IMG/VR virus record: IMGVR_UViG_3300032268_001078
Span: 62,001-126,000 of that record
Reading direction: 5' to 3' (one strand)
Source of the DNA: a virus
DNA: 64,000 nucleotides
Shown here: positions 1 through 64,000 of the stretch, in pieces
Layout: every line of letters starts with the position of its first letter
Numbering within the stretch: the stretch's first letter is position 1
The notes under the pieces: model-generated
Seen by the model: the letters and a program-made list of their open reading frames with translations, nothing else
What the model was told of the DNA's origin: nothing
Databases searched by the model: none
Program-made: the position numbers and the translations under genes

Positions 1-754
1 CAGCTACAATTACTAATGATTTGTTTTCACCACTTGCTTTTTGTAAAACAGGAACTAATTCAGCTGCTGAATTGATAACACCATCTACTAATAAAATCAT
101 TGGATCATTTAATACTGCTTTCATTGTAGCATTGTCAGTTACAAAATAAGGTGATTTATAACCTCTTTCAAACTGCATACCTTCAACAAAGTCTAATACT
201 GTCTCACCAGTTTTACTAGATTCAATAGTAACAATTCCATCATATCCAACTTCTTCAATTGCATCTGCTAATAAACGACCAATTTCTTCATCGTTGTTTC
301 CTGAAATCGTAGCAATGTTAAATAATTGTTCATTTGAAGTAACAGGAACAGATAATGCTTTTAATTCATTAATAACTTCAGTTACTGCTGTTTCCATTTG
401 TTGTTTTACTTCAACAACATTAGTACCTTTTTCAATTAACTTCATTCCTTCTTCAATCATAACAGTCGCTAAAAGAGTAGAAGTAGTAGTACCATCACCA
501 GCTTCATTTGCTGATTTTACAGCTACTTGTTTTACTAGTTGTGCACCAATATTTTCAATATCATCATCTAATTTATGAAAACTTTTAGCTACACTAACAC
601 CATCTTTAGTTGCTTTAATAGTTCCATCTGCTTCATTAATTAATACATTTCTGCCACCTGGGCCTAAAGTTGAACTTACACTAGCATTCAATTTAAGAAT
701 GCCATCTAGTAATTTTTGTTTTAATTCGGTTCCGAATAATGTTTTTGTGCTCAT
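1..754 (-). CDS. groEL: GroEL-like chaperonin (Cpn60), 3' part cut by window edge
   Basis: About 251 N-terminal residues of a group I chaperonin subunit, the ATP-driven ring that folds proteins with a GroES lid. The equatorial-domain signatures are clear: STLGPGGRNV near residue 30, KDGVSVAKSF near 50 and the nucleotide-binding GDGTTT with its Asp at about residue 87, followed by GNNDEEIG and the start of the apical domain. The ATG overlaps the groES stop as ATGA, so the two are probably translationally coupled. T4 encodes only a GroES substitute (gp31) and uses the host GroEL; here the phage brings both. The C-terminal half lies outside the window, so intactness cannot be judged. Confidence 0.95.
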   Translation of the reverse strand, partial: MSTKTLFGTELKQKLLDGILKLNASVSSTLGPGGRNVLINEADGTIKATKDGVSVAKSFHKLDDDIENIGAQLVKQVAVKSANEAGDGTTTSTLLATVMIEEGMKLIEKGTNVVEVKQQMETAVTEVINELKALSVPVTSNEQLFNIATISGNNDEEIGRLLADAIEEVGYDGIVTIESSKTGETVLDFVEGMQFERGYKSPYFVTDNATMKAVLNDPMILLVDGVINSAAELVPVLQKASGENKSLVIVA

Positions 755-1041
755 TTTACAATTCCTATAATATCTGTTTCTTTACAAATTACATAATCTT
801 CATTGTCAAGTGAAATAATTTGGCTACCCATTCTTGGTACCAAAACTATGTCTCCTGATTTCAATTCAGAATCTTTTGACTCGCCTCTGTGGAAGTTATA
901 TGTAGGACTTACATCAATAACCTCACATACCAAAGATTTTTCTTTTCCCAAGTCTGGAAGATAAATAGCTCCGGCCATTTGTTCTTCTTCCTCAACTTGT
1001 TTTAGGACCATATGTCCATTTACTGGTTTTAGTGTTTTCAT
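751..1041 (-). CDS. groES: GroES-like co-chaperonin (Cpn10)
   Basis: 96 residues, the normal Cpn10 length. It has the family layout: N-terminal strand KTLKPVNGHMVLKQVEEEE, a mobile-loop-like segment around residues 22-32 (MAGAIYLPDLG), the middle SGDIVLVPRMGSQ and C-terminal DIIGIVK. It caps the GroEL ring during folding. ATGA overlaps join it to the gene upstream (1038-1041) and to groEL downstream (751-754), so the three form one tight operon. Phage Cpn10 proteins are known to assist capsid folding (T4 gp31); the partner here is presumably the phage's own GroEL. Confidence 0.93.
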   Translation of the reverse strand: MKTLKPVNGHMVLKQVEEEEQMAGAIYLPDLGKEKSLVCEVIDVSPTYNFHRGESKDSELKSGDIVLVPRMGSQIISLDNEDYVICKETDIIGIVK

Positions 1042-1325
1042 ATATCGAATTTATTACTTAATTTTGTCATCATTTCATCATATTGTTTGATAAAATCAGC
1101 TATAGTAGTTGTTTTATTGTTATTTACTAATAATTTAACTATAGATTTTAAAGCATGGCTTAAACTATTATAATAGCCAATATTTTCATCATTACCATTT
1201 TCTTTAGGTTTAACTACTGTGTAGCTCATCCCATCAAAGTAAATTACATAAGGATTGATTGCTTCATCTTCAATTTTTGAACTTGATTCTTCTCGTGATT
1301 TTTTTCTCAAAACTTTATTTTCCAT
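1038..1325 (-). CDS. hypothetical protein, first gene of the groES-groEL operon
   Basis: 95 residues with a charged, probably disordered N-terminus (KVLRKKSREESSSKIEDE), then a soluble domain with YVIYFDGMSYTVVKPKENG and a helical C-terminus. I do not recognise the family. It overlaps groES by ATGA and is preceded by the class A motif, so it is expressed with the chaperonin genes. No catalytic motif is visible. Confidence 0.75.
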   Translation of the reverse strand: MENKVLRKKSREESSSKIEDEAINPYVIYFDGMSYTVVKPKENGNDENIGYYNSLSHALKSIVKLLVNNNKTTTIADFIKQYDEMMTKLSNKFDI

Positions 1326-1330
1326 GTTTA

Positions 1331-1340
1331 TAATATAATA
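1331..1340 (-). promoter_or_regulatory. class A upstream motif (sense TATTATATTA)
   Basis: Ends five bases before the start codon of the 95-residue gene that heads the groES-groEL operon. It is the same decamer that precedes the clamp, QueD and PolA-like genes, which suggests a shared promoter -10 type element. Confidence 0.4.
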
Positions 1341-1342
1341 AT

Positions 1343-1555
1343 TTACTCAGGAAAAACCAAAGAAAGTTGACCATCGTCTATATGTTCAACGTCTTGAATT
1401 TCATTTACAAAATAGTAAAATCCTTGAGCTTGGAAGACTTTATCATAGTCTCCTTTATATTTAAACCATTTAACGTCAATTTCCTTGTGGTCGGCTATTT
1501 TGCGGCCTACTAGGTATAACTGATCTTGTACTTTGATTATTTCCTTTTGTAGCAT
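1343..1555 (-). CDS. hypothetical protein (70 aa)
   Basis: 70 residues from the internal Met (MLQKEIIKVQDQLYLVGRK). An upstream in-frame Met at 1633 would give 96 residues, but the extra 26 are low-complexity and would overlap the preceding gene by about 160 bases. Even from 1555 the overlap with that gene's C-terminus is about 80 bases, which is unusual here. Aromatic-rich middle (VKWFKYKGDYDKVFQAQGFYYF). Family not recognised. Confidence 0.6.
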   Translation of the reverse strand: MLQKEIIKVQDQLYLVGRKIADHKEIDVKWFKYKGDYDKVFQAQGFYYFVNEIQDVEHIDDGQLSLVFPE

Positions 1556-1895
1556 AACTTGTTGATTTATTAGATATAACGGGTGTTGGGTTAAATGTTT
1601 TTGTAGGTTCAGGTTTAACAAATGGAGATTCACTCACATTAAATTTTCTTACTCCAGGAATTTCTGTAATTTCAGCAATAACCTTATCATGAACTTCTTG
1701 CGAAAATTTTCCACCATATGGATATGGATCTACTTTTACTACAGCAGCAATTCTATCTTTATCTAAGTGTCGAGTATTTAATGTAACAACACCAGCAATA
1801 CTTCTAATCTCGCTGTTTATTTCACCTTGGGTTTTTTCTGTATTACTTGTACTTAAAAACAGTGTGCCTTTTATACTATATGTAGTTCTAGCCAT
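1476..1895 (-). CDS. hypothetical protein, small alpha/beta domain with disordered tail
   Basis: 139 residues. Residues 1-85 alternate strands and helices in a pattern that could be ferredoxin-like (YSIKGTLFLSTS, EINSEIRSIAGV, RIAAVVKVDPYPY, EVHDKVIAEITEIPGV). Residues 90-139 are Pro/Ser/Asn-rich and probably disordered. It is preceded by the late-type ATATTTATTA motif, so it may be a virion or assembly protein. The fold is inferred from the pattern only; no function can be assigned. Confidence 0.75.
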   Translation of the reverse strand: MARTTYSIKGTLFLSTSNTEKTQGEINSEIRSIAGVVTLNTRHLDKDRIAAVVKVDPYPYGGKFSQEVHDKVIAEITEIPGVRKFNVSESPFVKPEPTKTFNPTPVISNKSTSYATKGNNQSTRSVIPSRPQNSRPQGN

Positions 1896-1898
1896 TTG

Positions 1899-1908
1899 TA
1901 ATAAATAT
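1899..1908 (-). promoter_or_regulatory. class B upstream motif (sense ATATTTATTA)
   Basis: Perfect decamer three bases before the start of the 139-residue gene. The spacing is too short for an ordinary leader if this is a promoter -10. Confidence 0.35.
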
Positions 1909-1911
1909 ATA

Positions 1912-2646
1912 CTAATCAGCTAGTTTTACAACAAAATACACAGATGTTGTATTATCTTCAGTAAATTCTAATTTTAGTAAACCAGCTTCATTGATTTTTG
2001 CTTTACCCACTGCTGATTTGTTTACAGATAGTATTTCTTTTACAATGTTAGCAGAAAAAGCCATTGGTTCAATACCTATTGTATATTCACTTGGTTGAAT
2101 CATTTTGATTTTATTTGCAAAAGTAGCAGAATCACCTACAGTTAATTCAACATATTTAATACTATCAATATTTTTACATCCAATTTCAAATCTGTTTGGT
2201 TTATCTAAAGCTGAATATGCTTTAGTAAAGTTTTTAATAAAATCTTCATCAATTGAAAATTTTACATCATATTCTTCGGGTTCAGTAATATTAGGAACTG
2301 AAGGAATTAAATCTTCACTAGATAAATAAAAATCTAAATCAAAATCATTGTCTTTAACTTTTAATTGATATGGAATACCCTGATTTCCAGTAATTACATC
2401 AATATTGACCATAGCTATATCCATAATTCCCAACAACTTATTAAATTGAGATGTTGAATAAATACTTATGTTATTTGCGCCGAGTCCTAGATCTTTTGTA
2501 GTAGATACCGAACCAGCACAGTCTTTAGTTGGAGTAACAAATTCTACGCGTATTCCGTCGTTTTCTGTACTATTCCATGTAACGGATTCTATTAAACCAT
2601 TTAAATGATATTTATCAATAATTTGAGTTAAATTTTTCTTTTCCAT
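1912..2646 (-). CDS. DNA polymerase sliding clamp (T4 gp45-like)
   Basis: 244 residues, close to T4 gp45 (228). The N-terminal half (residues 1-120, with GIMDIAMVNIDVITG) and the C-terminal half (with PMAFSANIVKEILSVNK) match the two-domain clamp organisation; the second segment resembles the conserved helix of T4-like clamps. It forms a trimeric ring that tethers the family B polymerase and, in T4, also activates late transcription. It has its own class A motif and sits downstream of a terminator, apart from the polymerase by one gene. The C-terminal residues of the polymerase look like a clamp-binding peptide. Confidence 0.8.
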   Translation of the reverse strand: MEKKNLTQIIDKYHLNGLIESVTWNSTENDGIRVEFVTPTKDCAGSVSTTKDLGLGANNISIYSTSQFNKLLGIMDIAMVNIDVITGNQGIPYQLKVKDNDFDLDFYLSSEDLIPSVPNITEPEEYDVKFSIDEDFIKNFTKAYSALDKPNRFEIGCKNIDSIKYVELTVGDSATFANKIKMIQPSEYTIGIEPMAFSANIVKEILSVNKSAVGKAKINEAGLLKLEFTEDNTTSVYFVVKLAD

Positions 2647-2658
2647 AACTTATATTAA

Positions 2659-2668
2659 TAATATAATA
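2659..2668 (-). promoter_or_regulatory. class A upstream motif (sense TATTATATTA)
   Basis: Perfect copy 12 bases before the clamp start, touching the T-run of the terminator hairpin just upstream. Confidence 0.45.
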
Positions 2669-2692
2669 AAAAAGGCTTGGAAAACCAAGCCT
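2667..2692 (-). terminator. Rho-independent terminator after the 453-aa gene
   Basis: Sense strand shows an 8-bp stem AGGCTTGG / CCAAGCCT with a TTTT loop, followed by six Ts. The same hairpin recurs at 28677-28702 and, with small changes, at 20291-20319 and 60950-60977. Confidence 0.85.
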
Positions 2693-2698
2693 CTTATT

Positions 2699-4060
2699 TT
2701 ATCTTACTACTTTTCCAGCTTTTGTGTCTGGTTTTGGTTTGAGATTTGTTCCAGATAAACTCAAAATTCCTGTTACTGTTAAATTATCAGGTAATTCTCT
2801 TAGTTTTGAATTTGTTAAATCCAAGTCTCCATTAATTGTCATATTAGCTGGTAAAGAACTAATATCGGAATCAGATAAATTTAAAGAAGGAACATTTGGA
2901 ATTACAGTACCTGCAGGAATGTCTAAATTTAATAATAATCTATATAATGCTGGTATTTTCTTACCTTGAGTATAAGCAAATTTTACTAAGTCCATATAAG
3001 GTAATCTAACTATAACTTTAGTACCAGCGTCTTTACCATCTTGGGTTTTTAATTTATTTGTGTCTTCATCATAGTAAAACAATTTATTTTTTGTTTCATC
3101 ACCAAAATCCATATAAAGTTTATCACCAATTTCATAAACAGGATAACCATTTGGAGATTGACCCTTTTGAAATTTACTTAAATCTAAGCTAAAATTAAAA
3201 CTTGCTGGTGGGATACGACCTTCTTTATCTAATAAGAATTGTAAAAATTTATTTTCTAAGTCTTTATCGTATCTTCCTAATGGAGTGTCAGATTCATCCA
3301 TAAATTGGCCTGATTCATAGTGAAGTTGATATTGTCTTCTTTTATCCCAGTTTTTAAATATATAGTAAGGACCATTTGTTAAATAACTATTAAACATACC
3401 AGTATTTCTAGTACACCACTGTACTCTATAACCAGCATTTGGTGCTTCTTCTCCTGCTCTACTTGGTTCAAAACGTTGTGTTAGATCACCACAACCAGTT
3501 AATGCTTGATATTCTGCTTCACATTCTTTATTGTTTTTACAACTTTGTGGAACTCTATATACAACAAATCCATCTACACTACCAATGGCTTTGATGTTTT
3601 TCATAAATTTGAACTTTTCCGGTCCTAAATTTTCTCCACCACCTTCTCCTTCAATTTTTGCTTTAACAGCTCCTAACATATTTTCAAAATCATTTAAAGA
3701 TTTGAATTGATTGATGTCTTTAGGAATACTTGGATCAACTTTTGCTATTCTTTGTTTAAATCTATCGAAAAATGTTAATAATTCTTTAACTGATTCATTA
3801 TGACCATCTTGAATAAATCTTTTTCTTTCATTACGATCAAGAGCAGTGTATCTAGTTAACATCCATTGTAAGTAGTTTCCATTTGCTGTAGGATCACTAT
3901 CTACTAGAGTTTTAAATTCTCTTTCACTAATTTTTCTTGGATCACCAGCATTCATTCCCATAGGGTCATCTTTAGAAGCTGGAGGGTTAACAAATTTTGC
4001 TTTTAATGCTGCTTCTTTTTCGGCGTTCAAAGCTTCTGCTAAAAGATCTAATAATTTCAT
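2699..4060 (-). CDS. uncharacterised phage protein with short leucine-rich-like C-terminus
   Basis: 453 residues. The N-terminus is helical and charged (MKLLDLLAEALNAEKEAAL). The middle carries YRVQWCTRNTGMFNSYL followed by YQLHYESGQFMDESDTP, a block I associate with uncharacterised proteins of large phages. The C-terminal 60 residues contain at least two repeats of the form 'LPxNLTVxGxLxLSxT', a leucine-rich-like solenoid that often accompanies that block. No enzyme motif is certain. It is closed by a strong terminator and lies between polymerase and clamp, but the upstream motif is class B-like, so it may be late. Function unknown. Confidence 0.8.
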   Translation of the reverse strand: MKLLDLLAEALNAEKEAALKAKFVNPPASKDDPMGMNAGDPRKISEREFKTLVDSDPTANGNYLQWMLTRYTALDRNERKRFIQDGHNESVKELLTFFDRFKQRIAKVDPSIPKDINQFKSLNDFENMLGAVKAKIEGEGGGENLGPEKFKFMKNIKAIGSVDGFVVYRVPQSCKNNKECEAEYQALTGCGDLTQRFEPSRAGEEAPNAGYRVQWCTRNTGMFNSYLTNGPYYIFKNWDKRRQYQLHYESGQFMDESDTPLGRYDKDLENKFLQFLLDKEGRIPPASFNFSLDLSKFQKGQSPNGYPVYEIGDKLYMDFGDETKNKLFYYDEDTNKLKTQDGKDAGTKVIVRLPYMDLVKFAYTQGKKIPALYRLLLNLDIPAGTVIPNVPSLNLSDSDISSLPANMTINGDLDLTNSKLRELPDNLTVTGILSLSGTNLKPKPDTKAGKVVR

Positions 4061-4066
4061 AATATA

Positions 4067-4076
4067 ATATAAATAT
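4067..4076 (-). promoter_or_regulatory. class B-like upstream motif (sense ATATTTATAT)
   Basis: Six bases before the start of the 453-residue gene and overlapping a class A-like TATTATATTA at 4060-4069, so the class of this site is ambiguous. Confidence 0.3.
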
Positions 4077-4077
4077 A

Positions 4078-6675
4078 TTAAAAGCTGAAGAATCGCTCAA
4101 CATTTGGGTTTAAAGAAGGAAAACTGTTTGGTCCATATATATCATCATAAATACCTTCTAATTTATTTAACAATACATTATTAAATCCGATGTCAGTATC
4201 TGCAAACTTATCAAGAAATTCAAAAATAAATGGAGGACTATCATTTGTAAACGCTAACACTTCAATTCCATATGGGTTCTTTTTAAGAGGAATAAATTTA
4301 ATTTTATCTCCTTCAGTAATACAAGAGTATTCTTTATCTAAGCCTTTAAATCTTAATAAATCATTATACCAAATACTTGCTTTTGTATTAATAGGACATT
4401 TTAATGCTAATTTACTAAATATTTGACCCGAAGCTGGTGGGCTTGCTATGTAGTTTCTAATTTGTTTTACTCCTGTAGGTTTAGCTAATTTACTATAGTG
4501 AGTTGCTTTGATTTCTTTTCTAAAGTCTTGAATTTTCTTATCAATTTCTTTTTTAGGTTTACCATACATTATATCCATCAATAAACCTTCACCAAATTTT
4601 GAAAACATTGGTGTCATATTTGATTTCATAATGTCCATTCCTTTAATATCTAATTCTTCTGTAGGAACACCTTCTTTATTTACAATAAATTGTGCGTATC
4701 TGCGTTTACCGGCAAAATAACCTCGTTCAAGTACAACTTCTTGTTTTAATTCAAAATAAACATTGTCACAATTAAATTGAGATTTACATAAGTTTTGTAA
4801 GAATGGAGCAGTTTTGTCTTGATATTCTTTAGTAATGTCTAAAGCTACAGGAACTACTTGTTCTCTTGATTTAATGTCAATATCTGGTCTTCTGTGTTTG
4901 ATCAAGTCTTTCATTTCAAAAAACAATGAGTCTGTGTCAGCAGTAACAACATAGTCTTTGTCTGTTTGTAATTCTGTGTTGATTTCTTTGTTTACAAACT
5001 TAATTGATTCTTGGTCTAATCGTTGGCCTGTTAAAGTAATTGCTTTACTAATAAACAAGTTTCCATCACTGTATCTCCAACCATTTTGAGCATAACAACC
5101 ATATAGATCATTAAGCTTAATTTTCATAGCGTGTTGTCTTTTATTATAAAACTCACCAAGTTCCGGGTCTTTCAGCACTTTATATGCTTCCTTCATCTTG
5201 TTTTTATATTCTTTACGTTTTCCAAACCAATCATTTAATACATCAGCTACAATACTATTTTTGTCTGTTCTAAAAATAGTTCCATTTGCTGAAATGACCA
5301 TATTTTTTGTTTCAACAAATTTAATAAGATCACCTACATTCATTTCCATTTGTTGGACTCTACGGTCTGCTGTTACTCGTTCAATTGTTAAGATTTTAGT
5401 TGGGTTTAATTGTTTTAAATCTTCTAAACCCCACTGATTATCATATTTATCCCTATTTTGAATGCAAGCTACAAGTGTTTCAATTCCCATATTAAGATTT
5501 CTAATAATACTAGGATAAAGAGACGTAAAATCTAAATCACTTACCCACTCGTATAAACCAGGCACAGGATCTTTTAAATAACCACCAGCATATTCTTCAT
5601 TTCCTTCCTTCAATGCTGGGTTCATTGTTGTGGGTTTGTTAGGGCTTACGATGTCTTTACGGCGTAAGTATGTTAATATGGCACCTTCATTGAGAGCAGT
5701 ACTATAATAAATATTCTCGTACGAAGTATGGCAAAGATGACAAATATTTTTGGTTAGTTCTATAAACTGAAGCTTATCATCCAATGCTACTAAAATTTCA
5801 ACGTCTCGTAAGTTATAATCAATAAACTTATTGACGTCTTCTTTAAACAAACGATCTAAGCTGCCTTCATATTCTATTTTTCCTAATTTAACATATTTTT
5901 CACCAATTGCTGCTAAAGCATAACTAGGTTCTTGTTTCATAATAAATTTCTTATGAAGCAACATATAATCTAAATGATTTACTCCACAAACTTTAACTGT
6001 AGATTCATCTTGTTGAGTTTTCTTATTGAAAAAATCTTTAATTTGAACGCGTTTTAAGGGAGACAATCGTTTTGCTTGTTGATCTCCTATTACTTGACAC
6101 ATTCTGTGATATAAATAAGGCATATCAAAAAACTGACTATTCCACCCGCTGATTATTGTAGGATCACATTCTTCCCATTTTGATAAAAATCCCATTAATA
6201 ATTCTCTTTCATTATTATATGGAATAATTTCCTTGTTTGGTTCTTCTATGTGTTTTAATTGTTTCTTTTCATCTAAAACCAAACAATAGTATTTTTTTAG
6301 TATAAAATCATAAAGAGCTACTGAAGTGATTTTCATTGGTGCTCGTTTGATGTATTCTGTTGTTAAAGCTCCACCAATTTCACACTCAATATCTAAAAAT
6401 ATTACATTATGCCATTCCGGTACATCATCTTCTTCTTTATAAATGTCTACTAATGCATTTGTTTCAAGAGGAATGTCTATTTCAAAAAATTCTGTTGGTC
6501 TTGTTTTGTCAAAATCTTTACAAGGACTTACTCGTTTTCCATCAATTGTAAAAAACTCACCTTCCTTATCTAATTTATAATAAGTTGGTTTATAATCTAT
6601 TTCTTGCCAACCTAACTTGTCGTCTCTAATAATAATCTTTTTAGTTGTAAAATTAGAATCTATAACTTGATACAT
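4078..6675 (-). CDS. family B DNA polymerase (T4 gp43-like)
   Basis: 865 residues, near T4 gp43 (898). The 3'-5' exonuclease motifs are present: FLDIECE (about residue 95), ISGWNSQFFDMPYL (about 175) and YNLRDVEIL (about 290). The polymerase motifs follow: A at DLDFTSLYPSI, B at KLNDLYGCYAQN and C at TADTDSLFFE, so both metal-binding aspartates are intact. Replicative polymerase with proofreading. The extreme C-terminus NPNVERFFSF resembles a clamp-binding peptide, as in T4. It has a class A motif and a terminator directly upstream, so it is transcribed independently of the adhesin gene before it. Confidence 0.97.
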   Translation of the reverse strand: MYQVIDSNFTTKKIIIRDDKLGWQEIDYKPTYYKLDKEGEFFTIDGKRVSPCKDFDKTRPTEFFEIDIPLETNALVDIYKEEDDVPEWHNVIFLDIECEIGGALTTEYIKRAPMKITSVALYDFILKKYYCLVLDEKKQLKHIEEPNKEIIPYNNERELLMGFLSKWEECDPTIISGWNSQFFDMPYLYHRMCQVIGDQQAKRLSPLKRVQIKDFFNKKTQQDESTVKVCGVNHLDYMLLHKKFIMKQEPSYALAAIGEKYVKLGKIEYEGSLDRLFKEDVNKFIDYNLRDVEILVALDDKLQFIELTKNICHLCHTSYENIYYSTALNEGAILTYLRRKDIVSPNKPTTMNPALKEGNEEYAGGYLKDPVPGLYEWVSDLDFTSLYPSIIRNLNMGIETLVACIQNRDKYDNQWGLEDLKQLNPTKILTIERVTADRRVQQMEMNVGDLIKFVETKNMVISANGTIFRTDKNSIVADVLNDWFGKRKEYKNKMKEAYKVLKDPELGEFYNKRQHAMKIKLNDLYGCYAQNGWRYSDGNLFISKAITLTGQRLDQESIKFVNKEINTELQTDKDYVVTADTDSLFFEMKDLIKHRRPDIDIKSREQVVPVALDITKEYQDKTAPFLQNLCKSQFNCDNVYFELKQEVVLERGYFAGKRRYAQFIVNKEGVPTEELDIKGMDIMKSNMTPMFSKFGEGLLMDIMYGKPKKEIDKKIQDFRKEIKATHYSKLAKPTGVKQIRNYIASPPASGQIFSKLALKCPINTKASIWYNDLLRFKGLDKEYSCITEGDKIKFIPLKKNPYGIEVLAFTNDSPPFIFEFLDKFADTDIGFNNVLLNKLEGIYDDIYGPNSFPSLNPNVERFFSF

Positions 6676-6679
6676 CTGT

Positions 6680-6690
6680 TATAGTATAAG
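6680..6690 (-). promoter_or_regulatory. class A-like upstream motif (sense CTTATACTATA)
   Basis: Four bases before the polymerase start and directly after the terminator hairpin at 6690-6715. One base differs from the other class A sites (C in place of T). Confidence 0.4.
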
Positions 6691-6715
6691 AAAGGGTTGA
6701 CAAAATGCCAACCCT
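6690..6715 (-). terminator. Rho-independent terminator after the SHAEG adhesin gene
   Basis: Sense hairpin GGGTTGGC / GTCAACCC (8 pairs including one G-U) with an ATTTT loop, followed by TTTCTTATA. Confidence 0.75.
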
Positions 6716-6742
6716 CTTTAAATATTTTTATTAATTTTATTA

Positions 6743-9733
6743 TTAAACTATTCTTATAACTTTAGCTCCACTTACAATATCTGTATATAAGTCACCTGAA
6801 CTTAGATTAGGAAAATCTGCACTTGTTGGTAAGTTTTTAATATTAACTATTGTTGCTCTATTAGCTGCTATTAATGTTGAATTTGTACTTCTATAAACAC
6901 TAAATCCACTTACTCTAGTTAAGCTAGTTCCTGTACCTACAATAAAGGCTGCTGTTAAATTACTTTCAGTATTATATTGACCTACAACTGTAGTATAACT
7001 TCCACTTGCAATTGTAGCTAAACCTTCTGCATGAGTTGCTGTTCCTTTGGCTGTTGTTTGATAACCTTCAGCGTGTGAATACATTCCTAAAGCTCTAGTT
7101 TGGTAACCTTCACTATGTGAACCACTAGCTAATGTTTCAGTGACAGTTTGAATACCTTCAGCGTGTGAAGCATTTCCTTTAGCTGTACTATAATAACCTT
7201 CAGCATGTGTATTTTCTCCATAAGCATTAGCAGCTCTACCTTCAGCATGTGAGTAGTCTCCGTCTGTTCGTGTACTACCCCCTTCAGCATGTGACCAAGC
7301 TCCATTAGCAAATGTACTAACACCTTCAACATGTGATGCATAAGCAGCTGCTACAGTGTCACACCCTTCTGAGTGTGAATGTTCACCACCAGCTGTTGTT
7401 CTATCTCCTTCAGCATGGCTATCATTACCTTCAGCATATGAACCTGTTCCTTCTGCATGTGAATAGTTTCCTCCTGCTGTATTAGCTCTACCTTCCGCAT
7501 GTGAATAGTTTCCTTTTGCTGTATTACCTAAACCTTCAGCATGAGAATAAGCTCCTGCTGCTTCATTTCCTAAACCTTGAGCGTATGAAAATATTCCACT
7601 TGCTGTTAGACGAAGACCATGTGTCATAGTAGCTCCTAAAGTAAATGAACCTGTTTTATTTCTTATTCCACCTTGTGAAGCCGGTAAACTTACATCTAAA
7701 CTACATGAAGTATGATTATCTCTTGTTGTAACTGATTGCCAATTTTCAATTGGTGGTGTAGATCCAGTATTTACTGTTACTAATACTCCATCTGAACCAC
7801 TTAATATTACATTTACTCCACTGCCTGTAAAATTCCAAACTGTAGTAGTAAGATTAACTAATGATCCACTATAATAAACACTACTTGTATTATTATAATA
7901 ATAAGATTGAGTTACATTTGTAATAGAACTAGTATAAGATTGAGTTACATTTGTAATAGAACTAGTATAAGATTGAGTTACATTTGTAATAGAACTAGTA
8001 TAAGATTGAGTTACATTTGTAATAGAACTACTGTAAATATTATTTACTACACTACTTGTATTATTAGTAATAATAATAGAACTTGTATAAAATGATTGAG
8101 ATACTGAAGATGTATAATTATTAATTGTTGTTCCTCCACCACTTCCACTAGTAACTAAAGAACTAGTAGGCATGTAAAACAATTGACCATTTGTTGGGTT
8201 TATACTAATTACATTTGGTAATACATTTACAGTTAAATCAGGCATATAAATACTTTGACTTAATCCAATAAATGTTTTATTAAAAATAGCTAAGTCTCTT
8301 CTAGCTCCACTACTTCCACTTCCATTACCAATAATAAATAAATCATTATCTTGTGGTCTATCTAAATTATAATGACCTACTACGTTCACATATGAACTAG
8401 ATGCTATTGTAAACCAACCAGCAGTGTGAGAACCATCTCCTATAGTTGTAGTATTAACACCTTCAGCATGTGAATACTGTGCTAATGTAGTTGTTCCTAA
8501 ACCTTCAGCATGAGATGAATCTGCTAATGTAGTTGTATTGTATCCTTCTGCGTGTGAATAGTTACCTGCTCCGTCTGTGCCAGATAATATTTCACCGGCT
8601 AATGTGCCATATCCTTCAGCATGAGCCCAACGTCCACTACCTCCAGTGGTTGTTTGATAACCTTCAGCATGTGAGTATTCTCCTATAGATATTGTACTGT
8701 CTCCTTCAGTGTGTGACCATGAACCTGATGATATTGTATTATATCCTTCAGCATGTGAAATACTTTTTGCTTTAGTATTTTGACCTTCAGCATGAGAATA
8801 AGCTCCTATTGCTGTAGTTTGTCTACCTTCAGCATGTGAGTAATTTCCTATAGCTGTTGTTTGATAACCTTCAGTGTGACTTGCTTCTCCTTTTGTTAAT
8901 GTTCCATAACCTTCAGCATGTGAATATTGAAAAGCTGCTGTTGTAAATGCTCCTTCAGTGTGTGAGCTTGTTGCTCCTAAAGCTACAGTTGTACCATAAC
9001 CTTCTGAGTGTCCACCATATCCTATTACTGTGGTACCTCTACCTTCAGCATGACCTTTACCACCATTTCCATGTCCACTCGGACCTCCATTTCCATCTGT
9101 TACTGTTCTATATCCTTCTGTGTGTGACCTCCAACCACCAGCAGTTGTTTCAAAGCCTTCAGCATGTGATCCATTACCTAATGCTTTAGTGGATACACCT
9201 TCAGCATGAGTTGAATCTCCCTGAGCATACGTGCTAAATCCTTTTGCGTGTGAATAATCTCCTTTTGCTTCAGTTCCACCACCTTCAGCGTGTGAATTAT
9301 CTCCTGATGCTATTGTTGAACTACCTTCAGCATGTGAATAATCTCCTGATGATACTGTTGAATTGCCTTCAGCATGACTATATTGACCACTTGCATCATT
9401 ATTATTTTTTCCATTCACCATACTTCCGGTAATAGATACAAATCCATTTTGGTTGAATGGTCCTGTATTATCTAAAGTATTACTACTTGAAATATACAAG
9501 GATCCTGAGATGATAACAGTACTGCCAGAAACAGTAAAAATGTCTCCTAATGAAAAACTACTTGTATTAAAATTAACATCTCCTATAAAAGTAGTACTTC
9601 CTGATAAAGTTATTGTAGAACCTGTAATATTAACAGCACTACCAGACATGGTAGTTGACAGGTATTGAAGATTACCGTCAGCTTCTTCCCAAGTAAGAGC
9701 ACGGTTTAGATTTTCTCTATAAATTAGTGGCAT
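6743..9733 (-). CDS. trimeric adhesin-like tail fibre with SHAEG repeats
   Basis: 996 residues. N-terminal ~100 residues (LNRALTWEEADGNLQYLSTT, then SGS-rich) look like an attachment domain. Two long arrays of 14-residue YadA-head-like repeats (YSHAEGxxTTAxG) follow, roughly 100-460 and 690-920, about forty repeats in all. Each array ends in a similar cap (VVGHYNLDRPQDNDLFIIGNG; VVGQYNTESNLTAAFIVGTG). Between them is a stalk with four copies of SSITNVTQSYT. Such repeats form trimeric beta-rolls, so a receptor-binding fibre is likely. It stands alone in the replication region, far from the other fibres, with its own class B motif and terminator. Confidence 0.85.
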   Translation of the reverse strand: MPLIYRENLNRALTWEEADGNLQYLSTTMSGSAVNITGSTITLSGSTTFIGDVNFNTSSFSLGDIFTVSGSTVIISGSLYISSSNTLDNTGPFNQNGFVSITGSMVNGKNNNDASGQYSHAEGNSTVSSGDYSHAEGSSTIASGDNSHAEGGGTEAKGDYSHAKGFSTYAQGDSTHAEGVSTKALGNGSHAEGFETTAGGWRSHTEGYRTVTDGNGGPSGHGNGGKGHAEGRGTTVIGYGGHSEGYGTTVALGATSSHTEGAFTTAAFQYSHAEGYGTLTKGEASHTEGYQTTAIGNYSHAEGRQTTAIGAYSHAEGQNTKAKSISHAEGYNTISSGSWSHTEGDSTISIGEYSHAEGYQTTTGGSGRWAHAEGYGTLAGEILSGTDGAGNYSHAEGYNTTTLADSSHAEGLGTTTLAQYSHAEGVNTTTIGDGSHTAGWFTIASSSYVNVVGHYNLDRPQDNDLFIIGNGSGSSGARRDLAIFNKTFIGLSQSIYMPDLTVNVLPNVISINPTNGQLFYMPTSSLVTSGSGGGTTINNYTSSVSQSFYTSSIIITNNTSSVVNNIYSSSITNVTQSYTSSITNVTQSYTSSITNVTQSYTSSITNVTQSYYYNNTSSVYYSGSLVNLTTTVWNFTGSGVNVILSGSDGVLVTVNTGSTPPIENWQSVTTRDNHTSCSLDVSLPASQGGIRNKTGSFTLGATMTHGLRLTASGIFSYAQGLGNEAAGAYSHAEGLGNTAKGNYSHAEGRANTAGGNYSHAEGTGSYAEGNDSHAEGDRTTAGGEHSHSEGCDTVAAAYASHVEGVSTFANGAWSHAEGGSTRTDGDYSHAEGRAANAYGENTHAEGYYSTAKGNASHAEGIQTVTETLASGSHSEGYQTRALGMYSHAEGYQTTAKGTATHAEGLATIASGSYTTVVGQYNTESNLTAAFIVGTGTSLTRVSGFSVYRSTNSTLIAANRATIVNIKNLPTSADFPNLSSGDLYTDIVSGAKVIRIV
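7905..8036 (-). repeat. four tandem 33-bp direct repeats inside the adhesin gene
   Basis: Near-perfect 33-bp units (starting GATTGAGTTACATTTG on the plus strand) at 7905, 7938, 7971 and 8004 encode SSITNVTQSYT in the stalk. The exact 11-codon period keeps frame, so copy number could change without breaking the gene. Confidence 0.9.
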
Positions 9734-9739
9734 AGTCAG

Positions 9740-9749
9740 TAATAAATAT
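9740..9749 (-). promoter_or_regulatory. class B upstream motif (sense ATATTTATTA)
   Basis: Six bases before the adhesin start. The 19 bases 9731-9749 are identical to 59667-59685, upstream of the 502-residue neck gene. Confidence 0.45.
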
Positions 9750-9771
9750 ACCCATAATTAATTAGACTAAT

Positions 9772-9945
9772 TTAAAACTGAAATTTTTTGTTTAAAGTTT
9801 TTTTTCTACGAGTACATCCACAGTCTCGTTTTAAGATTTTTGTAAAAAACCAAGTAGTTAGAAGATCTAGTTTAGTATAATAAGTAATTAAAGCAACTAA
9901 GTCGCCTAAACCTTCTAACTTTTGTCCTGGTTGATAACGTTCCAT
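9772..9945 (-). CDS. small hypothetical protein with CGC..R motif
   Basis: 57 residues, MERYQPGQKLEGLGDLVALI then a C-terminus DCGCTRRKKTLNKKFQF. The Met at 9945 is chosen because the upstream extension to 10020 would lie inside the preceding gene and is of poor composition. The CGCxxRxxxLN tail occurs in small proteins of other myoviruses as I recall, but no function is known to me. A class B motif ends two bases before the start. Confidence 0.7.
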   Translation of the reverse strand: MERYQPGQKLEGLGDLVALITYYTKLDLLTTWFFTKILKRDCGCTRRKKTLNKKFQF

Positions 9946-9947
9946 GT

Positions 9948-9957
9948 TAATAAATAT
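9948..9957 (-). promoter_or_regulatory. class B upstream motif (sense ATATTTATTA)
   Basis: Perfect decamer two bases before the 57-residue gene and overlapping the stop of the gene upstream. The spacing is very short for a promoter. Confidence 0.3.
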
Positions 9958-10460
9958 TAACGTTGTTTGTCGTTTTGGAATTGTCCGTTGTAAAGTTTGT
10001 CTTCTGTTACTGGAGTACAATCGTGGAAATACATTTGAGCTACTCTACTATTTTCTTCAATGAATATAGGATAATTTACAAACATATATGTTCCTACATT
10101 ATTTGTTTGAAATCCTGGATCAAAAATACTTGATTGGATTAATGCTCCATTTCTCATCAATGAACTTCTTTGACGAATTAAACCTACTCTATTTGGTGCT
10201 ATATTACAACCTTCATTCATGATTACATCATAAACTCCAGCATATAATAACCATCCAAAACGACCATCAATCATTTGTTTTTCTACTCCAACGTGTTGAT
10301 TTACTTCAGTTTTGTCTTTCAAAACTTTACCTACTCTTCCACCAACTTGATTGATTGCTTTAATTGATAAGTCAAAGCCTACTTGAGCTGGTTTACCATG
10401 TGAATTACTATCTAAAGTAATTAGACCTTCTTCTAATATTTGATCTGCGTTTAATATCAT
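9957..10460 (-). CDS. dCTP deaminase / dUTPase family protein
   Basis: 167 residues. Family signature VGLIRQRSSLMRNGALIQ, then SSIFDPGF, and a C-terminal YNGQFQND like the end of dCTP deaminases. These enzymes form trimers that deaminate dCTP and/or hydrolyse dUTP, feeding dUMP to thymidylate synthase (ThyX at 14588). The usual dCTP deaminase catalytic Glu after 'DPGxxG' is not obvious: the aligned segment reads VGTYMFVNYP. It could be a divergent enzyme or an inactive relative. Its start overlaps the GIY-YIG gene stop by ATGA. Confidence 0.75.
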   Translation of the reverse strand: MILNADQILEEGLITLDSNSHGKPAQVGFDLSIKAINQVGGRVGKVLKDKTEVNQHVGVEKQMIDGRFGWLLYAGVYDVIMNEGCNIAPNRVGLIRQRSSLMRNGALIQSSIFDPGFQTNNVGTYMFVNYPIFIEENSRVAQMYFHDCTPVTEDKLYNGQFQNDKQR

Positions 10461-11188
10461 ATTTCTTTATTTTTGTTTTTATAATAATTTTTATTTAGAT
10501 ATTTGTAATCACTTTTTTCATCTTTAAGTAATTTGAACATTTTAGTGATACCTATATTATTACTTAATCTACATTCTTTAACTGAGTTATAAGTAGTGTT
10601 AGTACTTATTTTTAAAACTTGGTTTCCTGTTTTTGGACCAGCTCCTAATTTTGGTATTCCTTTTCCACCAGCTCCTGGTTTTGGTTTTCCTTTTTGTTTT
10701 AAATCAGGTTTTCCTTTTCTTTTACTGGGGATTCCTGTTTTTACTATGCTTAGATTTTTACAATGTTCTTCAGTTTTTTTCTTTCCGGTTAATTTTTTAC
10801 TTACATTAGGTTTTTTAGAGTTTCTTTGAGCAATACTAGCCGCGTCTGAATGTGTTCCTGTTCTAGATTCAGTTATTTTTGATCCTCTATTTAAGTATTT
10901 TTCTGTTTTTGTAGGTCCATTAATACTTCCAAAACTTTTATTAGTTTTATTGTAAAACAAACCATTATTAGCCGCGTCGTAATACTCTAACCAATAAATT
11001 TCTCTTTCATTTAAATGTTTCAAATCGATACAATGTTCTAATATTTCTTTTTTAAAATTATGTTTACCAATTTTTTTTAAAGCTTTTTTAAACTCCGTAC
11101 CACCACCATAATAAGAAGAAATATTGTTTCTGTCTTTTCCTAGGTATTTCATACCATCAATCAAATTAGTTGTTATGTAAATAATCAT
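10457..11188 (-). CDS. GIY-YIG homing endonuclease with NUMOD-type modules
   Basis: 243 residues. The N-terminal GIY-YIG-like nuclease reads IYITTNLIDGMKYLGKD, with a conserved Glu in NEREIYWLEYYD. A Lys/Gly/Pro-rich linker follows, with NUMOD3-like SKKLTGKKKTEEHCKNLS and a C-terminal NUMOD1-like DNA-binding repeat (KISTNTTYNSVKECRLSNNI). Freestanding Seg-type mobile endonuclease of T4-like phages. It sits between folE and the dCTP deaminase-like gene, which are otherwise likely neighbours. Independent class B motif. Confidence 0.88.
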   Translation of the reverse strand: MIIYITTNLIDGMKYLGKDRNNISSYYGGGTEFKKALKKIGKHNFKKEILEHCIDLKHLNEREIYWLEYYDAANNGLFYNKTNKSFGSINGPTKTEKYLNRGSKITESRTGTHSDAASIAQRNSKKPNVSKKLTGKKKTEEHCKNLSIVKTGIPSKRKGKPDLKQKGKPKPGAGGKGIPKLGAGPKTGNQVLKISTNTTYNSVKECRLSNNIGITKMFKLLKDEKSDYKYLNKNYYKNKNKEI

Positions 11189-11192
11189 ACAT

Positions 11193-11202
11193 TAATAAAT
11201 AT
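11193..11202 (-). promoter_or_regulatory. class B upstream motif (sense ATATTTATTA)
   Basis: Four bases before the GIY-YIG gene start, in the 41-base gap after folE. Confidence 0.35.
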
Positions 11203-11229
11203 GAAACACCTAGTAGAGTGACAAAAATA

Positions 11230-11925
11230 TTAGTAAAGAAGTTTATGAGAAGAAGCCATGTCAATTGATTTAAAATATTCAGCTCTAACTTCTGCTTTAT
11301 CCATAAATACTCCTGTTAAGTGATTAGTAACCATTGCTGAACCTACATGATTTGTTCCTCTACAACTAACACATTGGTGTTCTCCAACAATAGTTACTGC
11401 TACCCCAATATTACCCTCACATACATTATCAACAGCATTGTGAATAGCCATTGTAAGTTGTTCTTGAATAGCACCTCTTCTCCCAAAATGCTCTACAAGA
11501 CGATTTAGTTTACTTAAACCAATTACTTTAGCATCTGGTCCAGGAATGTAAGCGATATGTACTCTTCCTAAAATAGTTTCATGATGATGTGAACACATTG
11601 ATGTTAATGGTATGTTTGTTTGAACTACCATTCCTTGGTATCCATCACTTGGAAAAGCAGTTATTGATGGAGGAGCATCATATCTTCCTCTCCATTGTTC
11701 AAAAACATACTTTTTCGCGATACGACGAGGAGTGTCACTACTATTAGGATCGTTTTCCCAATCACAACCTAATGCTGTCAAAAATTGACCATAAGCTTCT
11801 GCTGCTTTATCTACCATAGCCCATTTTTCTTTTTCAGTAAATGGAAAGCCGGGCGCTATTCCATTTGCATAACCTTGTTTTACTACTTCTAAATCAAGTG
11901 TAAAAGTTTTCTTATTATTTGTCAT
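11230..11925 (-). CDS. folE: GTP cyclohydrolase I
   Basis: 231 residues. It converts GTP to 7,8-dihydroneopterin triphosphate, the first step to preQ0. Zinc ligands are conserved in MCSHHHETI and EHQCVSCRG, with IGLSKLNRLVEHFGRR and QEQLT as in bacterial FolE. It overlaps the small membrane-protein gene by 11 bases and ends the transcript that starts at the thioredoxin gene. Together with QueD, QueE and QueC in the same block this points to 7-deazaguanine synthesis rather than folate synthesis. Confidence 0.95.
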   Translation of the reverse strand: MTNNKKTFTLDLEVVKQGYANGIAPGFPFTEKEKWAMVDKAAEAYGQFLTALGCDWENDPNSSDTPRRIAKKYVFEQWRGRYDAPPSITAFPSDGYQGMVVQTNIPLTSMCSHHHETILGRVHIAYIPGPDAKVIGLSKLNRLVEHFGRRGAIQEQLTMAIHNAVDNVCEGNIGVAVTIVGEHQCVSCRGTNHVGSAMVTNHLTGVFMDKAEVRAEYFKSIDMASSHKLLY

Positions 11926-12100
11926 TGTTTTTGATTTTTTTTTCTGTTTCTAAAATTCGTTTTGATGTTGTTGATGCTAAAGTAAATATTTGTATCCACA
12001 ATTTATCAATTTCTCTTCTTTGTTTATCTATAATATAACCAAAATAACATAAAATCCCAAAAATTACTGCTAAAATTATATATAAGATTGTTAATGTCAT
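11915..12100 (-). CDS. small single-pass membrane protein
   Basis: 61 residues: one hydrophobic segment at about 3-24 (LTILYIILAVIFGILCYFGY), then a charged helix (DKQRREIDKLWIQIF... ETEKKIKNN), probably cytoplasmic. It overlaps the thioesterase gene by ATGA and folE by 11 bases. Family not recognised; a spanin, holin or phage-specific membrane role cannot be told apart. Confidence 0.65.
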   Translation of the reverse strand: MTLTILYIILAVIFGILCYFGYIIDKQRREIDKLWIQIFTLASTTSKRILETEKKIKNNDK

Positions 12101-12498
12101 AATTTTTCTGGTGGTGTGTTAAATATTCTTTTTACTTGTTCTGATATTGAAATAGGCTGTCCTTCATTATCAACTCTAACAAAAGTCATCTTAGTGGCTA
12201 ATAATACAACTTCATCTGCTCTAAAAACATTGTATGCTCTTGCTTCTACTTTAAATGTAGCTGATGTATTTCCTATTTTAGATAATTCAGCATATATCTT
12301 AACTAGATTGTTTTCTTTAGCTGGTTTTTTAAATACACATTCATCAATAGCCATTGTGATCATATTTTGTGTTCGACATTTTTCCATAGCATAAGCAGCT
12401 ACAGCAGAGTCTAACCATGCTAAAAGTACTCCTCCAAATAAATTACCGTGGAAACCTAAGTCTGATTTTTTAACTGGGTGTGTTGATAGTAAATCCAT
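12097..12498 (-). CDS. hotdog-fold acyl-CoA thioesterase (YciA-like)
   Basis: 133 residues with the hotdog thioesterase signature GNLFGGVLLAWLDSAVAAYA, including the Asp used in catalysis, then VFKKPAKENNLVKIYAEL and VLLATKMTFVRVD, as in YciA/BFIT-like enzymes that hydrolyse acyl-CoA. Such a gene is unusual in a phage. Its start overlaps the queE stop and its end overlaps the membrane-protein gene, so it belongs to the trx-queE-folE transcript. The substrate cannot be predicted. Confidence 0.85.
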   Translation of the reverse strand: MDLLSTHPVKKSDLGFHGNLFGGVLLAWLDSAVAAYAMEKCRTQNMITMAIDECVFKKPAKENNLVKIYAELSKIGNTSATFKVEARAYNVFRADEVVLLATKMTFVRVDNEGQPISISEQVKRIFNTPPEKL

Positions 12499-13292
12499 TA
12501 AACTGCTCTTTTAGTATCGTATGATATAATATGATCTCTACCAGTCCAATTGTATCCCATTTCAAATGCTTTTTCTAAACTAATTGGATACTGTTTAATC
12601 AATTCTTCTCTGTTATCACCAGCTGGCATTAACCATGTTTTATTTTTAGGAATGTTGTGTTTTATTCTAAACTCTTCAATTTCTTGAATATTTTCTTCTG
12701 TTCCGTCGTAAACTGGTTTGTAATGATAATCTGAATGGTAAGCTAGAGTTTTACTAATTGCGTCATGATTTAAACGTAATTTGTTATGTTGGTCAATCAT
12801 CTTTTGATCAACGAGTTTACCCATTGGTGTAGTGACGTCAATTTTAGGTACAGAGTTACTAAACTTAGGGCTAAGAGATACCAACCCAAATGGATAATCT
12901 GTTTCAATAAAATGGCTGCCTTCTGTTTCAATAGTTATAAATATACCTCTTTCGTTAGCAAAGTGAGTTAATTCATTACAAAGATCAGGTTGCATTGTTG
13001 GTGAACCACCCGTTAACATCATTTCAGTAATTGTTGGATTTTCATCATAAATTTTGATGATATCATTAAATGTGTAAGTTCCTTTACCTGGATGAATACT
13101 TGTGTACCAAGAATCACACCAGCCTCCAGCACCAAACCAACAACGATGTGTACATCCAGTTGTTCTAATAGCTACTGTTGGTCTACCTTGTCTTGAACCC
13201 TCACTTTGAATACAAGTGTAGAGTTCAAGAATTGGTAAAGTTTTATTATAATCAGTAATTCTACCTGGTTTTTTAATTTCTGTCATAAGCAT
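12498..13292 (-). CDS. queE: 7-carboxy-7-deazaguanine synthase (radical SAM)
   Basis: 264 residues. QueE turns 6-carboxytetrahydropterin into 7-carboxy-7-deazaguanine. Diagnostic parts: IQSEGSRQGRPTVAIRTTGC, the SAM-binding MLTGGSPTMQ and ITIETEGSH. The Fe-S motif is odd: C-THR-C-WFGAGGW-C, a CX3CX7C spacing with an insertion before the third Cys instead of CX3CX2C. A second Met at 13286 is also possible. The start overlaps the thioredoxin gene by 20 bases, and the stop overlaps the thioesterase start. Confidence 0.9.
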   Translation of the reverse strand: MLMTEIKKPGRITDYNKTLPILELYTCIQSEGSRQGRPTVAIRTTGCTHRCWFGAGGWCDSWYTSIHPGKGTYTFNDIIKIYDENPTITEMMLTGGSPTMQPDLCNELTHFANERGIFITIETEGSHFIETDYPFGLVSLSPKFSNSVPKIDVTTPMGKLVDQKMIDQHNKLRLNHDAISKTLAYHSDYHYKPVYDGTEENIQEIEEFRIKHNIPKNKTWLMPAGDNREELIKQYPISLEKAFEMGYNWTGRDHIISYDTKRAV

Positions 13293-13515
13293 CTTGTAGT
13301 GTCTGTAATGTTGTTATTCCAACGTTTTTCCATACTTCTACTCCATCTTTTAACAAGATAGTTGTAGGTACAGCTTTTATTCCATATGATACCGCTGTAT
13401 CTATATCGATAGTTATATCTATTTTTTCAACAGGTACATTTAATGTACTGATTATTGGTCCGTAAGTCCTACAAGGTCCACATGTAGGAGATGTAAAATA
13501 TATAAATTTTTTCAT
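13273..13515 (-). CDS. thioredoxin-like protein
   Basis: 80 residues, shorter than bacterial thioredoxin (~105). Active site TSPTCGPCRTYGP with the classical CGPC, and the cis-Pro segment KAVPTTILLKDGVEV. A cytoplasmic disulfide reductase. It is a plausible reductant for the class II RNR (20637-22487), whose C-terminus carries a Cys pair. It is the first gene of the trx-queE-thioesterase-folE group and has a class A motif upstream. Confidence 0.88.
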   Translation of the reverse strand: MKKFIYFTSPTCGPCRTYGPIISTLNVPVEKIDITIDIDTAVSYGIKAVPTTILLKDGVEVWKNVGITTLQTLQDAYDRN

Positions 13516-13521
13516 TTTCTA

Positions 13522-13531
13522 TAATATAATT
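13522..13531 (-). promoter_or_regulatory. class A upstream motif (sense AATTATATTA)
   Basis: Six bases before the thioredoxin start, in the short gap after the GIY-YIG gene. Confidence 0.4.
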
Positions 13532-14096
13532 AATTTTGTTTAAATTTCCAAATAAAACCATATGCTGTTGGTTGTTTTCCTCTACAAACAGCCCCAACAC
13601 CATCACTATTAGGTTTTTTCATAAATACTTGTGCTTGAATTTGTGATTCAAATTCTCTAATAAAAGTTCCATTTAAATCATATTGTATGACTGGTGTTTG
13701 TGACCATGTATTTTTTCTTTCTTTTAAATGACTTCGTTTTAATTTTATTTTACTTTTATGTTCATCACTAAATAATTTTCCTTTATGAGATTTTGATTTA
13801 CCTTTAGTTTTTTTACTAATTTTTTGATTTCGTTCATTAGTGAATGTAATAGTAGTTGATCCTCCACCACCAAAATTTTTATTTTCTAAAATAAATCCCC
13901 AACTTCTATATAAAAATATATAATGACTTTCCCAAAATTTCCATTCATTTAATGATACTTCATCTATTATTTCAAATTGAATGTTTTTACCAAATTTTTT
14001 ACGATGATCTCCTTTTCTACCTTGAATAGAATTGGTTTTACCTATGTAAAATGGTATTTTATTTCCATTATGTAAATAGTAGATAAAGGTGTTCAT
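13530..14096 (-). CDS. GIY-YIG homing endonuclease with C-terminal NUMOD-like module
   Basis: 188 residues. N-terminal FIYYLHNGNKIPFYIGKT is the GIY-YIG core; Glu in WKFWESHYIFLY is the likely metal ligand. A basic linker (KISKKTKGKSKSHKGKL) leads to PVIQYDLNGTFIREFES with VCRGKQPTAYGFIWKF, the NUMOD-type DNA-recognition repeat. It is inserted two bases after queD, between queD and the thioredoxin gene, so it splits the modification cluster. Confidence 0.85.
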   Translation of the reverse strand: MNTFIYYLHNGNKIPFYIGKTNSIQGRKGDHRKKFGKNIQFEIIDEVSLNEWKFWESHYIFLYRSWGFILENKNFGGGGSTTITFTNERNQKISKKTKGKSKSHKGKLFSDEHKSKIKLKRSHLKERKNTWSQTPVIQYDLNGTFIREFESQIQAQVFMKKPNSDGVGAVCRGKQPTAYGFIWKFKQN

Positions 14097-14098
14097 AA

Positions 14099-14563
14099 TT
14101 ATCCTTTGTAAATTGCTGTATTTTTTTCGTGTTCTCTAAATTCAACTTGAGTTACTTTAACTCTACCTTCTGTTTCTAGTTGAACAAAATTATTTAGTTT
14201 ATTGTAAAAATATTCAGCAAAACGTTCTGCTCCTACTGATGGAATAATTCTTAATTGGATTATACCAGACTCGTGCATTTGCATAAATAGAGGTAAGTAA
14301 GGATCATCTTCAGCTACAATAGTTGTATGATCAAGCATATAATCCATCCATACTTTAGGATTCATACCATCAATAGTACCTTTAGCTCTTTTCATTCCTC
14401 CGAAGTCCCAAACCCAATTACGCTCATCAAGTTCACCTTCAAACCATACTCTAAAACTTACTGCATAACCATGCAAAAATTTACAGTGAGTATCTTCTGC
14501 TTTCCATTGTCTAAAACAAGCAGAATATCCATCAAATAACTTTGTTGATTTAAATGTTTTCAT
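14099..14563 (-). CDS. queD: 6-pyruvoyltetrahydropterin / 6-carboxytetrahydropterin synthase (QueD-like)
   Basis: 154 residues. It would convert dihydroneopterin triphosphate to 6-carboxytetrahydropterin, the QueE substrate. The catalytic Cys region reads THCKFLHGYAVSF and the C-terminal part VTQVEFREHEKNTA carries the family Glu. The usual zinc-ligand motif 'HGH' is HGY here, and the first ligand His (FxAxH) is replaced in YSACFRQW. I recall this variant from other phage QueD proteins, but metal binding must differ. Own class A motif. Confidence 0.85.
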   Translation of the reverse strand: MKTFKSTKLFDGYSACFRQWKAEDTHCKFLHGYAVSFRVWFEGELDERNWVWDFGGMKRAKGTIDGMNPKVWMDYMLDHTTIVAEDDPYLPLFMQMHESGIIQLRIIPSVGAERFAEYFYNKLNNFVQLETEGRVKVTQVEFREHEKNTAIYKG

Positions 14564-14568
14564 ATTAA

Positions 14569-14578
14569 TAATATAATA
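14569..14578 (-). promoter_or_regulatory. class A upstream motif (sense TATTATATTA)
   Basis: Perfect copy five bases before the queD start. Confidence 0.45.
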
Positions 14579-14587
14579 AAATTTATT

Positions 14588-15232
14588 TTAAAAACCAAAA
14601 GCTTTAATAGTATAATCAAAAGGATTTCCTTCAATGTTTTTAACTTGATCTAACATCATTTGTGCTAATTCTCTTACTTCAACTTGAGCGTGTTCACTGT
14701 TTCTTAACTGTTGAAAATGCGCAAAACTACGCCAGTTAAACATAATATCCATTGTTATTTGACTATTAAATGTCTTAAAAAACCTAGCTGATTCTTTCGC
14801 GCGTTTTCTACCTAGTATAGGAGTTAAATCTTTTAAACAATCATGATATAATTTATTAGCTCTTTTTGTATGAGTAGATAAAATATACAACCATTTATCT
14901 TCAACTTCTGTAGTTTTTATATCTTCCCAATCTTCAGGTAAATAAAAATTATCTTCTTTTAGCTCTTTATATCTAGCACTTTCACCATTAATACTAACTC
15001 CAATTCTGTGTTTTAGTAAATGAATATGAGTTGCTTGATCTACTGTAACTAAAAAATGTAAACTAGACTTTTCAAAAGGTGTGTGATGACCTTCTTTAGC
15101 TAACATCTCCAATAATTTAGGAACTCTATTTATTTTATCTTCATTTAAATCTCTAGATGTACTAGTCCATGCCGAACATGCATGAACTAAATCGTCTCCA
15201 TAATGTCCCAATAATTCTACTTTGTTTTTCAT
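14588..15232 (-). CDS. thyX: flavin-dependent thymidylate synthase
   Basis: 214 residues. It methylates dUMP with methylene-THF, FAD and NADPH. Recognised by GHHTPFEKSSLHF, the signature KHRIGVSINGESARYKEL and FQQLRNSEHAQVEVRELA. The classical motif RHRxxSxNxxSxRY appears with Lys for the first Arg and one extra residue after HR. It lies four bases after a small unknown gene in the nucleotide block and would use dUMP made by the dCTP deaminase-like enzyme. Confidence 0.93.
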   Translation of the reverse strand: MKNKVELLGHYGDDLVHACSAWTSTSRDLNEDKINRVPKLLEMLAKEGHHTPFEKSSLHFLVTVDQATHIHLLKHRIGVSINGESARYKELKEDNFYLPEDWEDIKTTEVEDKWLYILSTHTKRANKLYHDCLKDLTPILGRKRAKESARFFKTFNSQITMDIMFNWRSFAHFQQLRNSEHAQVEVRELAQMMLDQVKNIEGNPFDYTIKAFGF

Positions 15233-15236
15233 AATT

Positions 15237-15425
15237 TTAACCTTGTTTTGTTCCTAATGCCCAAACTGATTGTGGAAATAATTCTTTTCTCAGTTTTAAT
15301 ATAATGTCTCTTTTTTCTTGAAATTTATCCCCATAATAAGGATGATATCCATTTAAAACTTCTTTTGTTATTTCATAATCTAATTTAGCTATTAAAGCCA
15401 TTTTTTCTATTCTTTCTTTATCCAT
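15237..15425 (-). CDS. small hypothetical protein
   Basis: 62 residues from the ATG at 15425 (MDKERIEKMALIAKLDYEIT). A TTG at 15455 would add ten residues and overlap the GT2 gene, which is less likely. Mostly helical and charged, ending SVWALGTKQG. Family not recognised. It lies between the GT2 and thyX genes, with no own promoter visible. Confidence 0.6.
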   Translation of the reverse strand: MDKERIEKMALIAKLDYEITKEVLNGYHPYYGDKFQEKRDIILKLRKELFPQSVWALGTKQG

Positions 15426-15441
15426 TATTATAGTAATATCT

Positions 15442-16149
15442 TTAAAAATAACCAACGTCTTTATAAAAGTAATTAAGATTTTTTCTATTTTTATAGTTAT
15501 TTAATAATAATTTTATCATTTTTCCATAACCATATCTTTTAAATCTTCTATTATTTTGAGTAATTAAATCTGGTATTAATAAAAATCTTGATGGTTTTAC
15601 TTGACGACTTAAAAGCCAATCTTCAGATTGAGTTGCTTTTTCATCATATCCTCCTAGTTTTTTAAAAACATCTTTTTTAACTAATGTGAAACCACCAATA
15701 GCAAATGGTTGGGTTTTAGAAAGATACCAAGTTATTAATAAGTTTATACGAAATAATAGCCAAGCTCTAACATCAAATTCTCCTTTATACCATGGAGTAG
15801 TACCCACCATGTCAATTGGTCTATTATATATACTATCAAACGCTGTTTTGATTGACTGTCTATCTGTAAAAGTGATATCTGCATCTAAAAATAAGATATA
15901 AGGTGTTTTTACTAATTTAGCTCCTGCATTTCTTCCTATTGCTGGAAGTCCTCCATCTATTATTTTTAAATTTAAATCAAGTTCAAAAGCATAAGTATTA
16001 GCTAATACTCTAGTTCTATCTGTAGATTTAGCATCAGCAAGAATAATTAAAGTATTTCCAATATTTTGTTGTTTTAATTCTAAAAATAATTGTTTAATGT
16101 TTTCTTCTTCGTTTTTACAAGGAATAACAATAGTTAAGATTTTTTCCAT
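15442..16149 (-). CDS. family 2 glycosyltransferase
   Basis: 235 residues with the GT-A fold of GT2: LTIVIPCKNEEENIKQLF at the N-terminus, ADAKSTDRT, the metal-binding FLDADITF (DxD-type, about residue 93), and GGFTLVKKDVFKKLGGYDE with an acidic acceptor-site SEDWLLSRQ. It transfers a sugar from a nucleotide sugar to an unknown acceptor. A hydrophobic stretch (LLFRINLLITWYL) may contact membrane. It overlaps the phosphoesterase gene by 16 bases. The acceptor could be an envelope lipid/glycan or DNA; the sequence does not decide. Confidence 0.85.
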   Translation of the reverse strand: MEKILTIVIPCKNEEENIKQLFLELKQQNIGNTLIILADAKSTDRTRVLANTYAFELDLNLKIIDGGLPAIGRNAGAKLVKTPYILFLDADITFTDRQSIKTAFDSIYNRPIDMVGTTPWYKGEFDVRAWLLFRINLLITWYLSKTQPFAIGGFTLVKKDVFKKLGGYDEKATQSEDWLLSRQVKPSRFLLIPDLITQNNRRFKRYGYGKMIKLLLNNYKNRKNLNYFYKDVGYF

Positions 16150-16820
16150 AATTTTAAAGTATTATATTCTGAGTAGTATGTTATATGAGAACAATTTTCA
16201 ACCCAATCTCCACAATTCATATAACGAATACCATCAATCACTTTATCAGAAGGTGAATGAATATGACCACAAACTACTGTATGACAGTTTCTTTTTTTAG
16301 CTTGTCTTACCATTTCATTTTCAAAATCAACCATAAATGAAATAGCAGCTTTAATATTGTCTTTTAAAAACTTAGATAAACTTTTTTTCTTACCGAATTT
16401 TTTTAAGAATCTATCAATTACAATTGCAAGATCATACCCTAAAGATCCAAGCATACCAAGCCAATGCATTTGAACAATACCGTCGTACTTATCCCCATGA
16501 CAGAACCAGATTCCATCTTCTACATACTCATCTACAACTGTAATATTACCAATTTCTAAAGGTGTGTATTTTCTTAAAAATTCATCATGGTTTCCAGAAA
16601 TCCAAATAATTTGTTTGTCTTTTGAAAGTTTTAGAAATCTTCGAATAACTCTAGTTTGATTATAATCAAACTTTTTGTATTTTTTAAATAACCATCCGTC
16701 GATAATATCACCAACTAAAATGTATCTTTCATAACTTTCATCTTCAAGTAAACGTAGAACGTTTTCTGCTTGACATCCTTTTGATCCAACATGGATGTCT
16801 GATATTACTAGTGTTTTCAT
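16134..16820 (-). CDS. LpxH-like calcineurin-type metallophosphoesterase
   Basis: 228 residues. Metal-binding motifs are complete and in order: SDIHVGS (residue 7), GDIIDGW (~38), SGNHDEFL (~75), CHGDKYD (~110) and CGHIHSPSD (~182). Layout and length resemble UDP-2,3-diacylglucosamine pyrophosphatase (LpxH) of lipid A synthesis. It starts inside the HPRT stop (ATGA overlap) and runs into the GT2 gene. It may act on envelope lipid intermediates together with GT2, or on a nucleotide pyrophosphate; the family is broad. Confidence 0.8.
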   Translation of the reverse strand: MKTLVISDIHVGSKGCQAENVLRLLEDESYERYILVGDIIDGWLFKKYKKFDYNQTRVIRRFLKLSKDKQIIWISGNHDEFLRKYTPLEIGNITVVDEYVEDGIWFCHGDKYDGIVQMHWLGMLGSLGYDLAIVIDRFLKKFGKKKSLSKFLKDNIKAAISFMVDFENEMVRQAKKRNCHTVVCGHIHSPSDKVIDGIRYMNCGDWVENCSHITYYSEYNTLKLWKKS

Positions 16821-17326
16821 TTATAATAAATAGCTTTTAAATGTCGTGAACCACCATTTTCGTCGTCCATTCCATAACCAATATACCAAAAATCATTATT
16901 TTCTTTAGGAACACTCATAATACACATTTCTTCTCTGTATTTGTCATCATATTTTTTTAATGCAAAAATACCTTCAACACTTTTTGCTCCTTTGTACTCA
17001 TAGTGAATTTTTAAGTACTCATAAGTAATTCCACTGTCTAAAATATCATCAATAAGATAAACGTGTTTGTCTGTCACGTCTACCCTACTGTCTAACAACA
17101 TTTTAAATCCAGTGTTTTCTGTTCCTGTGTATGAAGCACAATTTACAAAATCACAAATAATATTCATACGTTGGAGTTCTTGCATCAAATCCGCGTAAAA
17201 CATAAAACCTCCACGCATTACTCCAATCATTACAATTGGTTCGTCTACGTTGTGTCTCATCATAATTTTCTCAACAATTTTGAGAACACCCATACGAATT
17301 TGATGTGGATTTAATAATACTTGCAT
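16817..17326 (-). CDS. hypoxanthine/guanine phosphoribosyltransferase
   Basis: 169 residues, the usual HPRT length. The pyrophosphate loop GVMRGGFMFYADLM (~38), the flexible-loop region SYTGTENTG and the PRPP motif VYLIDDILDSGITYEYL (~92) are intact. It converts guanine or hypoxanthine plus PRPP to GMP or IMP. Placed next to queC and near dpdA-like, it could salvage guanine released by base exchange in DNA (inference). Its ATG overlaps the stop of the 51-residue gene. Confidence 0.9.
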   Translation of the reverse strand: MQVLLNPHQIRMGVLKIVEKIMMRHNVDEPIVMIGVMRGGFMFYADLMQELQRMNIICDFVNCASYTGTENTGFKMLLDSRVDVTDKHVYLIDDILDSGITYEYLKIHYEYKGAKSVEGIFALKKYDDKYREEMCIMSVPKENNDFWYIGYGMDDENGGSRHLKAIYYK

Positions 17327-17481
17327 TATACTAGTTCCTCTACAATACCTACTAATTCTGATATGATTAAAATAATTGCTCCAAGGCTAATGCTCCAGAA
17401 TAAAGCAACATAGCCAGAGATTCTAACAGCTGATTTTAAAAAGCTGACTGACTGATGTAGTTTAGGATCTGGATGTTTCAT
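17326..17481 (-). CDS. small single-pass membrane protein (51 aa)
   Basis: An ATG at 17481 opens 51 codons ending in TAA at 17326-17328. The product reads MKHPDPKLHQSVSFLKSAVR, then a hydrophobic segment (about 21-42, VALFWSISLGAIILIISELV) and GIVEELV. It overlaps the queC end by 20 bases and shares a base with the HPRT start, exactly filling the only gap between them, which argues that it is real. Function unknown. Confidence 0.6.
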   Translation of the reverse strand: MKHPDPKLHQSVSFLKSAVRISGYVALFWSISLGAIILIISELVGIVEELV

Positions 17482-18334
17482 GTTTGTCTAAAACTTGTTT
17501 TACGTATTCTACAACATATTCCCAACTTACAGGACCAAATTCATCAGCATATTGAACTGGATCTTTACGACCTAATTTCAAAAATGCTTCTACTCTTTCT
17601 ACACTTGATGCTGATTTAAAATCACTAAACCATTCTTTTTCATAACAAACATTGTCTCCAACTGTATATTCAATACTATGTTGAATTGGTTTATAAGATG
17701 TGTTTGTTTTGCTGTAAACTTTATCAAAGTTCAAATGTAAAAAAGTGCAACATTCTTCTCCATCTTTTAAAATATCAAATTTATCTCCTAACAAATATGG
17801 AGTATAATATGCTACTTTTTCAGCACCCCAGTTACCCATTTTAAAAGCAAATTCATCTGCATCTCTAAATTCTTGTCTGCAATCTGGATAGATACTATGA
17901 TCACCTGCGTGGATGCCCATAGCAATTTCAACATTACAATTTTTAGATTCTGCAATTGATAAAGCTACTGCTTGAATAATTGAACTAAAGATTTTGTTTC
18001 TGTTTGGTACTACTGTTGCTTTCATATTTTCTTCAGCATAGTGACCTTCAGGAACTTCTGCTCCTCCTGTTACTAGAGCTGAATTGAGTAGTTGGCTTAG
18101 TCCATCTAATTTAATTACTTGATACTTAACTTTTGGATAATAATACTCATCTTCATAACGAGAATGTGCATTAACATATCTTACTAAAGCTTGAGCACGT
18201 TCAAGTTCAATTGAGTGTTTTTGCCCATAGTCAAAAGACAGTGCGGTTACTTCATAGCCCTTGGCGAGTAGATGAAGTAACAATGTGGAGCTGTCCATAC
18301 CTCCACTTAATGATAGTACTGCTTGTTTATTCAT
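17462..18334 (-). CDS. queC: 7-cyano-7-deazaguanine synthase (QueC-like)
   Basis: 290 residues, a little longer than typical QueC (~230). The PP-loop LSLSGGMDSSTLLLHLLAKG and FDYGQKHSIELERA are intact, as is the AMGIHAGDHSIYPDCRQEF block. It converts 7-carboxy-7-deazaguanine to preQ0 with ATP and ammonia. The C-terminal zinc site normally reads CGxCxxCxxR; here the aligned segment is FSDFKSASSVERVEAF, with no cysteines, although the VERVEAF and GRKDPVQYAD context is kept. It overlaps the upstream gene at the start codon. Confidence 0.88.
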   Translation of the reverse strand: MNKQAVLSLSGGMDSSTLLLHLLAKGYEVTALSFDYGQKHSIELERAQALVRYVNAHSRYEDEYYYPKVKYQVIKLDGLSQLLNSALVTGGAEVPEGHYAEENMKATVVPNRNKIFSSIIQAVALSIAESKNCNVEIAMGIHAGDHSIYPDCRQEFRDADEFAFKMGNWGAEKVAYYTPYLLGDKFDILKDGEECCTFLHLNFDKVYSKTNTSYKPIQHSIEYTVGDNVCYEKEWFSDFKSASSVERVEAFLKLGRKDPVQYADEFGPVSWEYVVEYVKQVLDKHETSRS

Positions 18335-18750
18335 TATAACTTTATTGTTCTTAGTGTTTTAATAATAATTTCTTCTGGTTCAAATTTACTTACTTCTGGG
18401 TCTTTACTTGCGGCATATTCAATACTTCCTTGGCTTAATGTTTCAACCCAAAATGTTTTGATCATTTTAGATCTAATGATTTTACCATCTTGATTTCTAG
18501 TCACTTTTATTACAGCAATTTCATGTTGCCATGAACTTCCAATCGTACTATCACCTAAATCATGAATTAATTGTCCCTTAATAATCATATTAGGTTCATA
18601 ACTTTGTGGATTGTAAATAGTATTAGTAAGTGTTCCCCAAGAAGTACCTGATGTTGATGTTAATATACCTGTAGCTGTAGCACTTGAGGGCAAAGTAGTG
18701 GATGTAGTAGTTGCTGTAGCACTTGATGGTATAGTAGAGGTTGTTGTCAT
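18334..18750 (-). CDS. hypothetical protein with Ser/Thr-rich repeat N-terminus
   Basis: 138 residues. The first ~40 are low complexity with a duplicated unit (TSTIPSSATATT, TSTTLPSSATAT), then a domain with MIIKGQLIHDLGDSTIGSSW and IAVIKVTRNQDGKIIRSKMI. I do not recognise it. Its stop overlaps the queC start (TAATG), so it is co-transcribed with queC. It may be a virion or accessory protein; nothing indicates catalysis. Confidence 0.7.
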   Translation of the reverse strand: MTTTSTIPSSATATTTSTTLPSSATATGILTSTSGTSWGTLTNTIYNPQSYEPNMIIKGQLIHDLGDSTIGSSWQHEIAVIKVTRNQDGKIIRSKMIKTFWVETLSQGSIEYAASKDPEVSKFEPEEIIIKTLRTIKL

Positions 18751-18763
18751 CTTATTTATTTTA

Positions 18764-19021
18764 TTAAATATATTCGTTACCGTTTTGTTTACTTAAAGCT
18801 GTAAAATAATGGTGTACAAGTTTTCCTTTATCTTCTGTTGGAATTGTTGTTGCCATAACTAAATGCATATTATCTTCAAAAGTTTCCATTTGGTCTTTAT
18901 TAGTATAATCAATGTTTTCTAAAAAACCAAATGCTAAATTTCTAGTAGACCCATCAGGAGACGACAACATACCAAGTATATTATCCCACATATCAGTATC
19001 AAATTTTAGTAATTCTTCCAT
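18764..19021 (-). CDS. hypothetical protein (85 aa)
   Basis: 85 residues from the Met at 19021 (MEELLKFDTDMWDNILGMLS). An upstream in-frame Met at 19057 lies within the terminator hairpin and is rejected. Mostly helical, acidic, ending SKQNGNEYI. Family unknown. It heads the transcript that continues through the Ser/Thr-rich gene into queC and HPRT. Confidence 0.65.
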   Translation of the reverse strand: MEELLKFDTDMWDNILGMLSSPDGSTRNLAFGFLENIDYTNKDQMETFEDNMHLVMATTIPTEDKGKLVHHYFTALSKQNGNEYI

Positions 19022-19035
19022 ATTGCTATTTATTA

Positions 19036-19045
19036 TAATATAAGA
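19036..19045 (-). promoter_or_regulatory. class A upstream motif (sense TCTTATATTA)
   Basis: Fourteen bases before the 85-residue gene and overlapping the T-run of the terminator at 19040-19069; probable start of the queC-HPRT-GT2-thyX transcript. Confidence 0.45.
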
Positions 19046-19069
19046 AAGGGTTGGCAAAATACCAACCCT
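19040..19069 (-). terminator. Rho-independent terminator after the DUF5679-like gene
   Basis: Sense stem AGGGTTGG / CCAACCCT with a 7-base loop, then TTCTTATATT. The T-run is short, so it may be leaky. Confidence 0.7.
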
Positions 19070-19092
19070 CTTAATAGATTTTTTAAAATAAA

Positions 19093-19290
19093 TTAAAAAT
19101 CTTGTTTTGCAATTCCAGCTTCGATAGCTGCTAATGCTTTAGCTTCAGACAAAATAGCTGTCATTTTGTTTCCTGCTGCGTTTGTTCCTTTAGCGATAAA
19201 ACCACCACGTGATGTTTTGCTAATTGTTACTTCTACGAAAGCTACTCCTTTTTGTTTTGCTTTCAAATCGTATGCTACTAGTTGTTCCAT
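19093..19290 (-). CDS. DUF5679-like small protein lacking the zinc cysteines
   Basis: 65 residues. The layout matches the small phage zinc-ribbon family DUF5679 (typically AYCxKCKxK ... KGxCPxCGxKM), but here it reads VAYDLKAKQK ... KGTNAAGNKM: every metal-binding Cys is replaced while the flanking residues remain. The match is my own recollection of the family pattern. It is last in the dpdA-like transcript, before a terminator. If correct it is a zinc-free relative of unknown role. Confidence 0.6.
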   Translation of the reverse strand: MEQLVAYDLKAKQKGVAFVEVTISKTSRGGFIAKGTNAAGNKMTAILSEAKALAAIEAGIAKQDF

Positions 19291-19293
19291 ATT

Positions 19294-19503
19294 CTATATT
19301 TCTGTTATTTGTTGTGTATTGTTAAAGTATGTTTCTAAAAAACTTTTAGGATAAAGTATTATTTTTCCTCTATAAACTGGATTAGATACTTCTCTTATTT
19401 TTGTTTGTACATTAAATTTTATTGCTTCGTTATTTACTTCTTTTCCTAATTCTCGTCCAGCGGCTTTTCCTAAAAAATCGTATAATGATAAATACTCGTC
19501 CAT
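19294..19503 (-). CDS. hypothetical protein (69 aa)
   Basis: 69 residues, MDEYLSLYDFLGKAAGRELG, then NVQTKIREVSNPVYRGKIIL and SFLETYFNN. Soluble, mixed alpha/beta. Its ATG overlaps the stop of the dpdA-like gene (position 19503), so it is translated with it. Family not recognised. Confidence 0.65.
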   Translation of the reverse strand: MDEYLSLYDFLGKAAGRELGKEVNNEAIKFNVQTKIREVSNPVYRGKIILYPKSFLETYFNNTQQITEI

Positions 19504-20279
19504 TATTGCATAAATTGTTTAAATGTTTCTATATTTTTTAAAGCTAAATCTAATTTTTCTTGATCTTGAGATTCAAATACATTTTCTACTTTAGTTTTAG
19601 GCTTAAAGTTGATTCCTAAGTGTTCTGTGTAATCAATCATTTCAAATCCTAATGTAACGGGATTTGAAGTATCACAAGATTTAATTTCAGGATAAAAAAC
19701 TGATGGATAGTGTTTGAATTCTGATGCAAAATTAGTTCCTAATAAATGATGATGAACTTTAGAACTCAATCTACCTGTAGCTTTTAAATAAGTAATAAAC
19801 TCTACTCTACCTAGTGTTTTTCTTGTTTCAAAGTGTTCGTGAGTTGAAAAATCATCATAAAACTGACCTAAATGATTAAAACCAATGTATTTTACTCCAT
19901 CTGCTACGAGTTTTTCATATAACTCTTCAGCTTCAAACATATTGTTTGCTTGTAATACAACCATAATTTTATCACTGTCGATTTTTGTTCTCCAGTGTTT
20001 ATAGTTTTCATATGTTTTATCTGCATCATTCCAAGCATCAGGAACAATAAATGCATTAGGTTTAATTTTTACATAAAGATCTATTAATGTTTTGTCGTCT
20101 TTCAAGTCATCTTCAAAAAGACCATTATCCATCATAATAAATCTGCCATTTTCTCTTGCTTTCAAAAAATGATTCATATAATCTTCATCGTGAGCAAACG
20201 ATGGTAAGAAATAATCAAAATCATTAAATTCAAAACTTTTTTCTAAAAGTGCTTTTGGGCATTCGTGACTAACTTTCAT
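19503..20279 (-). CDS. dpdA: DpdA-like DNA 7-deazaguanine transglycosylase (TGT superfamily)
   Basis: 258 residues. Phage DpdA proteins are TGT-like enzymes that swap guanine in DNA for preQ0 or a derivative. Consistent features: FIMMDNGLFEDD with the conserved Asp (~50), FIVPDAWNDADKT, the barrel strands KIMVVLQANN and GVKYIGFNHLG, HHLLGTNFASEF, and EIKSCDTSNPVTLG near the end. No tRNA-TGT zinc site is seen. The assignment is supported by FolE, QueD, QueE and QueC in the same block. Own class A motif and upstream terminator. A non-TGT barrel enzyme remains possible. Confidence 0.65.
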   Translation of the reverse strand: MKVSHECPKALLEKSFEFNDFDYFLPSFAHDEDYMNHFLKARENGRFIMMDNGLFEDDLKDDKTLIDLYVKIKPNAFIVPDAWNDADKTYENYKHWRTKIDSDKIMVVLQANNMFEAEELYEKLVADGVKYIGFNHLGQFYDDFSTHEHFETRKTLGRVEFITYLKATGRLSSKVHHHLLGTNFASEFKHYPSVFYPEIKSCDTSNPVTLGFEMIDYTEHLGINFKPKTKVENVFESQDQEKLDLALKNIETFKQFMQ

Positions 20280-20284
20280 AACTA

Positions 20285-20294
20285 TAATATAAGA
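20285..20294 (-). promoter_or_regulatory. class A upstream motif (sense TCTTATATTA)
   Basis: Five bases before the dpdA-like start and touching the terminator T-run. Confidence 0.45.
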
Positions 20295-20319
20295 AAAAGG
20301 GCTTGGAAAACCAAGCCCT
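20291..20319 (-). terminator. Rho-independent terminator after the 93-aa gene
   Basis: Sense 9-bp stem AGGGCTTGG / CCAAGCCCT with TTTT loop and TTTTTCTTATA tail. It separates the 93-residue gene from the dpdA-like transcript. Confidence 0.85.
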
Positions 20320-20333
20320 ATTAAAGTGTTTTA

Positions 20334-20615
20334 TTAAAACGCATATGGGTTAGGTACAATATCTGCTGAACCAGAATAAATTATAGCTACACCAGATGAT
20401 TGAGTTACTTGATAAATATAACCATATACACCCGCACCCGCTGAAAAACTAACATTATTTAAATTTCCACTTAAATTACCAATTTTAACGTTTGCTATAG
20501 TATTAGTTACTGGGTAGTACCAAAATCCATCAGTAGATGCTGATACAGATCCTGATAAAACTGTTCCGCCCCCAAATCCATATGGGTGTTTCGAAATATC
20601 TATTTGTCCTTGCAT
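20334..20615 (-). CDS. hypothetical protein, Gly/Ser-rich, possibly virion
   Basis: 93 residues, beta-rich and Gly/Ser/Val-rich (YGFGGGTVLSGSVSASTDG, NVSFSAGAGVYGYIYQVTQS), a composition like the fibre proteins of this phage. Class B motif 12 bases upstream and a terminator directly behind. It may be a small virion or fibre-accessory protein; family not recognised. Confidence 0.65.
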   Translation of the reverse strand: MQGQIDISKHPYGFGGGTVLSGSVSASTDGFWYYPVTNTIANVKIGNLSGNLNNVSFSAGAGVYGYIYQVTQSSGVAIIYSGSADIVPNPYAF

Positions 20616-20627
20616 TTTATTTGTTTA

Positions 20628-20637
20628 TAATAAATAT
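20628..20637 (-). promoter_or_regulatory. class B upstream motif (sense ATATTTATTA)
   Basis: Twelve bases before the 93-residue gene; its outer end touches the RNR stop codon. Confidence 0.4.
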
Positions 20638-22487
20638 TATACAATTTCGCAAGCTCCACCAGCACACGCTGCTTGATCCATTAAGTTTGTCATATCACTC
20701 ATTTCTACTACATTTCTCAAATCAATATTATGTAAATGTTGTACCATTTCATTGTATTGTTCTTCTGTAATTGTTTCAAACGGAGTTTGTTTATAACTTC
20801 CTAAGTCTTCAGGTAAACAAGACATTGCTGTGTAGTCTTCTCTGTGTTTCCACATCCATTCACCTACTTGTTTCCACTCACCTGCTTTGATATTGATAGT
20901 AACAGATACGTTATTGAAATTTTGACCGCTTCTATGACCTGGTCTTACCCATTCCATATTAAATCTGCGAGTTCTTTCTAATAAATCAAATGTTGATTCT
21001 GCTCTTGTTGTAGCTCCTACTGGTGCTGCTTGAGGAACAGAAATAACTGCTTGTTGACTTGGATTAAAGAAATCGTCTTCAACTAGTTCTGGGTGATTAA
21101 TAGATAAATAAGTGTAAATAGCTTCATTTTTACCTACTCTAATTCTACGAATATAGAAATTGTCGTGCCAAGCGTGAATTCCACTTGAACTTCCTAATAC
21201 TAAACTTGAAGTTCCACTTGGTTTTACAGTGGTTGAACGAGCTGCTTTTCTAATTCCTAAAAGTTTTGCTACTCTTTCGTTTTCTTCTTTAACTACTTTA
21301 GCACCTTCTTCTAAGTTGATGTTATCTAATTTTCCAGATGCAATTCCTGTAATACCTACACCTACTAAAGCGTCTTTTTCAGTTGTTTTTTTCCAAATGT
21401 CTCTTAAGTAGTGGAAGTCTGTGTAACTAGCTTGTAAAGTTCCTAAGAATGAAGCTGCTTTTGAACGAGCATTGAAATCTGCTTGATCTACTACATCTGT
21501 AGCGTTGATTTCACACAAGTTACAGAATTGGTATGGTCTTAAAGCAATTTCAGCACAAGGGTTAGTACCATAGTCTTTATCATTACTGAATATAAATCCT
21601 GGTTCACCTGCATTTGATGCTTCAACTTTAGCCCACAATCCCATAAATTCGCTTTCTGTAATTTTATGGCGCAAGATTACTGCTGAGTTGTTAGCTCTTC
21701 CACGTTGAGGATTAGTTTCCCACCAGTTTCCAAATTTACAAGTTAACATATCTTCATCATCAAAATCAAACAATGAAATCAATGCTGCTCTTCTAATTCC
21801 TCCACTTAATACTGCGTCAGCTAAGTGACAAGCAATATCGTGACATTCTACAGATGTTAATTTATCTCCTGCTTTTTTACGATCAAGAATTTTTTGGACT
21901 TGAAATAATACTTCTTTTAATGGTTCTGGTCCTGGAGCTTTTCCTCCTGCAGTAACTAATTGTTCTCCTTTTGCTCTAATGTCTCTAAAGTCAAATTTTG
22001 GTCTAGCTCCACCTTTCAAATAAGCTTTCATTAAAACATGTACTGCATCAGCCCATCCTTCAATAGAGTCGTTGATAAGATAGCGTTTTTCGCGTGTTGG
22101 AATTGTTATTTCAGGTAGTTTATCGATATGATGGCCTTGTACACTAAATCCAACGCCACATCCACTAAGAAGCAAAAACATAATTTCACTAAAACTCTTC
22201 ATATTGTCAATAGGAAGGAAACTACAATTGAACATTCTAGCATTGTTAATGTCTGCTGGTTTTCCAGCAAACTGCAATGATCTCATTGATGGTAAAACTT
22301 TTTTGTTGTAAACCATTTTGTAAACTTCATTGATTTCATCAGCTAATTCTGGGAATTTAGCTAAATGCATTTCTTTATTTCTGTCCACGATTTCTTCCCA
22401 GGTTTCGCGGCGAGATTTTTCGGGGATATGGCGAGCATACTTCATGTATGTCGTGATATCCGACAATATATTTTGTGTTGTGTTCAT
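20637..22487 (-). CDS. nrdJ: class II (adenosylcobalamin-dependent) ribonucleotide reductase
   Basis: 616 residues. Reduces ribonucleotides to deoxyribonucleotides using adenosylcobalamin as radical source. Visible signatures: PSMRSLQFAG, the active-site Cys in ARMFNCSFLPID, LLSGCGVGFSVQ, DYGTNPCAEIALRPYQFCNL with the NPCAEI loop, and TVKPSGTSSLVLG. The C-terminus AACAGGACEIV has a Cys pair for re-reduction. Length and the absence of a neighbouring NrdB fit class II; the thioredoxin at 13273 is a candidate reductant. Oddly, it is preceded by a class B rather than class A motif. Confidence 0.9.
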   Translation of the reverse strand: MNTTQNILSDITTYMKYARHIPEKSRRETWEEIVDRNKEMHLAKFPELADEINEVYKMVYNKKVLPSMRSLQFAGKPADINNARMFNCSFLPIDNMKSFSEIMFLLLSGCGVGFSVQGHHIDKLPEITIPTREKRYLINDSIEGWADAVHVLMKAYLKGGARPKFDFRDIRAKGEQLVTAGGKAPGPEPLKEVLFQVQKILDRKKAGDKLTSVECHDIACHLADAVLSGGIRRAALISLFDFDDEDMLTCKFGNWWETNPQRGRANNSAVILRHKITESEFMGLWAKVEASNAGEPGFIFSNDKDYGTNPCAEIALRPYQFCNLCEINATDVVDQADFNARSKAASFLGTLQASYTDFHYLRDIWKKTTEKDALVGVGITGIASGKLDNINLEEGAKVVKEENERVAKLLGIRKAARSTTVKPSGTSSLVLGSSSGIHAWHDNFYIRRIRVGKNEAIYTYLSINHPELVEDDFFNPSQQAVISVPQAAPVGATTRAESTFDLLERTRRFNMEWVRPGHRSGQNFNNVSVTINIKAGEWKQVGEWMWKHREDYTAMSCLPEDLGSYKQTPFETITEEQYNEMVQHLHNIDLRNVVEMSDMTNLMDQAACAGGACEIV

Positions 22488-22502
22488 AATCTAATTGTGG
22501 GT

Positions 22503-22512
22503 TAATAAATAT
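22503..22512 (-). promoter_or_regulatory. class B upstream motif (sense ATATTTATTA)
   Basis: Fifteen bases before the RNR start, in the 54-base gap after the helicase gene. Confidence 0.4.
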
Positions 22513-22541
22513 TATATAGTAGTTTGTAAATGTAGATTTTT

Positions 22542-23891
22542 TTAAACAGATTTTGCCATATTTAGTAAATCACTATTATTCCATCCTTCATCAAGTAAAG
22601 AAGATTTTACTTTAATTTTTTCTTCAACTTCATCTTCTCCTCCACTTAATAAAACGTGTCCTGTTGTAGTATCTACTTGAGCATTGTAAGTCATACCATC
22701 CATTCCATAACGATTTTTCATAATATGAATTCTACCAGTTCCTGCTACTTTGTCTTCCTTTTTACGACTCAATGACATACAAAAATCTGAAATCATAATT
22801 TTATCATAACTTCCTGCTGCTTTATCACCTTGAATAATATCATCTTGAGCACCTGAACGATTTACTTGGCTTACTGACCAAATAGGTGTATTCAGTTCAC
22901 GAGCCATACCTTTAATAGCGATATAAACATCATCTATTTCATCTTTCCTATCACTATTTCTTTTAGGAGAACGCAACAAATCAATGTAATCAATAATAAT
23001 TAAATCGGGTTTAATGTCCATGTCTCTAAGTTTTGAAACATGAGATTCTAATGTTTGAACAGTTGCTTTACCCATACTAAATTCTTTAACAATTAGTTTA
23101 CCTTCTAAACGATTAATTTCATTTTCAACTTTTTTCCTATGTAAATGAATTTGATTTACAGATTCATCTACAAAAAAAGCATCAAATCGTTTACCTACAT
23201 AAACTTCTCCTAATTCTAGTGTGTAATAAACAACATTAAATCCTTGTTGTACAGCATGTCCTGCTATAGCAACCATCATCCATGATTTACCTCCACCAGG
23301 ATTACCAAAAACAAGACCCAAATCTCCTCCACCTAAACCACCCATTAAAAGTTTATTGATATCTGCCCAAGGCGTAGGAATAATTACTCTTGCATCTGGT
23401 CTGTATCTTGATTCTACATCTTTAGAGTACTCATGACCAATGTTTTTGTCCATTCCTGCTTTTAACGCAGAATCAATTAAACTTCTAATATCATCATACA
23501 TTCCTGAATTTAATAAATCTACTGATGTAAGTAAAGCTGATTTTAGTTGTTGATTTTTACAAAAATTACTAAATTCTTCTCTAACATAGTCAGCATCATT
23601 GTTATCAATTCTATAAGATTCACGAAGTTGTTCAACTACTGCTGTTTTTAATACTTCATTGTCTAATTTCTTAACCTCAATATGTAATGATTCAAGTGTA
23701 GGAGATGTGTGATACTTGTCGAAATATTTTAATGTTTGAGTTACAATCCACTGTAAACTTTGATTATCAAAGTATTCATTTTGAATGGTATCTCTAATAC
23801 TCAATAAAAACTCTTTATTTGTTAATAATTGGTTAATTACCTTGAGTTGAAAAGGTAGACCATACAAACTTAATTTATTAAAACTTACCAT
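22542..23891 (-). CDS. replicative DNA helicase (DnaB family, T4 gp41-like)
   Basis: 449 residues, close to T4 gp41 (475). The RecA-like motor follows an N-terminal helical domain: Walker A LVFGNPGGGKSWMM (~195), then VVYYTLELGEVYVGKRFDAF, Walker B DLIIIDYIDLL (~290) and SVSQVNRSGAQD. It unwinds the lagging-strand template 5'-3' and normally works with a primase, which is not in this window. Class A motif 13 bases upstream. Confidence 0.93.
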   Translation of the reverse strand: MVSFNKLSLYGLPFQLKVINQLLTNKEFLLSIRDTIQNEYFDNQSLQWIVTQTLKYFDKYHTSPTLESLHIEVKKLDNEVLKTAVVEQLRESYRIDNNDADYVREEFSNFCKNQQLKSALLTSVDLLNSGMYDDIRSLIDSALKAGMDKNIGHEYSKDVESRYRPDARVIIPTPWADINKLLMGGLGGGDLGLVFGNPGGGKSWMMVAIAGHAVQQGFNVVYYTLELGEVYVGKRFDAFFVDESVNQIHLHRKKVENEINRLEGKLIVKEFSMGKATVQTLESHVSKLRDMDIKPDLIIIDYIDLLRSPKRNSDRKDEIDDVYIAIKGMARELNTPIWSVSQVNRSGAQDDIIQGDKAAGSYDKIMISDFCMSLSRKKEDKVAGTGRIHIMKNRYGMDGMTYNAQVDTTTGHVLLSGGEDEVEEKIKVKSSLLDEGWNNSDLLNMAKSV

Positions 23892-23904
23892 AACTTATTT
23901 TTTA

Positions 23905-23914
23905 TAATATAAAA
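23905..23914 (-). promoter_or_regulatory. class A-like upstream motif (sense TTTTATATTA)
   Basis: Thirteen bases before the helicase start, within the 25-base gap after the RNase H gene. Confidence 0.35.
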
Positions 23915-23916
23915 AT

Positions 23917-24942
23917 TTATTTTTTAGATGCCAAAAGATGAGTAAAAACATTTATTAACCATCCTTCAACATTAGGAATTGAATTTCCTAATAAATCTTG
24001 GGTGTACATTGTTACAAACTTTGATTTATCCATTGTTGACTTAGGTTGTTGGAATATATCATCTGCTTCTAATTTCATCATTGCTGATAAATTTGGATTG
24101 TGTAAATCCATTAATTTTTCATTAATAAGGAGTTGATGTTTAAAATTATGAACATTAGAATACATCCCTGTGTTTTCTTTTTCTGATTTTTCAAGAATTT
24201 CATTTAATGTTACTTTTTCTTCTTCAACTAATTCTGGAAAGTTTTTGATTAGTTTTTTAGGACCTAATTTAGGAACACCAGGAACATTATCAGAACTATC
24301 ACCTAATAATATTTTCATTTGAAGATAGTTTTGAGGTGGCAGTCCATATTCTTCTTTTACGCGTTCTGGTGTGTAAAATTTCTTTTTAGTTGGAGAATAT
24401 ATTGTAATTTTATCGTTTACTAATTGAAGAAAATCTTGGTCTGAGGACATTATTACCACCTCTTTAGTTTCTGCGAATTTCGTTGCAAGATACCCGATAG
24501 TATCGTCAGCCTCTGCTCTGTCAATAGAGCATATGTCTATTGGAAGACATTGTAAATACTCAACGAGTCTTAACAACTGGTTTTCTATTGATTCAGATTC
24601 TTCTGCTTGATTAGCAAATCCATCAAAGTTAGTAATTCGTTTTAGTTTACGATTACCTTTATAATCAGGATACAAGTTTTTCTTATTTTGAGTAGAACCA
24701 GATCCTTCAAAAACAATAATTACTCTTGTTGGGTTAGTATGTTTAATAGCATAACCCATTGATTTTAAAAAACCAGTAAGTCCCCCAATATGATTTCCTT
24801 TGGGATTTATGTGATTAATTATTGCAAAACTTCGTAAAAAAGTATTCATAGCGTCAACCAAAAGCACCTTTTGGGTGCTTTCTGGTTGTGCTTGTCTTGA
24901 TTTGGATAATTTATCAATAATCGCTTGAAAATCTTTATCCAT
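23917..24942 (-). CDS. 5'-3' exonuclease / RNase H (T4 Rnh-like, FEN family)
   Basis: 341 residues (T4 RNase H is 305). FEN-type metal ligands are in order: VLLVDAMNTFLRSF, RVIIVFEGSG, SIDRAEADDTIGYLA, VIMSSDQDFLQLV and the H3TH region LLGDSSDNVPGVPKLGPKK. It removes RNA primers and flaps from Okazaki fragments. It overlaps uvsX by eight bases, so SSB, UvsX and RNase H form one transcript. Confidence 0.92.
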   Translation of the reverse strand: MDKDFQAIIDKLSKSRQAQPESTQKVLLVDAMNTFLRSFAIINHINPKGNHIGGLTGFLKSMGYAIKHTNPTRVIIVFEGSGSTQNKKNLYPDYKGNRKLKRITNFDGFANQAEESESIENQLLRLVEYLQCLPIDICSIDRAEADDTIGYLATKFAETKEVVIMSSDQDFLQLVNDKITIYSPTKKKFYTPERVKEEYGLPPQNYLQMKILLGDSSDNVPGVPKLGPKKLIKNFPELVEEEKVTLNEILEKSEKENTGMYSNVHNFKHQLLINEKLMDLHNPNLSAMMKLEADDIFQQPKSTMDKSKFVTMYTQDLLGNSIPNVEGWLINVFTHLLASKK

Positions 24943-26020
24943 TATCGTCGTCTCCTACTAAAGGAATATTATTTGTTTCTTCCCAATCTGATTTGTCTTC
25001 TACTACAGAGAAATCACCTGATCCTAAAACAGTTAACCATTCGTCTTTGTGTTCTTTTTTGTATGTTTCTACAGCTTTTGGGTCATCATCTATAAAACCA
25101 TGAACTGTAACCATAACTGTTCCTTTAGTTGTTACACCTGTAATATGGTTTTTATCACACATAATGCGAGTACGTTTAGCAAATTCAACATCTTTACCAC
25201 TTTTAGTAGCTTTTATTTTTGTTGTTCCGCTATTTGTAACATTACCAAACGTAATTACTAAAGTAGAGTCAAAGAACATAGTATCTCCACCTTTATTTCT
25301 CATTTTTGGTTGAGACATTGGTGTTTCTGCGGGGCTAACCCATACTTTATTTACTGCTACTAATGTATTAGTATAAGGTAAATTAGCTTTACGAGATAAT
25401 ACAATTTTCTGATTAATGAAATTACCAAACTGTTGGGAAATAGCACCAGCATTCCATTGTGGATTGTTTTTATTTGAATCTACAGACATTCTAGAAGGAA
25501 TTGAACCAACAGAATCCCATAAAAATAATAAATCATATGGTAATCGACCTTTAGCTTGTTCATCCAACATATCTGCAATAAAACTAGCAACATCTTCAAT
25601 AGTTGTCAAGCTACCCCTATCAACATAAACAAATTGACCTTTGTAATCAATTATTTCACCTGTTGTTTCATCTACAACTTCTTCCATTTCAAAACCCATT
25701 TGACGGGCATGATCCCAGTTCCATTTCATTTCAGTAATAATGAATACTGGTAAAATGCCCATCTTTTGAGCTGACACAGCAGCTTCAATTAAAGCTGTTG
25801 TTTTTCCTGTGTCTGAATGGCCTCGAAGTAACGTAATGTGACCCATAGGAATGCCTGGTAGAGTTAACACATCTTGAAATGCTGTGCTAAGTGGAATCCA
25901 TCTTTGTTCCTTAAACGTAACTGATGAGTTACTTAGATACTTTGACTTTTTAAATGATTCTAGGTCAAAATTTCCTTTTACTGCATTAGATACAGTTTCT
26001 GTTAACTTCTTTTTTGTCAT
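24935..26020 (-). CDS. uvsX: UvsX-like recombinase (RecA family)
   Basis: 361 residues, near T4 UvsX (391). Walker A TLLRGHSDTGKTTALIEAA (~64), conserved Glu in FIITEMKWNWDHARQMGF, Walker B YDLLFLWDSVGSIPS, and the L2-like MRNKGGDTMFFDSTLV. It forms filaments on ssDNA for strand exchange and recombination-dependent replication, working with the SSB encoded seven bases upstream. Its stop is overlapped by the RNase H start. Confidence 0.93.
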   Translation of the reverse strand: MTKKKLTETVSNAVKGNFDLESFKKSKYLSNSSVTFKEQRWIPLSTAFQDVLTLPGIPMGHITLLRGHSDTGKTTALIEAAVSAQKMGILPVFIITEMKWNWDHARQMGFEMEEVVDETTGEIIDYKGQFVYVDRGSLTTIEDVASFIADMLDEQAKGRLPYDLLFLWDSVGSIPSRMSVDSNKNNPQWNAGAISQQFGNFINQKIVLSRKANLPYTNTLVAVNKVWVSPAETPMSQPKMRNKGGDTMFFDSTLVITFGNVTNSGTTKIKATKSGKDVEFAKRTRIMCDKNHITGVTTKGTVMVTVHGFIDDDPKAVETYKKEHKDEWLTVLGSGDFSVVEDKSDWEETNNIPLVGDDDNG

Positions 26021-26027
26021 AATTTAA

Positions 26028-26891
26028 TTAGTTTTCCCAAGGAAGATCACTGTTGTCTTCGTCTTCTTTAAATGGTGATTTAAGAGTTGATTCTGTGAAA
26101 AGAGCATCAAATTCATCTTCATTGAAATTTGATTTTTTCTTTACTGGAGTAGCATAATCAGTAACTACTGAATTTGTTGTTTCAACAGCTGTTTCAGCAG
26201 TTGCTTCTTCAGTTGCTTCTTCTGGGTTCATCCAATTTAATAAAATAGTTTTCATTTCTTCATAATCCATTTTCTTATATAAAGATAAAAGATCATTTTG
26301 TTCAGAAATCCATTGTTTTACTTTGGTTGAATCTTCACTTAATGGAGTTTGTTTAGTACGAGGACGAACAGTTGACTTATTAAATTTAGTTCCAGTTACA
26401 TCTGGTCCTACAGTTTCAATAGTAATGTCACGACCTTCATAGATGTCTGAAAAATCCCCAATGTCTTCATCAGCAGCCATACTTAATAATTCTTGATAAA
26501 TTTCTTTACCAAACTCCCAATAACGAACACCTTTTTCTTCTTCACCTCTTACAATAACAGGAACGAAGACACGCATTTTAGGTTCAATTTTTTTAGCTAG
26601 TAACCAATTTTCTTTGTCACCAGATTTACGAAGTTGACCAGCAAACTCAACAATTGGATCTTTTTCACCCCAGTTAGTTAAAGCAACCATAGAACGGTTA
26701 GCTACACCATAGTGAAAATACACCTCTTTAAATGGGTTTGTTTTGTCAAATTTAGAAGGAACAATACGAATTAATTGTTTACCAATTGTTGGTTTCCAAT
26801 AATTTTTTGCTCGTTCTTCTTTGTTGTTGTTACCACCTTTACCTTTATTTTGTAAGGTATTCAAGCGATTTTTGATTTGATTAATATCCAT
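26028..26891 (-). CDS. ssDNA-binding protein (T4 gp32-like)
   Basis: 287 residues (T4 gp32 is 301). Basic N-terminus (QIKNRLNTLQNKGKGGNNNK), core with YWKPTIGKQLIRIVPSKFD, RYWEFGKEIYQELLSM as in gp32 homologues, and a strongly acidic C-terminal tail (FKEDEDNSDLPWEN) for protein contacts. T4 gp32 holds a zinc through His and three Cys; this protein contains no Cys at all, and the segment after YFHYGV is replaced. First gene of the SSB-UvsX-RNase H transcript, with a class A motif upstream. Confidence 0.88.
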   Translation of the reverse strand: MDINQIKNRLNTLQNKGKGGNNNKEERAKNYWKPTIGKQLIRIVPSKFDKTNPFKEVYFHYGVANRSMVALTNWGEKDPIVEFAGQLRKSGDKENWLLAKKIEPKMRVFVPVIVRGEEEKGVRYWEFGKEIYQELLSMAADEDIGDFSDIYEGRDITIETVGPDVTGTKFNKSTVRPRTKQTPLSEDSTKVKQWISEQNDLLSLYKKMDYEEMKTILLNWMNPEEATEEATAETAVETTNSVVTDYATPVKKKSNFNEDEFDALFTESTLKSPFKEDEDNSDLPWEN

Positions 26892-26911
26892 AACTTTCTT
26901 AATTTCTAATA

Positions 26912-26921
26912 TAGTATAATA
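26912..26921 (-). promoter_or_regulatory. class A-like upstream motif (sense TATTATACTA)
   Basis: Twenty bases before the SSB start, in a 52-base gap with no hairpin. Confidence 0.4.
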
Positions 26922-26943
26922 AAACTCTTATATAAAACCAAAG

Positions 26944-27381
26944 TTATATATAAATTATTTTATAAATTTTTGTATTTATTATTCTTAAATCGTCGCCTTG
27001 TGTTAATAATACACTATTTTGATAATCAGGCCAATTTACTTTAAAATTAGAATCTATTTTTCCTTCATTTAAAGATTTTATTAATGTGTTTAAAGCATTT
27101 ATTGTGTAAAGGGTGTTAGACTCTTTTTTTCTGTGTAATAAAATTGTATTATCAGGAATTGTATCTAAAGGCTTATCCATATCAATATTATATGTAATTA
27201 AATATTCTGTAGTTTGGGAACTTTCTAAAATAAATAATTTATTATATAATATAGAATAACGAGAAGTTATCATCGCTATTGTTTCAGGTAAAAAATCATG
27301 TGCAGTAAAACTACAAAATAGCTTATTCTTCATATCAATCTCAGTATTACCCATAAATATTGAAGATAAATTAAAATGCAT
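26944..27381 (-). CDS. hypothetical protein (145 aa)
   Basis: 145 residues, overlapping the PolA-like gene by 11 bases. Met10 and Met17 (MKNKLFCSFTAHDF) are alternative starts. Readable segments: TTEYLITYNIDMDKPLDTIP, LYTINALNTLIKSLNEG and SVLLTQGDDLRIINTKIYKI. No enzymatic motif. Its position between the PolA-like polymerase and SSB suggests a replication-associated role, but I cannot assign one. Confidence 0.75.
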   Translation of the reverse strand: MHFNLSSIFMGNTEIDMKNKLFCSFTAHDFLPETIAMITSRYSILYNKLFILESSQTTEYLITYNIDMDKPLDTIPDNTILLHRKKESNTLYTINALNTLIKSLNEGKIDSNFKVNWPDYQNSVLLTQGDDLRIINTKIYKIIYI

Positions 27382-28657
27382 AGTTATTTCCCCTTTTCAT
27401 TTTTGTTATAAACCCGGTTGATTCTAATATTTGTTTTATTTCTTTTACTGTTTCTATTCCATCTTCTTTATTAAAATCAAGAAGAATACTGTCATATGTG
27501 TATAATATAATAGATGATTGTTTATTTTCCAAATATTTTAAAACTTTTTTTAAGAGTTCTACATTTGATTTAGTTTCTAAAGACTGAATATAATAGTTAA
27601 ATATTTTAGTTGGAGATAAATCATCTTGTTTATGTAATATTCTACCAGTGGCAAGTTTTACTTTTCCTTCTTGTTGGTAAATATTCCATAGTTTTTTGAT
27701 TAATCCATTAATTTGTCCAAAGAATGGTTTGTCTCTGTTTTCTTGTTTAACACCTCCATAGATGTTTTTGAACGTAATCTCCTTTGCTTCTTCAACTGAT
27801 ACGCCGAGTAATTGCGATAAATGATCATAAGGAGTGGAAGTCCAGCGAAAACCAATAATTGAAGCGATAAGAGAAGGATGGTAGGCAGTGAAGTCATATT
27901 CTATAAAATAGTCGTTTGATGGTATTAAAGCCGTTCTAGCACCAGTATCTTTAGGTAAAGCAGCAAAATTAATATTATTAAATGTATTACTAGGACGAGT
28001 TGTTAAATTATAAAGATTGTATGAAGTATGTATTTTATTTTTACTGATAGAATAATCTTCAAACTGTGGTTCAAAATGATTATTAAATTTAATAGGTGTA
28101 AATTTTATTCCAATTTGTTCGATTTGTCTAAATACGCCTGTGTAAGTATTATCAAACCAAGTATTTATTTTTCCATCTAAATATGGTTTTATGTGTTCAA
28201 ATACTTTTTCCCACTTTTCAAGGTGTTTAACCACTGGGATAATATTGTTAATATTGTTTCTAAAATAATGTTCTCGATAAAAATGGGTATGAGCAGGTGT
28301 ATCATGTTCAGATGGTTTAATGGTTTTATTTGTTTTATTTAAAGCTTTAAATTGAATGTCACTTACTGTTAAAGTTGATGGTAAAAAATAATCATGAAAT
28401 TTTTTATCTAGTACATAAATTATATTATGTTTTTTTAAAAATTCTAAAACATCTTCAATATCTAAATTGAATGTTTCTGAATGATTAATGGGAAATATGT
28501 ATCCTTTTGAATTAAGACATCTATAGTATATAGAACTTACATTTGTAAGTTTGGGATGATAATTATCATTTCCTGGGATTATTTGAATAAAACAACTATC
28601 AGTACAATGTTCATGTAATCTAAATAATTGTTCTTTTGTTTCTATAATTGCGTGCAT
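27371..28657 (-). CDS. divergent family A (PolI-like) DNA polymerase
   Basis: 428 residues, about half the length of PolI. The palm and fingers motifs are recognisable: motif A EYDFTAYHPSLIA (~255), motif B EEAKEITFKNIYGG, keeping Lys, Phe and Tyr of the PolI O-helix, and motif C LYTYDSILLDF, where PolI has HDE. The N-terminal ~110 residues (FIQIIPGNDNYHPKL, GYIFPINHSETF) look like a 3'-5' exonuclease domain without its acidic residues. No 5' nuclease domain. It lies next to SSB and UvsX with its own class A motif and upstream terminator, beside a phage that already has gp43. Confidence 0.72.
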   Translation of the reverse strand: MHAIIETKEQLFRLHEHCTDSCFIQIIPGNDNYHPKLTNVSSIYYRCLNSKGYIFPINHSETFNLDIEDVLEFLKKHNIIYVLDKKFHDYFLPSTLTVSDIQFKALNKTNKTIKPSEHDTPAHTHFYREHYFRNNINNIIPVVKHLEKWEKVFEHIKPYLDGKINTWFDNTYTGVFRQIEQIGIKFTPIKFNNHFEPQFEDYSISKNKIHTSYNLYNLTTRPSNTFNNINFAALPKDTGARTALIPSNDYFIEYDFTAYHPSLIASIIGFRWTSTPYDHLSQLLGVSVEEAKEITFKNIYGGVKQENRDKPFFGQINGLIKKLWNIYQQEGKVKLATGRILHKQDDLSPTKIFNYYIQSLETKSNVELLKKVLKYLENKQSSIILYTYDSILLDFNKEDGIETVKEIKQILESTGFITKMKRGNNYAF

Positions 28658-28668
28658 AACCTTTCATA

Positions 28669-28678
28669 TAATATAATA
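28669..28678 (-). promoter_or_regulatory. class A upstream motif (sense TATTATATTA)
   Basis: Perfect copy 11 bases before the PolA-like gene, abutting the terminator T-run. Confidence 0.45.
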
Positions 28679-28702
28679 AAAAAGGCTTGGAAAACCAAGC
28701 CT
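28677..28702 (-). terminator. Rho-independent terminator after the 626-aa gene
   Basis: Same AGGCTTGG / CCAAGCCT hairpin, TTTT loop and T-run as at 2667-2692. It marks the end of the tail block and the start of the replication genes. Confidence 0.85.
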
Positions 28703-28710
28703 CTTTAATA

Positions 28711-30591
28711 TTATGATAATCCACCTGGCCTTTTGGCTGGATCTTTGTCTCGATCTGCTACAAATTTATCTATTTTACTTGCAGCTGCAAAAATAATATT
28801 TGCTAGTTTATTTCTGTCTTGAGTTATTTTTCCGTTTGGATCAATAAATGGTAAGATACTAAAAATTAAATCAGCAAATTCTCTTCTATCGTTGATGTTT
28901 TGTAAATGTTGTGCTAAAGACTTAGTTGCTTCAATAGCATTAGCTGAAAAATTAGTATCAGGTGTAAAAGTTGAATAGTCTTCTTGTACTGTTGTTTGTG
29001 CTGCTTTTGCTGCTTGTTTTTGTTTACCTTTTAACATATTAGCAATAGCAAACAATGCTGATTTTAAACTTGCTTTGTCTTTTCTTAAATTAGCACTAAC
29101 AAATTGACTCATTTGTAAAATTAAATCTCTAAAATCATCAGCAGTATCAATCTTTCCTAATGCTGTTTTTACAGGTGTTGATTGTTCAATATCATTTTTA
29201 ACTGTTTTTACATCAGGAGGAAGTGGTTTTCCATCTACTCCGGTTGGTACTTCTGGTTTTTTGTCTTTATCAGCTGTTGGTTCAGTTGTGTTTATTGGTT
29301 CATCTATAATAGCTGGGTTTTCTTTGGTAGATTCAACATCTTTTAATGATTGATAAAGATCATTCAATGTAGCTGCTCTTGAACTTTTTCTTCCTTTTAG
29401 TCTAGCTAATGCTGTTACAGCACTACCTGCTACTAAAGCAACACCTAATCCACTAGCAACAGTTCCTAACCAACTTCCTGCTGCTGTTGCGCCTTTTTTC
29501 AATAAAATTTTTCCTAAAGATCTAGTTACTAACATGTCTCCAGGACTAGCACCAGTTCCAGCAAATTTACCTTTAAAGAAATCTCCTAAAGTTTTGCTTC
29601 CATCTGCTTTAGTTAATGCTGCTAGAGCTTGACGACCTTGATCTGGATCTTTAAACATTCCATTGTCTGCTGTTAGTCTATCTAGTCCTTCTTTATAGTT
29701 TCCTTCACCAATTTTAGTAATGTGTTCTTTTACATCATCTAAAGAAGCATTTGGACCTAATTGAGGTAAATTCCAATTTTTAGCGGCATTAATTCTATTT
29801 AAAGTTTGAGTTAATCCTTCACCTTTTAATACAGATATTAAATCAGCTTTGTCTTTAAGTAAATCTAATAACCAACTTACTCCACCTAGTGCTCCACCAA
29901 CACCAAATAAAGCTAAAGGTAAATTCCAAGAACGAAGTGTTTTCATTCTATAAGAATCAAATTTTTCTTCACCTTTTCTTCTTTGTAGTAGTTTTTTAGC
30001 ATCTCCTTTACTGTAATTGTCAGTGTCTCCAATTTTTTCTCTTTCTGCTTCGTTTGTTACTGAATATGCTGCTTTTACTTGTCTATCTAATATATCTTTT
30101 ACATATTCTCTTAAATCGGCAATAACAACATTTGCAGCATCAACAGGCATATATTCTTTATCTTCAGGATCTTTTTCAGTAGCATCTACAATACTGTCAT
30201 ATATTTTAGCAATTTCTAAACAACTTTTTAAAAAATCTCGTGCTGATTCATTATTTGGGAATTCAGAATTATATTGTTTAATTCCAGCATCAATTTTTCT
30301 AATAATATCGTTACCTTCTTTTGCTAAAATATCATCGATTTTTTTAATAGCTTCTTGATCTACTTTACCTTTACCAAAAATCTTTCCATTAGCTTTATAT
30401 CTACCTAATTTACTTAAATAGTATTTTGCTTTTTCCCATAAACTTTCATTTAAAGTACCTTCTTTTAATAAAGGATAGCTTTCATTTAACCAAACAATAA
30501 AATCTTCTTTAACAGTTTCAAGAGTTTCTTCTTTCTTAAGACCTGCTAACTTTTGCATTTTTATTACGTCTTCGTTTAATAATTTTTTCAT
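28711..30591 (-). CDS. large uncharacterised protein, possible internal head protein
   Basis: 626 residues. The N-terminus MKKLLNEDVIKMQKLAGLKK contains MQKLAG, which also ends the prohead core protein (RMQKLAGIK at 62718), so it may be a capsid-targeting or processing signal (inference). Two hydrophobic stretches (ALFGVGGALGGVSWLLDLL ~235; LGTVASGLGVALVAGSAVTA ~370) could cross membranes. A Pro/Lys-rich linker (~420-465) leads to two similar helical domains (DDFRDLILQMSQFV; RREFADLIFSILPFI). Class B-like motif upstream, so probably a virion protein. Function unknown. Confidence 0.8.
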   Translation of the reverse strand: MKKLLNEDVIKMQKLAGLKKEETLETVKEDFIVWLNESYPLLKEGTLNESLWEKAKYYLSKLGRYKANGKIFGKGKVDQEAIKKIDDILAKEGNDIIRKIDAGIKQYNSEFPNNESARDFLKSCLEIAKIYDSIVDATEKDPEDKEYMPVDAANVVIADLREYVKDILDRQVKAAYSVTNEAEREKIGDTDNYSKGDAKKLLQRRKGEEKFDSYRMKTLRSWNLPLALFGVGGALGGVSWLLDLLKDKADLISVLKGEGLTQTLNRINAAKNWNLPQLGPNASLDDVKEHITKIGEGNYKEGLDRLTADNGMFKDPDQGRQALAALTKADGSKTLGDFFKGKFAGTGASPGDMLVTRSLGKILLKKGATAAGSWLGTVASGLGVALVAGSAVTALARLKGRKSSRAATLNDLYQSLKDVESTKENPAIIDEPINTTEPTADKDKKPEVPTGVDGKPLPPDVKTVKNDIEQSTPVKTALGKIDTADDFRDLILQMSQFVSANLRKDKASLKSALFAIANMLKGKQKQAAKAAQTTVQEDYSTFTPDTNFSANAIEATKSLAQHLQNINDRREFADLIFSILPFIDPNGKITQDRNKLANIIFAAASKIDKFVADRDKDPAKRPGGLS

Positions 30592-30601
30592 GATATTATA
30601 A

Positions 30602-30611
30602 TGATAAATAT
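30602..30611 (-). promoter_or_regulatory. class B upstream motif (sense ATATTTATCA)
   Basis: Ten bases before the 626-residue gene, in the 23-base gap after the 205-residue gene. Confidence 0.35.
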
Positions 30612-30614
30612 GTA

Positions 30615-31232
30615 TTATCTTTCAACTTCAGCATATAAAAGCAAATCAGTTAAATAACTTGATAGTCCAGGTATTGATTGTTCGGCTTGTTGTATTGATC
30701 TTTTATTTGAGTCTATAATACCCCCTCTTATAAGAATATTATTTTGTTTTTCATCAAATAAGGGTCCTCGTATTTTCCACAATACTTCACTAAACCAATA
30801 ATAGTCTTTATCTATAGAATTAACAATACTAAAATACTCATTTTTACTGGTTTCTCCAAATGTTAAACCACTTGAAAGTTTATATCTAAAAATATATCTT
30901 GTATAGTAACTTATATTATAATCGTCTTGAGATGGAGGTAAACTATTATTTTTTGGAAGTTTAATAGTATTTATAGAACTTCTAGTTTTTTTTAATAAAT
31001 CATCATATTCTGCTGGTGTAGCTTCATAAGTGTTTATTGAAGGATCTATAGTTGTGTTGGGTGGTTGACTTAAACTTAGTGAGTTTATTGTGTGAGTTTT
31101 TTCAGTCCATATACCACCGTATAAATCTCTATGATAATAACCAACATAATTTATTCCTGTAGATTGAATTATAAATTCTCCACCATCTGTGTAGTAAACT
31201 GTTGGGTCTAGTTTGCCTAAAGGAATATACAT
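30615..31232 (-). CDS. putative baseplate-region structural protein
   Basis: 205 residues, Tyr/Ser/Asn-rich (GINYVGYYHRDLYGGIW, YYTRYIFRYKLSSGLTFGE), ending SSYLTDLLLYAEVER. No family recognised. It starts inside the stop of the hub-like gene and closes the tail/baseplate block, so a baseplate or fibre-attachment role is likely from context alone. Confidence 0.7.
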   Translation of the reverse strand: MYIPLGKLDPTVYYTDGGEFIIQSTGINYVGYYHRDLYGGIWTEKTHTINSLSLSQPPNTTIDPSINTYEATPAEYDDLLKKTRSSINTIKLPKNNSLPPSQDDYNISYYTRYIFRYKLSSGLTFGETSKNEYFSIVNSIDKDYYWFSEVLWKIRGPLFDEKQNNILIRGGIIDSNKRSIQQAEQSIPGLSSYLTDLLLYAEVER

Positions 31233-34200
31233 TATTTTATATTAAATGTTCTTTTAATAAAGTTATTTTTTAAAGTTTGATCTCTTTTATTATCATTTAA
31301 ATCAACCGTGAATGTATTCATCCAACTTTTATAAATATTAATTTGATTAGCAGCATCCGATGCAAATAGATTATTTCCAGTTTGTTTTACTTTATAGTGA
31401 AACATCATAGATTTAGAAGCACTAATGTCAAAAGCTGAACCATTGAAAATAGGTGTAAATGATGTTAATGGTGTTCTATTAGGTAACAACAAACCATAGT
31501 ATGTACTTTTTAATTGATTTCCTATATTCCTACCTCCAATAATACTTTCAAGATTTTTTCTAAGTAATATATAATCTATTACATCAGCTGTTGTTCCTGT
31601 TCGTTTTTTTATTACATTTCCTCCTATAAAAAATGGATAATAATAAAATATATCAATATTTTGTGCTATTTTTTGTTGAATATCAACTATTGTATTAAAA
31701 TATTTATTGCTTGAATCTGTTTTAGCTAATTCTTTTAAAACATTAATATAAGTTGTGTCTGATGTTATTTTTGTATTTAATATATTTGTACTTCTATTAA
31801 CTTCTTCTCGTTCAACCCATTTTTGAAAAAAACCAAAAAACTGATCTATTCCATAGTTTTTAGTAAGTACAGTTCCATTATCTTGAGAAAACCCTATTGC
31901 TGTGTCTCCACTTCCTATTCTTGTGTAGTTATATTCAAAGTGTTCTTTAGTTAGTAGTGATTTCCATGAAGTATAACCAAAATACGGATCTAAAGTAGCG
32001 GATGTTTGATTTGGTCGTGAAAAACTTTCTAAAATTGCTGAAAATGAACTTCCTTCCTGACTTACTGAGAATAATAATAATGATTTAAATGCTTGATATT
32101 CAAGAAAATCTATAAGTACTGGGTATAATAATGCTAATTTTATACCTTCTCCTACAAATGATTCAAATCCTTTTCTAGTGATATTATTTGATAAAACATG
32201 TTTTCCATCAGCATTATAAAATTTACTATCATCTAAAATACAAATTTGAGTTTCTAAACTAGTTTCCCAATCATTTTTAGTTAAAGTATGACTAATATCT
32301 GTAATAACAAAACCTAAATTTTTATCAATATAATTTTTAGGTAAAACATTAGGATTAACTTTGAATATTTGACCTACTACAATTCCTCCAATTCCATCTA
32401 ATGTTATTTTTAATTTAAAGGGAATTAGTGCTTTAAAATTTAATTCTCCATCAAATCTTAATAAAAACTGTTTTAAAAATGTGTATGGAATAGTTCCATT
32501 AGTTTGAGTCTCAATTTCAAACTTTTTAGTTGAATCTCCAATTACATAATCCTTTAAATAAAGCAAAAAATCAAATGTTTTTTGATAAATAGGATCAGTT
32601 GCACTTCCATCTGGTTGGGTAATTTCTTCTCCTTGCCATTTTTGTAAAGCTATTCTATCTGTTAAACCAGCATTTAAATAAACTTGTGTAGAGTTATAAA
32701 CATCTCCTAAATTTGCACGACTTTGTGCAGCAATTGCTATAATAGTTGATTGTTCGGGGAATATTTGTGATTCTATTGATACATTTCTACAAATACTTCC
32801 TAATCCCATTAAATCAAACTCATATTTAGGTTTAGCATTTCTTTCTAAATAATAAAGATCTATTAGTTTTATTTGATTTTGATCTCTTCCTATAGTACTT
32901 AAACCAAAGTTATTAAGACCACCCATAGCATTTGATATTTTTTTTAAAATACTATTAACATATGTCATAAAATTAACACCATCATCACTAGTATTATTTT
33001 TAATAGATTTATATTCACCCAATAATAAACTTAAATTAACAAAAATATTTCCAATATAACCAGCTTTTAAATTATCATCATAAAACTCAGGTAAATTTCT
33101 AGGATTTCCATTAGCATCTGTAACTTGTGGTTGAATACCTGGACCTGTATATGATCCTAAATTAAGATAACTTAATTCAGTACTAAATGCTTTTGAATTT
33201 CTTACTATACAAATACTAGGATCAGTAGATATAGTATCAGATCCTGCTAAACATAAGTCAGAATTAGTAAATGTATCATCTTTAGGAGGAATAATTTTAA
33301 TTAAATAATCAGTTTTTGTTGTTTTATTATTAGTTGTTTTAAAGTTAAAATAAGCAGCCATAATAGCAAACCAAACATCTAAACTTATATATTCATAATA
33401 TGTTCCATTATCAGAAGCATTTTCTTTAGACTCATTATTTACTATATTTTGAAGTAATGGTTGATTATCCAAATATTTAGCATACTTATCAAAATCAGCT
33501 GTTATTAATTTTGCTTTAATATCTTCAATAGGAATAGCATTTTCAGCTGCTCTCCAAGTTCCTCTATATTCGTCTTCATTAATAGCATAAACCTTATCAC
33601 CATCTGTATTATATATTTTTTCTAAATAGGGAAAGTTTTTTGTTTCTGATAAGAATTTTAATGATAATAGTATATTTTCATATTCATCATATGAGTATGA
33701 CTTAATTGATGGATCATTTATATTAAATGTACCAATATTTTTAGTATTATTTGAATTAACTGATATTTTTAAGCTATTTATAACTTCTCCCATTGAAATA
33801 AGAGTAGTTTGACATTCATAACCACCATTAGACATCATTTTCCAACTAAAGTTTTTAATGTAACCTAACATTCCATCATAGTTGTGGCGATATTTTACTC
33901 TTAAGGTTTCTAATTTATCATAAACATCTTGTTGAGATAAGTTGTCAAAAGGATTAATAGTTATACCATTAAAAACCTGAGATTTTATTTTGTCTGAGGT
34001 TAATTTTTTTACTGATTTATCATCATCATAGTCTAAATACTGAGACCATCCCCACTCAAGTAATACTGAGTATCCTGGTCTCATAAATAAAAGTTCTAAT
34101 TCATTTAGTTGGTTTATGTCCCAAGCATAGAATTTTATTGTTGTTTCAAATAAAGAACCATATGCTGATTTAGTATGCATGTTAACATCTATAATTCCAG

Positions 34201-34642
34201 GCATTGGCCTAATACCATATACTTGATAATAATCCTTATCTACTGTGTTATTTGCGCGTACATCTATATTACCACCATAGACGCTGTTTTTTTGAGCTAT
34301 TCCGTATCTTTGTGATGCTTCTACTATATTGGTTCCGTTGTTAGATTTAGTATAAAGTGTTCCACCTTCTAAAATATATTTTTTACTTAGTTGATTTCCG
34401 TTGTAGCCACCATCAGGTTTTACACCAATGTTTCCAGCACCATTAAAAGTTAGGTCTTTTCCTGAAGTGAAATTGACAAAACTAGTCATTCTTACCCAAG
34501 AATTTTTACTTAAATAAAACGGTAATAAATTATTTCTGTTGTTATTATTAATAGTACCAGATGAATTTCCTGCTATTACGTTTGTTCTAGCCTGTAACTG
34601 AGTTTGTATAGACTCTGCTATTGTTTCTTTGAATATGCTCAC
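31232..34642 (-). CDS. large baseplate hub-like structural protein
   Basis: 1136 residues. Residues ~130-190 read IDVNMHTKSAYGSLFETTIK and LLFMRPGYSVLLEWGWSQYL, and residues ~730-780 have GIGGIVVGQIFKVNPN and FVITDISHTLTKNDWETSLE, a segment typical of tail hub proteins of the gpD/gp27 kind. The rest is Asn/Tyr-rich. Probably a hub or wedge component contacting the gp53-like protein encoded eight bases upstream. The T4 equivalent is uncertain. Confidence 0.7.
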   Translation of the reverse strand: MSIFKETIAESIQTQLQARTNVIAGNSSGTINNNNRNNLLPFYLSKNSWVRMTSFVNFTSGKDLTFNGAGNIGVKPDGGYNGNQLSKKYILEGGTLYTKSNNGTNIVEASQRYGIAQKNSVYGGNIDVRANNTVDKDYYQVYGIRPMPGIIDVNMHTKSAYGSLFETTIKFYAWDINQLNELELLFMRPGYSVLLEWGWSQYLDYDDDKSVKKLTSDKIKSQVFNGITINPFDNLSQQDVYDKLETLRVKYRHNYDGMLGYIKNFSWKMMSNGGYECQTTLISMGEVINSLKISVNSNNTKNIGTFNINDPSIKSYSYDEYENILLSLKFLSETKNFPYLEKIYNTDGDKVYAINEDEYRGTWRAAENAIPIEDIKAKLITADFDKYAKYLDNQPLLQNIVNNESKENASDNGTYYEYISLDVWFAIMAAYFNFKTTNNKTTKTDYLIKIIPPKDDTFTNSDLCLAGSDTISTDPSICIVRNSKAFSTELSYLNLGSYTGPGIQPQVTDANGNPRNLPEFYDDNLKAGYIGNIFVNLSLLLGEYKSIKNNTSDDGVNFMTYVNSILKKISNAMGGLNNFGLSTIGRDQNQIKLIDLYYLERNAKPKYEFDLMGLGSICRNVSIESQIFPEQSTIIAIAAQSRANLGDVYNSTQVYLNAGLTDRIALQKWQGEEITQPDGSATDPIYQKTFDFLLYLKDYVIGDSTKKFEIETQTNGTIPYTFLKQFLLRFDGELNFKALIPFKLKITLDGIGGIVVGQIFKVNPNVLPKNYIDKNLGFVITDISHTLTKNDWETSLETQICILDDSKFYNADGKHVLSNNITRKGFESFVGEGIKLALLYPVLIDFLEYQAFKSLLLFSVSQEGSSFSAILESFSRPNQTSATLDPYFGYTSWKSLLTKEHFEYNYTRIGSGDTAIGFSQDNGTVLTKNYGIDQFFGFFQKWVEREEVNRSTNILNTKITSDTTYINVLKELAKTDSSNKYFNTIVDIQQKIAQNIDIFYYYPFFIGGNVIKKRTGTTADVIDYILLRKNLESIIGGRNIGNQLKSTYYGLLLPNRTPLTSFTPIFNGSAFDISASKSMMFHYKVKQTGNNLFASDAANQINIYKSWMNTFTVDLNDNKRDQTLKNNFIKRTFNIK

Positions 34643-34650
34643 GACTTTTA

Positions 34651-34947
34651 TTAAGGATTAAGTTTGTCAAAATCTTGTAAAATTTTAGTTAAATCTTGTG
34701 GAATTCTTAATTGTATTCCAATAGGAGGATACAATGAATCACGATTTAACTCATTTGCTATTTGGAAAATCCAATATAATGTTGGATCTCCATAAAATTG
34801 TGTTGCTAAATTATCTAATCTGTCTCCTTGTTGTGTAATAATATACACATCATTAGTAGACTCAACAATAAAAGGATACTTTGTTGAAGCAAAATATCTT
34901 GGTCCTTTTGGTTCTTTTAAAATATTATTTAAAGGATATCTATTCAT
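34651..34947 (-). CDS. baseplate wedge protein with LysM-like domain (gp53-like)
   Basis: 98 residues. The LysM-like core TQQGDRLDNLATQFYGDPTL, YWIFQIANELNRDSLYPPIG and IQLRIPQ matches the small LysM baseplate proteins of contractile tails (T4 gp53 / P2 gpX type). Its start overlaps the stop of the 605-residue gene. It would bind neighbouring wedge or hub subunits rather than peptidoglycan. Confidence 0.78.
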   Translation of the reverse strand: MNRYPLNNILKEPKGPRYFASTKYPFIVESTNDVYIITQQGDRLDNLATQFYGDPTLYWIFQIANELNRDSLYPPIGIQLRIPQDLTKILQDFDKLNP

Positions 34948-36764
34948 TATTGAGCTGGTGTAGTGTTAATTTTTATTGTTGTGTCTTTACCATTTACAGA
35001 AACTCCATTTTCATCTGTTGATATTCTCAATCTAGTTTGAGGTAAATAACGATTTGGGAAACCTTGTCTAAAATCAGGAGTAATAAATGTTGCAGTATGG
35101 TCCTTATCTCTTTTATTTTTCTTAGGTAAGAAGCTATGAATAGGTTTAAAGGCCATTGAAATTTTCATGTATTTTGGAACTTCGTGTTGAGAAGCATCAC
35201 CTAAACTTGTAGTTCTAAGTTCAGGTTCATTTATTGCTATTTCCCAAGGTGCTGTTAATAAATCACTAACATTTAATGAAGTAAATACACCAGGTTGTTG
35301 GTAAATATAATCTCCTATTGTTAAATATGCATAATTTCCTCTCATTTGACCTTTACTGGTATAATCAGGAGCCATATTAGACATTAAGTAATTTAATTTA
35401 GTGTAAATAGCAGGCATTTCTGCTGCTGAGTGAGCATATAAATAAAAACTAAAGTTAATGTCTCTTTTAAAACCTTCATATGTGTAAAAAGGCTCACCTC
35501 TTCCCATATAATTAAATTCTTTCCAAGTAGATGAAAAATTATCTGAAATATCAGCTAAATATGCTCTAAATGCTAATACATCTGTATTTTGGGTAGGTGC
35601 TACACCATTTGTTGTTGATGTAGGCCAAACCGGTTGATCATTGTTTAAAAATTCTATTCTAAATTTAATAATGTCTCTAGCATAGTTACCAGATATTTTC
35701 TTTGCTACTTCAGTAGCATTAAATAATCCAGTGTATATTTGATTTATATCTTTAATACCAGCTTTTTTAGCTGAGTTTGAATTATTATAAAATGTAGATC
35801 TAGGAGTGATAGTTAACATGTTTATGCTATCTATAGTATTAGGACTACCAATATTTGAATTATTACTAGTAACACCTACTCTACGATGAACATTTTTAGT
35901 AATATAATTATTTCCTTTAAATTTTCCTTTATATTCGGTAAAATCAACTGGGTATTTGGCTAAATTTGATTCTTCTGTTTCAGTTAATGAATTTTTAGTA
36001 ATATATTTACTATTTTCTCGAATATCTTCATAAGACCAAGGTATAAACCCATTAGTAGAACTATTAGTTTCAGATGATGGATTATATATTTTATCTGTAG
36101 AAAAATCATTTCTATTTAAAAAATTTGATCCAGCTACTGCTTTAGTTTTTCCTAGACCTAAATAAGAATCAGGACCACCATTATATTGAGATAATGTCCA
36201 ACTTCCAGCGCCTCTATTATCATCCATCTTATCTTTATATAGAGTTAATCTAGATATAAAGTTATTATCATTATCACCTGTATTAGCATATAAATAACTA
36301 CCAGGAATAAGATCTGTATTACTAAATGTTGGTTTTAAACCATGTCTGTCAAAGTGTAGTCCAAAAGCATTTCCACCAGCTGCTGCTAATGGGCCAACAT
36401 AGTCAAAAAGTTGAGTATCTATTACTTTACTACTAGTTGTAGCTATTGTATATGAAGTATTTGGATTACTAAATTGTAGTCCACTTTGTTTTACTAAACT
36501 TAATACTCCATTAGTACTTAGTAAAAATTTACCTAGTCTTACTTCGTCTAAAGCGGTAGCGGTTATAGCATTGTATAGTCCTCCTCTAATAAGTCCATCA
36601 TCAAATTTTTCAAATGGACCATCTCCTTCAACAGGAGCAGGAATATGTGTTTGACCAGCTAAGGTAACTGTTTCTTGAGTTGTAGAGACACCAAAGACAT
36701 CATAAACTCTAGTGAATTTACCCGATAGTGATTCCTCATATAGTTCCCTTAAGCTTTTAGCCAT
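34947..36764 (-). CDS. baseplate/tail structural protein
   Basis: 605 residues. N-terminus MAKSLRELYEESLSGKFTRV; C-terminal third with FRAYLADISDNFSSTWKEFN, MGRGEPFYTYEGFKRDINFS and YAYLTIGDYIYQQPGVF, followed by KYMKISMAFKPIHSFLP. This beta-rich block looks like a phage tail protein contacting the tube or hub, but I cannot match it to a T4 gene. Sandwiched by overlaps between a 104-residue protein and the gp53-like gene. Confidence 0.7.
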   Translation of the reverse strand: MAKSLRELYEESLSGKFTRVYDVFGVSTTQETVTLAGQTHIPAPVEGDGPFEKFDDGLIRGGLYNAITATALDEVRLGKFLLSTNGVLSLVKQSGLQFSNPNTSYTIATTSSKVIDTQLFDYVGPLAAAGGNAFGLHFDRHGLKPTFSNTDLIPGSYLYANTGDNDNNFISRLTLYKDKMDDNRGAGSWTLSQYNGGPDSYLGLGKTKAVAGSNFLNRNDFSTDKIYNPSSETNSSTNGFIPWSYEDIRENSKYITKNSLTETEESNLAKYPVDFTEYKGKFKGNNYITKNVHRRVGVTSNNSNIGSPNTIDSINMLTITPRSTFYNNSNSAKKAGIKDINQIYTGLFNATEVAKKISGNYARDIIKFRIEFLNNDQPVWPTSTTNGVAPTQNTDVLAFRAYLADISDNFSSTWKEFNYMGRGEPFYTYEGFKRDINFSFYLYAHSAAEMPAIYTKLNYLMSNMAPDYTSKGQMRGNYAYLTIGDYIYQQPGVFTSLNVSDLLTAPWEIAINEPELRTTSLGDASQHEVPKYMKISMAFKPIHSFLPKKNKRDKDHTATFITPDFRQGFPNRYLPQTRLRISTDENGVSVNGKDTTIKINTTPAQ

Positions 36765-37078
36765 TAATAGCGACCTTCAGCTGGACCTTTAGAACTGTAT
36801 GGACCCCAAGGAGCCGGTTTACCCGCACCACTTGAACCAAAAGCTAATTGAGTACTTCTAGTGAAATAAGCATAACCTGGAATTTGTGTTGAAACCCTAC
36901 CAGTAATCAAATCTTGAGATTTAGATAAAGTATTTGAAATAGGTAAAGTAGTTCTTGCCTGAATTTCAGATGTGTATTTTTGACCTAAATTTTCAAATGT
37001 AGGTCCTGGAATACCTAATAATCCATATCTGCTTGTATTAAGCGGGTCTAATAATCTGTCTCTTAATGAATATGCCAT
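36764..37078 (-). CDS. small putative tail protein
   Basis: 104 residues, Gly/Ser/Pro-rich C-terminus (AFGSSGAGKPAPWGPYSSKG), N-terminus SLRDRLLDPLNTSRYGLLG. Shares the 'SLRxL/SLRDR' start style with the next gene, which it overlaps. No family recognised; structural by context. Class B-like motif 13 bases upstream. Confidence 0.65.
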   Translation of the reverse strand: MAYSLRDRLLDPLNTSRYGLLGIPGPTFENLGQKYTSEIQARTTLPISNTLSKSQDLITGRVSTQIPGYAYFTRSTQLAFGSSGAGKPAPWGPYSSKGPAEGRY

Positions 37079-37091
37079 AGTTAGTGTTTAT

Positions 37092-37101
37092 TGATAAATA
37101 T
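37092..37101 (-). promoter_or_regulatory. class B upstream motif (sense ATATTTATCA)
   Basis: Thirteen bases before the 104-residue gene and touching the tape-measure stop codon. Confidence 0.35.
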
Positions 37102-39419
37102 TAAACCCAGTTAGAAGAATAACTTTGTTTTTGGTATTGAGTTGCCGATTTTCCTATTTGTTGACCGTTTTGATTAATTGTAGATTCACTCTTAACATAA
37201 ACATTAATTTCTTTATTATTATTATTTGATGTAGGAACGTTTATTCCACCAACTCCGCCACCACCACTTGGAGCAGCTATGTTTGTTTCACCTCCAGACG
37301 CTGCATTGATTGCAGCATATGCTACTCCGGCTGCTGCTAATGCTACTAATATACCAGTACCGACTGTTAAGAAAGAAGTTGTTAATGCTGCTTCAGCAGC
37401 CACACCACCAAATTGAACAAGAACTGGAGCTAATTTTAATGCCATGTCTACTAATCCTCCTACCATCTTAACAGCTATAATAGTACCTATAGCAACTATA
37501 ATTCCTTTTAAAGTATTAGCACTACTTACTAATTTAGCAAATTTATCCATCATTGTTCCTAAAGGACCATTAGCTAAAATAGCAATTCTTTCTTGAAGAT
37601 TTTCTACTAATGAATTAAAGCGTTCTTGGTTTGATATTTGAGTAGCTTGGGCTACTAATTGTTCACCGTTTTGAGCTTGAGCTAATTCTGCATTTAATTT
37701 TGAATAATCACCAGTTCTACCTGCTTCTCTAGCCATTTCTTCAAATGCTGCTTTAGATTCAAGTGTAGTTCCTGCTAAAAGTTTTTGTTGTTTTAACATA
37801 TCAGCCATTTCATCTGCTGATAATCCTATAGATTCTGCTAATGATTTTTGTTGAATTACGTTTAAATTTTGAAATTCTTCTAAACTTCCTACTTGATTTA
37901 CTAATTCTTGAGCAGCTTTAGCGGTTTCACCTCTTAAAGCTAATTCACGAGCTTGTTCAAGATTTAATGCTTTACCGGTTAATAATTCTGCTTTTAATTC
38001 ATTTTCAATACTAGTCTCGAAACTTAATAAACTATTTGCCATCTTAGCGGCTTGTTCAAAACTAAGTCCTAATTTTTGTACTTGAATTACAGCTTCAGCT
38101 ATTCTTTTAGGGTCATTGCTGTATTGAGCTGATAATTGTCCTCCAACTTTAGCTACATCTGATAAAACTTTTCTATAATCTAGTGTTATTCCTGTAGCTT
38201 TTCTTAAATTTACTACTTGATTACCTACTTCTACATTTACATCATGAGCACTTTGTTGGTTTAGTTTACCCAAACCATAAAGTTTAGCACCTTCAGCCGC
38301 TTGTAAACCCATTCCCTTAACGATCTCAATTTGATCTAAACGTGATTTAGCAGTAAATAAGGCTCCAGTTCCTAAAGCTTCATTTAATTGGTTATTTGCT
38401 TCTACCTGATTTTTTACACTTGCTAAAACACTGTCTACATTTTTGTTTATATTAGAAACATTGTCAGCTGCTGTTAAAAAACCTTCAGATACAGTTCTAG
38501 CTCCATCTTTTGATATTTGTAAACTTTTACTTAAGTTAGTTACTAAACTGTCAAATTTTAAAACATTTTCTAAAATCTTTTTAAAACTAATTCCTATGTT
38601 TTCTAATTGGTTATCAAGAAATTTAAAAGCTCCACCAAATATTGGAGAATCTCTTAATTTTTTATTGTAAAATTCTACTTTTCCTGTTAATTTATCCCAA
38701 CTACCTAAATTTTTATTTAGAGCATCAAATTCTTTACCATGATTAGTTATAATATTACGACCAATATCCATTTGTTTTTGGTATTTAGCTAATTTTTGTA
38801 ATAATAATTTATCTTCGTCTGTTATATTTTGAAGACTAGTAAAACTTCCATCGTTAATATCACTTACAGCTTTTAATTGTTCATTAAGAATATCTACTTT
38901 AGCTTGTTGTGATAAAGCATCTTCTTGAGCATTTTGTACAGCAGTTGCTGTAACGCCATTTAATCCTCTTGCTAAATCTTTTTCTAGTATTTTAGCTTCA
39001 TTTTGTTTTGCTTCTAATTCAGCAATTTCTTCTGTTATTTTATAACGAGCTGTTAAACCATCTACATATTGTTGAGCAGCTTTTTGACCATCTGTGCTAA
39101 GCTTACTTTGTATATCTTTAGATTTTTCTAAACCAACCTTATATAAATTTTGAGCTTTATTAATTTTTTCTTGTAATTCTGCAAATCTTAAACCAGATTT
39201 TTCATTATCTTTGAGTGCTTCTAATTGTTGTTTAATAACTTCTACTAAATTTTTAGAATCATTAACAGATTTTTTCATAGAATCACCAAGGGCTTGATAT
39301 TGACCTACTAAAGCTTTAGCAAGATTTTCTTGAATACCAATTTCAGTGTTTAAATCTTGGGAGTATCCTAACCGCTGTCTTTCAATACCAATGTCTTCCC
39401 TGCCAAATTGTTCAACCAT
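37101..39419 (-). CDS. tail tape measure-like protein
   Basis: 772 residues. Long helical/coiled-coil regions rich in Gln, Lys, Glu and Ala (residues 1-260), heptad-like segments to ~600, then hydrophobic stretches (TLKGIIVAIGTIIAVKMVGG ~640; TGILVALAAAGVAYAAINAA ~700) and a Gly/Asn-rich end. This is the usual tape-measure pattern: it sets tube length and is ejected toward the membrane. T4 gp29 is 590 residues. Sequence identity to gp29 is not visible, so the call rests on architecture and position. Confidence 0.72.
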   Translation of the reverse strand: MVEQFGREDIGIERQRLGYSQDLNTEIGIQENLAKALVGQYQALGDSMKKSVNDSKNLVEVIKQQLEALKDNEKSGLRFAELQEKINKAQNLYKVGLEKSKDIQSKLSTDGQKAAQQYVDGLTARYKITEEIAELEAKQNEAKILEKDLARGLNGVTATAVQNAQEDALSQQAKVDILNEQLKAVSDINDGSFTSLQNITDEDKLLLQKLAKYQKQMDIGRNIITNHGKEFDALNKNLGSWDKLTGKVEFYNKKLRDSPIFGGAFKFLDNQLENIGISFKKILENVLKFDSLVTNLSKSLQISKDGARTVSEGFLTAADNVSNINKNVDSVLASVKNQVEANNQLNEALGTGALFTAKSRLDQIEIVKGMGLQAAEGAKLYGLGKLNQQSAHDVNVEVGNQVVNLRKATGITLDYRKVLSDVAKVGGQLSAQYSNDPKRIAEAVIQVQKLGLSFEQAAKMANSLLSFETSIENELKAELLTGKALNLEQARELALRGETAKAAQELVNQVGSLEEFQNLNVIQQKSLAESIGLSADEMADMLKQQKLLAGTTLESKAAFEEMAREAGRTGDYSKLNAELAQAQNGEQLVAQATQISNQERFNSLVENLQERIAILANGPLGTMMDKFAKLVSSANTLKGIIVAIGTIIAVKMVGGLVDMALKLAPVLVQFGGVAAEAALTTSFLTVGTGILVALAAAGVAYAAINAASGGETNIAAPSGGGGVGGINVPTSNNNNKEINVYVKSESTINQNGQQIGKSATQYQKQSYSSNWV

Positions 39420-39421
39420 GT

Positions 39422-39431
39422 CAATAAATAT
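39422..39431 (-). promoter_or_regulatory. class B upstream motif (sense ATATTTATTG)
   Basis: Only two bases before the tape-measure start; a promoter here would place the transcript start inside the gene. Confidence 0.25.
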
Positions 39432-39435
39432 TTAG

Positions 39436-39666
39436 TTATTTTTTCTTTATAGAAGATACAATATCCGGTTTAAATCGCGATATATCTGGTGTAGACTTAG
39501 AAGAATTTGATCCTTTAGCTGCAGCTTCTTCAGCTTCTGCTTTTTTCTTAAGAAATTCATTGATTTTATGAATATGATATCTTCTGTTAGATATAGGCAT
39601 GTCCCATACTTCACTCCATATGAAACCTCCTCCGCCATGATAAACTAAATCATGGACCTCATTCAT
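39436..39666 (-). CDS. small tail assembly protein
   Basis: 76 residues. N-terminal half EVHDLVYHGGGGFIWSEVWD followed by MPISNRRYHIHKINEFLKKK, similar to the short 'yhfhWs..ei..lp..eRr' tail proteins encoded next to tape measures. The C-terminal half is Lys/Ser/Ala-rich and disordered. It lies between the gp26-like gene and the tape measure, the usual place for tail assembly chaperones. I see no slippery site suggesting frameshift fusion with the upstream gene. Confidence 0.68.
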   Translation of the reverse strand: MNEVHDLVYHGGGGFIWSEVWDMPISNRRYHIHKINEFLKKKAEAEEAAAKGSNSSKSTPDISRFKPDIVSSIKKK

Positions 39667-39676
39667 AAAAATTGGT

Positions 39677-40435
39677 CTATAGTGTAATGTCAGGCCAAAA
39701 AAAGCTCACATTCATTGGTATTGAGGCGCCCTCCACAACGTCTCCTTTACTGTCTGTATAACTAAAAGTCATATCTAGATCAGGCGTAATTTCGTTGATG
39801 AATTTGCGAAGTGCTCTAACATCCATGGAAAGCATGTTGTCCACAAAGTTTCTTATTACTTCGTCACGAGTATCGCCGTTTATTGCGGTTATAGTGTGTT
39901 TGAGGGTAGTAGTAATGTCAAAACTTTCTTGTGGTTTAACTTTTTTCAAACCTTTAATTTCATTGTCAATATTGATTTGATTAGTTTGATTTAAAAGTTT
40001 AAATTTAACACTAACTTTTGACTGAGGTAAAATAAAATCAAACTCATTTTGTCCAGCTATAAATAAGTCTTCATTGATTTTTTTATTTTTCAACTCAGAT
40101 AAATCTATATCTACAGGAATTTTAGCTCCAAATTTGTCTGTTACATCAACACGGTATTTTGCACCGTATCCTAAAATTCTAGCAGCAACTAAAATAGCAT
40201 TTTTATCTCCTGTAATTAATTCGTTGTAATCAATTTTACTTACTATTAAAGACTGTAATAACTTGTCTATTACAATTCCTTTTTCTAAGTAATTTTGGTT
40301 AGTAAGAATGTCTTCTTCACGAGCAGACATGTATTTTAATTCAATTGTACCTGATGATAGTGGACTTGATTCAGGATAGACTAAACCTTTACTTGGTAAA
40401 TCTATAACTTCTGTTGGGAAACGGAACTCGTTCAT
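39677..40435 (-). CDS. T4 gp26-like baseplate protein
   Basis: 252 residues. Starts FRFPTEVIDLPSKGLVYPES, continues with ELKYMSAREEDILTNQNYL and LLQSLI, and ends VPMNVSFFWPD-like (SIPMNVSFFWPDITL). This is the pattern of the T4 base plate protein family (gp26 and relatives), needed for hub assembly. It overlaps the HNH gene by ATGA. Confidence 0.82.
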   Translation of the reverse strand: MNEFRFPTEVIDLPSKGLVYPESSPLSSGTIELKYMSAREEDILTNQNYLEKGIVIDKLLQSLIVSKIDYNELITGDKNAILVAARILGYGAKYRVDVTDKFGAKIPVDIDLSELKNKKINEDLFIAGQNEFDFILPQSKVSVKFKLLNQTNQINIDNEIKGLKKVKPQESFDITTTLKHTITAINGDTRDEVIRNFVDNMLSMDVRALRKFINEITPDLDMTFSYTDSKGDVVEGASIPMNVSFFWPDITL

Positions 40436-41031
40436 ATTTTGATTTTATTTGATTTTTTAATATTTTCTACATGCCACATAGGACGTAAATTTGTATAATG
40501 ATTTAACTTTTTTACTTCTTCTTCTGTTTTTGCTAATGATTTAGGTTTAATATGATCAATACTCCAACTTTCTTTTGTATTACCATAATTTTCCCAACTC
40601 ATACCTTCAATCCACTGTGATTCAATGTGTTCTCTAAATTTATCCCAACTTTCCAAACCTAATATTTCTAATGTTGACTGGTTTTTGTAAATAGAATTTA
40701 TTTTTAATGATTTCCACACGGCATGCATTAATGAATTATGTAATTTTACTAATGGATCCTTTCTTTTATTTTTCATCCATTCATTTTGATATTCTTTAAG
40801 TTGTTGTTTACGAATATCTTTTGGAGTTTTTTCTTTTATAATATAATATTTTTTAAAAGTTTTTTGATGACTTTCTCTATTTTTTTCTGGGTTATTTATT
40901 TTCCATTGTTTAGAAGATATAGAGGCGCATTGTTTACAATTAGATTGTAATCCATCTTTAGAATCTTTGTGTTTACAAAAATTACTAATATCTTTTGTTT
41001 GATTACATTTAGAACAATTTTTTACACTCAT
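40432..41031 (-). CDS. HNH homing endonuclease with N-terminal zinc finger
   Basis: 199 residues. N-terminal CSKCNQTKDISNF...CKQC is a four-Cys zinc finger; the C-terminal HNH part reads SWSIDHIKPKS, then HYTNLRPMWHVEN and KKSNK. It is a paralogue of the HNH protein at 60430: both share the finger, the W(D/E)xxGxxxxSWxIDH core and the KSNK end. Freestanding mobile endonuclease, inserted between tail tube and gp26-like genes, after a terminator and with its own class B-like motif. Confidence 0.85.
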   Translation of the reverse strand: MSVKNCSKCNQTKDISNFCKHKDSKDGLQSNCKQCASISSKQWKINNPEKNRESHQKTFKKYYIIKEKTPKDIRKQQLKEYQNEWMKNKRKDPLVKLHNSLMHAVWKSLKINSIYKNQSTLEILGLESWDKFREHIESQWIEGMSWENYGNTKESWSIDHIKPKSLAKTEEEVKKLNHYTNLRPMWHVENIKKSNKIKI

Positions 41032-41044
41032 ATAACTTTATTTG

Positions 41045-41054
41045 CTATAAATAT
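41045..41054 (-). promoter_or_regulatory. class B upstream motif (sense ATATTTATAG)
   Basis: Thirteen bases before the HNH gene and six bases after the terminator T-run. Confidence 0.35.
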
Positions 41055-41059
41055 TAAAC

Positions 41060-41088
41060 AAAAAAAGAGTCTGGCAAAAACCAGACTC
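41060..41088 (-). terminator. Rho-independent terminator after the tail tube gene
   Basis: Sense stem GAGTCTGG / CCAGACTC with a 6-base loop, then seven Ts. The plus side also carries CTTTTTATTTTT, so it may work in both directions. Confidence 0.85.
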
Positions 41089-41112
41089 CTCTTTTTATTT
41101 TTAAGACTACTA

Positions 41113-41601
41113 TTAGTAGTTCAATATGCAATAATCCATAGCAAGTGTCAACTGAATATCTTTTGTAGCTTCACCTGCTGAATAATCACCTTGTCCAAAA
41201 TCTGCATTTTTAATAAATGCACCTTTGATAATCCATTCACCTACTACATCACCAACTGGACCTAGTTCTGATAAAGTAATGTCTTTTTTATAGAAATCAC
41301 TGTAACCATCACGTCCTGTTACTGATTCGTGTGATAAACGAATCCATTCCATTGTTACTTGTTCGCCTGAAGGAGTAACTGGATCCCAAAGTGTTAAGTC
41401 CATATCTGACCATCTAGCTTTTCCTTTGATTTTACGATAAACATTAATGTGATCTAAAACAATCTCATTTAAGTTTACTGTTGGAAATTTAACTTTATGG
41501 ACCAAATACGCAGGAACACCCTGGATAGTCATTAACCAGCGATTTTGAACTTTAGGTTCGAACGCTGTGAAAAATATTTCGTTTGAATTTAATACTGGCA
41601 T
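41113..41601 (-). CDS. tail tube protein (T4 gp19-like)
   Basis: 162 residues, the gp19 length (163). Signature features: FEPKVQNRWLMTIQGVPAYL, KVKFPTVNLNEIVLDHINVY, the KGKARWSDMDLTLWDPVTPS block and a C-terminal strand IQLTLAMDYCIL. It polymerises as stacked hexamers inside the sheath. Follows the sheath gene and is closed by a strong terminator, so sheath and tube output is insulated from the genes behind. Confidence 0.93.
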   Translation of the reverse strand: MPVLNSNEIFFTAFEPKVQNRWLMTIQGVPAYLVHKVKFPTVNLNEIVLDHINVYRKIKGKARWSDMDLTLWDPVTPSGEQVTMEWIRLSHESVTGRDGYSDFYKKDITLSELGPVGDVVGEWIIKGAFIKNADFGQGDYSAGEATKDIQLTLAMDYCILNY

Positions 41602-41626
41602 CTTATTTAGTTTTTATCTTGTTCTA

Positions 41627-41636
41627 TAATAAATAT
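41627..41636 (-). promoter_or_regulatory. class B upstream motif (sense ATATTTATTA)
   Basis: Perfect decamer 25 bases before the tail tube start, the longest spacing seen and the one best suited to a promoter. Confidence 0.5.
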
Positions 41637-41642
41637 GTTATA

Positions 41643-43370
41643 TTAAGAGAATGTTACACCTGTTGGAGTAATGTTGAATGTTAAATAAATAAATTCAATA
41701 GTTTTAGTAGGTTGAATGTAAATTTGTCCAACTAGTTGATTTCTATCGATTACATCTGCTGTATTATTAGTATCATCCATTACTACTTTGTAAGCATACA
41801 AACCTTGTCTTTGTTGTACACTTTCCAAATATGGATTAACTTGACTTAAAAAATTATTTCTTGTAGAAATAGTGTTTTGTTCAAACAATAAACTTTCAGC
41901 AATATTTCCAATATAACGTTTAAGAGCAATTAACAATCTACGAACATTTACTCGATCTAAAGCACTAGCTTGAGTTTGTAAGGTTTTCTGTCCGTAAGCT
42001 ACTAAACCAACACCAGGGAAACTAGCAATTGGATTAACTTTACCTTGATATAATTTGTCTCTGTCAGTTGTTTGTAGTTTTCTTTCTGCTTGTAAAGCAC
42101 CACCAATTCCACCTCTGTTTAAACCAGCTGGAGCAAACCACTCAGCACTAACTTTATCGTTAAAGCTATAAACACCTGGCATTACTGTTGAAGCCGGAAC
42201 CCATACTAATTTACCTGAAGCTTGACTTAATACTTGAACCCAAGGCCAATAAGCAGCAGCATAGTTAGTATTCATAGTAGCAGCTTGATTTACAACAGCA
42301 CCTACTGTAGCACCATAAGCATAAAGATCAGTAATATAAAAACAATCACCTCTATCTTCAGCTACATTAATAAAACTTGAAACAGCTGAACTGTGTAAAT
42401 TTTGAGTTAAACCTGGAGTAGCTAATAATTGATAATCATATTCTTCTGGATTATCTAATAAATTTGAAGCAGTAATATAATTACCTACTGTAAGTCCTTG
42501 AGTAGTAGTACTAATATTTTCAAATAAGTTTGTAACTGTACTTAAATCATTTCCTTCAGCTCCTCCAAAACTTCCTGAACCTAATACTGGAATAGAAGCA
42601 GTGTAAATACTATTAACAGCACCATTATTTAAGAAATAATTTGGAGTTGGAGTTAGTACACTGTTTACTCTTACATATCTTGAACTATTAGGATAGTTAC
42701 CAGTTTGATTTAAATAATATTGACCTGTAGTAGAATCATAAGCAACATTCACATTTCTGTCTCCAATTACTCGTGAAATATAATTAGGACTATTTGGATC
42801 TAAACTTAAGTTAGTAAAAGTTTCAAGAACAGTTTTATTTAAACTAGTATCATTACCTTGACGAATCAATAATGAAAATAAACCAGATCCTGTGTCAGAT
42901 GCGACTACTTCCCATCTTACGTTATCCACTGAACCACTAATTAAAGCTCCATTAGATAATTGAGATCCAGAACTAAAACTATTCATAATAGTACCTTGAC
43001 CAAGTGTACTTAATGTAAATGAAGCTGAATTGTTAGAAGCTGAAGTAAGATAATTAGCTATTGAACTTGTAGCAGAAGTATATGATCCTGATGTTACGCG
43101 AGTAACTAAAATTGTACTTCCACCTTGTTGAAAGTAGTTGTAAGCAGCTATTGAAGTTAAAAACTCATAATTCACAGATGCACTAGTAAATACATCTCCA
43201 TATCTTCCTTTAAAATCAGAGTATGAAGTAACAAGTGTAGGGATATTTGGTTGGCCTTTAACTGTAGGTCCAACTAAAGCTAAACCTGCTGTAATCGTTC
43301 CCTGAACGATTTGTGATGTATCATTTTCGTTTAATACAATGCCTGGTGATAATAATATTTCGTTTGCCAT
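41643..43370 (-). CDS. contractile tail sheath protein (T4 gp18-like)
   Basis: 575 residues (T4 gp18 is 659). Starts NEILLSPGIVLNENDTSQIV and AGLALVGPTVKGQPN, as sheath proteins do. The conserved C-terminal sheath domain has FPGVGLVAYGQKTLQ, ALDRVNVRRLLIALKRYI, FEQNTISTRNNFLSQVNPYL and QLVGQIYIQPTKTIEFIYL. Contracts to drive the tube through the envelope. Class B motif 19 bases upstream, following a terminator. Confidence 0.95.
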   Translation of the reverse strand: MANEILLSPGIVLNENDTSQIVQGTITAGLALVGPTVKGQPNIPTLVTSYSDFKGRYGDVFTSASVNYEFLTSIAAYNYFQQGGSTILVTRVTSGSYTSATSSIANYLTSASNNSASFTLSTLGQGTIMNSFSSGSQLSNGALISGSVDNVRWEVVASDTGSGLFSLLIRQGNDTSLNKTVLETFTNLSLDPNSPNYISRVIGDRNVNVAYDSTTGQYYLNQTGNYPNSSRYVRVNSVLTPTPNYFLNNGAVNSIYTASIPVLGSGSFGGAEGNDLSTVTNLFENISTTTQGLTVGNYITASNLLDNPEEYDYQLLATPGLTQNLHSSAVSSFINVAEDRGDCFYITDLYAYGATVGAVVNQAATMNTNYAAAYWPWVQVLSQASGKLVWVPASTVMPGVYSFNDKVSAEWFAPAGLNRGGIGGALQAERKLQTTDRDKLYQGKVNPIASFPGVGLVAYGQKTLQTQASALDRVNVRRLLIALKRYIGNIAESLLFEQNTISTRNNFLSQVNPYLESVQQRQGLYAYKVVMDDTNNTADVIDRNQLVGQIYIQPTKTIEFIYLTFNITPTGVTFS

Positions 43371-43389
43371 TTTATTAGGTTGTTTCTAG

Positions 43390-43399
43390 TAATAAATAT
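43390..43399 (-). promoter_or_regulatory. class B upstream motif (sense ATATTTATTA)
   Basis: Nineteen bases before the sheath start, downstream of the hairpin at 43421-43441. Confidence 0.5.
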
Positions 43400-43420
43400 G
43401 GACTAAAATATTAAAACACC

Positions 43421-43441
43421 AAAGGACCCATAAGGGTCCTC
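43421..43441 (-). terminator. probable terminator after the 82-aa gene
   Basis: Sense stem AGGACCC / GGGTCCT with a TTAT loop. The tail TTGGTGTTTTAATATTTT is T-rich but interrupted, so strength is uncertain. It lies in the 94-base gap before the sheath gene. Confidence 0.65.
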
Positions 43442-43464
43442 TAGTTAATAGTATTTTAAATTGA

Positions 43465-43713
43465 TTAAGCAGGAATAAATTCACCTTTATCAAGATCAAT
43501 GGTTCCTACACCATATTTTTCTTGGAAAAATTTACCAGTTTCTTGTTCTTTAGTTTTTAGTTCGTTAAAGTATTTTACTACTTCTTCTCTTCTAGCTTCA
43601 ATTTGTAATTTAGTAATTTCTAAACTACCTAATTCTTGTGCTACTGCTTGATTTTCTTTTTGTAACTCTTGCAATTGTTCGATTTCTTCGATTGTAAGTT
43701 TTGTGTTTTCCAT
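43465..43713 (-). CDS. small coiled-coil protein (prefoldin-like pattern)
   Basis: 82 residues, almost wholly helical with heptads (TIEEIEQLQELQKENQAVAQ, LEITKLQIEARREEVVKYF), ending YGVGTIDLDKGEF. Two helices joined near residue 30 resemble a prefoldin-type hairpin. Similar small proteins are common in tail regions of related phages, as I recall. Role unknown; possibly assembly chaperone. Confidence 0.7.
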   Translation of the reverse strand: MENTKLTIEEIEQLQELQKENQAVAQELGSLEITKLQIEARREEVVKYFNELKTKEQETGKFFQEKYGVGTIDLDKGEFIPA

Positions 43714-43737
43714 ATAACGTTATTTTTTTTTATTTAT

Positions 43738-44076
43738 TTAAGATGGTGTTTCTTCTGTTGGAATGCCTGTGATTTCAAATGTACTAGTTGGATATGAAAT
43801 TTCCAAGCTTTCTTTTACTTTTGTTGTAACATAATAAAGACATTTGTCAACTACAGTGTATCCTGTTTCCATTTTAGGAGCCTCAGCTGTATCTACATAA
43901 AACGGCCAGCAAGCAATTGAGCCAACTCCGTCTAAAAATGCTTGTTTAGATGGATACATAAAACAGTCTACAGGTATTTGAGTTCCTGCTACTGGATAAT
44001 GTAGGGTCAAACGGAAATAAGGTTGTGTGTATGTTCCGTAGTTGTAATCTAATGTATTTGTAACTTGTATTGCCAT
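43738..44076 (-). CDS. hypothetical structural-region protein
   Basis: 112 residues, beta-rich: YGTYTQPYFRLTLHYPVAGT, IPVDCFMYPSKQAFLDGVGS and ESLEISYPTSTFEITGIPTE. Family not recognised. It lies between the fibre block and the sheath with a class B motif four bases upstream; probably a small virion or fibre-associated protein. Confidence 0.68.
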   Translation of the reverse strand: MAIQVTNTLDYNYGTYTQPYFRLTLHYPVAGTQIPVDCFMYPSKQAFLDGVGSIACWPFYVDTAEAPKMETGYTVVDKCLYYVTTKVKESLEISYPTSTFEITGIPTEETPS

Positions 44077-44080
44077 ATAG

Positions 44081-44090
44081 TAATAAATAT
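44081..44090 (-). promoter_or_regulatory. class B upstream motif (sense ATATTTATTA)
   Basis: Perfect decamer four bases before the 112-residue gene. Confidence 0.35.
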
Positions 44091-44109
44091 GTAGAAAAAA
44101 TGTTAAATA

Positions 44110-47007
44110 TTAAGCTATTTGCTGGATGATTAGCTGTGTATTTAAATCTCCTCTAATATATTCTCCAGATTGTGCATTGGCAGCTGGTGTAGTTCTAATT
44201 TTAATATCAGTATTTACAGCAGGTGTATAAATAAAATCTAGCGTCCCATCACTTATGTTATTACTTCCATTAGTTGATTGTACTATTTCAACTGTAGGTC
44301 CTATTTGTATATTAGTACTATCATAACAAGAATACTGTAGTAAGTAAGCAGCTGCTGCTGACCATGCTAGTCTTGAAGTAATTCTATAAACTTTCCCTCC
44401 AGTTAAAGAAGCAATTCCAGTTATTGGATTATAAGGTATTCCTTTAATAACTGCAATAGTATCAAATAAAATATCTCGATTTGTCCATGTTTGTGGAAAT
44501 GGAATTGTTTGGTTTGTATTTAAGGTAACATATAAATAATCATTAGGTAATCCGTTATATGAAGATGCTGTTACTGCTCCTACAAATTGTGTATTACCTG
44601 TTTGTAAATTCATATACAATAACCCAGCATTACTTCCTCCGGTATTACTTCCTCGTAAAACTCTAAATTGGTCTTGCCAAGTATCTAACATAGAAGCAGA
44701 TGAATACAACCCTCCAGAAGCTGCAAGTAATATCTGACCTCCTTCCCCAGTTCCTCCGGCAAATGATGGATATACATTTAATGTATTTTCTGTGGATGGT
44801 GTACTTGTAATATTACCAATTGTTACTGCTTGGTTTAAGTTATTAACAAAAGAAGCTGTTAAAGCAAATGAACTACTGATTGCATTATTAGCCCATGAAC
44901 TAGTTCCGAATAAAGATCCAGTGATTGTGGGTGCAATTAAGGATCCTGTTACTGTTAACCCGTTTGTAAATCTACCTAGACCGTCATTTCTTATAATGAG
45001 TCTTGTTAATGTACCTGTTATTATTTCTAATGAACCTGAGTTGTTATTTATGTCAATTGCATTACCTCCAGCTGCTATACTTTGAATCATTGAATGATTA
45101 GTAGCATTTGATTCCAGTTTAAGGATATTTACAGATGCTGAGATATGTAATCTATTAGTTGGACTAATAGTTCCAATACCTACATTGTTGCTTGCATCTA
45201 GAACTAATTTAGGGGTATTATCTGATCCTCTTGTAAATCCGATAACAGAACCAAAAATTCCAAGACGCATTTGAGTGCTTGATCCTCCGCCCCCGATTAT
45301 ATCCAAGTATGCACTTAACGCACCAGTATTTCTAAAGTCAGCAACTACAATTTCGTTGCTGCTGACCTCTAAAGGCCTATTATTTCCGGTTGTGTTATTT
45401 AAAATAACTTTACCTGTGGTTTTAAAAGTTCCATTTAGATCTAAGTTAGTAGTTGGATTTGCAACCCCTATACCAACATTTCCACCAACATATGCTATAT
45501 TGGAGCCAGTTTGAAACCAAGGAAATGATGATGTTAAAGCAAAAGAACTACTTAAAGCATAAGAAGAACTTAATGTATAAGATGAACTTATTGTATTTGA
45601 ACTAGAAACTGCAAATGAACTACTTAAAGCAAAAGAACTACTTACTGCTCTAGATGAAGATACAGCAAATGAACTACTTACGGCATTTAACACATAACTT
45701 GCTGTTTGTGCTGTTACAATATAAGATGCTGTCACCGCATTTGACGACCAGCTTGATGTTCCAAATAATTGACCTGTGAATGATCCGGAGAACGAACCTG
45801 TATTGCTTAGAAATTGATCTACTCTATTTGCTGTTACAATAAGTGAAGGTATGCCTGGTACTACTCCAAATGCTGATTCTGCGTGTAATCGTACGTTAGC
45901 ATCAGGTGAATACCACATTAATTGAAAGTAATCATTTGCAGCAGCATTAACAAAGAAATTCCATGCTGCGACATAATGAGCACCATTACCAACTAATTGT
46001 ATAGATGTAGCAGAATCACTTATGTTAGTTCCATTTTTTCTAATCCATACCCATATCTCATCTGTTCCACTGTCTGTTTTATCTACTTGTGCTGAGAATT
46101 GTATGTCGTAAACTCCGGGATTCTCTACCTTAATATAGGTATTGAAAGGGCTTGTTGATCCAGAGATAGATACTCCATTTGAAATATCAGTCACATTCAA
46201 AGACATTGATCTAGCAGTACTTGCTACATTCGTCTGTGTTTGTGTAGAGTAAAAACTACCGTATGAACCAGTAGCTGTATTTCCGCTTCCACCTGATCCA
46301 CCAGTTGATGTAATTGTGACTTGTCCTAAGCCATTACTTGGTGATAATGTAATATTTGCTCCTGCAAGTAACTGGGTCACTCCGCCGTTCAAAGCATAAC
46401 TTGCTGTGGTAGCTTGAGAGGAAGTTCCTGTTAAATTACCTATAATAGATCCACTTACATTTAAAGAACCTGTAAGATATAACGCATTGTTATTAAGTAA
46501 TGTAAAATTACTACTACCACTAAATAAACCTCCATTATTAAACTGTAAAGAATACAAAGGACCATTTGGAACTCCACTACCAGTACTTGCTAATATAGCA
46601 TTCACTGTTACTATTCCTGTACCTCCCACAGGAGATAAAATAACATTAGTACCCGCTATAATTTGAGTAACTCCACCATTTAATGCATAAGAACTGCTCA
46701 GAGCATAAGACGCGGTACTAGCATAAGAGGCAGATATTGGTACTAATGTACTTAAATTTCTTTCAAAAGTACTATTGTCTCCTCTAGTAGCTGTTAAAAA
46801 TGGATTTGAAAAATTTAAATCAACAACAAATGATCCTGTATTTATACTACTTCCTGTAGACCTTAAATTTATTATATTTTGATTTTTATTTTGTTGTTGT
46901 TTTATAAATGCATTTCCGTCGTATGAATTAATAAGTATGTCTCCTACATTTAATTGTTTAGTAGTAGGAGTAAAATTAGGTATTTGTGTTACTTTAATTG
47001 AAGACAT
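44110..47007 (-). CDS. tail fibre protein with SSSYALSSSFAV repeats
   Basis: 965 residues. N-terminal attachment-like part (SSIKVTQIPNFTPTTKQLNV), repeated GTSSxxTTASYALNGGVTQ modules, an Ala/Ser-rich array around 470-520 (SSSFALSSSFAVSSSNTISS), then VGIGVANPTTNLDLNGTFKT-type strands found in fibres. A beta-sandwich region (~250-380) has IKVENPGVYDIQFSAQVDKT, like a C1q/TNF-type jelly roll. The C-terminus GVVTASSYNGLPNDYLYVTL and QSGEYIRGDLNTQLIIQ may be the receptor-binding tip. Last of three related fibre genes. Confidence 0.78.
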   Translation of the reverse strand: MSSIKVTQIPNFTPTTKQLNVGDILINSYDGNAFIKQQQNKNQNIINLRSTGSSINTGSFVVDLNFSNPFLTATRGDNSTFERNLSTLVPISASYASTASYALSSSYALNGGVTQIIAGTNVILSPVGGTGIVTVNAILASTGSGVPNGPLYSLQFNNGGLFSGSSNFTLLNNNALYLTGSLNVSGSIIGNLTGTSSQATTASYALNGGVTQLLAGANITLSPSNGLGQVTITSTGGSGGSGNTATGSYGSFYSTQTQTNVASTARSMSLNVTDISNGVSISGSTSPFNTYIKVENPGVYDIQFSAQVDKTDSGTDEIWVWIRKNGTNISDSATSIQLVGNGAHYVAAWNFFVNAAANDYFQLMWYSPDANVRLHAESAFGVVPGIPSLIVTANRVDQFLSNTGSFSGSFTGQLFGTSSWSSNAVTASYIVTAQTASYVLNAVSSSFAVSSSRAVSSSFALSSSFAVSSSNTISSSYTLSSSYALSSSFALTSSFPWFQTGSNIAYVGGNVGIGVANPTTNLDLNGTFKTTGKVILNNTTGNNRPLEVSSNEIVVADFRNTGALSAYLDIIGGGGSSTQMRLGIFGSVIGFTRGSDNTPKLVLDASNNVGIGTISPTNRLHISASVNILKLESNATNHSMIQSIAAGGNAIDINNNSGSLEIITGTLTRLIIRNDGLGRFTNGLTVTGSLIAPTITGSLFGTSSWANNAISSSFALTASFVNNLNQAVTIGNITSTPSTENTLNVYPSFAGGTGEGGQILLAASGGLYSSASMLDTWQDQFRVLRGSNTGGSNAGLLYMNLQTGNTQFVGAVTASSYNGLPNDYLYVTLNTNQTIPFPQTWTNRDILFDTIAVIKGIPYNPITGIASLTGGKVYRITSRLAWSAAAAYLLQYSCYDSTNIQIGPTVEIVQSTNGSNNISDGTLDFIYTPAVNTDIKIRTTPAANAQSGEYIRGDLNTQLIIQQIA

Positions 47008-47013
47008 GGTTTA

Positions 47014-47023
47014 ATATAAATAT
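47014..47023 (-). promoter_or_regulatory. class B-like upstream motif (sense ATATTTATAT)
   Basis: Six bases before the 965-residue fibre gene, in the 19-base gap. Confidence 0.3.
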
Positions 47024-47026
47024 AAA

Positions 47027-50000
47027 TCAATATAAAGCATTCCATACTGATCCATCCCAAAAATAAGGTTTTGGAGGAATACTTGAGGATACTGCAAAAG
47101 AACCAGCTAGTATATTCACTGTAGGTAGTGGATCTTGTGGCTGTAATGTAAAAATAGCACCAGATCCAGTAATACTTAAACTACCTGATATTGATGTAAT
47201 AGATCCACTAACTGATATTCTTTGGGTACCTTGACCATCAGCAATTATAATTCTATTATTGTAAACTCCATCAGGTAAAACAACATTTGCTCCTATTATA
47301 GTATTATTTGAACCAGAAACACCAGATCCTGATATGTTATTGTATCCAATAACTGTATTGTTAGATCCAAATCTAACTCCTTGCATTGTTCTATAACCTA
47401 AAACAACATTATTTGATCCAGTGATATTTTGTAAAGATTGAAATCCAATAGATGTGTTATTTGATGTTGCTGTAGCAGAAGTTGAAATCATAGAATCAGT
47501 TCCAATTGCTAAATTACCAGCTGCTGTAGTTATTGATGATAAAGCATTAGCACCTATTGCTAAATTATCATCACCTGTTGTAATATTTCTTAAAGCACTT
47601 GAACCTATAGCGATGCTGTCTTGAGCTCCTGAACCAGATACCATTGCTTGGTATCCAATAGCAATATTATTATTTACTGTAGTTAAGAATTTTAAGGCTT
47701 CAAATCCTATTGCTATATTATTATCTCCTGATGTGACATTTGATCCAGCATCTACTCCTATAAAAATAGAAGAACCAGCGCCTGTTGCTAATTTACCAGC
47801 TCTTAATCCTATTGCTATGTTATTACCAAAACTTGTATTTGAAAATAAAGCCTCAGTTCCTATAGCAATATTATTATCACCGGTTGTAGTTGCATAAGAA
47901 GCTGAGTTTCCTATAGCTATATTATTAGTTATTGAAGTTGTACTTGCTGTAAATACATCAAAACCAATACCTATATTATTATTAGAACCATTACTAGTGA
48001 CTAAAGGCATTATATTATTGCCTAATGCAATATTTCTAAAAGTACTAGTAGCAGATACTAATGATCCTGATCCTATTGCTATATTATTTCGACCACTTAT
48101 AGCACTAGCAGCTAAATTCAATGTAGATAATGCTCTTGGATCACCTAGTACTAAATTAGTCGTATTACTACCAGATCCTTCACTTATAAAAACTCCATTA
48201 ATTCCATTTGTAGAATTTATTGTGTCTAAGTTTGCAATAGATGAAGTTAATATACCATTAATACTTGATGTTCCATTAACTATAAAATTTCCAGTAAATG
48301 GATTTGTAAATATACCTGTTAAATTAGAACCATTTCCATAATAAGCAGATGCTGATACCGCACCAATTACATTAAAGTATGTTGTTCCATTATAATTTGT
48401 ATTAAATCCTTTTATTGGTAATGCAGTAAAATTATTATTACTATCAACAGAATAACCTTGAGCAACAAAATTTAAATCAATTATATTTAGATAAGTAGTG
48501 TCTGTTTGAAAATCTAAGTAACTTAATGTGTTAGATCCAATTGCAGATACAGGATCTTCACCGTCATAGTAAGTATAAGGAAATCCCTGGTTAAATTGTA
48601 GTCTTGTATTTAATCTATTAAAAACATCAACTCCACTTTGTGCATTTCTTGATAAATTAATAAAATTAGCATCAACAGCATAATTATTGACAAGTTTACC
48701 AAATTGTAAGTATTTCTTATCTAAGTTATTATTCCCAATTATTAATAAGTTATTAATAGATGCTGTATTAGTTATAGTTAATGGTCCTCTAAATTCACTT
48801 CCTGAAGCTAAGTAAAGTGGAGATATAATTGAACTACTTACATTTAATACACCATTAACATTAGTTGTACTATTTAAATTAATAGTACCATTATTAATAG
48901 TTGATCCTGTGTTATAGTACCTAACAGATGTATCATTATCTAAACTTGAAGTTGTGATATAAGCAGTTGCTATTACTCTATTTACTAAATAGTCAGGGTC
49001 ACCACCGGTATAATAAGTAGTTGTTCCTGTTACTATACCTAAAAATTTATAATTAGGAATATTATATCCATCTGTTTGTGTTTGACTACCACTACTGTAA
49101 AATACTTTTGTTCCTATTTGAGGAAAAGAAATACTACCAGCAAATGCATCAACATAAAAAGATGAACCGGATGTAATTGAATAACTTACTGAACCTGATC
49201 CTATATCATATAATCCATCCCACTGTTGATTAATTATAGATGGTTTGTTTGAATAAGAAGTTAAGTTTATACTTGAACTATTAAAAACACTATTTTGTAT
49301 AACAGTATCATTAGTAATATTAAAATTTTGTATATCTGAATTTAAAGGTCCGTCTAAATCTATAGAACCGGATATGCGTGCTGAACCTGTGAAAGGAAAC
49401 GCTCCACCACCACCAGTTGAACTCACTGTTACATTTCCTCCACTACCTGATGTGATTAAAATATCTGCACCACCTATGATTGTTGTTACACCACCATTTA
49501 ACGCATAAGAAGCAGTTACTGCTCTTGAACTTGTTCCTAATAATGAACCAGTAAATGAAGTTGCTATTAATGATCCTGTTAATGTTAAACTTCCACTTAT
49601 AGTTGTATTACCTCTTATAGATGTACTACCACTTACAGTTGTACTACCGGTTATAGTTGTACTTCCGCTTATTATTGTATTACCTCTTATAGATGTACTA
49701 CCGGTTATAGTTGTACTTCCACTTATTATTGTATTACCTTTTACAGTTGTACTACCATTTATAGTTGTATTACCTCCTATAGTTGTATCACCATTTACAG
49801 TTGTATCACCATTTAAATTAATAGATCCAGAACCTGGGCTTGGAACTCCATTATAAAATCTAATAGTATTAGGGTATAAGTCTGGCCATGATGTTGTAGT
49901 GTATGCAATACATACAGCATAATATTTTGAGTTAGGATCTTCACCACCAATGATTTCATTGTAACTTTGTGAAACTATACCTAAAAATTTATACTCAGGA

Positions 50001-51397
50001 ATACCGTAAAAATCACTTTCACTGCCACTTAAAAATACTAAAGTTCCTACAGGGGCATTTGGTTGTGGGGTATCAGTTGGATATTCTTTAATAAAAATAA
50101 AAGTTGAACCTTCTGTAATTGAAGTAACATTACTCTCTGTAAATGTCCACTCTCTATTAAGCGTGGATGGAACTAATGAATAAGGATTTAAATTTATAAT
50201 TGCATTCTTAGACCCAGTTTGAGTAATTGTACTATTATTAATGTTAAAATTTTGTGTATTTGAATTTAAAGGACCATTTAAATCTAAACTACCTGATATA
50301 CGCGCTGAACCTGTGAAAGGAAATGATGGTGTTGTATTTAATGCAAAAGAAGCAGTTCCAAACAATGATCCAGTAATTGAATTTGCTATTAAACTTCCGC
50401 TTATATTTGTAGTACCATTTAAATTAATAATACCTAAACCTGAACCAGTATTATAAAATCTAATACTTGGAGGGGTATCATCTAAACTTGAAGTTGTAAT
50501 ATAAGCTCTTACTGACGCGAAATAATAAAAAGTTTCACCTATTTCTGTTGAACCTGTAGTTGTAACTATACCTAAAAATTTATAATTAGGAATACCATAT
50601 CCATCTGTTTGACTACCACTAATAAATACTTTTGTTCCTATTTGTGGAGGAAGTTGTCCATAAGATTCGTCTTGTAAAACATTAAAAATTGAACCTGATG
50701 TAATTGAAGTAACAGTAAAAAGTATAGGTGCTTGATTCCAATCTCTATTAATTGTAGATACTTGATTAGAAACAGTATTTAAATTTATAATTGATGGGTT
50801 ATAAATAGCATTTTGTATAAAATTATTATTATTAATATTAAAACTTTGTGTATTTGAGTTTAAAGGTCCGTTTAAATCTAAACTACCTGATATACCCGCT
50901 GATCCTGTAAAAGGAAAAGATGATCCACCACCACCTCCTCCTGAACCTGTATTAACAGTGATTGGGAATGTTGAACCATCACCCTTGGTGAAAGTTATTG
51001 TGTTTAGATTTACAGAAGCAGTTGTTAATAATGAACCAGTATTTGTACTTCCACCTCCTCCATTTAAAGCAAAGCTTGCTGTTAGAGCGTAACTTGAAGA
51101 CAAGGCTTGAGTTGAATATGATGCTGTACCAAATAAACGTCCAGTAAATGATCCAGTAAATGAACCTGTAGTGTAAGAAGAAGTAAAATTGTTAAAACTA
51201 CTTGTAGTCACAAATGATCCTGTGTTTACAATAGTTCCTCCTCCTCCACCTAAAGCAGAAGACGCTGTAATATACAATTGTCCAGAAGCTGTATCAATTA
51301 AAACAACATTTGATTGAGAGTTAGATGTTAGTCCTCTAAAAAATATAGGTCCTGATATTGTTAATGATCCTGATACTATGGGTTGAAAAATTCTCAT
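47027..51397 (-). CDS. giant tail fibre with hexapeptide and YadA-head-like repeats
   Basis: 1456 residues. Residues 1-170 carry TGSFTGRLFGTASYSTQALS and SVNLNTITFTKGDGS modules. Three similar ~200-residue units begin FPFTGSARISGSLDLNGPLN (about 165, 365 and 660). About 527-605 is a run of hexapeptides (STTITG, STSIRG, NTIISG) that should form a beta-helix shaft. About 1090-1390 is an array of NNIAIGxxAL repeats like YadA head domains, followed by a tip ending PYFWDGSVWNALY. Trimeric adhesive fibre by analogy. Internal unit duplication suggests growth by recombination. Confidence 0.82.
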   Translation of the reverse strand: MRIFQPIVSGSLTISGPIFFRGLTSNSQSNVVLIDTASGQLYITASSALGGGGGTIVNTGSFVTTSSFNNFTSSYTTGSFTGSFTGRLFGTASYSTQALSSSYALTASFALNGGGGSTNTGSLLTTASVNLNTITFTKGDGSTFPITVNTGSGGGGGGSSFPFTGSAGISGSLDLNGPLNSNTQSFNINNNNFIQNAIYNPSIINLNTVSNQVSTINRDWNQAPILFTVTSITSGSIFNVLQDESYGQLPPQIGTKVFISGSQTDGYGIPNYKFLGIVTTTGSTEIGETFYYFASVRAYITTSSLDDTPPSIRFYNTGSGLGIINLNGTTNISGSLIANSITGSLFGTASFALNTTPSFPFTGSARISGSLDLNGPLNSNTQNFNINNSTITQTGSKNAIINLNPYSLVPSTLNREWTFTESNVTSITEGSTFIFIKEYPTDTPQPNAPVGTLVFLSGSESDFYGIPEYKFLGIVSQSYNEIIGGEDPNSKYYAVCIAYTTTSWPDLYPNTIRFYNGVPSPGSGSINLNGDTTVNGDTTIGGNTTINGSTTVKGNTIISGSTTITGSTSIRGNTIISGSTTITGSTTVSGSTSIRGNTTISGSLTLTGSLIATSFTGSLLGTSSRAVTASYALNGGVTTIIGGADILITSGSGGNVTVSSTGGGGAFPFTGSARISGSIDLDGPLNSDIQNFNITNDTVIQNSVFNSSSINLTSYSNKPSIINQQWDGLYDIGSGSVSYSITSGSSFYVDAFAGSISFPQIGTKVFYSSGSQTQTDGYNIPNYKFLGIVTGTTTYYTGGDPDYLVNRVIATAYITTSSLDNDTSVRYYNTGSTINNGTINLNSTTNVNGVLNVSSSIISPLYLASGSEFRGPLTITNTASINNLLIIGNNNLDKKYLQFGKLVNNYAVDANFINLSRNAQSGVDVFNRLNTRLQFNQGFPYTYYDGEDPVSAIGSNTLSYLDFQTDTTYLNIIDLNFVAQGYSVDSNNNFTALPIKGFNTNYNGTTYFNVIGAVSASAYYGNGSNLTGIFTNPFTGNFIVNGTSSINGILTSSIANLDTINSTNGINGVFISEGSGSNTTNLVLGDPRALSTLNLAASAISGRNNIAIGSGSLVSATSTFRNIALGNNIMPLVTSNGSNNNIGIGFDVFTASTTSITNNIAIGNSASYATTTGDNNIAIGTEALFSNTSFGNNIAIGLRAGKLATGAGSSIFIGVDAGSNVTSGDNNIAIGFEALKFLTTVNNNIAIGYQAMVSGSGAQDSIAIGSSALRNITTGDDNLAIGANALSSITTAAGNLAIGTDSMISTSATATSNNTSIGFQSLQNITGSNNVVLGYRTMQGVRFGSNNTVIGYNNISGSGVSGSNNTIIGANVVLPDGVYNNRIIIADGQGTQRISVSGSITSISGSLSITGSGAIFTLQPQDPLPTVNILAGSFAVSSSIPPKPYFWDGSVWNALY
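49580..49815 (-). repeat. hexapeptide-coding repeat tract in the giant fibre
   Basis: About thirteen 18-bp units encode [N/S]T[T/I][I/V]xG hexapeptides, with longer near-identical stretches (e.g. the STTITG-STSIRG-NTIISG run) duplicated within the tract. Prone to slippage in frame. Confidence 0.8.
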
Positions 51398-51398
51398 T

Positions 51399-51470
51399 TT
51401 ATTTTACTGGTTGTGTTATATGACCTACTTGAATAATAGAATTATTTATTTTTATTAATGTTAATACCAT
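51399..51470 (-). CDS. possible 23-residue micro-ORF
   Basis: ATG at 51470, MVLTLIKINNSIIQVGHITQ, stop at 51399-51401. It fills the 88-base gap between two fibre-block genes and has the class B motif six bases upstream, as real genes here do. No homologue known to me; could equally be a leader region. Confidence 0.3.
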   Translation of the reverse strand: MVLTLIKINNSIIQVGHITQPVK

Positions 51471-51476
51471 AATATA

Positions 51477-51486
51477 TTATAAATAT
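51477..51486 (-). promoter_or_regulatory. class B upstream motif (sense ATATTTATAA)
   Basis: Six bases before the micro-ORF at 51470 and 79 bases before the giant fibre start; it touches the stop of the 689-residue gene. Confidence 0.35.
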
Positions 51487-53555
51487 TATATATTTGAATA
51501 ACCGTATTCAAAAGGAATTAAATAAACATCAAAAGAACCAGTTACTGTTATTCTGTTACTTATTCCGTATTGAGTAGGAGTAGTTACTTTTGCATACATT
51601 AAATTAGTATCATCATACCAAGTTGTATTAAATTTACCTCCAATTGTAGTAGTTAATGTATATAATAATTGATTGTTTATATTATCATATATATCTACGA
51701 TATAGCCTGAGCCATCTCCGGTATAGTTGTAAATTGAGCCTGATAGAGGATAGGTGTATCTACTTAAATTCATAAATCGTTCAAACCCAAGTCTTGTTCC
51801 AAGAGTTAATATTCTAAATTGTCTATTAATCCATGGATTTAAATAACTAGAAGAAGGTGCTTCAGAGTATCTAGCAAAATAATCTTTATATTCTATTATA
51901 CTATAACTAGAACCTAACTCAACATCTGTTATAACAACATCATTATAAATATTTTTATATCCTACTCCGTTTTCATTAGGTAATATTTTAGCGTCGTAAG
52001 TATAACCTTGTGGATTTTGCACTAAATTATAAAATATATTTCCATTATCTATAATATAAGTACTACTGCTAACTGTCAAAGGAATAGAACTTGTATATAA
52101 TAAAGAAGTATTATTAACAGCACTAGTAAATGTTCTATCAGAAAAAATATGAAATTTAGTACTATTATCTATACCTGTAGAAGGCACATCAGAATGATAA
52201 TTTATTATATATAATCCAGTAACATTACTAGCATTTTGAGTTGTACTAGTTGTAAATATACTTGAAGATATTTCATTTAAACCTCTTACTAGTGTAAATC
52301 CAGAACCATATTCAGCTCCACTATCTATTCTATGTTGTACATTTTTCATACCACATATAGCGCTACCAAAATCATTGTATGTTTTAAAAGAAGATTGCCC
52401 TCCAGTTTTTATCCTTAAAGTAGTAATAGTAGCAGTATCAAACCAATTTAGACGTAAAGCGCTTTGTTTTAACTCTAAATTATTATCTAATATTCTAAAT
52501 GTTTTATCAACAAATGAAGATGAAGGTTCTACTGGATATCCTAATGGTGAATTTATATATTCAGGTATTAAAATAGTATTTAATATTTTTGATGTTGTAG
52601 TTTTATCATATTCATAAGTCACATACAACGAAGGACTAATATGTCTAAAAGCAGTAGCTGTATTAGCTGCTAAATTTAAAGAATGAGTTACTGTTGTATC
52701 TGGCAAGGAAGAAGTGGGAATACTATACATAAAACGATCAAATCTATCAGATTGTAAAGCTCTTTGTATTAAACCAAATTGATACACTGAATTATAGGTT
52801 GAGGAAGTAATTGAGGAAGTTAAAAAAATGTTTATTCCAGCACCTGTGGTTTCATTTCCTTCTATTTCTATAAAATAATCTCTTATTACCACATTAGATT
52901 CTGGTAAAAAACCACCAACACCTGTTAATTGTGGTATATAATCAATAAATGATGAAGTATTTATCCCGGTAATACCTAAAGAAGATGTTGGGCTGTTAAA
53001 TGGAATAATAGCAGTTTTTATGTAAGTGTTGTTATTATTTTCATGCTCATAAGTAGCGAATAATTTCGCTGTGTAATTATAAGCAGCACTACTAGTATTT
53101 GAAGCTGAAATTGAAGAAAGTGTTCTCCAATAAATATTTAAATCAACATCGATTGAAGAAGATTGAGCAGGTATATTAGAGTTGAAATAATTAGTAAAAT
53201 CAAAAGGTCCAAGTACCATAGACCAGTTTTCTCCACTATTTCCTATAGTGTTAGCATCACCGGCGATAGTAGATAAATAATTATAAGAAGATGTTATTGA
53301 AGATCCACTTATTTGTAATGTTATATTATATCCATTTATACTTTGAACTACAGATAGCCCGTCCATCCATCCTATTTCTACTCCAACTGATTTAAAATTT
53401 CTAGATGATGTTTCAGGGAAATATAAAGTTTTTGTTCCTAAAGAAGCAGTGATTGTGTAAAATTGGTTTGCTCCAGACCCTGTTAAAGCAGCGACAGCTG
53501 AGCTAGCTGTTAAAGTAGGCCAAGCATAATATACAGTTTTCGCAACGGTTGCCAT
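51486..53555 (-). CDS. large virion structural protein of the fibre block
   Basis: 689 residues, Ser/Thr/Tyr/Asn-rich and beta-dominated (VAKTVYYAWPTLTASSAVAA, RDYFIEIEGNETTGAGINIF, SYLNPWINRQFRILTLGTRL), ending DVYLIPFEYGYSNI. No repeats of the fibre type. No family recognised. It overlaps the upstream fibre gene by one base and precedes the giant fibre, so it may be a fibre base or virion decoration protein. Confidence 0.72.
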   Translation of the reverse strand: MATVAKTVYYAWPTLTASSAVAALTGSGANQFYTITASLGTKTLYFPETSSRNFKSVGVEIGWMDGLSVVQSINGYNITLQISGSSITSSYNYLSTIAGDANTIGNSGENWSMVLGPFDFTNYFNSNIPAQSSSIDVDLNIYWRTLSSISASNTSSAAYNYTAKLFATYEHENNNNTYIKTAIIPFNSPTSSLGITGINTSSFIDYIPQLTGVGGFLPESNVVIRDYFIEIEGNETTGAGINIFLTSSITSSTYNSVYQFGLIQRALQSDRFDRFMYSIPTSSLPDTTVTHSLNLAANTATAFRHISPSLYVTYEYDKTTTSKILNTILIPEYINSPLGYPVEPSSSFVDKTFRILDNNLELKQSALRLNWFDTATITTLRIKTGGQSSFKTYNDFGSAICGMKNVQHRIDSGAEYGSGFTLVRGLNEISSSIFTTSTTQNASNVTGLYIINYHSDVPSTGIDNSTKFHIFSDRTFTSAVNNTSLLYTSSIPLTVSSSTYIIDNGNIFYNLVQNPQGYTYDAKILPNENGVGYKNIYNDVVITDVELGSSYSIIEYKDYFARYSEAPSSSYLNPWINRQFRILTLGTRLGFERFMNLSRYTYPLSGSIYNYTGDGSGYIVDIYDNINNQLLYTLTTTIGGKFNTTWYDDTNLMYAKVTTPTQYGISNRITVTGSFDVYLIPFEYGYSNI

Positions 53556-56353
53556 TATTTATATGTTTCTGTTATTAATTGTAAACTTAAATTTGAAGCA
53601 CTTGTATTTGTTTCAACATTTATTAAAAATACATCATTAGGACTAAATGAAGTTGTCCAATTTGATACATCATATGAACTAGTAAACTGGTTATTTATCA
53701 ATTGCGGTTTGTTTGTTGTTATAATAGTATCTGAGGATGTAGGTAGAGTGTTATTTCTTTTCCAAATATTTAATGTTGTTGTAGAACCTGTATTTGATGT
53801 TAAAATAAATCCTTTTATAGATCCTGAATACGGTGAATAAAATATACTGTTGGTTTTACTTCCTACTGTTATTGGAGTTGGAATACTACCTAAATTAAAT
53901 GTAATTGTTCTTGATTCTGTAATAGAAGTAGAAGCAGTTATAGAATAGGAACTTGTTCCTAATAAACTACCTGTAAATCCTAAAGTTGATATTATAGACC
54001 CAGTCACAGTCAAACTTCCTGTTATTATAGCTGATCCTGTAAAAGGAAATGCTCCACCACCACCAGTGTAACTTACAGTTACATCTCCTACTCCACTTCC
54101 AGGTGAAACAGATATACTTGAACCTGCTATAATTTTTGTTACAGCACCACCGCCTCCTCCTCCTGATCCTGTATTAATAGTGATTGGAAATGTTGAACCG
54201 TCACCTTTAGTGAAAGTAATTGTGTTTAGATTTACAGAAGCAGTTGTTAATAATGAACCGGTGTCTGTACTCCCACCGCCTCCTCCGTTCATAGCATAAC
54301 TAGCAGTTAAAGCATAACTTGAACTTAAGGATTGGTTTGAATAAGACGAAGTTCCTAATAAAGATCCAGTAAATCCATTAGTTGATTGTATACTACCTGT
54401 TACTACTAAATTACCTGCTATATTCTGTGATCCTGTATTTGTTAATACTTCATGCCATCCTGGTTGTGATCCAGAATTGTAGTAATAAAGTCCTTCTGTA
54501 GCAGAAGATGTAATGTAGGTTATAAGACCTTGAGCCGGACTACTTATGTTTGATGTTAGGTTTGTTCTAGGTGGTAAGAAACCTTTTGTTGTACTATTTG
54601 CCTGTAAAACTGCCGAAGGTACTTCAGATTGTCCAGATCCAAAATTACCCCAGTTTGTTATTGTTATACTATTTGTATTGATACCTTGAGCACCTGCTCC
54701 AATGATGGTATAACCATCATCTCTAACTCTAAATACTTGTGTACCACTACTATTTTGAACTAAGAGAGCATTGGTGACAGATGTTGTTCCTGATCCTTTA
54801 ACTAATAAACTATTAGTATTAGAACCTGTGATTGTTAAAGTACCTGCTATGTTCTGTGGCCCGGTATCATTTAATACTTTAGTCCATGCCTGATATGATC
54901 CTGAGTTATAATAGTAAAGTCCTTCTGTATCAGAAGATGTAATGTATGTTATTAAACCTTGAGCAGGACTGCTTATACTTGAGGTTAGGTTTGTTCTAGG
55001 TGGTAAGAATCCTTTTGTTGTAGACCGAACTTCAAATATTGCAGAGGTATTAGTAGCTCCAGCAGTTGCAGCTACGTTAATCCCTCCATTAACAGCAAAA
55101 AGTGTCATATCAAATTGCGAACTTAATTGCATACGACCACCATTACTACCATTTAGTGTTCCTCCACCATTACCATTTACGGTAAATGATGAACCTAAAT
55201 TAATTCCTCCATCGTCAGCAACTTTAAAATACTGAGTTCCTGCACTATTCTGAACTAGAAATGAAGATGACAATGAACTTGTAGTTTGGCCTACTATATG
55301 TAATGAAGCAGAAGGTATTATTGTTCCTACTCCTATAAGTCTATTATCAAGTATTGCTAGTGAAGCAGATGCGTTAGCATTTTCTATTCTTAAAGTTGTG
55401 GTAGCAGTAGTTGTACCTGCTCCTTTTACAGTTAATCGAGCAGGTGGGGTTTCAGTCGTCACGTAGGTATTTCCTACAGCCATGTAACTAGGAGCTGAGA
55501 CATGTCCGTTAAGATTTATATACAGTCCATTATTGTTGTTTGCCCTAATTCTAAAATTGTTATAATTTGTAGTTAAAAGAGCATCTGAACCTATATCTTT
55601 AAATTGAAATTCTTTACCATTTATCGCTATAACTGATTGTGATGAACCTGTCACTGTTAAAGATCCAGTGACAGTCAAACTTCCTGTTATTACTGCGCTT
55701 CCTGTATATGGAAAAGTTGAACCACCCCCACCACCTCCTGATCCTGTATTTACAGTAATTGGAAATGTAGTTCCATCTCCTTTAGTAAAAGTAATAGTAT
55801 TTAAATTAACAGATGCTGTTACTAGTAAAGATCCTGTGTCTGTATTTCCACCTCCACCTCCGCCATTTAAAGCATAACTAGCTGTTAAAGCATAAGAAGA
55901 AGTTCCTAATAATGAGCCTGTGAATCCCTGTGTTGCTGTTATTGATCCTGTAACTACTAAAGAACCAGATATTATAGCAGATCCTGTATATGGAAAAGAT
56001 GAATTTTCTTCATTTAATATTCCTCCTACTGAAGCTATAGCAAAACCACTTTCTAAAGTTGGAAAAGTTATTGTTGCACTTGAAGTACTATTTAATAATA
56101 AGTTTTGAGGAATAATTTGATTATAATTTGAATCAAAAACTGTTATAATTGGTGTTCTTGTTCCTAAATTATGATTAAATACCCAAGTATCTGAATTACT
56201 AAATGAAGATGTTATTACAGATCCAGATCCAGATCCAGAAACATATATATTTGTAGTTCCTCCGTTTAAAGCATATGAAGCAGTTCCAAATAAAGATCCT
56301 GTATATGAACCTGTTTGATTAAAGTCTATTTGATGTAATTTGATTAATGCCAT
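53555..56353 (-). CDS. tail fibre protein with GTSSYALTASYALNGG modules
   Basis: 932 residues. Built from modules also present in the other two fibres: GSLLGTSSYALTASYALNGG, SVNLNTITFTKGDG(S/T)FPIT followed by Gly runs, and ITGSLTVTGSI strands. Two copies of a long segment containing TTKGFLPPRTNLTSSISSPA and SSDTEGLYYYNSGS (~450-490 and ~590-630) show an internal duplication; that segment is common in bacterial and phage fibre domains. The C-terminal ~110 residues (SIPTPITVGSKTNSIFYSPY onward) are unique and may form the tip. First of the three fibre genes. Confidence 0.8.
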   Translation of the reverse strand: MALIKLHQIDFNQTGSYTGSLFGTASYALNGGTTNIYVSGSGSGSVITSSFSNSDTWVFNHNLGTRTPIITVFDSNYNQIIPQNLLLNSTSSATITFPTLESGFAIASVGGILNEENSSFPYTGSAIISGSLVVTGSITATQGFTGSLLGTSSYALTASYALNGGGGGGNTDTGSLLVTASVNLNTITFTKGDGTTFPITVNTGSGGGGGGSTFPYTGSAVITGSLTVTGSLTVTGSSQSVIAINGKEFQFKDIGSDALLTTNYNNFRIRANNNNGLYINLNGHVSAPSYMAVGNTYVTTETPPARLTVKGAGTTTATTTLRIENANASASLAILDNRLIGVGTIIPSASLHIVGQTTSSLSSSFLVQNSAGTQYFKVADDGGINLGSSFTVNGNGGGTLNGSNGGRMQLSSQFDMTLFAVNGGINVAATAGATNTSAIFEVRSTTKGFLPPRTNLTSSISSPAQGLITYITSSDTEGLYYYNSGSYQAWTKVLNDTGPQNIAGTLTITGSNTNSLLVKGSGTTSVTNALLVQNSSGTQVFRVRDDGYTIIGAGAQGINTNSITITNWGNFGSGQSEVPSAVLQANSTTKGFLPPRTNLTSNISSPAQGLITYITSSATEGLYYYNSGSQPGWHEVLTNTGSQNIAGNLVVTGSIQSTNGFTGSLLGTSSYSNQSLSSSYALTASYAMNGGGGGSTDTGSLLTTASVNLNTITFTKGDGSTFPITINTGSGGGGGGAVTKIIAGSSISVSPGSGVGDVTVSYTGGGGAFPFTGSAIITGSLTVTGSIISTLGFTGSLLGTSSYSITASTSITESRTITFNLGSIPTPITVGSKTNSIFYSPYSGSIKGFILTSNTGSTTTLNIWKRNNTLPTSSDTIITTNKPQLINNQFTSSYDVSNWTTSFSPNDVFLINVETNTSASNLSLQLITETYK

Positions 56354-56359
56354 TTCTTA

Positions 56360-57559
56360 CTATATGTATTTTCCTATTACTATCACATAATCTCCAACAA
56401 TAACTGATGATGATCCACTAAATGTGATTTTAATATCACTTCCTTCTTGTTCAATTTCAAATAAAGTTGAGTCAATTGTTACTCCATTTACATAAACAAT
56501 AAAGTTTAATTTACTTGTAGGTGTTAATGATAATGGAGCAGTTAAAATTGTTCTATTTCTTAAATAAGCCAAGTTATTACTCACTACTTCAGCTTGACTT
56601 GTAGTATTTGTGTTTAAATAATTAATAACTAAACTATAATCTGGTGGAGTTCCTCCTCCACCGCCTCCTGGAATAACTTGTGTATCAACTCTAGTTTTAG
56701 TATTAACAGGAACAGTATACATACTTGAAATGTATCCTTCATTAAATTTAACTGTTCCTTTACTCACAAAATTCATTTCATGAGACATAAAAGCATTAAC
56801 AGTATCTGGAATTAAGTATCCATGTAGTGTTAAAGTAATTTTAGAAGTTACAGTTCTTTCTTCATCTTGTGTATATGAGTTCACTGTTGAAAAACTATTA
56901 GCATTTACGCGGAAATAATAGCGGTTCTTATCGCCCCAATAGCTGTTTTCAGCATATTGTATGCTTTCAATAACTCTGTTTAATTGCTCAACGAAATTTG
57001 TATAAATTGTTAAATCATAAGTTATGTTTACATAATCAGGATGAGCAACCATTTTAAATTCTTTAACAGGTTGTCTGTTGTTTAAAACTCCAAAATTATC
57101 ATAAGCATTTTTAGTTGTATAAGATTGTTGGAATATATGTAAATTTTGAGCTACATTACTATCAAGATTTCTACCAATTGTTCTTATTTTTTCTATATTT
57201 GTACGATTTACTACAATAACAGGAGTTAAAATTTTATTATTAACGTCTCTTAAGTATCCGTCTTTTTGCATTGCTACCCATCTTTCAGGATAAGCATAAA
57301 TAACAGGTACTTCTATTAATTCAGTATTTTGATAAATTGTAGGTTTAATGTTTTCTTTAATATGGTTTAACACAGCTGTGTCTAAGTCAATTAATCTAAC
57401 ACTAAAATCTTTAGTTCTTGAGTCTTTAGATGATACTTTAGTAGCTCTATTTTTACTTATTGCTGGTTCCTTACCATAGTCAACTAAATCATAAGGTTCA
57501 ATTTTTTCTTGAACTCTTTCAGCTGGTGTTTTTGGTATAGGTTTTCTAATTTGAGCCAT
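56360..57559 (-). CDS. tail completion / sheath stabiliser (gp15-like)
   Basis: 399 residues (T4 gp15 is 272). Segments in the same order as gp15-like proteins: EVPVIYAYPERWVAMQ, ILTPVIVVNRTNI, MVAHPDYVNITYDLTIYTNF, EQLNRVIESIQYAENSYWGD and KITLTLHGYLIPD. A Gly-rich linker (~312) leads to an extra C-terminal domain. gp15 caps the tail at the head-proximal end. Overlaps the gp14-like gene by one base, consistent with a neck module. Match made by pattern, not alignment score. Confidence 0.65.
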   Translation of the reverse strand: MAQIRKPIPKTPAERVQEKIEPYDLVDYGKEPAISKNRATKVSSKDSRTKDFSVRLIDLDTAVLNHIKENIKPTIYQNTELIEVPVIYAYPERWVAMQKDGYLRDVNNKILTPVIVVNRTNIEKIRTIGRNLDSNVAQNLHIFQQSYTTKNAYDNFGVLNNRQPVKEFKMVAHPDYVNITYDLTIYTNFVEQLNRVIESIQYAENSYWGDKNRYYFRVNANSFSTVNSYTQDEERTVTSKITLTLHGYLIPDTVNAFMSHEMNFVSKGTVKFNEGYISSMYTVPVNTKTRVDTQVIPGGGGGGTPPDYSLVINYLNTNTTSQAEVVSNNLAYLRNRTILTAPLSLTPTSKLNFIVYVNGVTIDSTLFEIEQEGSDIKITFSGSSSVIVGDYVIVIGKYI

Positions 57560-58161
57560 TATTGTAATTTATAAGGTATTAAATTTAAATGAGTTACTCG
57601 AGTCATATGAGCATCTAATTCATACATTAAACTTTCTCCTCGTTTAAATAAAGGATTTGATTCAAATGTTCCTTGAAGATAATACTGATCATCATTTCCA
57701 AACATAATGTGATTTTCATTTACATTATGAAGTTCATAGTATCTTTCTCTGTCTAATAAAATATCTCCTACTTCAGGAAATACTCCTATTTGAACTAACA
57801 TTTCATGAACAAACCAAAATTTACTTTGTTGAGTATTAGTAGGTCCATAATCATCTACTTGTATTCTTTCATCACCTCTATCAATATAACACTTCATCAT
57901 TACTGGTTCATAGTAGTATTTTGATAAAGATTCACCATAAATGTTCACATTAGATTGTTGGGGAATAATTTTATAGTATGCTACTTGCATAGACATAAGT
58001 CTCTTGTAACCTTCTGTAACAGAAGACACTTGAAAATCTACATCTTGTCCAGGAGCAAATGGATTAGGTCTAGCATTTCCATCAGGATTTGATGGAGTTG
58101 CTTGATAATCACCGGGTGTTGTAACCGCCTGTCCTGGCCTTCTAAAAAATGCACCAGCCAT
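57559..58161 (-). CDS. neck protein (gp14-like)
   Basis: 200 residues. After a Pro/Gly-rich start, the core reads GYKRLMSMQVAYYKIIPQQS, NIYGESLSKYYYEPVMMKCY and FWFVHEMLVQIGVFPEVGDI, then YYELHNVNENHIMFGND, the arrangement of T4-like gp14 neck proteins. It shares bases with both neighbours (57559 and 58161), so the three neck genes are translated together. Confidence 0.62.
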   Translation of the reverse strand: MAGAFFRRPGQAVTTPGDYQATPSNPDGNARPNPFAPGQDVDFQVSSVTEGYKRLMSMQVAYYKIIPQQSNVNIYGESLSKYYYEPVMMKCYIDRGDERIQVDDYGPTNTQQSKFWFVHEMLVQIGVFPEVGDILLDRERYYELHNVNENHIMFGNDDQYYLQGTFESNPLFKRGESLMYELDAHMTRVTHLNLIPYKLQ

Positions 58162-59669
58162 TATAATATATAAATTTGATTAGGTAATGGAATATTTTTT
58201 GAGATTGTATTAGTAAATTCAACTTCAGCAGCTTGTCTTTCTAATTGTTTTTGTCTGCTTGTTTGATCTAAAAAATCTCTTAATTGTTCTAGTAATTTAT
58301 CTTTATCATTTTGTGATTGAGACATTAAATCTCCAGAACTCATTGCTCCTATTTTAGGAACATCAGCACTTGGAAATTTACCTCTAGAAAATCCTAAAGT
58401 TTCTTTAGCTAATGCTAAAGCATAACGCATAATCCAACTTCTTCCTACTGAATTAATTTCAGAGTATGTTGGATTCATATAAGGAACTCGAGTTACATCA
58501 GTAATTATAGGTCCAGTTGGTTTAGTGTTATTATTAAGATTTTGATTTTGATTTTCTATGTCTTTTTTATTAGCATATTCAATCCAATATTTTCCTGAAT
58601 GTTCAGGTCTTGGAAATATTGTTAAATTATTATTGTTTATACTAAAACTAAATCCACTACTTCTAACGTTTCTAGCCATTTCAATTTCTTGAATTCTTTG
58701 AACGTCAAAATACACAGGCCATACAATATAATTGTTTCCTGAGTAACCATTATAAATACCCCATCCATCTGGGTAAGCACTTACACCACCTAATCCAGGA
58801 AATGGATTGTTGTATTGGGCAATAGCAGGAAGAGCTTCATAAAACACACGAGTTACTACTACATCTTCTCCTTGAGCCATCCAATTATTAACAGTTGAAA
58901 TAGTTTTTAAATCATAAACTTGTTGACCATGAACTACATCAATACTTCCACTGTATGTAGGAATACTTTTAATAAATGCTTGATCTGCAAATTTATTAGA
59001 TATTTTAATTACACCTCCTAAAGTTCTGTCTACTACACGAGTATTCATTAAATTATCTGATTTATAAGGAATATAACTTGCAGAAACATTAGAATTTGAC
59101 AAATTACATCTATAATCAGTGATTATAACAATATTTTCTCCATCTTTATGTGTAAATCTTGCTAAACTATTTCCACACCCTCCGTCTAAACTTAAACCTT
59201 GTAAACTTCCAGAGTCAGCTAAAGCTAAAGCAGGAAAGTAAGGAGCTTTATTTACATAGAAAATACTACCAGAAGCAATTGCTTGGGTAAAATATGGATC
59301 ATTATTAAAATCTGCTGCTGTTGCTGTGTGAGATGGTCCAAAATTCAACAGAGTTTGTTTGTAAGTTACGTTGTAATCACAAAGAAACATATCAGTCGGC
59401 GATCCCTCAAGACTTAAGTAATTCTCGCGTATTTTATACAAATAAACTTCATTACCATAAGTTGTAACTGCTTCTTCATAAGCAGCGTATATTTGAAAAT
59501 CTACTAATTCAACATCAACTACACCATATCCTAAACGACGAGTTATATAAAAACATGCTTTTTGAGCGTCTGTTTGAAAAACAGGATCGTTGTCATAGTA
59601 CCCCCATGGAGTATTTCCTTTTACTGGAAGTAAGTCGGTTGTGGATAGGGCATAGTTGTAGTCACTCAT
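58161..59669 (-). CDS. putative neck / head-completion protein (gp13 position)
   Basis: 502 residues. N-terminal DAQKACFYITRRLGYGVVDV and VDFQIYAAYEEAVTTYGNEV recall connector/neck proteins; ~310-360 has VYFDVQRIQEIEMARNVRSS and IFPRPEHSGKYWIEYANKKD; the C-terminus is helical (SWIMRYALALAKETLGFSRG). T4 gp13 is 309 residues, so this is larger and the match is mainly by position ahead of gp14- and gp15-like genes. Class B motif upstream identical to that of the SHAEG adhesin. Confidence 0.6.
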   Translation of the reverse strand: MSDYNYALSTTDLLPVKGNTPWGYYDNDPVFQTDAQKACFYITRRLGYGVVDVELVDFQIYAAYEEAVTTYGNEVYLYKIRENYLSLEGSPTDMFLCDYNVTYKQTLLNFGPSHTATAADFNNDPYFTQAIASGSIFYVNKAPYFPALALADSGSLQGLSLDGGCGNSLARFTHKDGENIVIITDYRCNLSNSNVSASYIPYKSDNLMNTRVVDRTLGGVIKISNKFADQAFIKSIPTYSGSIDVVHGQQVYDLKTISTVNNWMAQGEDVVVTRVFYEALPAIAQYNNPFPGLGGVSAYPDGWGIYNGYSGNNYIVWPVYFDVQRIQEIEMARNVRSSGFSFSINNNNLTIFPRPEHSGKYWIEYANKKDIENQNQNLNNNTKPTGPIITDVTRVPYMNPTYSEINSVGRSWIMRYALALAKETLGFSRGKFPSADVPKIGAMSSGDLMSQSQNDKDKLLEQLRDFLDQTSRQKQLERQAAEVEFTNTISKNIPLPNQIYIL

Positions 59670-59675
59670 AGTCAG

Positions 59676-59685
59676 TAATAAATAT
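59676..59685 (-). promoter_or_regulatory. class B upstream motif (sense ATATTTATTA)
   Basis: Six bases before the 502-residue gene; the whole 59667-59685 stretch equals 9731-9749. Confidence 0.45.
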
Positions 59686-59692
59686 TACTTAT

Positions 59693-60400
59693 TTAATCTC
59701 TTAATTGTTTGTAAATTTCAAGTATAGGTTCAACTATAGGATGTCTGTGGTTTGTTTTTAAATGAATACTTGCTACTCCTGAAACAGCTGTAACTGCTCT
59801 ACTCATAAAAAATAAACCACTGTCTTTCTTTTGTTTTAAATCAATTTGACCTGTATCACCAACAATAGCCATTTTACTACCTTCACATAAACGAGTTACT
59901 GCTAATTCCATTTGACCATCTGTAATATTTTGTGCTTCATCTAAAATAATAAAACTATTACTAAAGTTTCTACCTCTCATAAAGGCAAATGGAATAATTT
60001 CTATTCTACCTTCTGCAATTTCTTTATCAATTTTTTCTTTATTGTATAATCGATACATGTTATCATAAATAGGTGCAATAAATGGATCTAACTTATCTTT
60101 TAAGTTTCCAGGTAAGAATCCAATTTCTTCCTTCGCTGTTACTACAGGTCTTGCTACAATGATTTTTTCAACTTCTTTGTTAAACAATAAATCTAAAGCG
60201 GCTTGACATGCTACTAATGTTTTACCACTACCAGCTAATCCTGTCAATACTGTAATAGTATTGTCTAGAATCATTTGTTTAGCTTGTTTTTGCTCTGTGT
60301 TTAAAGAAATGTTAAATTTAATTGGGTTTTTTGGCTTGCGCTTCTCTTTGAAGTTGTGATTTGCTACCGCAGTCACTACTCTATCTACATTGTTATCCAT
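59693..60400 (-). CDS. phoH: PhoH-like P-loop ATPase
   Basis: 235 residues. Walker A VLTGLAGSGKTLVACQAALD (~52), KIIVARPVVTAKEEIGFLPG, Walker B NSFIILDEAQNITDGQM (~148) and VGDTGQIDLKQKKDSG are the PhoH signature. PhoH is widespread in marine and other phages; proposed roles in phosphate stress or RNA metabolism remain unproved. Here it lies between neck genes and an HNH endonuclease, with a class B motif, so it is probably late-expressed. Confidence 0.92.
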   Translation of the reverse strand: MDNNVDRVVTAVANHNFKEKRKPKNPIKFNISLNTEQKQAKQMILDNTITVLTGLAGSGKTLVACQAALDLLFNKEVEKIIVARPVVTAKEEIGFLPGNLKDKLDPFIAPIYDNMYRLYNKEKIDKEIAEGRIEIIPFAFMRGRNFSNSFIILDEAQNITDGQMELAVTRLCEGSKMAIVGDTGQIDLKQKKDSGLFFMSRAVTAVSGVASIHLKTNHRHPIVEPILEIYKQLRD

Positions 60401-60412
60401 AACGTGTGTTGA

Positions 60413-60422
60413 TAATAAATAT
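60413..60422 (-). promoter_or_regulatory. class B upstream motif (sense ATATTTATTA)
   Basis: Twelve bases before the phoH start, in the 29-base gap after the HNH gene. Confidence 0.4.
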
Positions 60423-60429
60423 AAATTTA

Positions 60430-60936
60430 TTACAACAGCTTGTTGGATTTTCGTCTATTTTCTGTAATTAGTAAAGGCTGAGTATTGGTATAATGAAAAG
60501 TTCCTTTTTTACTAAGAGGAATAATATGATCTATTTCCCAATAAGTTCCCCAATTGTCCCATGACATTTCTGAAGTAAATTGATTTTCTAAATGTTGTTT
60601 GTAAACTTGAATATCACAACCTAAGTACTCGTCTGTACTTCTGTCTTTTTCGTCTTTTAAGCTATTGTAAATTCTAGCTCTTAAAGCTTCTTTTAATTTT
60701 ACTTCAGGATTTTGTCTTCGTTTTCTAGCAGCCTCAGTAAGTTGTTGAGTTCTATGTTGTTTTTGTTTAGGAGATAAATTAGCTAATCTGTTTTTATGAT
60801 AATCTCCTGTATATTTTGACTTTTCTTTTTCCTTTCTGCAGGATTTACAACCACTCAACATACCACTTTTGTGATCTTTACTTTTATAATACTCAGTAAT
60901 AGATTTATCTACACCACAGATTGTGCATTTTATCAT
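60430..60936 (-). CDS. HNH homing endonuclease with N-terminal zinc finger
   Basis: 168 residues. CTICGVDKSITEYY...CKSC finger, basic helical middle, and HNH core YWEIDHIIPLSKKGTFHYTN, TQPLLITENRRKSNK. Paralogue of the protein at 40432 (same domain order, different middle). Inserted between the capsid gene and phoH directly behind the capsid terminator, a site often used by mobile endonucleases in T4-like phages. Confidence 0.85.
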   Translation of the reverse strand: MIKCTICGVDKSITEYYKSKDHKSGMLSGCKSCRKEKEKSKYTGDYHKNRLANLSPKQKQHRTQQLTEAARKRRQNPEVKLKEALRARIYNSLKDEKDRSTDEYLGCDIQVYKQHLENQFTSEMSWDNWGTYWEIDHIIPLSKKGTFHYTNTQPLLITENRRKSNKLL

Positions 60937-60939
60937 ATG

Positions 60940-60949
60940 TTATAAATAT
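60940..60949 (-). promoter_or_regulatory. class B upstream motif (sense ATATTTATAA)
   Basis: Three bases before the HNH start and immediately after the terminator T-run. Confidence 0.35.
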
Positions 60950-60977
60950 AAAAAAAGGCTTGGCAAAAGCCAAGCCT
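60950..60977 (-). terminator. Rho-independent terminator after the capsid gene
   Basis: Sense 9-bp stem AGGCTTGGC / GCCAAGCCT with TTTT loop, then six Ts. Strongest hairpin in the window; it ends the capsid transcript. Confidence 0.9.
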
Positions 60978-61001
60978 CTTTTAAATCAGGTTTAGGTTAG
61001 A

Positions 61002-62690
61002 TTAAACTACATCTAAATCCGCTACTAAGATTTTTCCGTAGTAATCAGGACGGATCATTTTCTTAGCGTATCTTGTCATTATCCCCTTGCGTGGAGTGAA
61101 GGTTTCAGGATCGTAGATAAGAGGAGTCATAATCAATGGAACATATGGAGCATAAACTGCACCAGTTTCCAAGAATTGACCACCTTTATAACCTAATAAA
61201 ATTGTGTTATCTTTGAAGTATGGGTTTTTGTAAACTTTGTAACGACCGTTGATAGCACCAATCTTTTGAACACCAAATGCATATTTCATTGTTTCAGCAT
61301 CAGTATTGTCAGCTGCAAATCCTGGAATTGATTCCAAAATAGTAGCTACTGCTGGAGAAATAACCATGAAATTAGCACCACCACGTAAAGTTCTTTGGTG
61401 GATGATGTTAGAGATTTTTTGCAATTTGATTCCTAAAGTTTGGAACCAAGACATTTGGTTGTAGTAAACACCAGCTGTGTTACTTACAAATGCGTTTTGA
61501 GCTGCGTTGATTTGGTTACCAACTTTTGCAGACCAAAATTCAGTTGTAGCTGCACCTTGCAACAACATACCTAAAATTTCAAGATCAATTTCCATTGAAA
61601 TTTGTTCAGACAACAATGAAGTTAATTCAGCTTCAGCATCCAAGTTTTGGTATGCGTTCAAGTCTTGAGCAAATTCAGGAGTCCATTGAGCTTTCATTTT
61701 ACGAGTTTCAGCAGTAATACTGTCAGAACGTAATTTGATGTTGATTTCAGGGAAAACAATACTTGTGTTTGATTGAGCATTAGGAAAAGCTAAACCACTA
61801 TTGCCATCTTCAAAATCACCAGCATTGAATGGGTTTACTGTAGTTTCTTTAAAGAAGTAAGCAATACCAGCAGTACCGGCAGAAGCAGTAGCAGCTACAC
61901 CAGTAGCAGAAGCAGTTACATACCAATAAACATTTCCGTCAGCTTTAATATTAGTTAATTCAGCCAATACAGTATTTGGAGTAGTTCCAGAACCACTGAT
62001 GTACCAAGCAGAAATTGCAGATAAATCAGCAATAACACCAGAACCAGTAAATGCACTTGAAGCAGAAACTTCAAAGATTTGACCAGCAGCTAAAGAAGCT
62101 GTATAACGAGCATCAAAATTTAATTTAGCGAAATCACCAACTGTAGTTTGAGATAAAGTTTTAGCTTTCAAAGTAACAGAAGCTGAAAATTCGTTACGAG
62201 TGTAACCATAACGACCTTGACCATAGTAACCACCTTCAGCTAAGTTACTGAAGTTACTGTTACCAAATCCAGGTGCTGGTGTACCATATAAAGAATCACC
62301 ACTAGAGAAAGGAGCTTTATTAGTTCCATATTGGAAATCCAAATAGAAGATAAGTCCTGAAGGCATAGACATAGGTTGTACGCTAACAAATTCTTTAGCT
62401 ACAACTTGACCAAAGATCTTACGAATCATTGGTAAAGCAACACCAGCCCATTGGTAACCGTTACCAACCTGGAAACCAGATGCTGGTGAACTTTGAGGGC
62501 CTGATGTATTAGTTTCAACGATAAGTTGTTTAGCTTGGTTTTCCAACAACATAGACATATTAGTCTTGTCATATCCACTCAAACCTTCCAACAAACCAGA
62601 TTTACCCCATTTGCCTGCTAAACGAGCTGCGTCGTTTTGCAAAGACTGCCATGGGTTAGCAGATTCGAGGAGTTGATTAATTGTACTCAT
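61002..62690 (-). CDS. major capsid protein (T4 gp23-like)
   Basis: 562 residues (T4 gp23 is 521). Recognisable blocks: WAGVALPMIRKIFGQVVAKE, SVQPMSMPSGLIFYLDFQYG, MKAQWTPEFAQDLNAYQNLD, AELTSLLSEQISMEIDLEIL, and the C-terminal YKVYKNPYFKDNTILLGYKG with GAVYAPYVPLIMTPLIYDPE. As in gp23, an N-terminal propeptide is likely; LIVE/TNTSG near residue 59 fits the I-x-E cleavage rule of the T4 protease (inference). Followed by a strong terminator. Class B motif not evident; a T-rich leader precedes the start. Confidence 0.95.
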   Translation of the reverse strand: MSTINQLLESANPWQSLQNDAARLAGKWGKSGLLEGLSGYDKTNMSMLLENQAKQLIVETNTSGPQSSPASGFQVGNGYQWAGVALPMIRKIFGQVVAKEFVSVQPMSMPSGLIFYLDFQYGTNKAPFSSGDSLYGTPAPGFGNSNFSNLAEGGYYGQGRYGYTRNEFSASVTLKAKTLSQTTVGDFAKLNFDARYTASLAAGQIFEVSASSAFTGSGVIADLSAISAWYISGSGTTPNTVLAELTNIKADGNVYWYVTASATGVAATASAGTAGIAYFFKETTVNPFNAGDFEDGNSGLAFPNAQSNTSIVFPEINIKLRSDSITAETRKMKAQWTPEFAQDLNAYQNLDAEAELTSLLSEQISMEIDLEILGMLLQGAATTEFWSAKVGNQINAAQNAFVSNTAGVYYNQMSWFQTLGIKLQKISNIIHQRTLRGGANFMVISPAVATILESIPGFAADNTDAETMKYAFGVQKIGAINGRYKVYKNPYFKDNTILLGYKGGQFLETGAVYAPYVPLIMTPLIYDPETFTPRKGIMTRYAKKMIRPDYYGKILVADLDVV

Positions 62691-62717
62691 TTTATTTTTT
62701 TTTGTTTTGTTTTAAGT

Positions 62718-64000
62718 TTATTTAATTCCAGCTAGTTTTTGCATTCTTGAAATTTGATCATCAGCTTTAATAATTGGTTGGCTTGCTGGGCGACCACCGA
62801 TTACTTTACTAGCAAATGATGTTTTATTTTCTGTTAAAGCTTTTTTGTTAGATGATTTTTTGATAGTTGTTTTCAAAATTTCATAAACATTTTTAGCTTC
62901 GTTTAATGATGTAGCTTTATCAAAAGAACTAACTACATTTACTTTTTGACCTTCAGTTAAACTGTTTGCTTTGAAAATACGATTAACGTAAATCAATTTA
63001 GCGTTTAATAAATTAACTTCGTTTAATTGACCACGAAGAGTTCTGATGGTACGAATGGCTTCTTTCAATTCTTCTTCTTTAGATTCATCTACATCACCTT
63101 TCATCATTTTTTTCTTTTCCATCATAGCTTTGATTTTAGATTTCATAGCTTCTTTCATGTCATCTTCTTCTTCTTTAATTACTTTAGGTCCTTTATATTT
63201 ACCTTTCATAGTAATTGCAGCAAGATTCTTTTGAGGAGCTACTCCACCTGATGTTCCAGCTTTTTTAGCTTCGTCCATTTCTTTTGGTTCACCTTTGTAA
63301 CCTTTACGTTGTTTCATAGCTTCGTAAAGAGAATAAAGTTCTTCTAATTCTTCTTCTTCAGATTTTTTCTTTTTAGGTTTAGATTTAGATTTTTTGTCTT
63401 CTTCACCTTCTTCTTCACCTTCTTCTTCAGTTTCTTCACCTTCCATTTCACCACCTTCAGCGTCAAAGTTGAAATCCATGTTCATGTCTTCTTCACCTCC
63501 CATGTCTTCCATGCCTTCTTCACCACCTAAACCAGCAGCTTCAAGTTCAGCTCTGATGATTTTTTTAAGTTCATCAACTGTAACTTCACCAATTCCTTCA
63601 CTTCCTGAAGCAGCTTCATTTTCCATGTCGAACATTTCGTTCATCATGTCTTCTTCTTCATTTACTTCTTCACCTTCTTTTTCAAGTTCACGTAAGATTT
63701 CTTCAAGATCAAAGTTTTCTTCCATTCCTTCTTCTTCGGAAAGTTCAGAATCCATTTCATACACAGAACCATCACCATCCATGTCTTCTTCTTCAAGAGC
63801 ATTAAATAATTCTTCTAAGTCGATTTCTTCTTCAAGACTAGTGTTGTCATCAGGATCATAATCCATTCCTTCTTCTACTTCATTTTCTTCATTCATAGAA
63901 ATTAGATCTAAATTACGATCTGAATTGTAAATTTCTTCCATCTCATCTTTTTCATCATCTCTCATACGTTTTTCAAACATAGCTGAAATACGTGGTGCAA
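62718..64000 (-). CDS. prohead core / scaffold protein (gp22-like), 5' end probably outside window
   Basis: At least 420 residues. Very acidic N-terminal half (Glu/Asp/Met runs), a Lys-rich middle, and a C-terminal helical part LIYVNRIFKANSLTEGQKVN, similar in place and style to the end of T4 gp22, then SRMQKLAGIK. It would form the core around which the shell assembles and be degraded on maturation. In-frame Mets lie at 63980 and 63965, but the frame stays open to 64000 and its codons (APRISA before the Met) look coding, so I treat the start as beyond the edge. It could be fused to another head protein. Confidence 0.75.
   Translation of the reverse strand, partial: APRISAMFEKRMRDDEKDEMEEIYNSDRNLDLISMNEENEVEEGMDYDPDDNTSLEEEIDLEELFNALEEEDMDGDGSVYEMDSELSEEEGMEENFDLEEILRELEKEGEEVNEEEDMMNEMFDMENEAASGSEGIGEVTVDELKKIIRAELEAAGLGGEEGMEDMGGEEDMNMDFNFDAEGGEMEGEETEEEGEEEGEEDKKSKSKPKKKKSEEEELEELYSLYEAMKQRKGYKGEPKEMDEAKKAGTSGGVAPQKNLAAITMKGKYKGPKVIKEEEDDMKEAMKSKIKAMMEKKKMMKGDVDESKEEELKEAIRTIRTLRGQLNEVNLLNAKLIYVNRIFKANSLTEGQKVNVVSSFDKATSLNEAKNVYEILKTTIKKSSNKKALTENKTSFASKVIGGRPASQPIIKADDQISRMQKLAGIK

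What the first reader, a model, noticed from the sequence alone, without database searches (positions are those of the whole stretch)
11230..20279. Complete phage preQ0 pathway plus DpdA-like enzyme: probable 7-deazaguanine-modified genome
FolE (11230), QueE (12498), QueD (14099), QueC (17462) and a TGT-like DpdA homologue (19503) lie within 9 kb on one strand. FolE, QueD, QueE and QueC are the known four-step route GTP to preQ0, and phage DpdA proteins are known to put preQ0 derivatives into DNA and block host restriction. No tRNA QueF, QueA or tRNA-type Tgt is nearby, so a DNA target is more likely than queuosine. No amidotransferase or reductase that would convert preQ0 further is recognised, so preQ0 itself is the simplest product.
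Basis: partly seen in the sequence, partly recalled or inferred. Interest (0 to 1): 0.8.

Follow-up and report, generated by a model that had tools for sequence, protein, structure and literature searches.

The report
Phage cluster replacing guanine in DNA
A 180-kb T4-like phage from a metagenome carries all four genes for making a modified guanine (preQ0) plus an enzyme of a recently described type that exchanges it for guanine in phage DNA, so its genome is probably camouflaged against host DNA-cutting enzymes; this is a new and somewhat unusual example of a known strategy.

Summary
FolE, QueE, QueD, QueC and the DpdA-like ORF lie at the stated coordinates, all on the minus strand, in a tightly packed run of genes.

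The key doubt, whether 19503-20279 is a TGT/DpdA enzyme, is largely resolved. No Pfam or NCBIfam model recognises it. Its AlphaFold model (mean pLDDT 93) is a TIM barrel whose four best PDB matches are all TGT superfamily, including DNA preQ0 insertase DpdA (7ui4). Three aspartates, aligned to motif positions of CAjan-type DpdA, are invariant in 89 relatives.

By sequence it belongs with the Campylobacter CP220 and Flavobacterium immuto proteins. I take this to be the DpdA3 type (own knowledge). CP220 and CPt10 have 100% of dG replaced by dADG, so complete replacement is plausible here. QueC, QueD, QueE and FolE accompany this DpdA in dozens of viral contigs.

The whole record has no Tgt, QueF, formyltransferase or GATase_6. 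preQ0 is the favoured base, but ADG is a serious alternative.

New details: the QueC has no zinc cysteines; the QueD lacks two zinc histidines; an HGPRT and a 70-residue protein recur in such clusters. I suggest HGPRT recycles the guanine DpdA releases (inference).

New member of a known kind; the chemistry is untested.

The parts
19503..20279 (-). DpdA-type DNA guanine transglycosylase of the CP220/immuto (DpdA3-type) subfamily, 258 aa; putative catalytic Asp51, Asp81, Asp203
   Evidence: 32% full-length to immuto DpdA and CP220; AF2 pLDDT 93.3; PDB top four = arcTGT, DpdA 7ui4, TGT, TGT; D51/D81/D203 invariant in 89 relatives; hhalign to CAjan-type DpdA E 8e-5
19294..19503 (-). conserved small protein (69 aa) overlapping the dpdA stop by 1 base; candidate accessory factor, function unknown
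   Evidence: 59 of 84 DpdA3-type loci with room, 51 directly downstream of dpdA, 0 DpdA1-type loci; no Pfam/PHROG hit; AF2 pLDDT 86, no significant fold match
17462..18334 (-). QueC (7-cyano-7-deazaguanine synthase), variant without the four zinc cysteines
   Evidence: PF06508 E 7e-39; motif TNTSYKP...SASSVERVEAF replaces the C4 site in 71 of 74 QueC beside this DpdA type
16817..17326 (-). HGPRT-like phosphoribosyltransferase; proposed guanine salvage/recycling
   Evidence: PF00156 E 1e-15; best PDB match hypoxanthine PRT E 1e-19; a PRT in 29 of 44 full DpdA3-type clusters vs 6 of 40 DpdA1-type
14099..14563 (-). QueD (6-carboxytetrahydropterin synthase), phage variant with two of three Zn His replaced; Cys27, His31, Asp78-His79, Glu141 kept
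   Evidence: PF01242 E 3e-15; phrog_2389 E 9e-41; H33->Y in 58 of 61 relatives
12498..13292 (-). QueE radical-SAM 7-carboxy-7-deazaguanine synthase, cluster motif CX3CX7C
   Evidence: phrog_2076 E 9e-45; 67% to immuto QueE, 34% to CP220 QueE
11230..11925 (-). FolE, GTP cyclohydrolase I, Zn ligands Cys111/His114/Cys185 kept
   Evidence: PF01227 E 3e-42; 61% to immuto FolE
13273..13515 (-). thioredoxin-like protein within the cluster (probably serves the RNR)
   Evidence: PF00085 E 4e-10; recurrent in related loci
14588..15232 (-). ThyX thymidylate synthase, nucleotide supply, in the same gene run
   Evidence: PF02511 E 2e-31
20637..22487 (-). adenosylcobalamin-dependent ribonucleotide reductase, upstream neighbour conserved in the phage group
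   Evidence: TIGR02505 E 5e-83; in 48 of 91 related loci

Best explanation
The cluster makes a 7-deazaguanine base and exchanges it for guanine in the phage's own DNA, protecting the genome from host nucleases that read guanine. Steps: FolE turns GTP into dihydroneopterin triphosphate; QueD makes carboxytetrahydropterin; QueE makes CDG; QueC makes ADG and then preQ0; a DpdA of the CP220/immuto (DpdA3-type) subfamily removes guanine from replicated DNA and inserts the deazaguanine. Because relatives with this enzyme type (CP220, CPt10) have all dG replaced, I expect extensive and probably complete replacement. The favoured base is preQ0 (about 0.55), then ADG (about 0.3). Shown: gene identities, fold, conserved candidate catalytic residues, co-occurrence. 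Inferred: activity, DNA as substrate, extent, exact base. The HGPRT in the cluster probably salvages guanine released by the exchange (about 56,000 per genome copy) back towards GTP (inference, about 0.35).
For: Gene calls and families. Full-length similarity only to immuto 'DNA guanine transglycosylase' and Campylobacter phage proteins among 50,697 phage records. AF2 model pLDDT 93.3, (beta/alpha) barrel; PDB top hits 1iq8 arcTGT E 2e-6, 7ui4 DpdA 3.5e-6, TGT 5egr/6rkt about 2e-5. Profile alignment to CAjan/Iggy/Rosebush-type DpdA E 8e-5 with collinear motifs D-N/S-G-x-F, D-x3-D-x3-T-x2-N, H-x2-G, CDTS/CDSS. D51, N52, D81, H178, G181, E187, D203 invariant in 89 proteins. QueC within 4 kb in 60 of 66 loci, with QueD/QueE/FolE in synteny. 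No Tgt, QueF, formyltransferase or GATase_6 in the record. CP220 and CPt10 fully dADG-replaced (PMC8306585); FolE+QueD+QueE+QueC+DpdA suffices for dPreQ0 in CAjan and Rosebush (PMC6884629). A zinc-less QueC related to this one sits in a FolE-QueE-QueC-MsrB-QueD gene run of a marine euryarchaeon, consistent with a working preQ0 synthase.
Against: No sequence-profile match of this DpdA family to any TGT in PDB or Pfam; TM-scores to known TGTs are moderate (0.53-0.63). The QueD lacks two of three zinc ligands and the QueC all four zinc cysteines; no enzyme with these substitutions is known to me to have been assayed. CP220 has QueC and no recognised QueF or amidotransferase yet carries dADG, so the gene list does not fix the product. 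No experiment on this phage; host unknown.
Confidence: 0.8

Rival explanations
1. Same system, but the inserted base is ADG (7-amido-7-deazaguanine), because the phage QueC stops at or releases its amide intermediate, or an unrecognised enzyme hydrates preQ0.
For: CP220 and CPt10, the closest relatives with measured DNA, have 100% dADG (PMC8306585) and QueC but no annotated QueF or amidotransferase. ADG is the known QueC intermediate (own knowledge). The window's QueC is a variant without zinc cysteines.
Against: CP220's QueC keeps all four zinc cysteines, so zinc loss does not explain ADG. Zinc-less QueC occurs in a marine archaeal preQ0-type gene run and in Iggy, whose lineage is reported to carry dPreQ0 (own knowledge; paper not held).
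Confidence: 0.3
2. Exchange happens at the nucleotide level: this DpdA type swaps the base on dGMP or dGTP, kinases make the modified dNTP, and the polymerase inserts it, giving complete replacement during replication, as in Z-genome phages.
For: In CP220 the DpdA gene is flanked by an HD-phosphohydrolase/P-loop fusion and an AAA_28 nucleotide-kinase-like gene; CC_R7, immuto, phiST and MA9V-3 also have kinase-like genes beside or near it, and immuto and phiST have PRA-PH/MazG pyrophosphohydrolases. The window's own genome has an AAA_28 kinase. A dNTP route was proposed for the Campylobacter phages (cited in PMC6884629).
Against: The fold and motifs are those of polymer-acting TGT/DpdA enzymes. 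In the window and most relatives no kinase adjoins dpdA, and no MazG is in the record. As I recall, Cui et al. 2023 argue for post-replicative insertion.
Confidence: 0.12
3. The genes boost queuosine in host tRNA rather than modify phage DNA.
For: Phages with preQ0 genes but no dpdA have been suggested to do this (PMC6884629).
Against: This phage has a DpdA-type enzyme but no Tgt or QueF in 180 kb; this DpdA type was not found in 84,980 prokaryote genomes and occurs with phage preQ0 genes.
Confidence: 0.04
4. A degenerate or repurposed pathway: QueD and QueC have lost their metal sites and no longer make preQ0, the host supplying precursors.
For: Two of three QueD zinc His and all QueC zinc Cys are replaced.
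Against: The replacements are uniform and surrounded by strongly conserved motifs in 58 of 61 QueD and 71 of 74 QueC, with intact frames; a zinc-less QueC stands in an archaeal FolE/QueE/QueD gene run. This looks like selection for a variant enzyme, not decay.
Confidence: 0.05

Closest known systems
Campylobacter phage CP220/CPt10 (Firehammervirus) system, complete dG to dADG replacement
   Same: homologous DpdA-type protein (32%, full length), with QueC, QueD, QueE, FolE, a PRT and an AAA_28 kinase in a T4-like phage
   Different: genes scattered over the CP220 genome; CP220 QueC and QueD keep canonical zinc ligands; product of the window phage unmeasured
Flavobacterium phage immuto (Immutovirus) cluster
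   Same: homologous DpdA (annotated DNA guanine transglycosylase), QueC 66%, QueD 68%, QueE 67%, FolE 61% identical; same zinc-less QueC and variant QueD; PRT beside FolE
   Different: immuto also has QueF and a formyltransferase-like gene (probable further conversion to preQ1 derivatives), absent here
CAjan/Rosebush-type DpdA with FolE-QueD-QueE-QueC (dPreQ0, about 30% of G)
   Same: same four-gene preQ0 route plus a DpdA and no amidotransferase
   Different: DpdA is of another subfamily (no tblastn match; only profile and fold similarity); these phages are only partly modified
Cellulophaga phage phiST and Chryseobacterium phage MA9V-3
   Same: distant DpdA of the same fold class next to FolE, QueD, QueE
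   Different: no QueC in the region seen, so probably an earlier intermediate is inserted; much more divergent DpdA

Membership tests
TGT/DpdA superfamily | TIM-barrel TGT fold | tested here: met
   AF2 pLDDT 93.3; top four PDB matches are TGT/DpdA, E 2e-6 to 2e-5
TGT/DpdA superfamily | conserved catalytic aspartates in DSG- and D(C/S)-type motifs | tested here: met
   D51 (DN[GS]xFE), D81 (VPD), D203 (DTS) invariant in 89 proteins; collinear with CAjan-type motifs. Catalytic role inferred
canonical tRNA TGT | Pfam TGT match and C-terminal CXCX2C zinc site | tested here: not met
   no PF01702 match in the record; only two Cys, no CXCX2C (sequence)
DpdA1 (CAjan/9g type) | sequence membership in that subfamily | tested here: not met
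   tblastn of 50,697 phage records hits no CAjan/9g/Rosebush-type DpdA; only profile-level similarity
DpdA3-type (CP220-type) | homology to the CP220/CPt10 protein | tested here: met
   full-length 32% identity, E 8e-20 to 7e-21; common invariant residues
DpdA3-type (CP220-type) | membership as defined by the authors of the subfamily (Cui et al. 2023) | not tested
   paper not held; equated through CP220 from own knowledge
DpdA3-type (CP220-type) | complete replacement of dG in DNA | not testable with these tools
   needs nucleoside LC-MS
preQ0 biosynthesis pathway | FolE, QueD, QueE, QueC all present | tested here: met
preQ0 biosynthesis pathway | canonical metal sites of QueD (3 His) and QueC (4 Cys) | tested here: not met
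   QueD H16->Q/S and H33->Y; QueC 0 of 4 Cys
archaeosine-type (dG+) or dPreQ1 branch | Gat-QueC, QueF or QueF-L, ArcS | tested here: inconclusive
   no GATase_6 and no QueF beyond the FolE cross-hit in the record; ArcS not searched; record may be incomplete

The most novel reading that the evidence does not exclude
Phages with this DpdA type may run a closed guanine loop: DpdA releases one guanine for each of about 56,000 G residues, a cluster-encoded HGPRT returns it via GMP to GTP, and GTP feeds FolE to make the next deazaguanine, which makes complete replacement affordable. This would be run with variant QueC and QueD enzymes that have dropped their zinc sites.
Probability: 0.25. Interest if true: 0.65.

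Novelty: new member of a known kind. Interest (0 to 1): 0.42.

Why it matters
If true, many environmental phages have DNA poorly visible to restriction enzymes and possibly to standard library preparation. The zinc-free QueC, variant QueD, HGPRT partner and small dpdA-adjacent protein are concrete, testable leads on how a phage replaces every guanine.

Tried and rejected
(1) Zinc-less QueC explains ADG: rejected, because CP220 (dADG) has an intact zinc site and Iggy and an archaeal preQ0-type gene run have zinc-less QueC. (2) Hidden QueF, formyltransferase, class-II amidotransferase or YhhQ transporter elsewhere in the record: none; the QueF hit is FolE itself. (3) Kinase/phosphohydrolase neighbours as in CP220/phiST: not adjacent here; an AAA_28 kinase lies elsewhere in the record, no MazG. 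(4) HGPRT as exclusive to this DpdA type: rejected, also in 6 of 40 DpdA1-type loci and in loci with no DpdA in view. (5) Variant QueD as peculiar to this clade: rejected, also in Pseudomonas Iggy, Stenotrophomonas Moby and Cellulophaga phages. (6) Fold of the 69-aa protein: no significant PDB match. (7) Sequence-only search for solved relatives of DpdA: nothing. (8) Cellular homologues of this DpdA: none in GTDB genomes. (9) Cui 2023 and Olsen 2023 (NAR) could not be read. (10) phiST_66/MA9_46 genes beside dpdA as a possible decarboxylase: they are P-loop kinase-like, with no homologue here.
Full report
WHAT IS THERE. The window is positions 62001-126000 of a 179,715-base IMG/VR virus record. 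The phage is T4-like: gp23-type major head protein, contractile tail sheath and T4-type DNA polymerase. GC is 31% and no tRNA genes lie in the window. The five ORFs of the finding are at the stated coordinates, on the minus strand. FolE, QueD and QueC pass Pfam cut-offs; QueE is identified by its PHROG (E 9e-45) and by 67% identity to immuto QueE. Genes from 9957 to 20279 are packed with overlaps or short gaps, consistent with one or a few transcription units (inference). Transcription order is dpdA, 69-aa, 65-aa, 97-aa, 138-aa, queC, 51-aa, HGPRT, phosphoesterase, glycosyltransferase, 72-aa, thyX, queD, GIY-YIG-like, thioredoxin, queE, thioesterase, 61-aa, folE.

THE DpdA CALL. No Pfam or NCBIfam model recognises 19503-20279, and a 73-sequence profile finds no TGT in the PDB by sequence. 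tblastn against 50,697 phage records gives only immuto ('DNA guanine transglycosylase') and Campylobacter phages at about 23-32% identity. The AF2 model from the 73-sequence alignment has pLDDT 93.3. Foldseek ranks archaeosine TGT 1iq8 (E 2.1e-6), DNA preQ0 insertase DpdA 7ui4 (3.5e-6) and two bacterial TGT entries first; among viral models it finds annotated queuine transferases and nt-1. hhalign against CAjan/Iggy/Rosebush-type DpdA gives E 8.4e-5 with collinear motifs. D51, N52, D81, H178, G181, E187 and D203 are invariant in 89 family members, including CP220, immuto, phiST and MA9V-3. No zinc CXCX2C motif is present.

SUBFAMILY AND EXTENT. Its nearest measured relatives are CP220 and CPt10, in which 100% of dG is replaced by dADG (stated in PMC8306585; original work cited as reference 36 in PMC6884629). 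From my own knowledge this corresponds to DpdA3 of Cui et al. 2023; that paper is not held, so the equation was not tested directly. The window protein and nine metagenomic relatives form a supported clade inside the family.

GENOMIC ASSOCIATION. Of 66 loci with room, 60 have QueC within 4 kb of this DpdA on the same strand, and QueD, QueE and FolE follow in synteny. These phages share a backbone (DnaB, RNR and 5' exonuclease are also conserved), so synteny alone is not independent evidence. The association also holds in unrelated layouts such as immuto, CP220 and phiST.

PRODUCT. The record has no Tgt, no QueF except a cross-hit to FolE, no formyltransferase, no GATase_6 and no preQ0 transporter; ArcS was not searched for. 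FolE+QueD+QueE+QueC+DpdA gives dPreQ0 in CAjan and Rosebush (PMC6884629). CP220, however, has the same gene kinds and carries dADG. I lean to preQ0 (0.55) over ADG (0.3). The QueC of this clade lacks all four zinc cysteines (71 of 74 beside this DpdA type; 12 of 36 beside CAjan-type DpdA, an apparently separate loss). Its nearest cellular relatives are in marine euryarchaeal and Pirellulaceae assemblies; where the C-terminal region was read (L191, L192, L194) they are also zinc-less, and in L191 the gene stands in a FolE-QueE-QueC-MsrB-QueD run. This argues that zinc-less QueC is a working preQ0 synthase. The QueD variant (FRQ...HC...HGY) is shared with many phages including Iggy and Moby.

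PARTNERS. An HGPRT-like enzyme (best PDB match hypoxanthine PRT, E 1.2e-19) lies in the cluster. A PRT is found in 29 of 44 complete clusters of this DpdA type against 6 of 40 CAjan-type clusters (Fisher p about 2e-6, but the loci are related and the comparison set was drawn by QueD type). HGPRT is rare in phage isolates. Inference: base exchange frees about 56,000 guanines per genome copy at this GC, which HGPRT would return to the GTP pool that feeds FolE. A 69-aa protein overlapping the dpdA stop recurs in 59 of 84 loci with room, 51 directly downstream, and in none of the CAjan-type loci; its model has no significant fold match.

RIVALS. A nucleotide-pool route is not excluded: in CP220, CC_R7, immuto, phiST and MA9V-3 nucleotide-kinase-like genes, and in some HD, MazG or PRA-PH hydrolases, lie beside or near this DpdA, and the window phage has an AAA_28 kinase elsewhere. 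The polymer-acting fold argues against it.

VERDICT. Observation confirmed, interpretation supported with refinements. A new member of a known kind, with several untested and interesting details.

Noticed in passing
window 14099-14563 and relatives: Phage QueD variant with conserved FRQ and HGY in place of two zinc His; shared with Iggy, Moby and Cellulophaga phages. No functional test of this variant is known to me.
   Followed up: partly
L191 (also L192, L194): A marine euryarchaeal genome bin (L191) and Pirellulaceae bins (L192, L194) encode zinc-cysteine-free QueC related to the phage one; in L191 it stands in a FolE-QueE-QueC-MsrB-QueD gene run.
   Followed up: partly
L002 18868-21361, L003 7360-9341, L100 10905-13067, L102 19417-20684: This DpdA type beside nucleotide-kinase-like genes in CP220, CC_R7, phiST and MA9V-3, with an HD or MazG phosphohydrolase in CP220 and phiST, recalling Z-genome pool-editing gene sets.
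   Followed up: partly
window 10457-11188 and 13530-14096: Two GIY-YIG/NUMOD1-like ORFs (probable homing endonucleases, below Pfam cut-off) sit inside the cluster.
   Followed up: partly
window 12097-12498: A 4HBT hotdog thioesterase between queE and folE, also found in L015, L096 and L092; role unknown.
   Followed up: no
L100 (phiST) and L102 (MA9V-3): FolE, QueD, QueE and a DpdA of this fold class but no QueC in the stretch seen; an earlier intermediate may be the inserted base.
   Followed up: no
window 6743-9733: A 996-aa protein of head-domain-like SHAEG repeats (tail fibre or adhesin-like), with other large low-complexity-rich proteins at 44113-56356.
   Followed up: no
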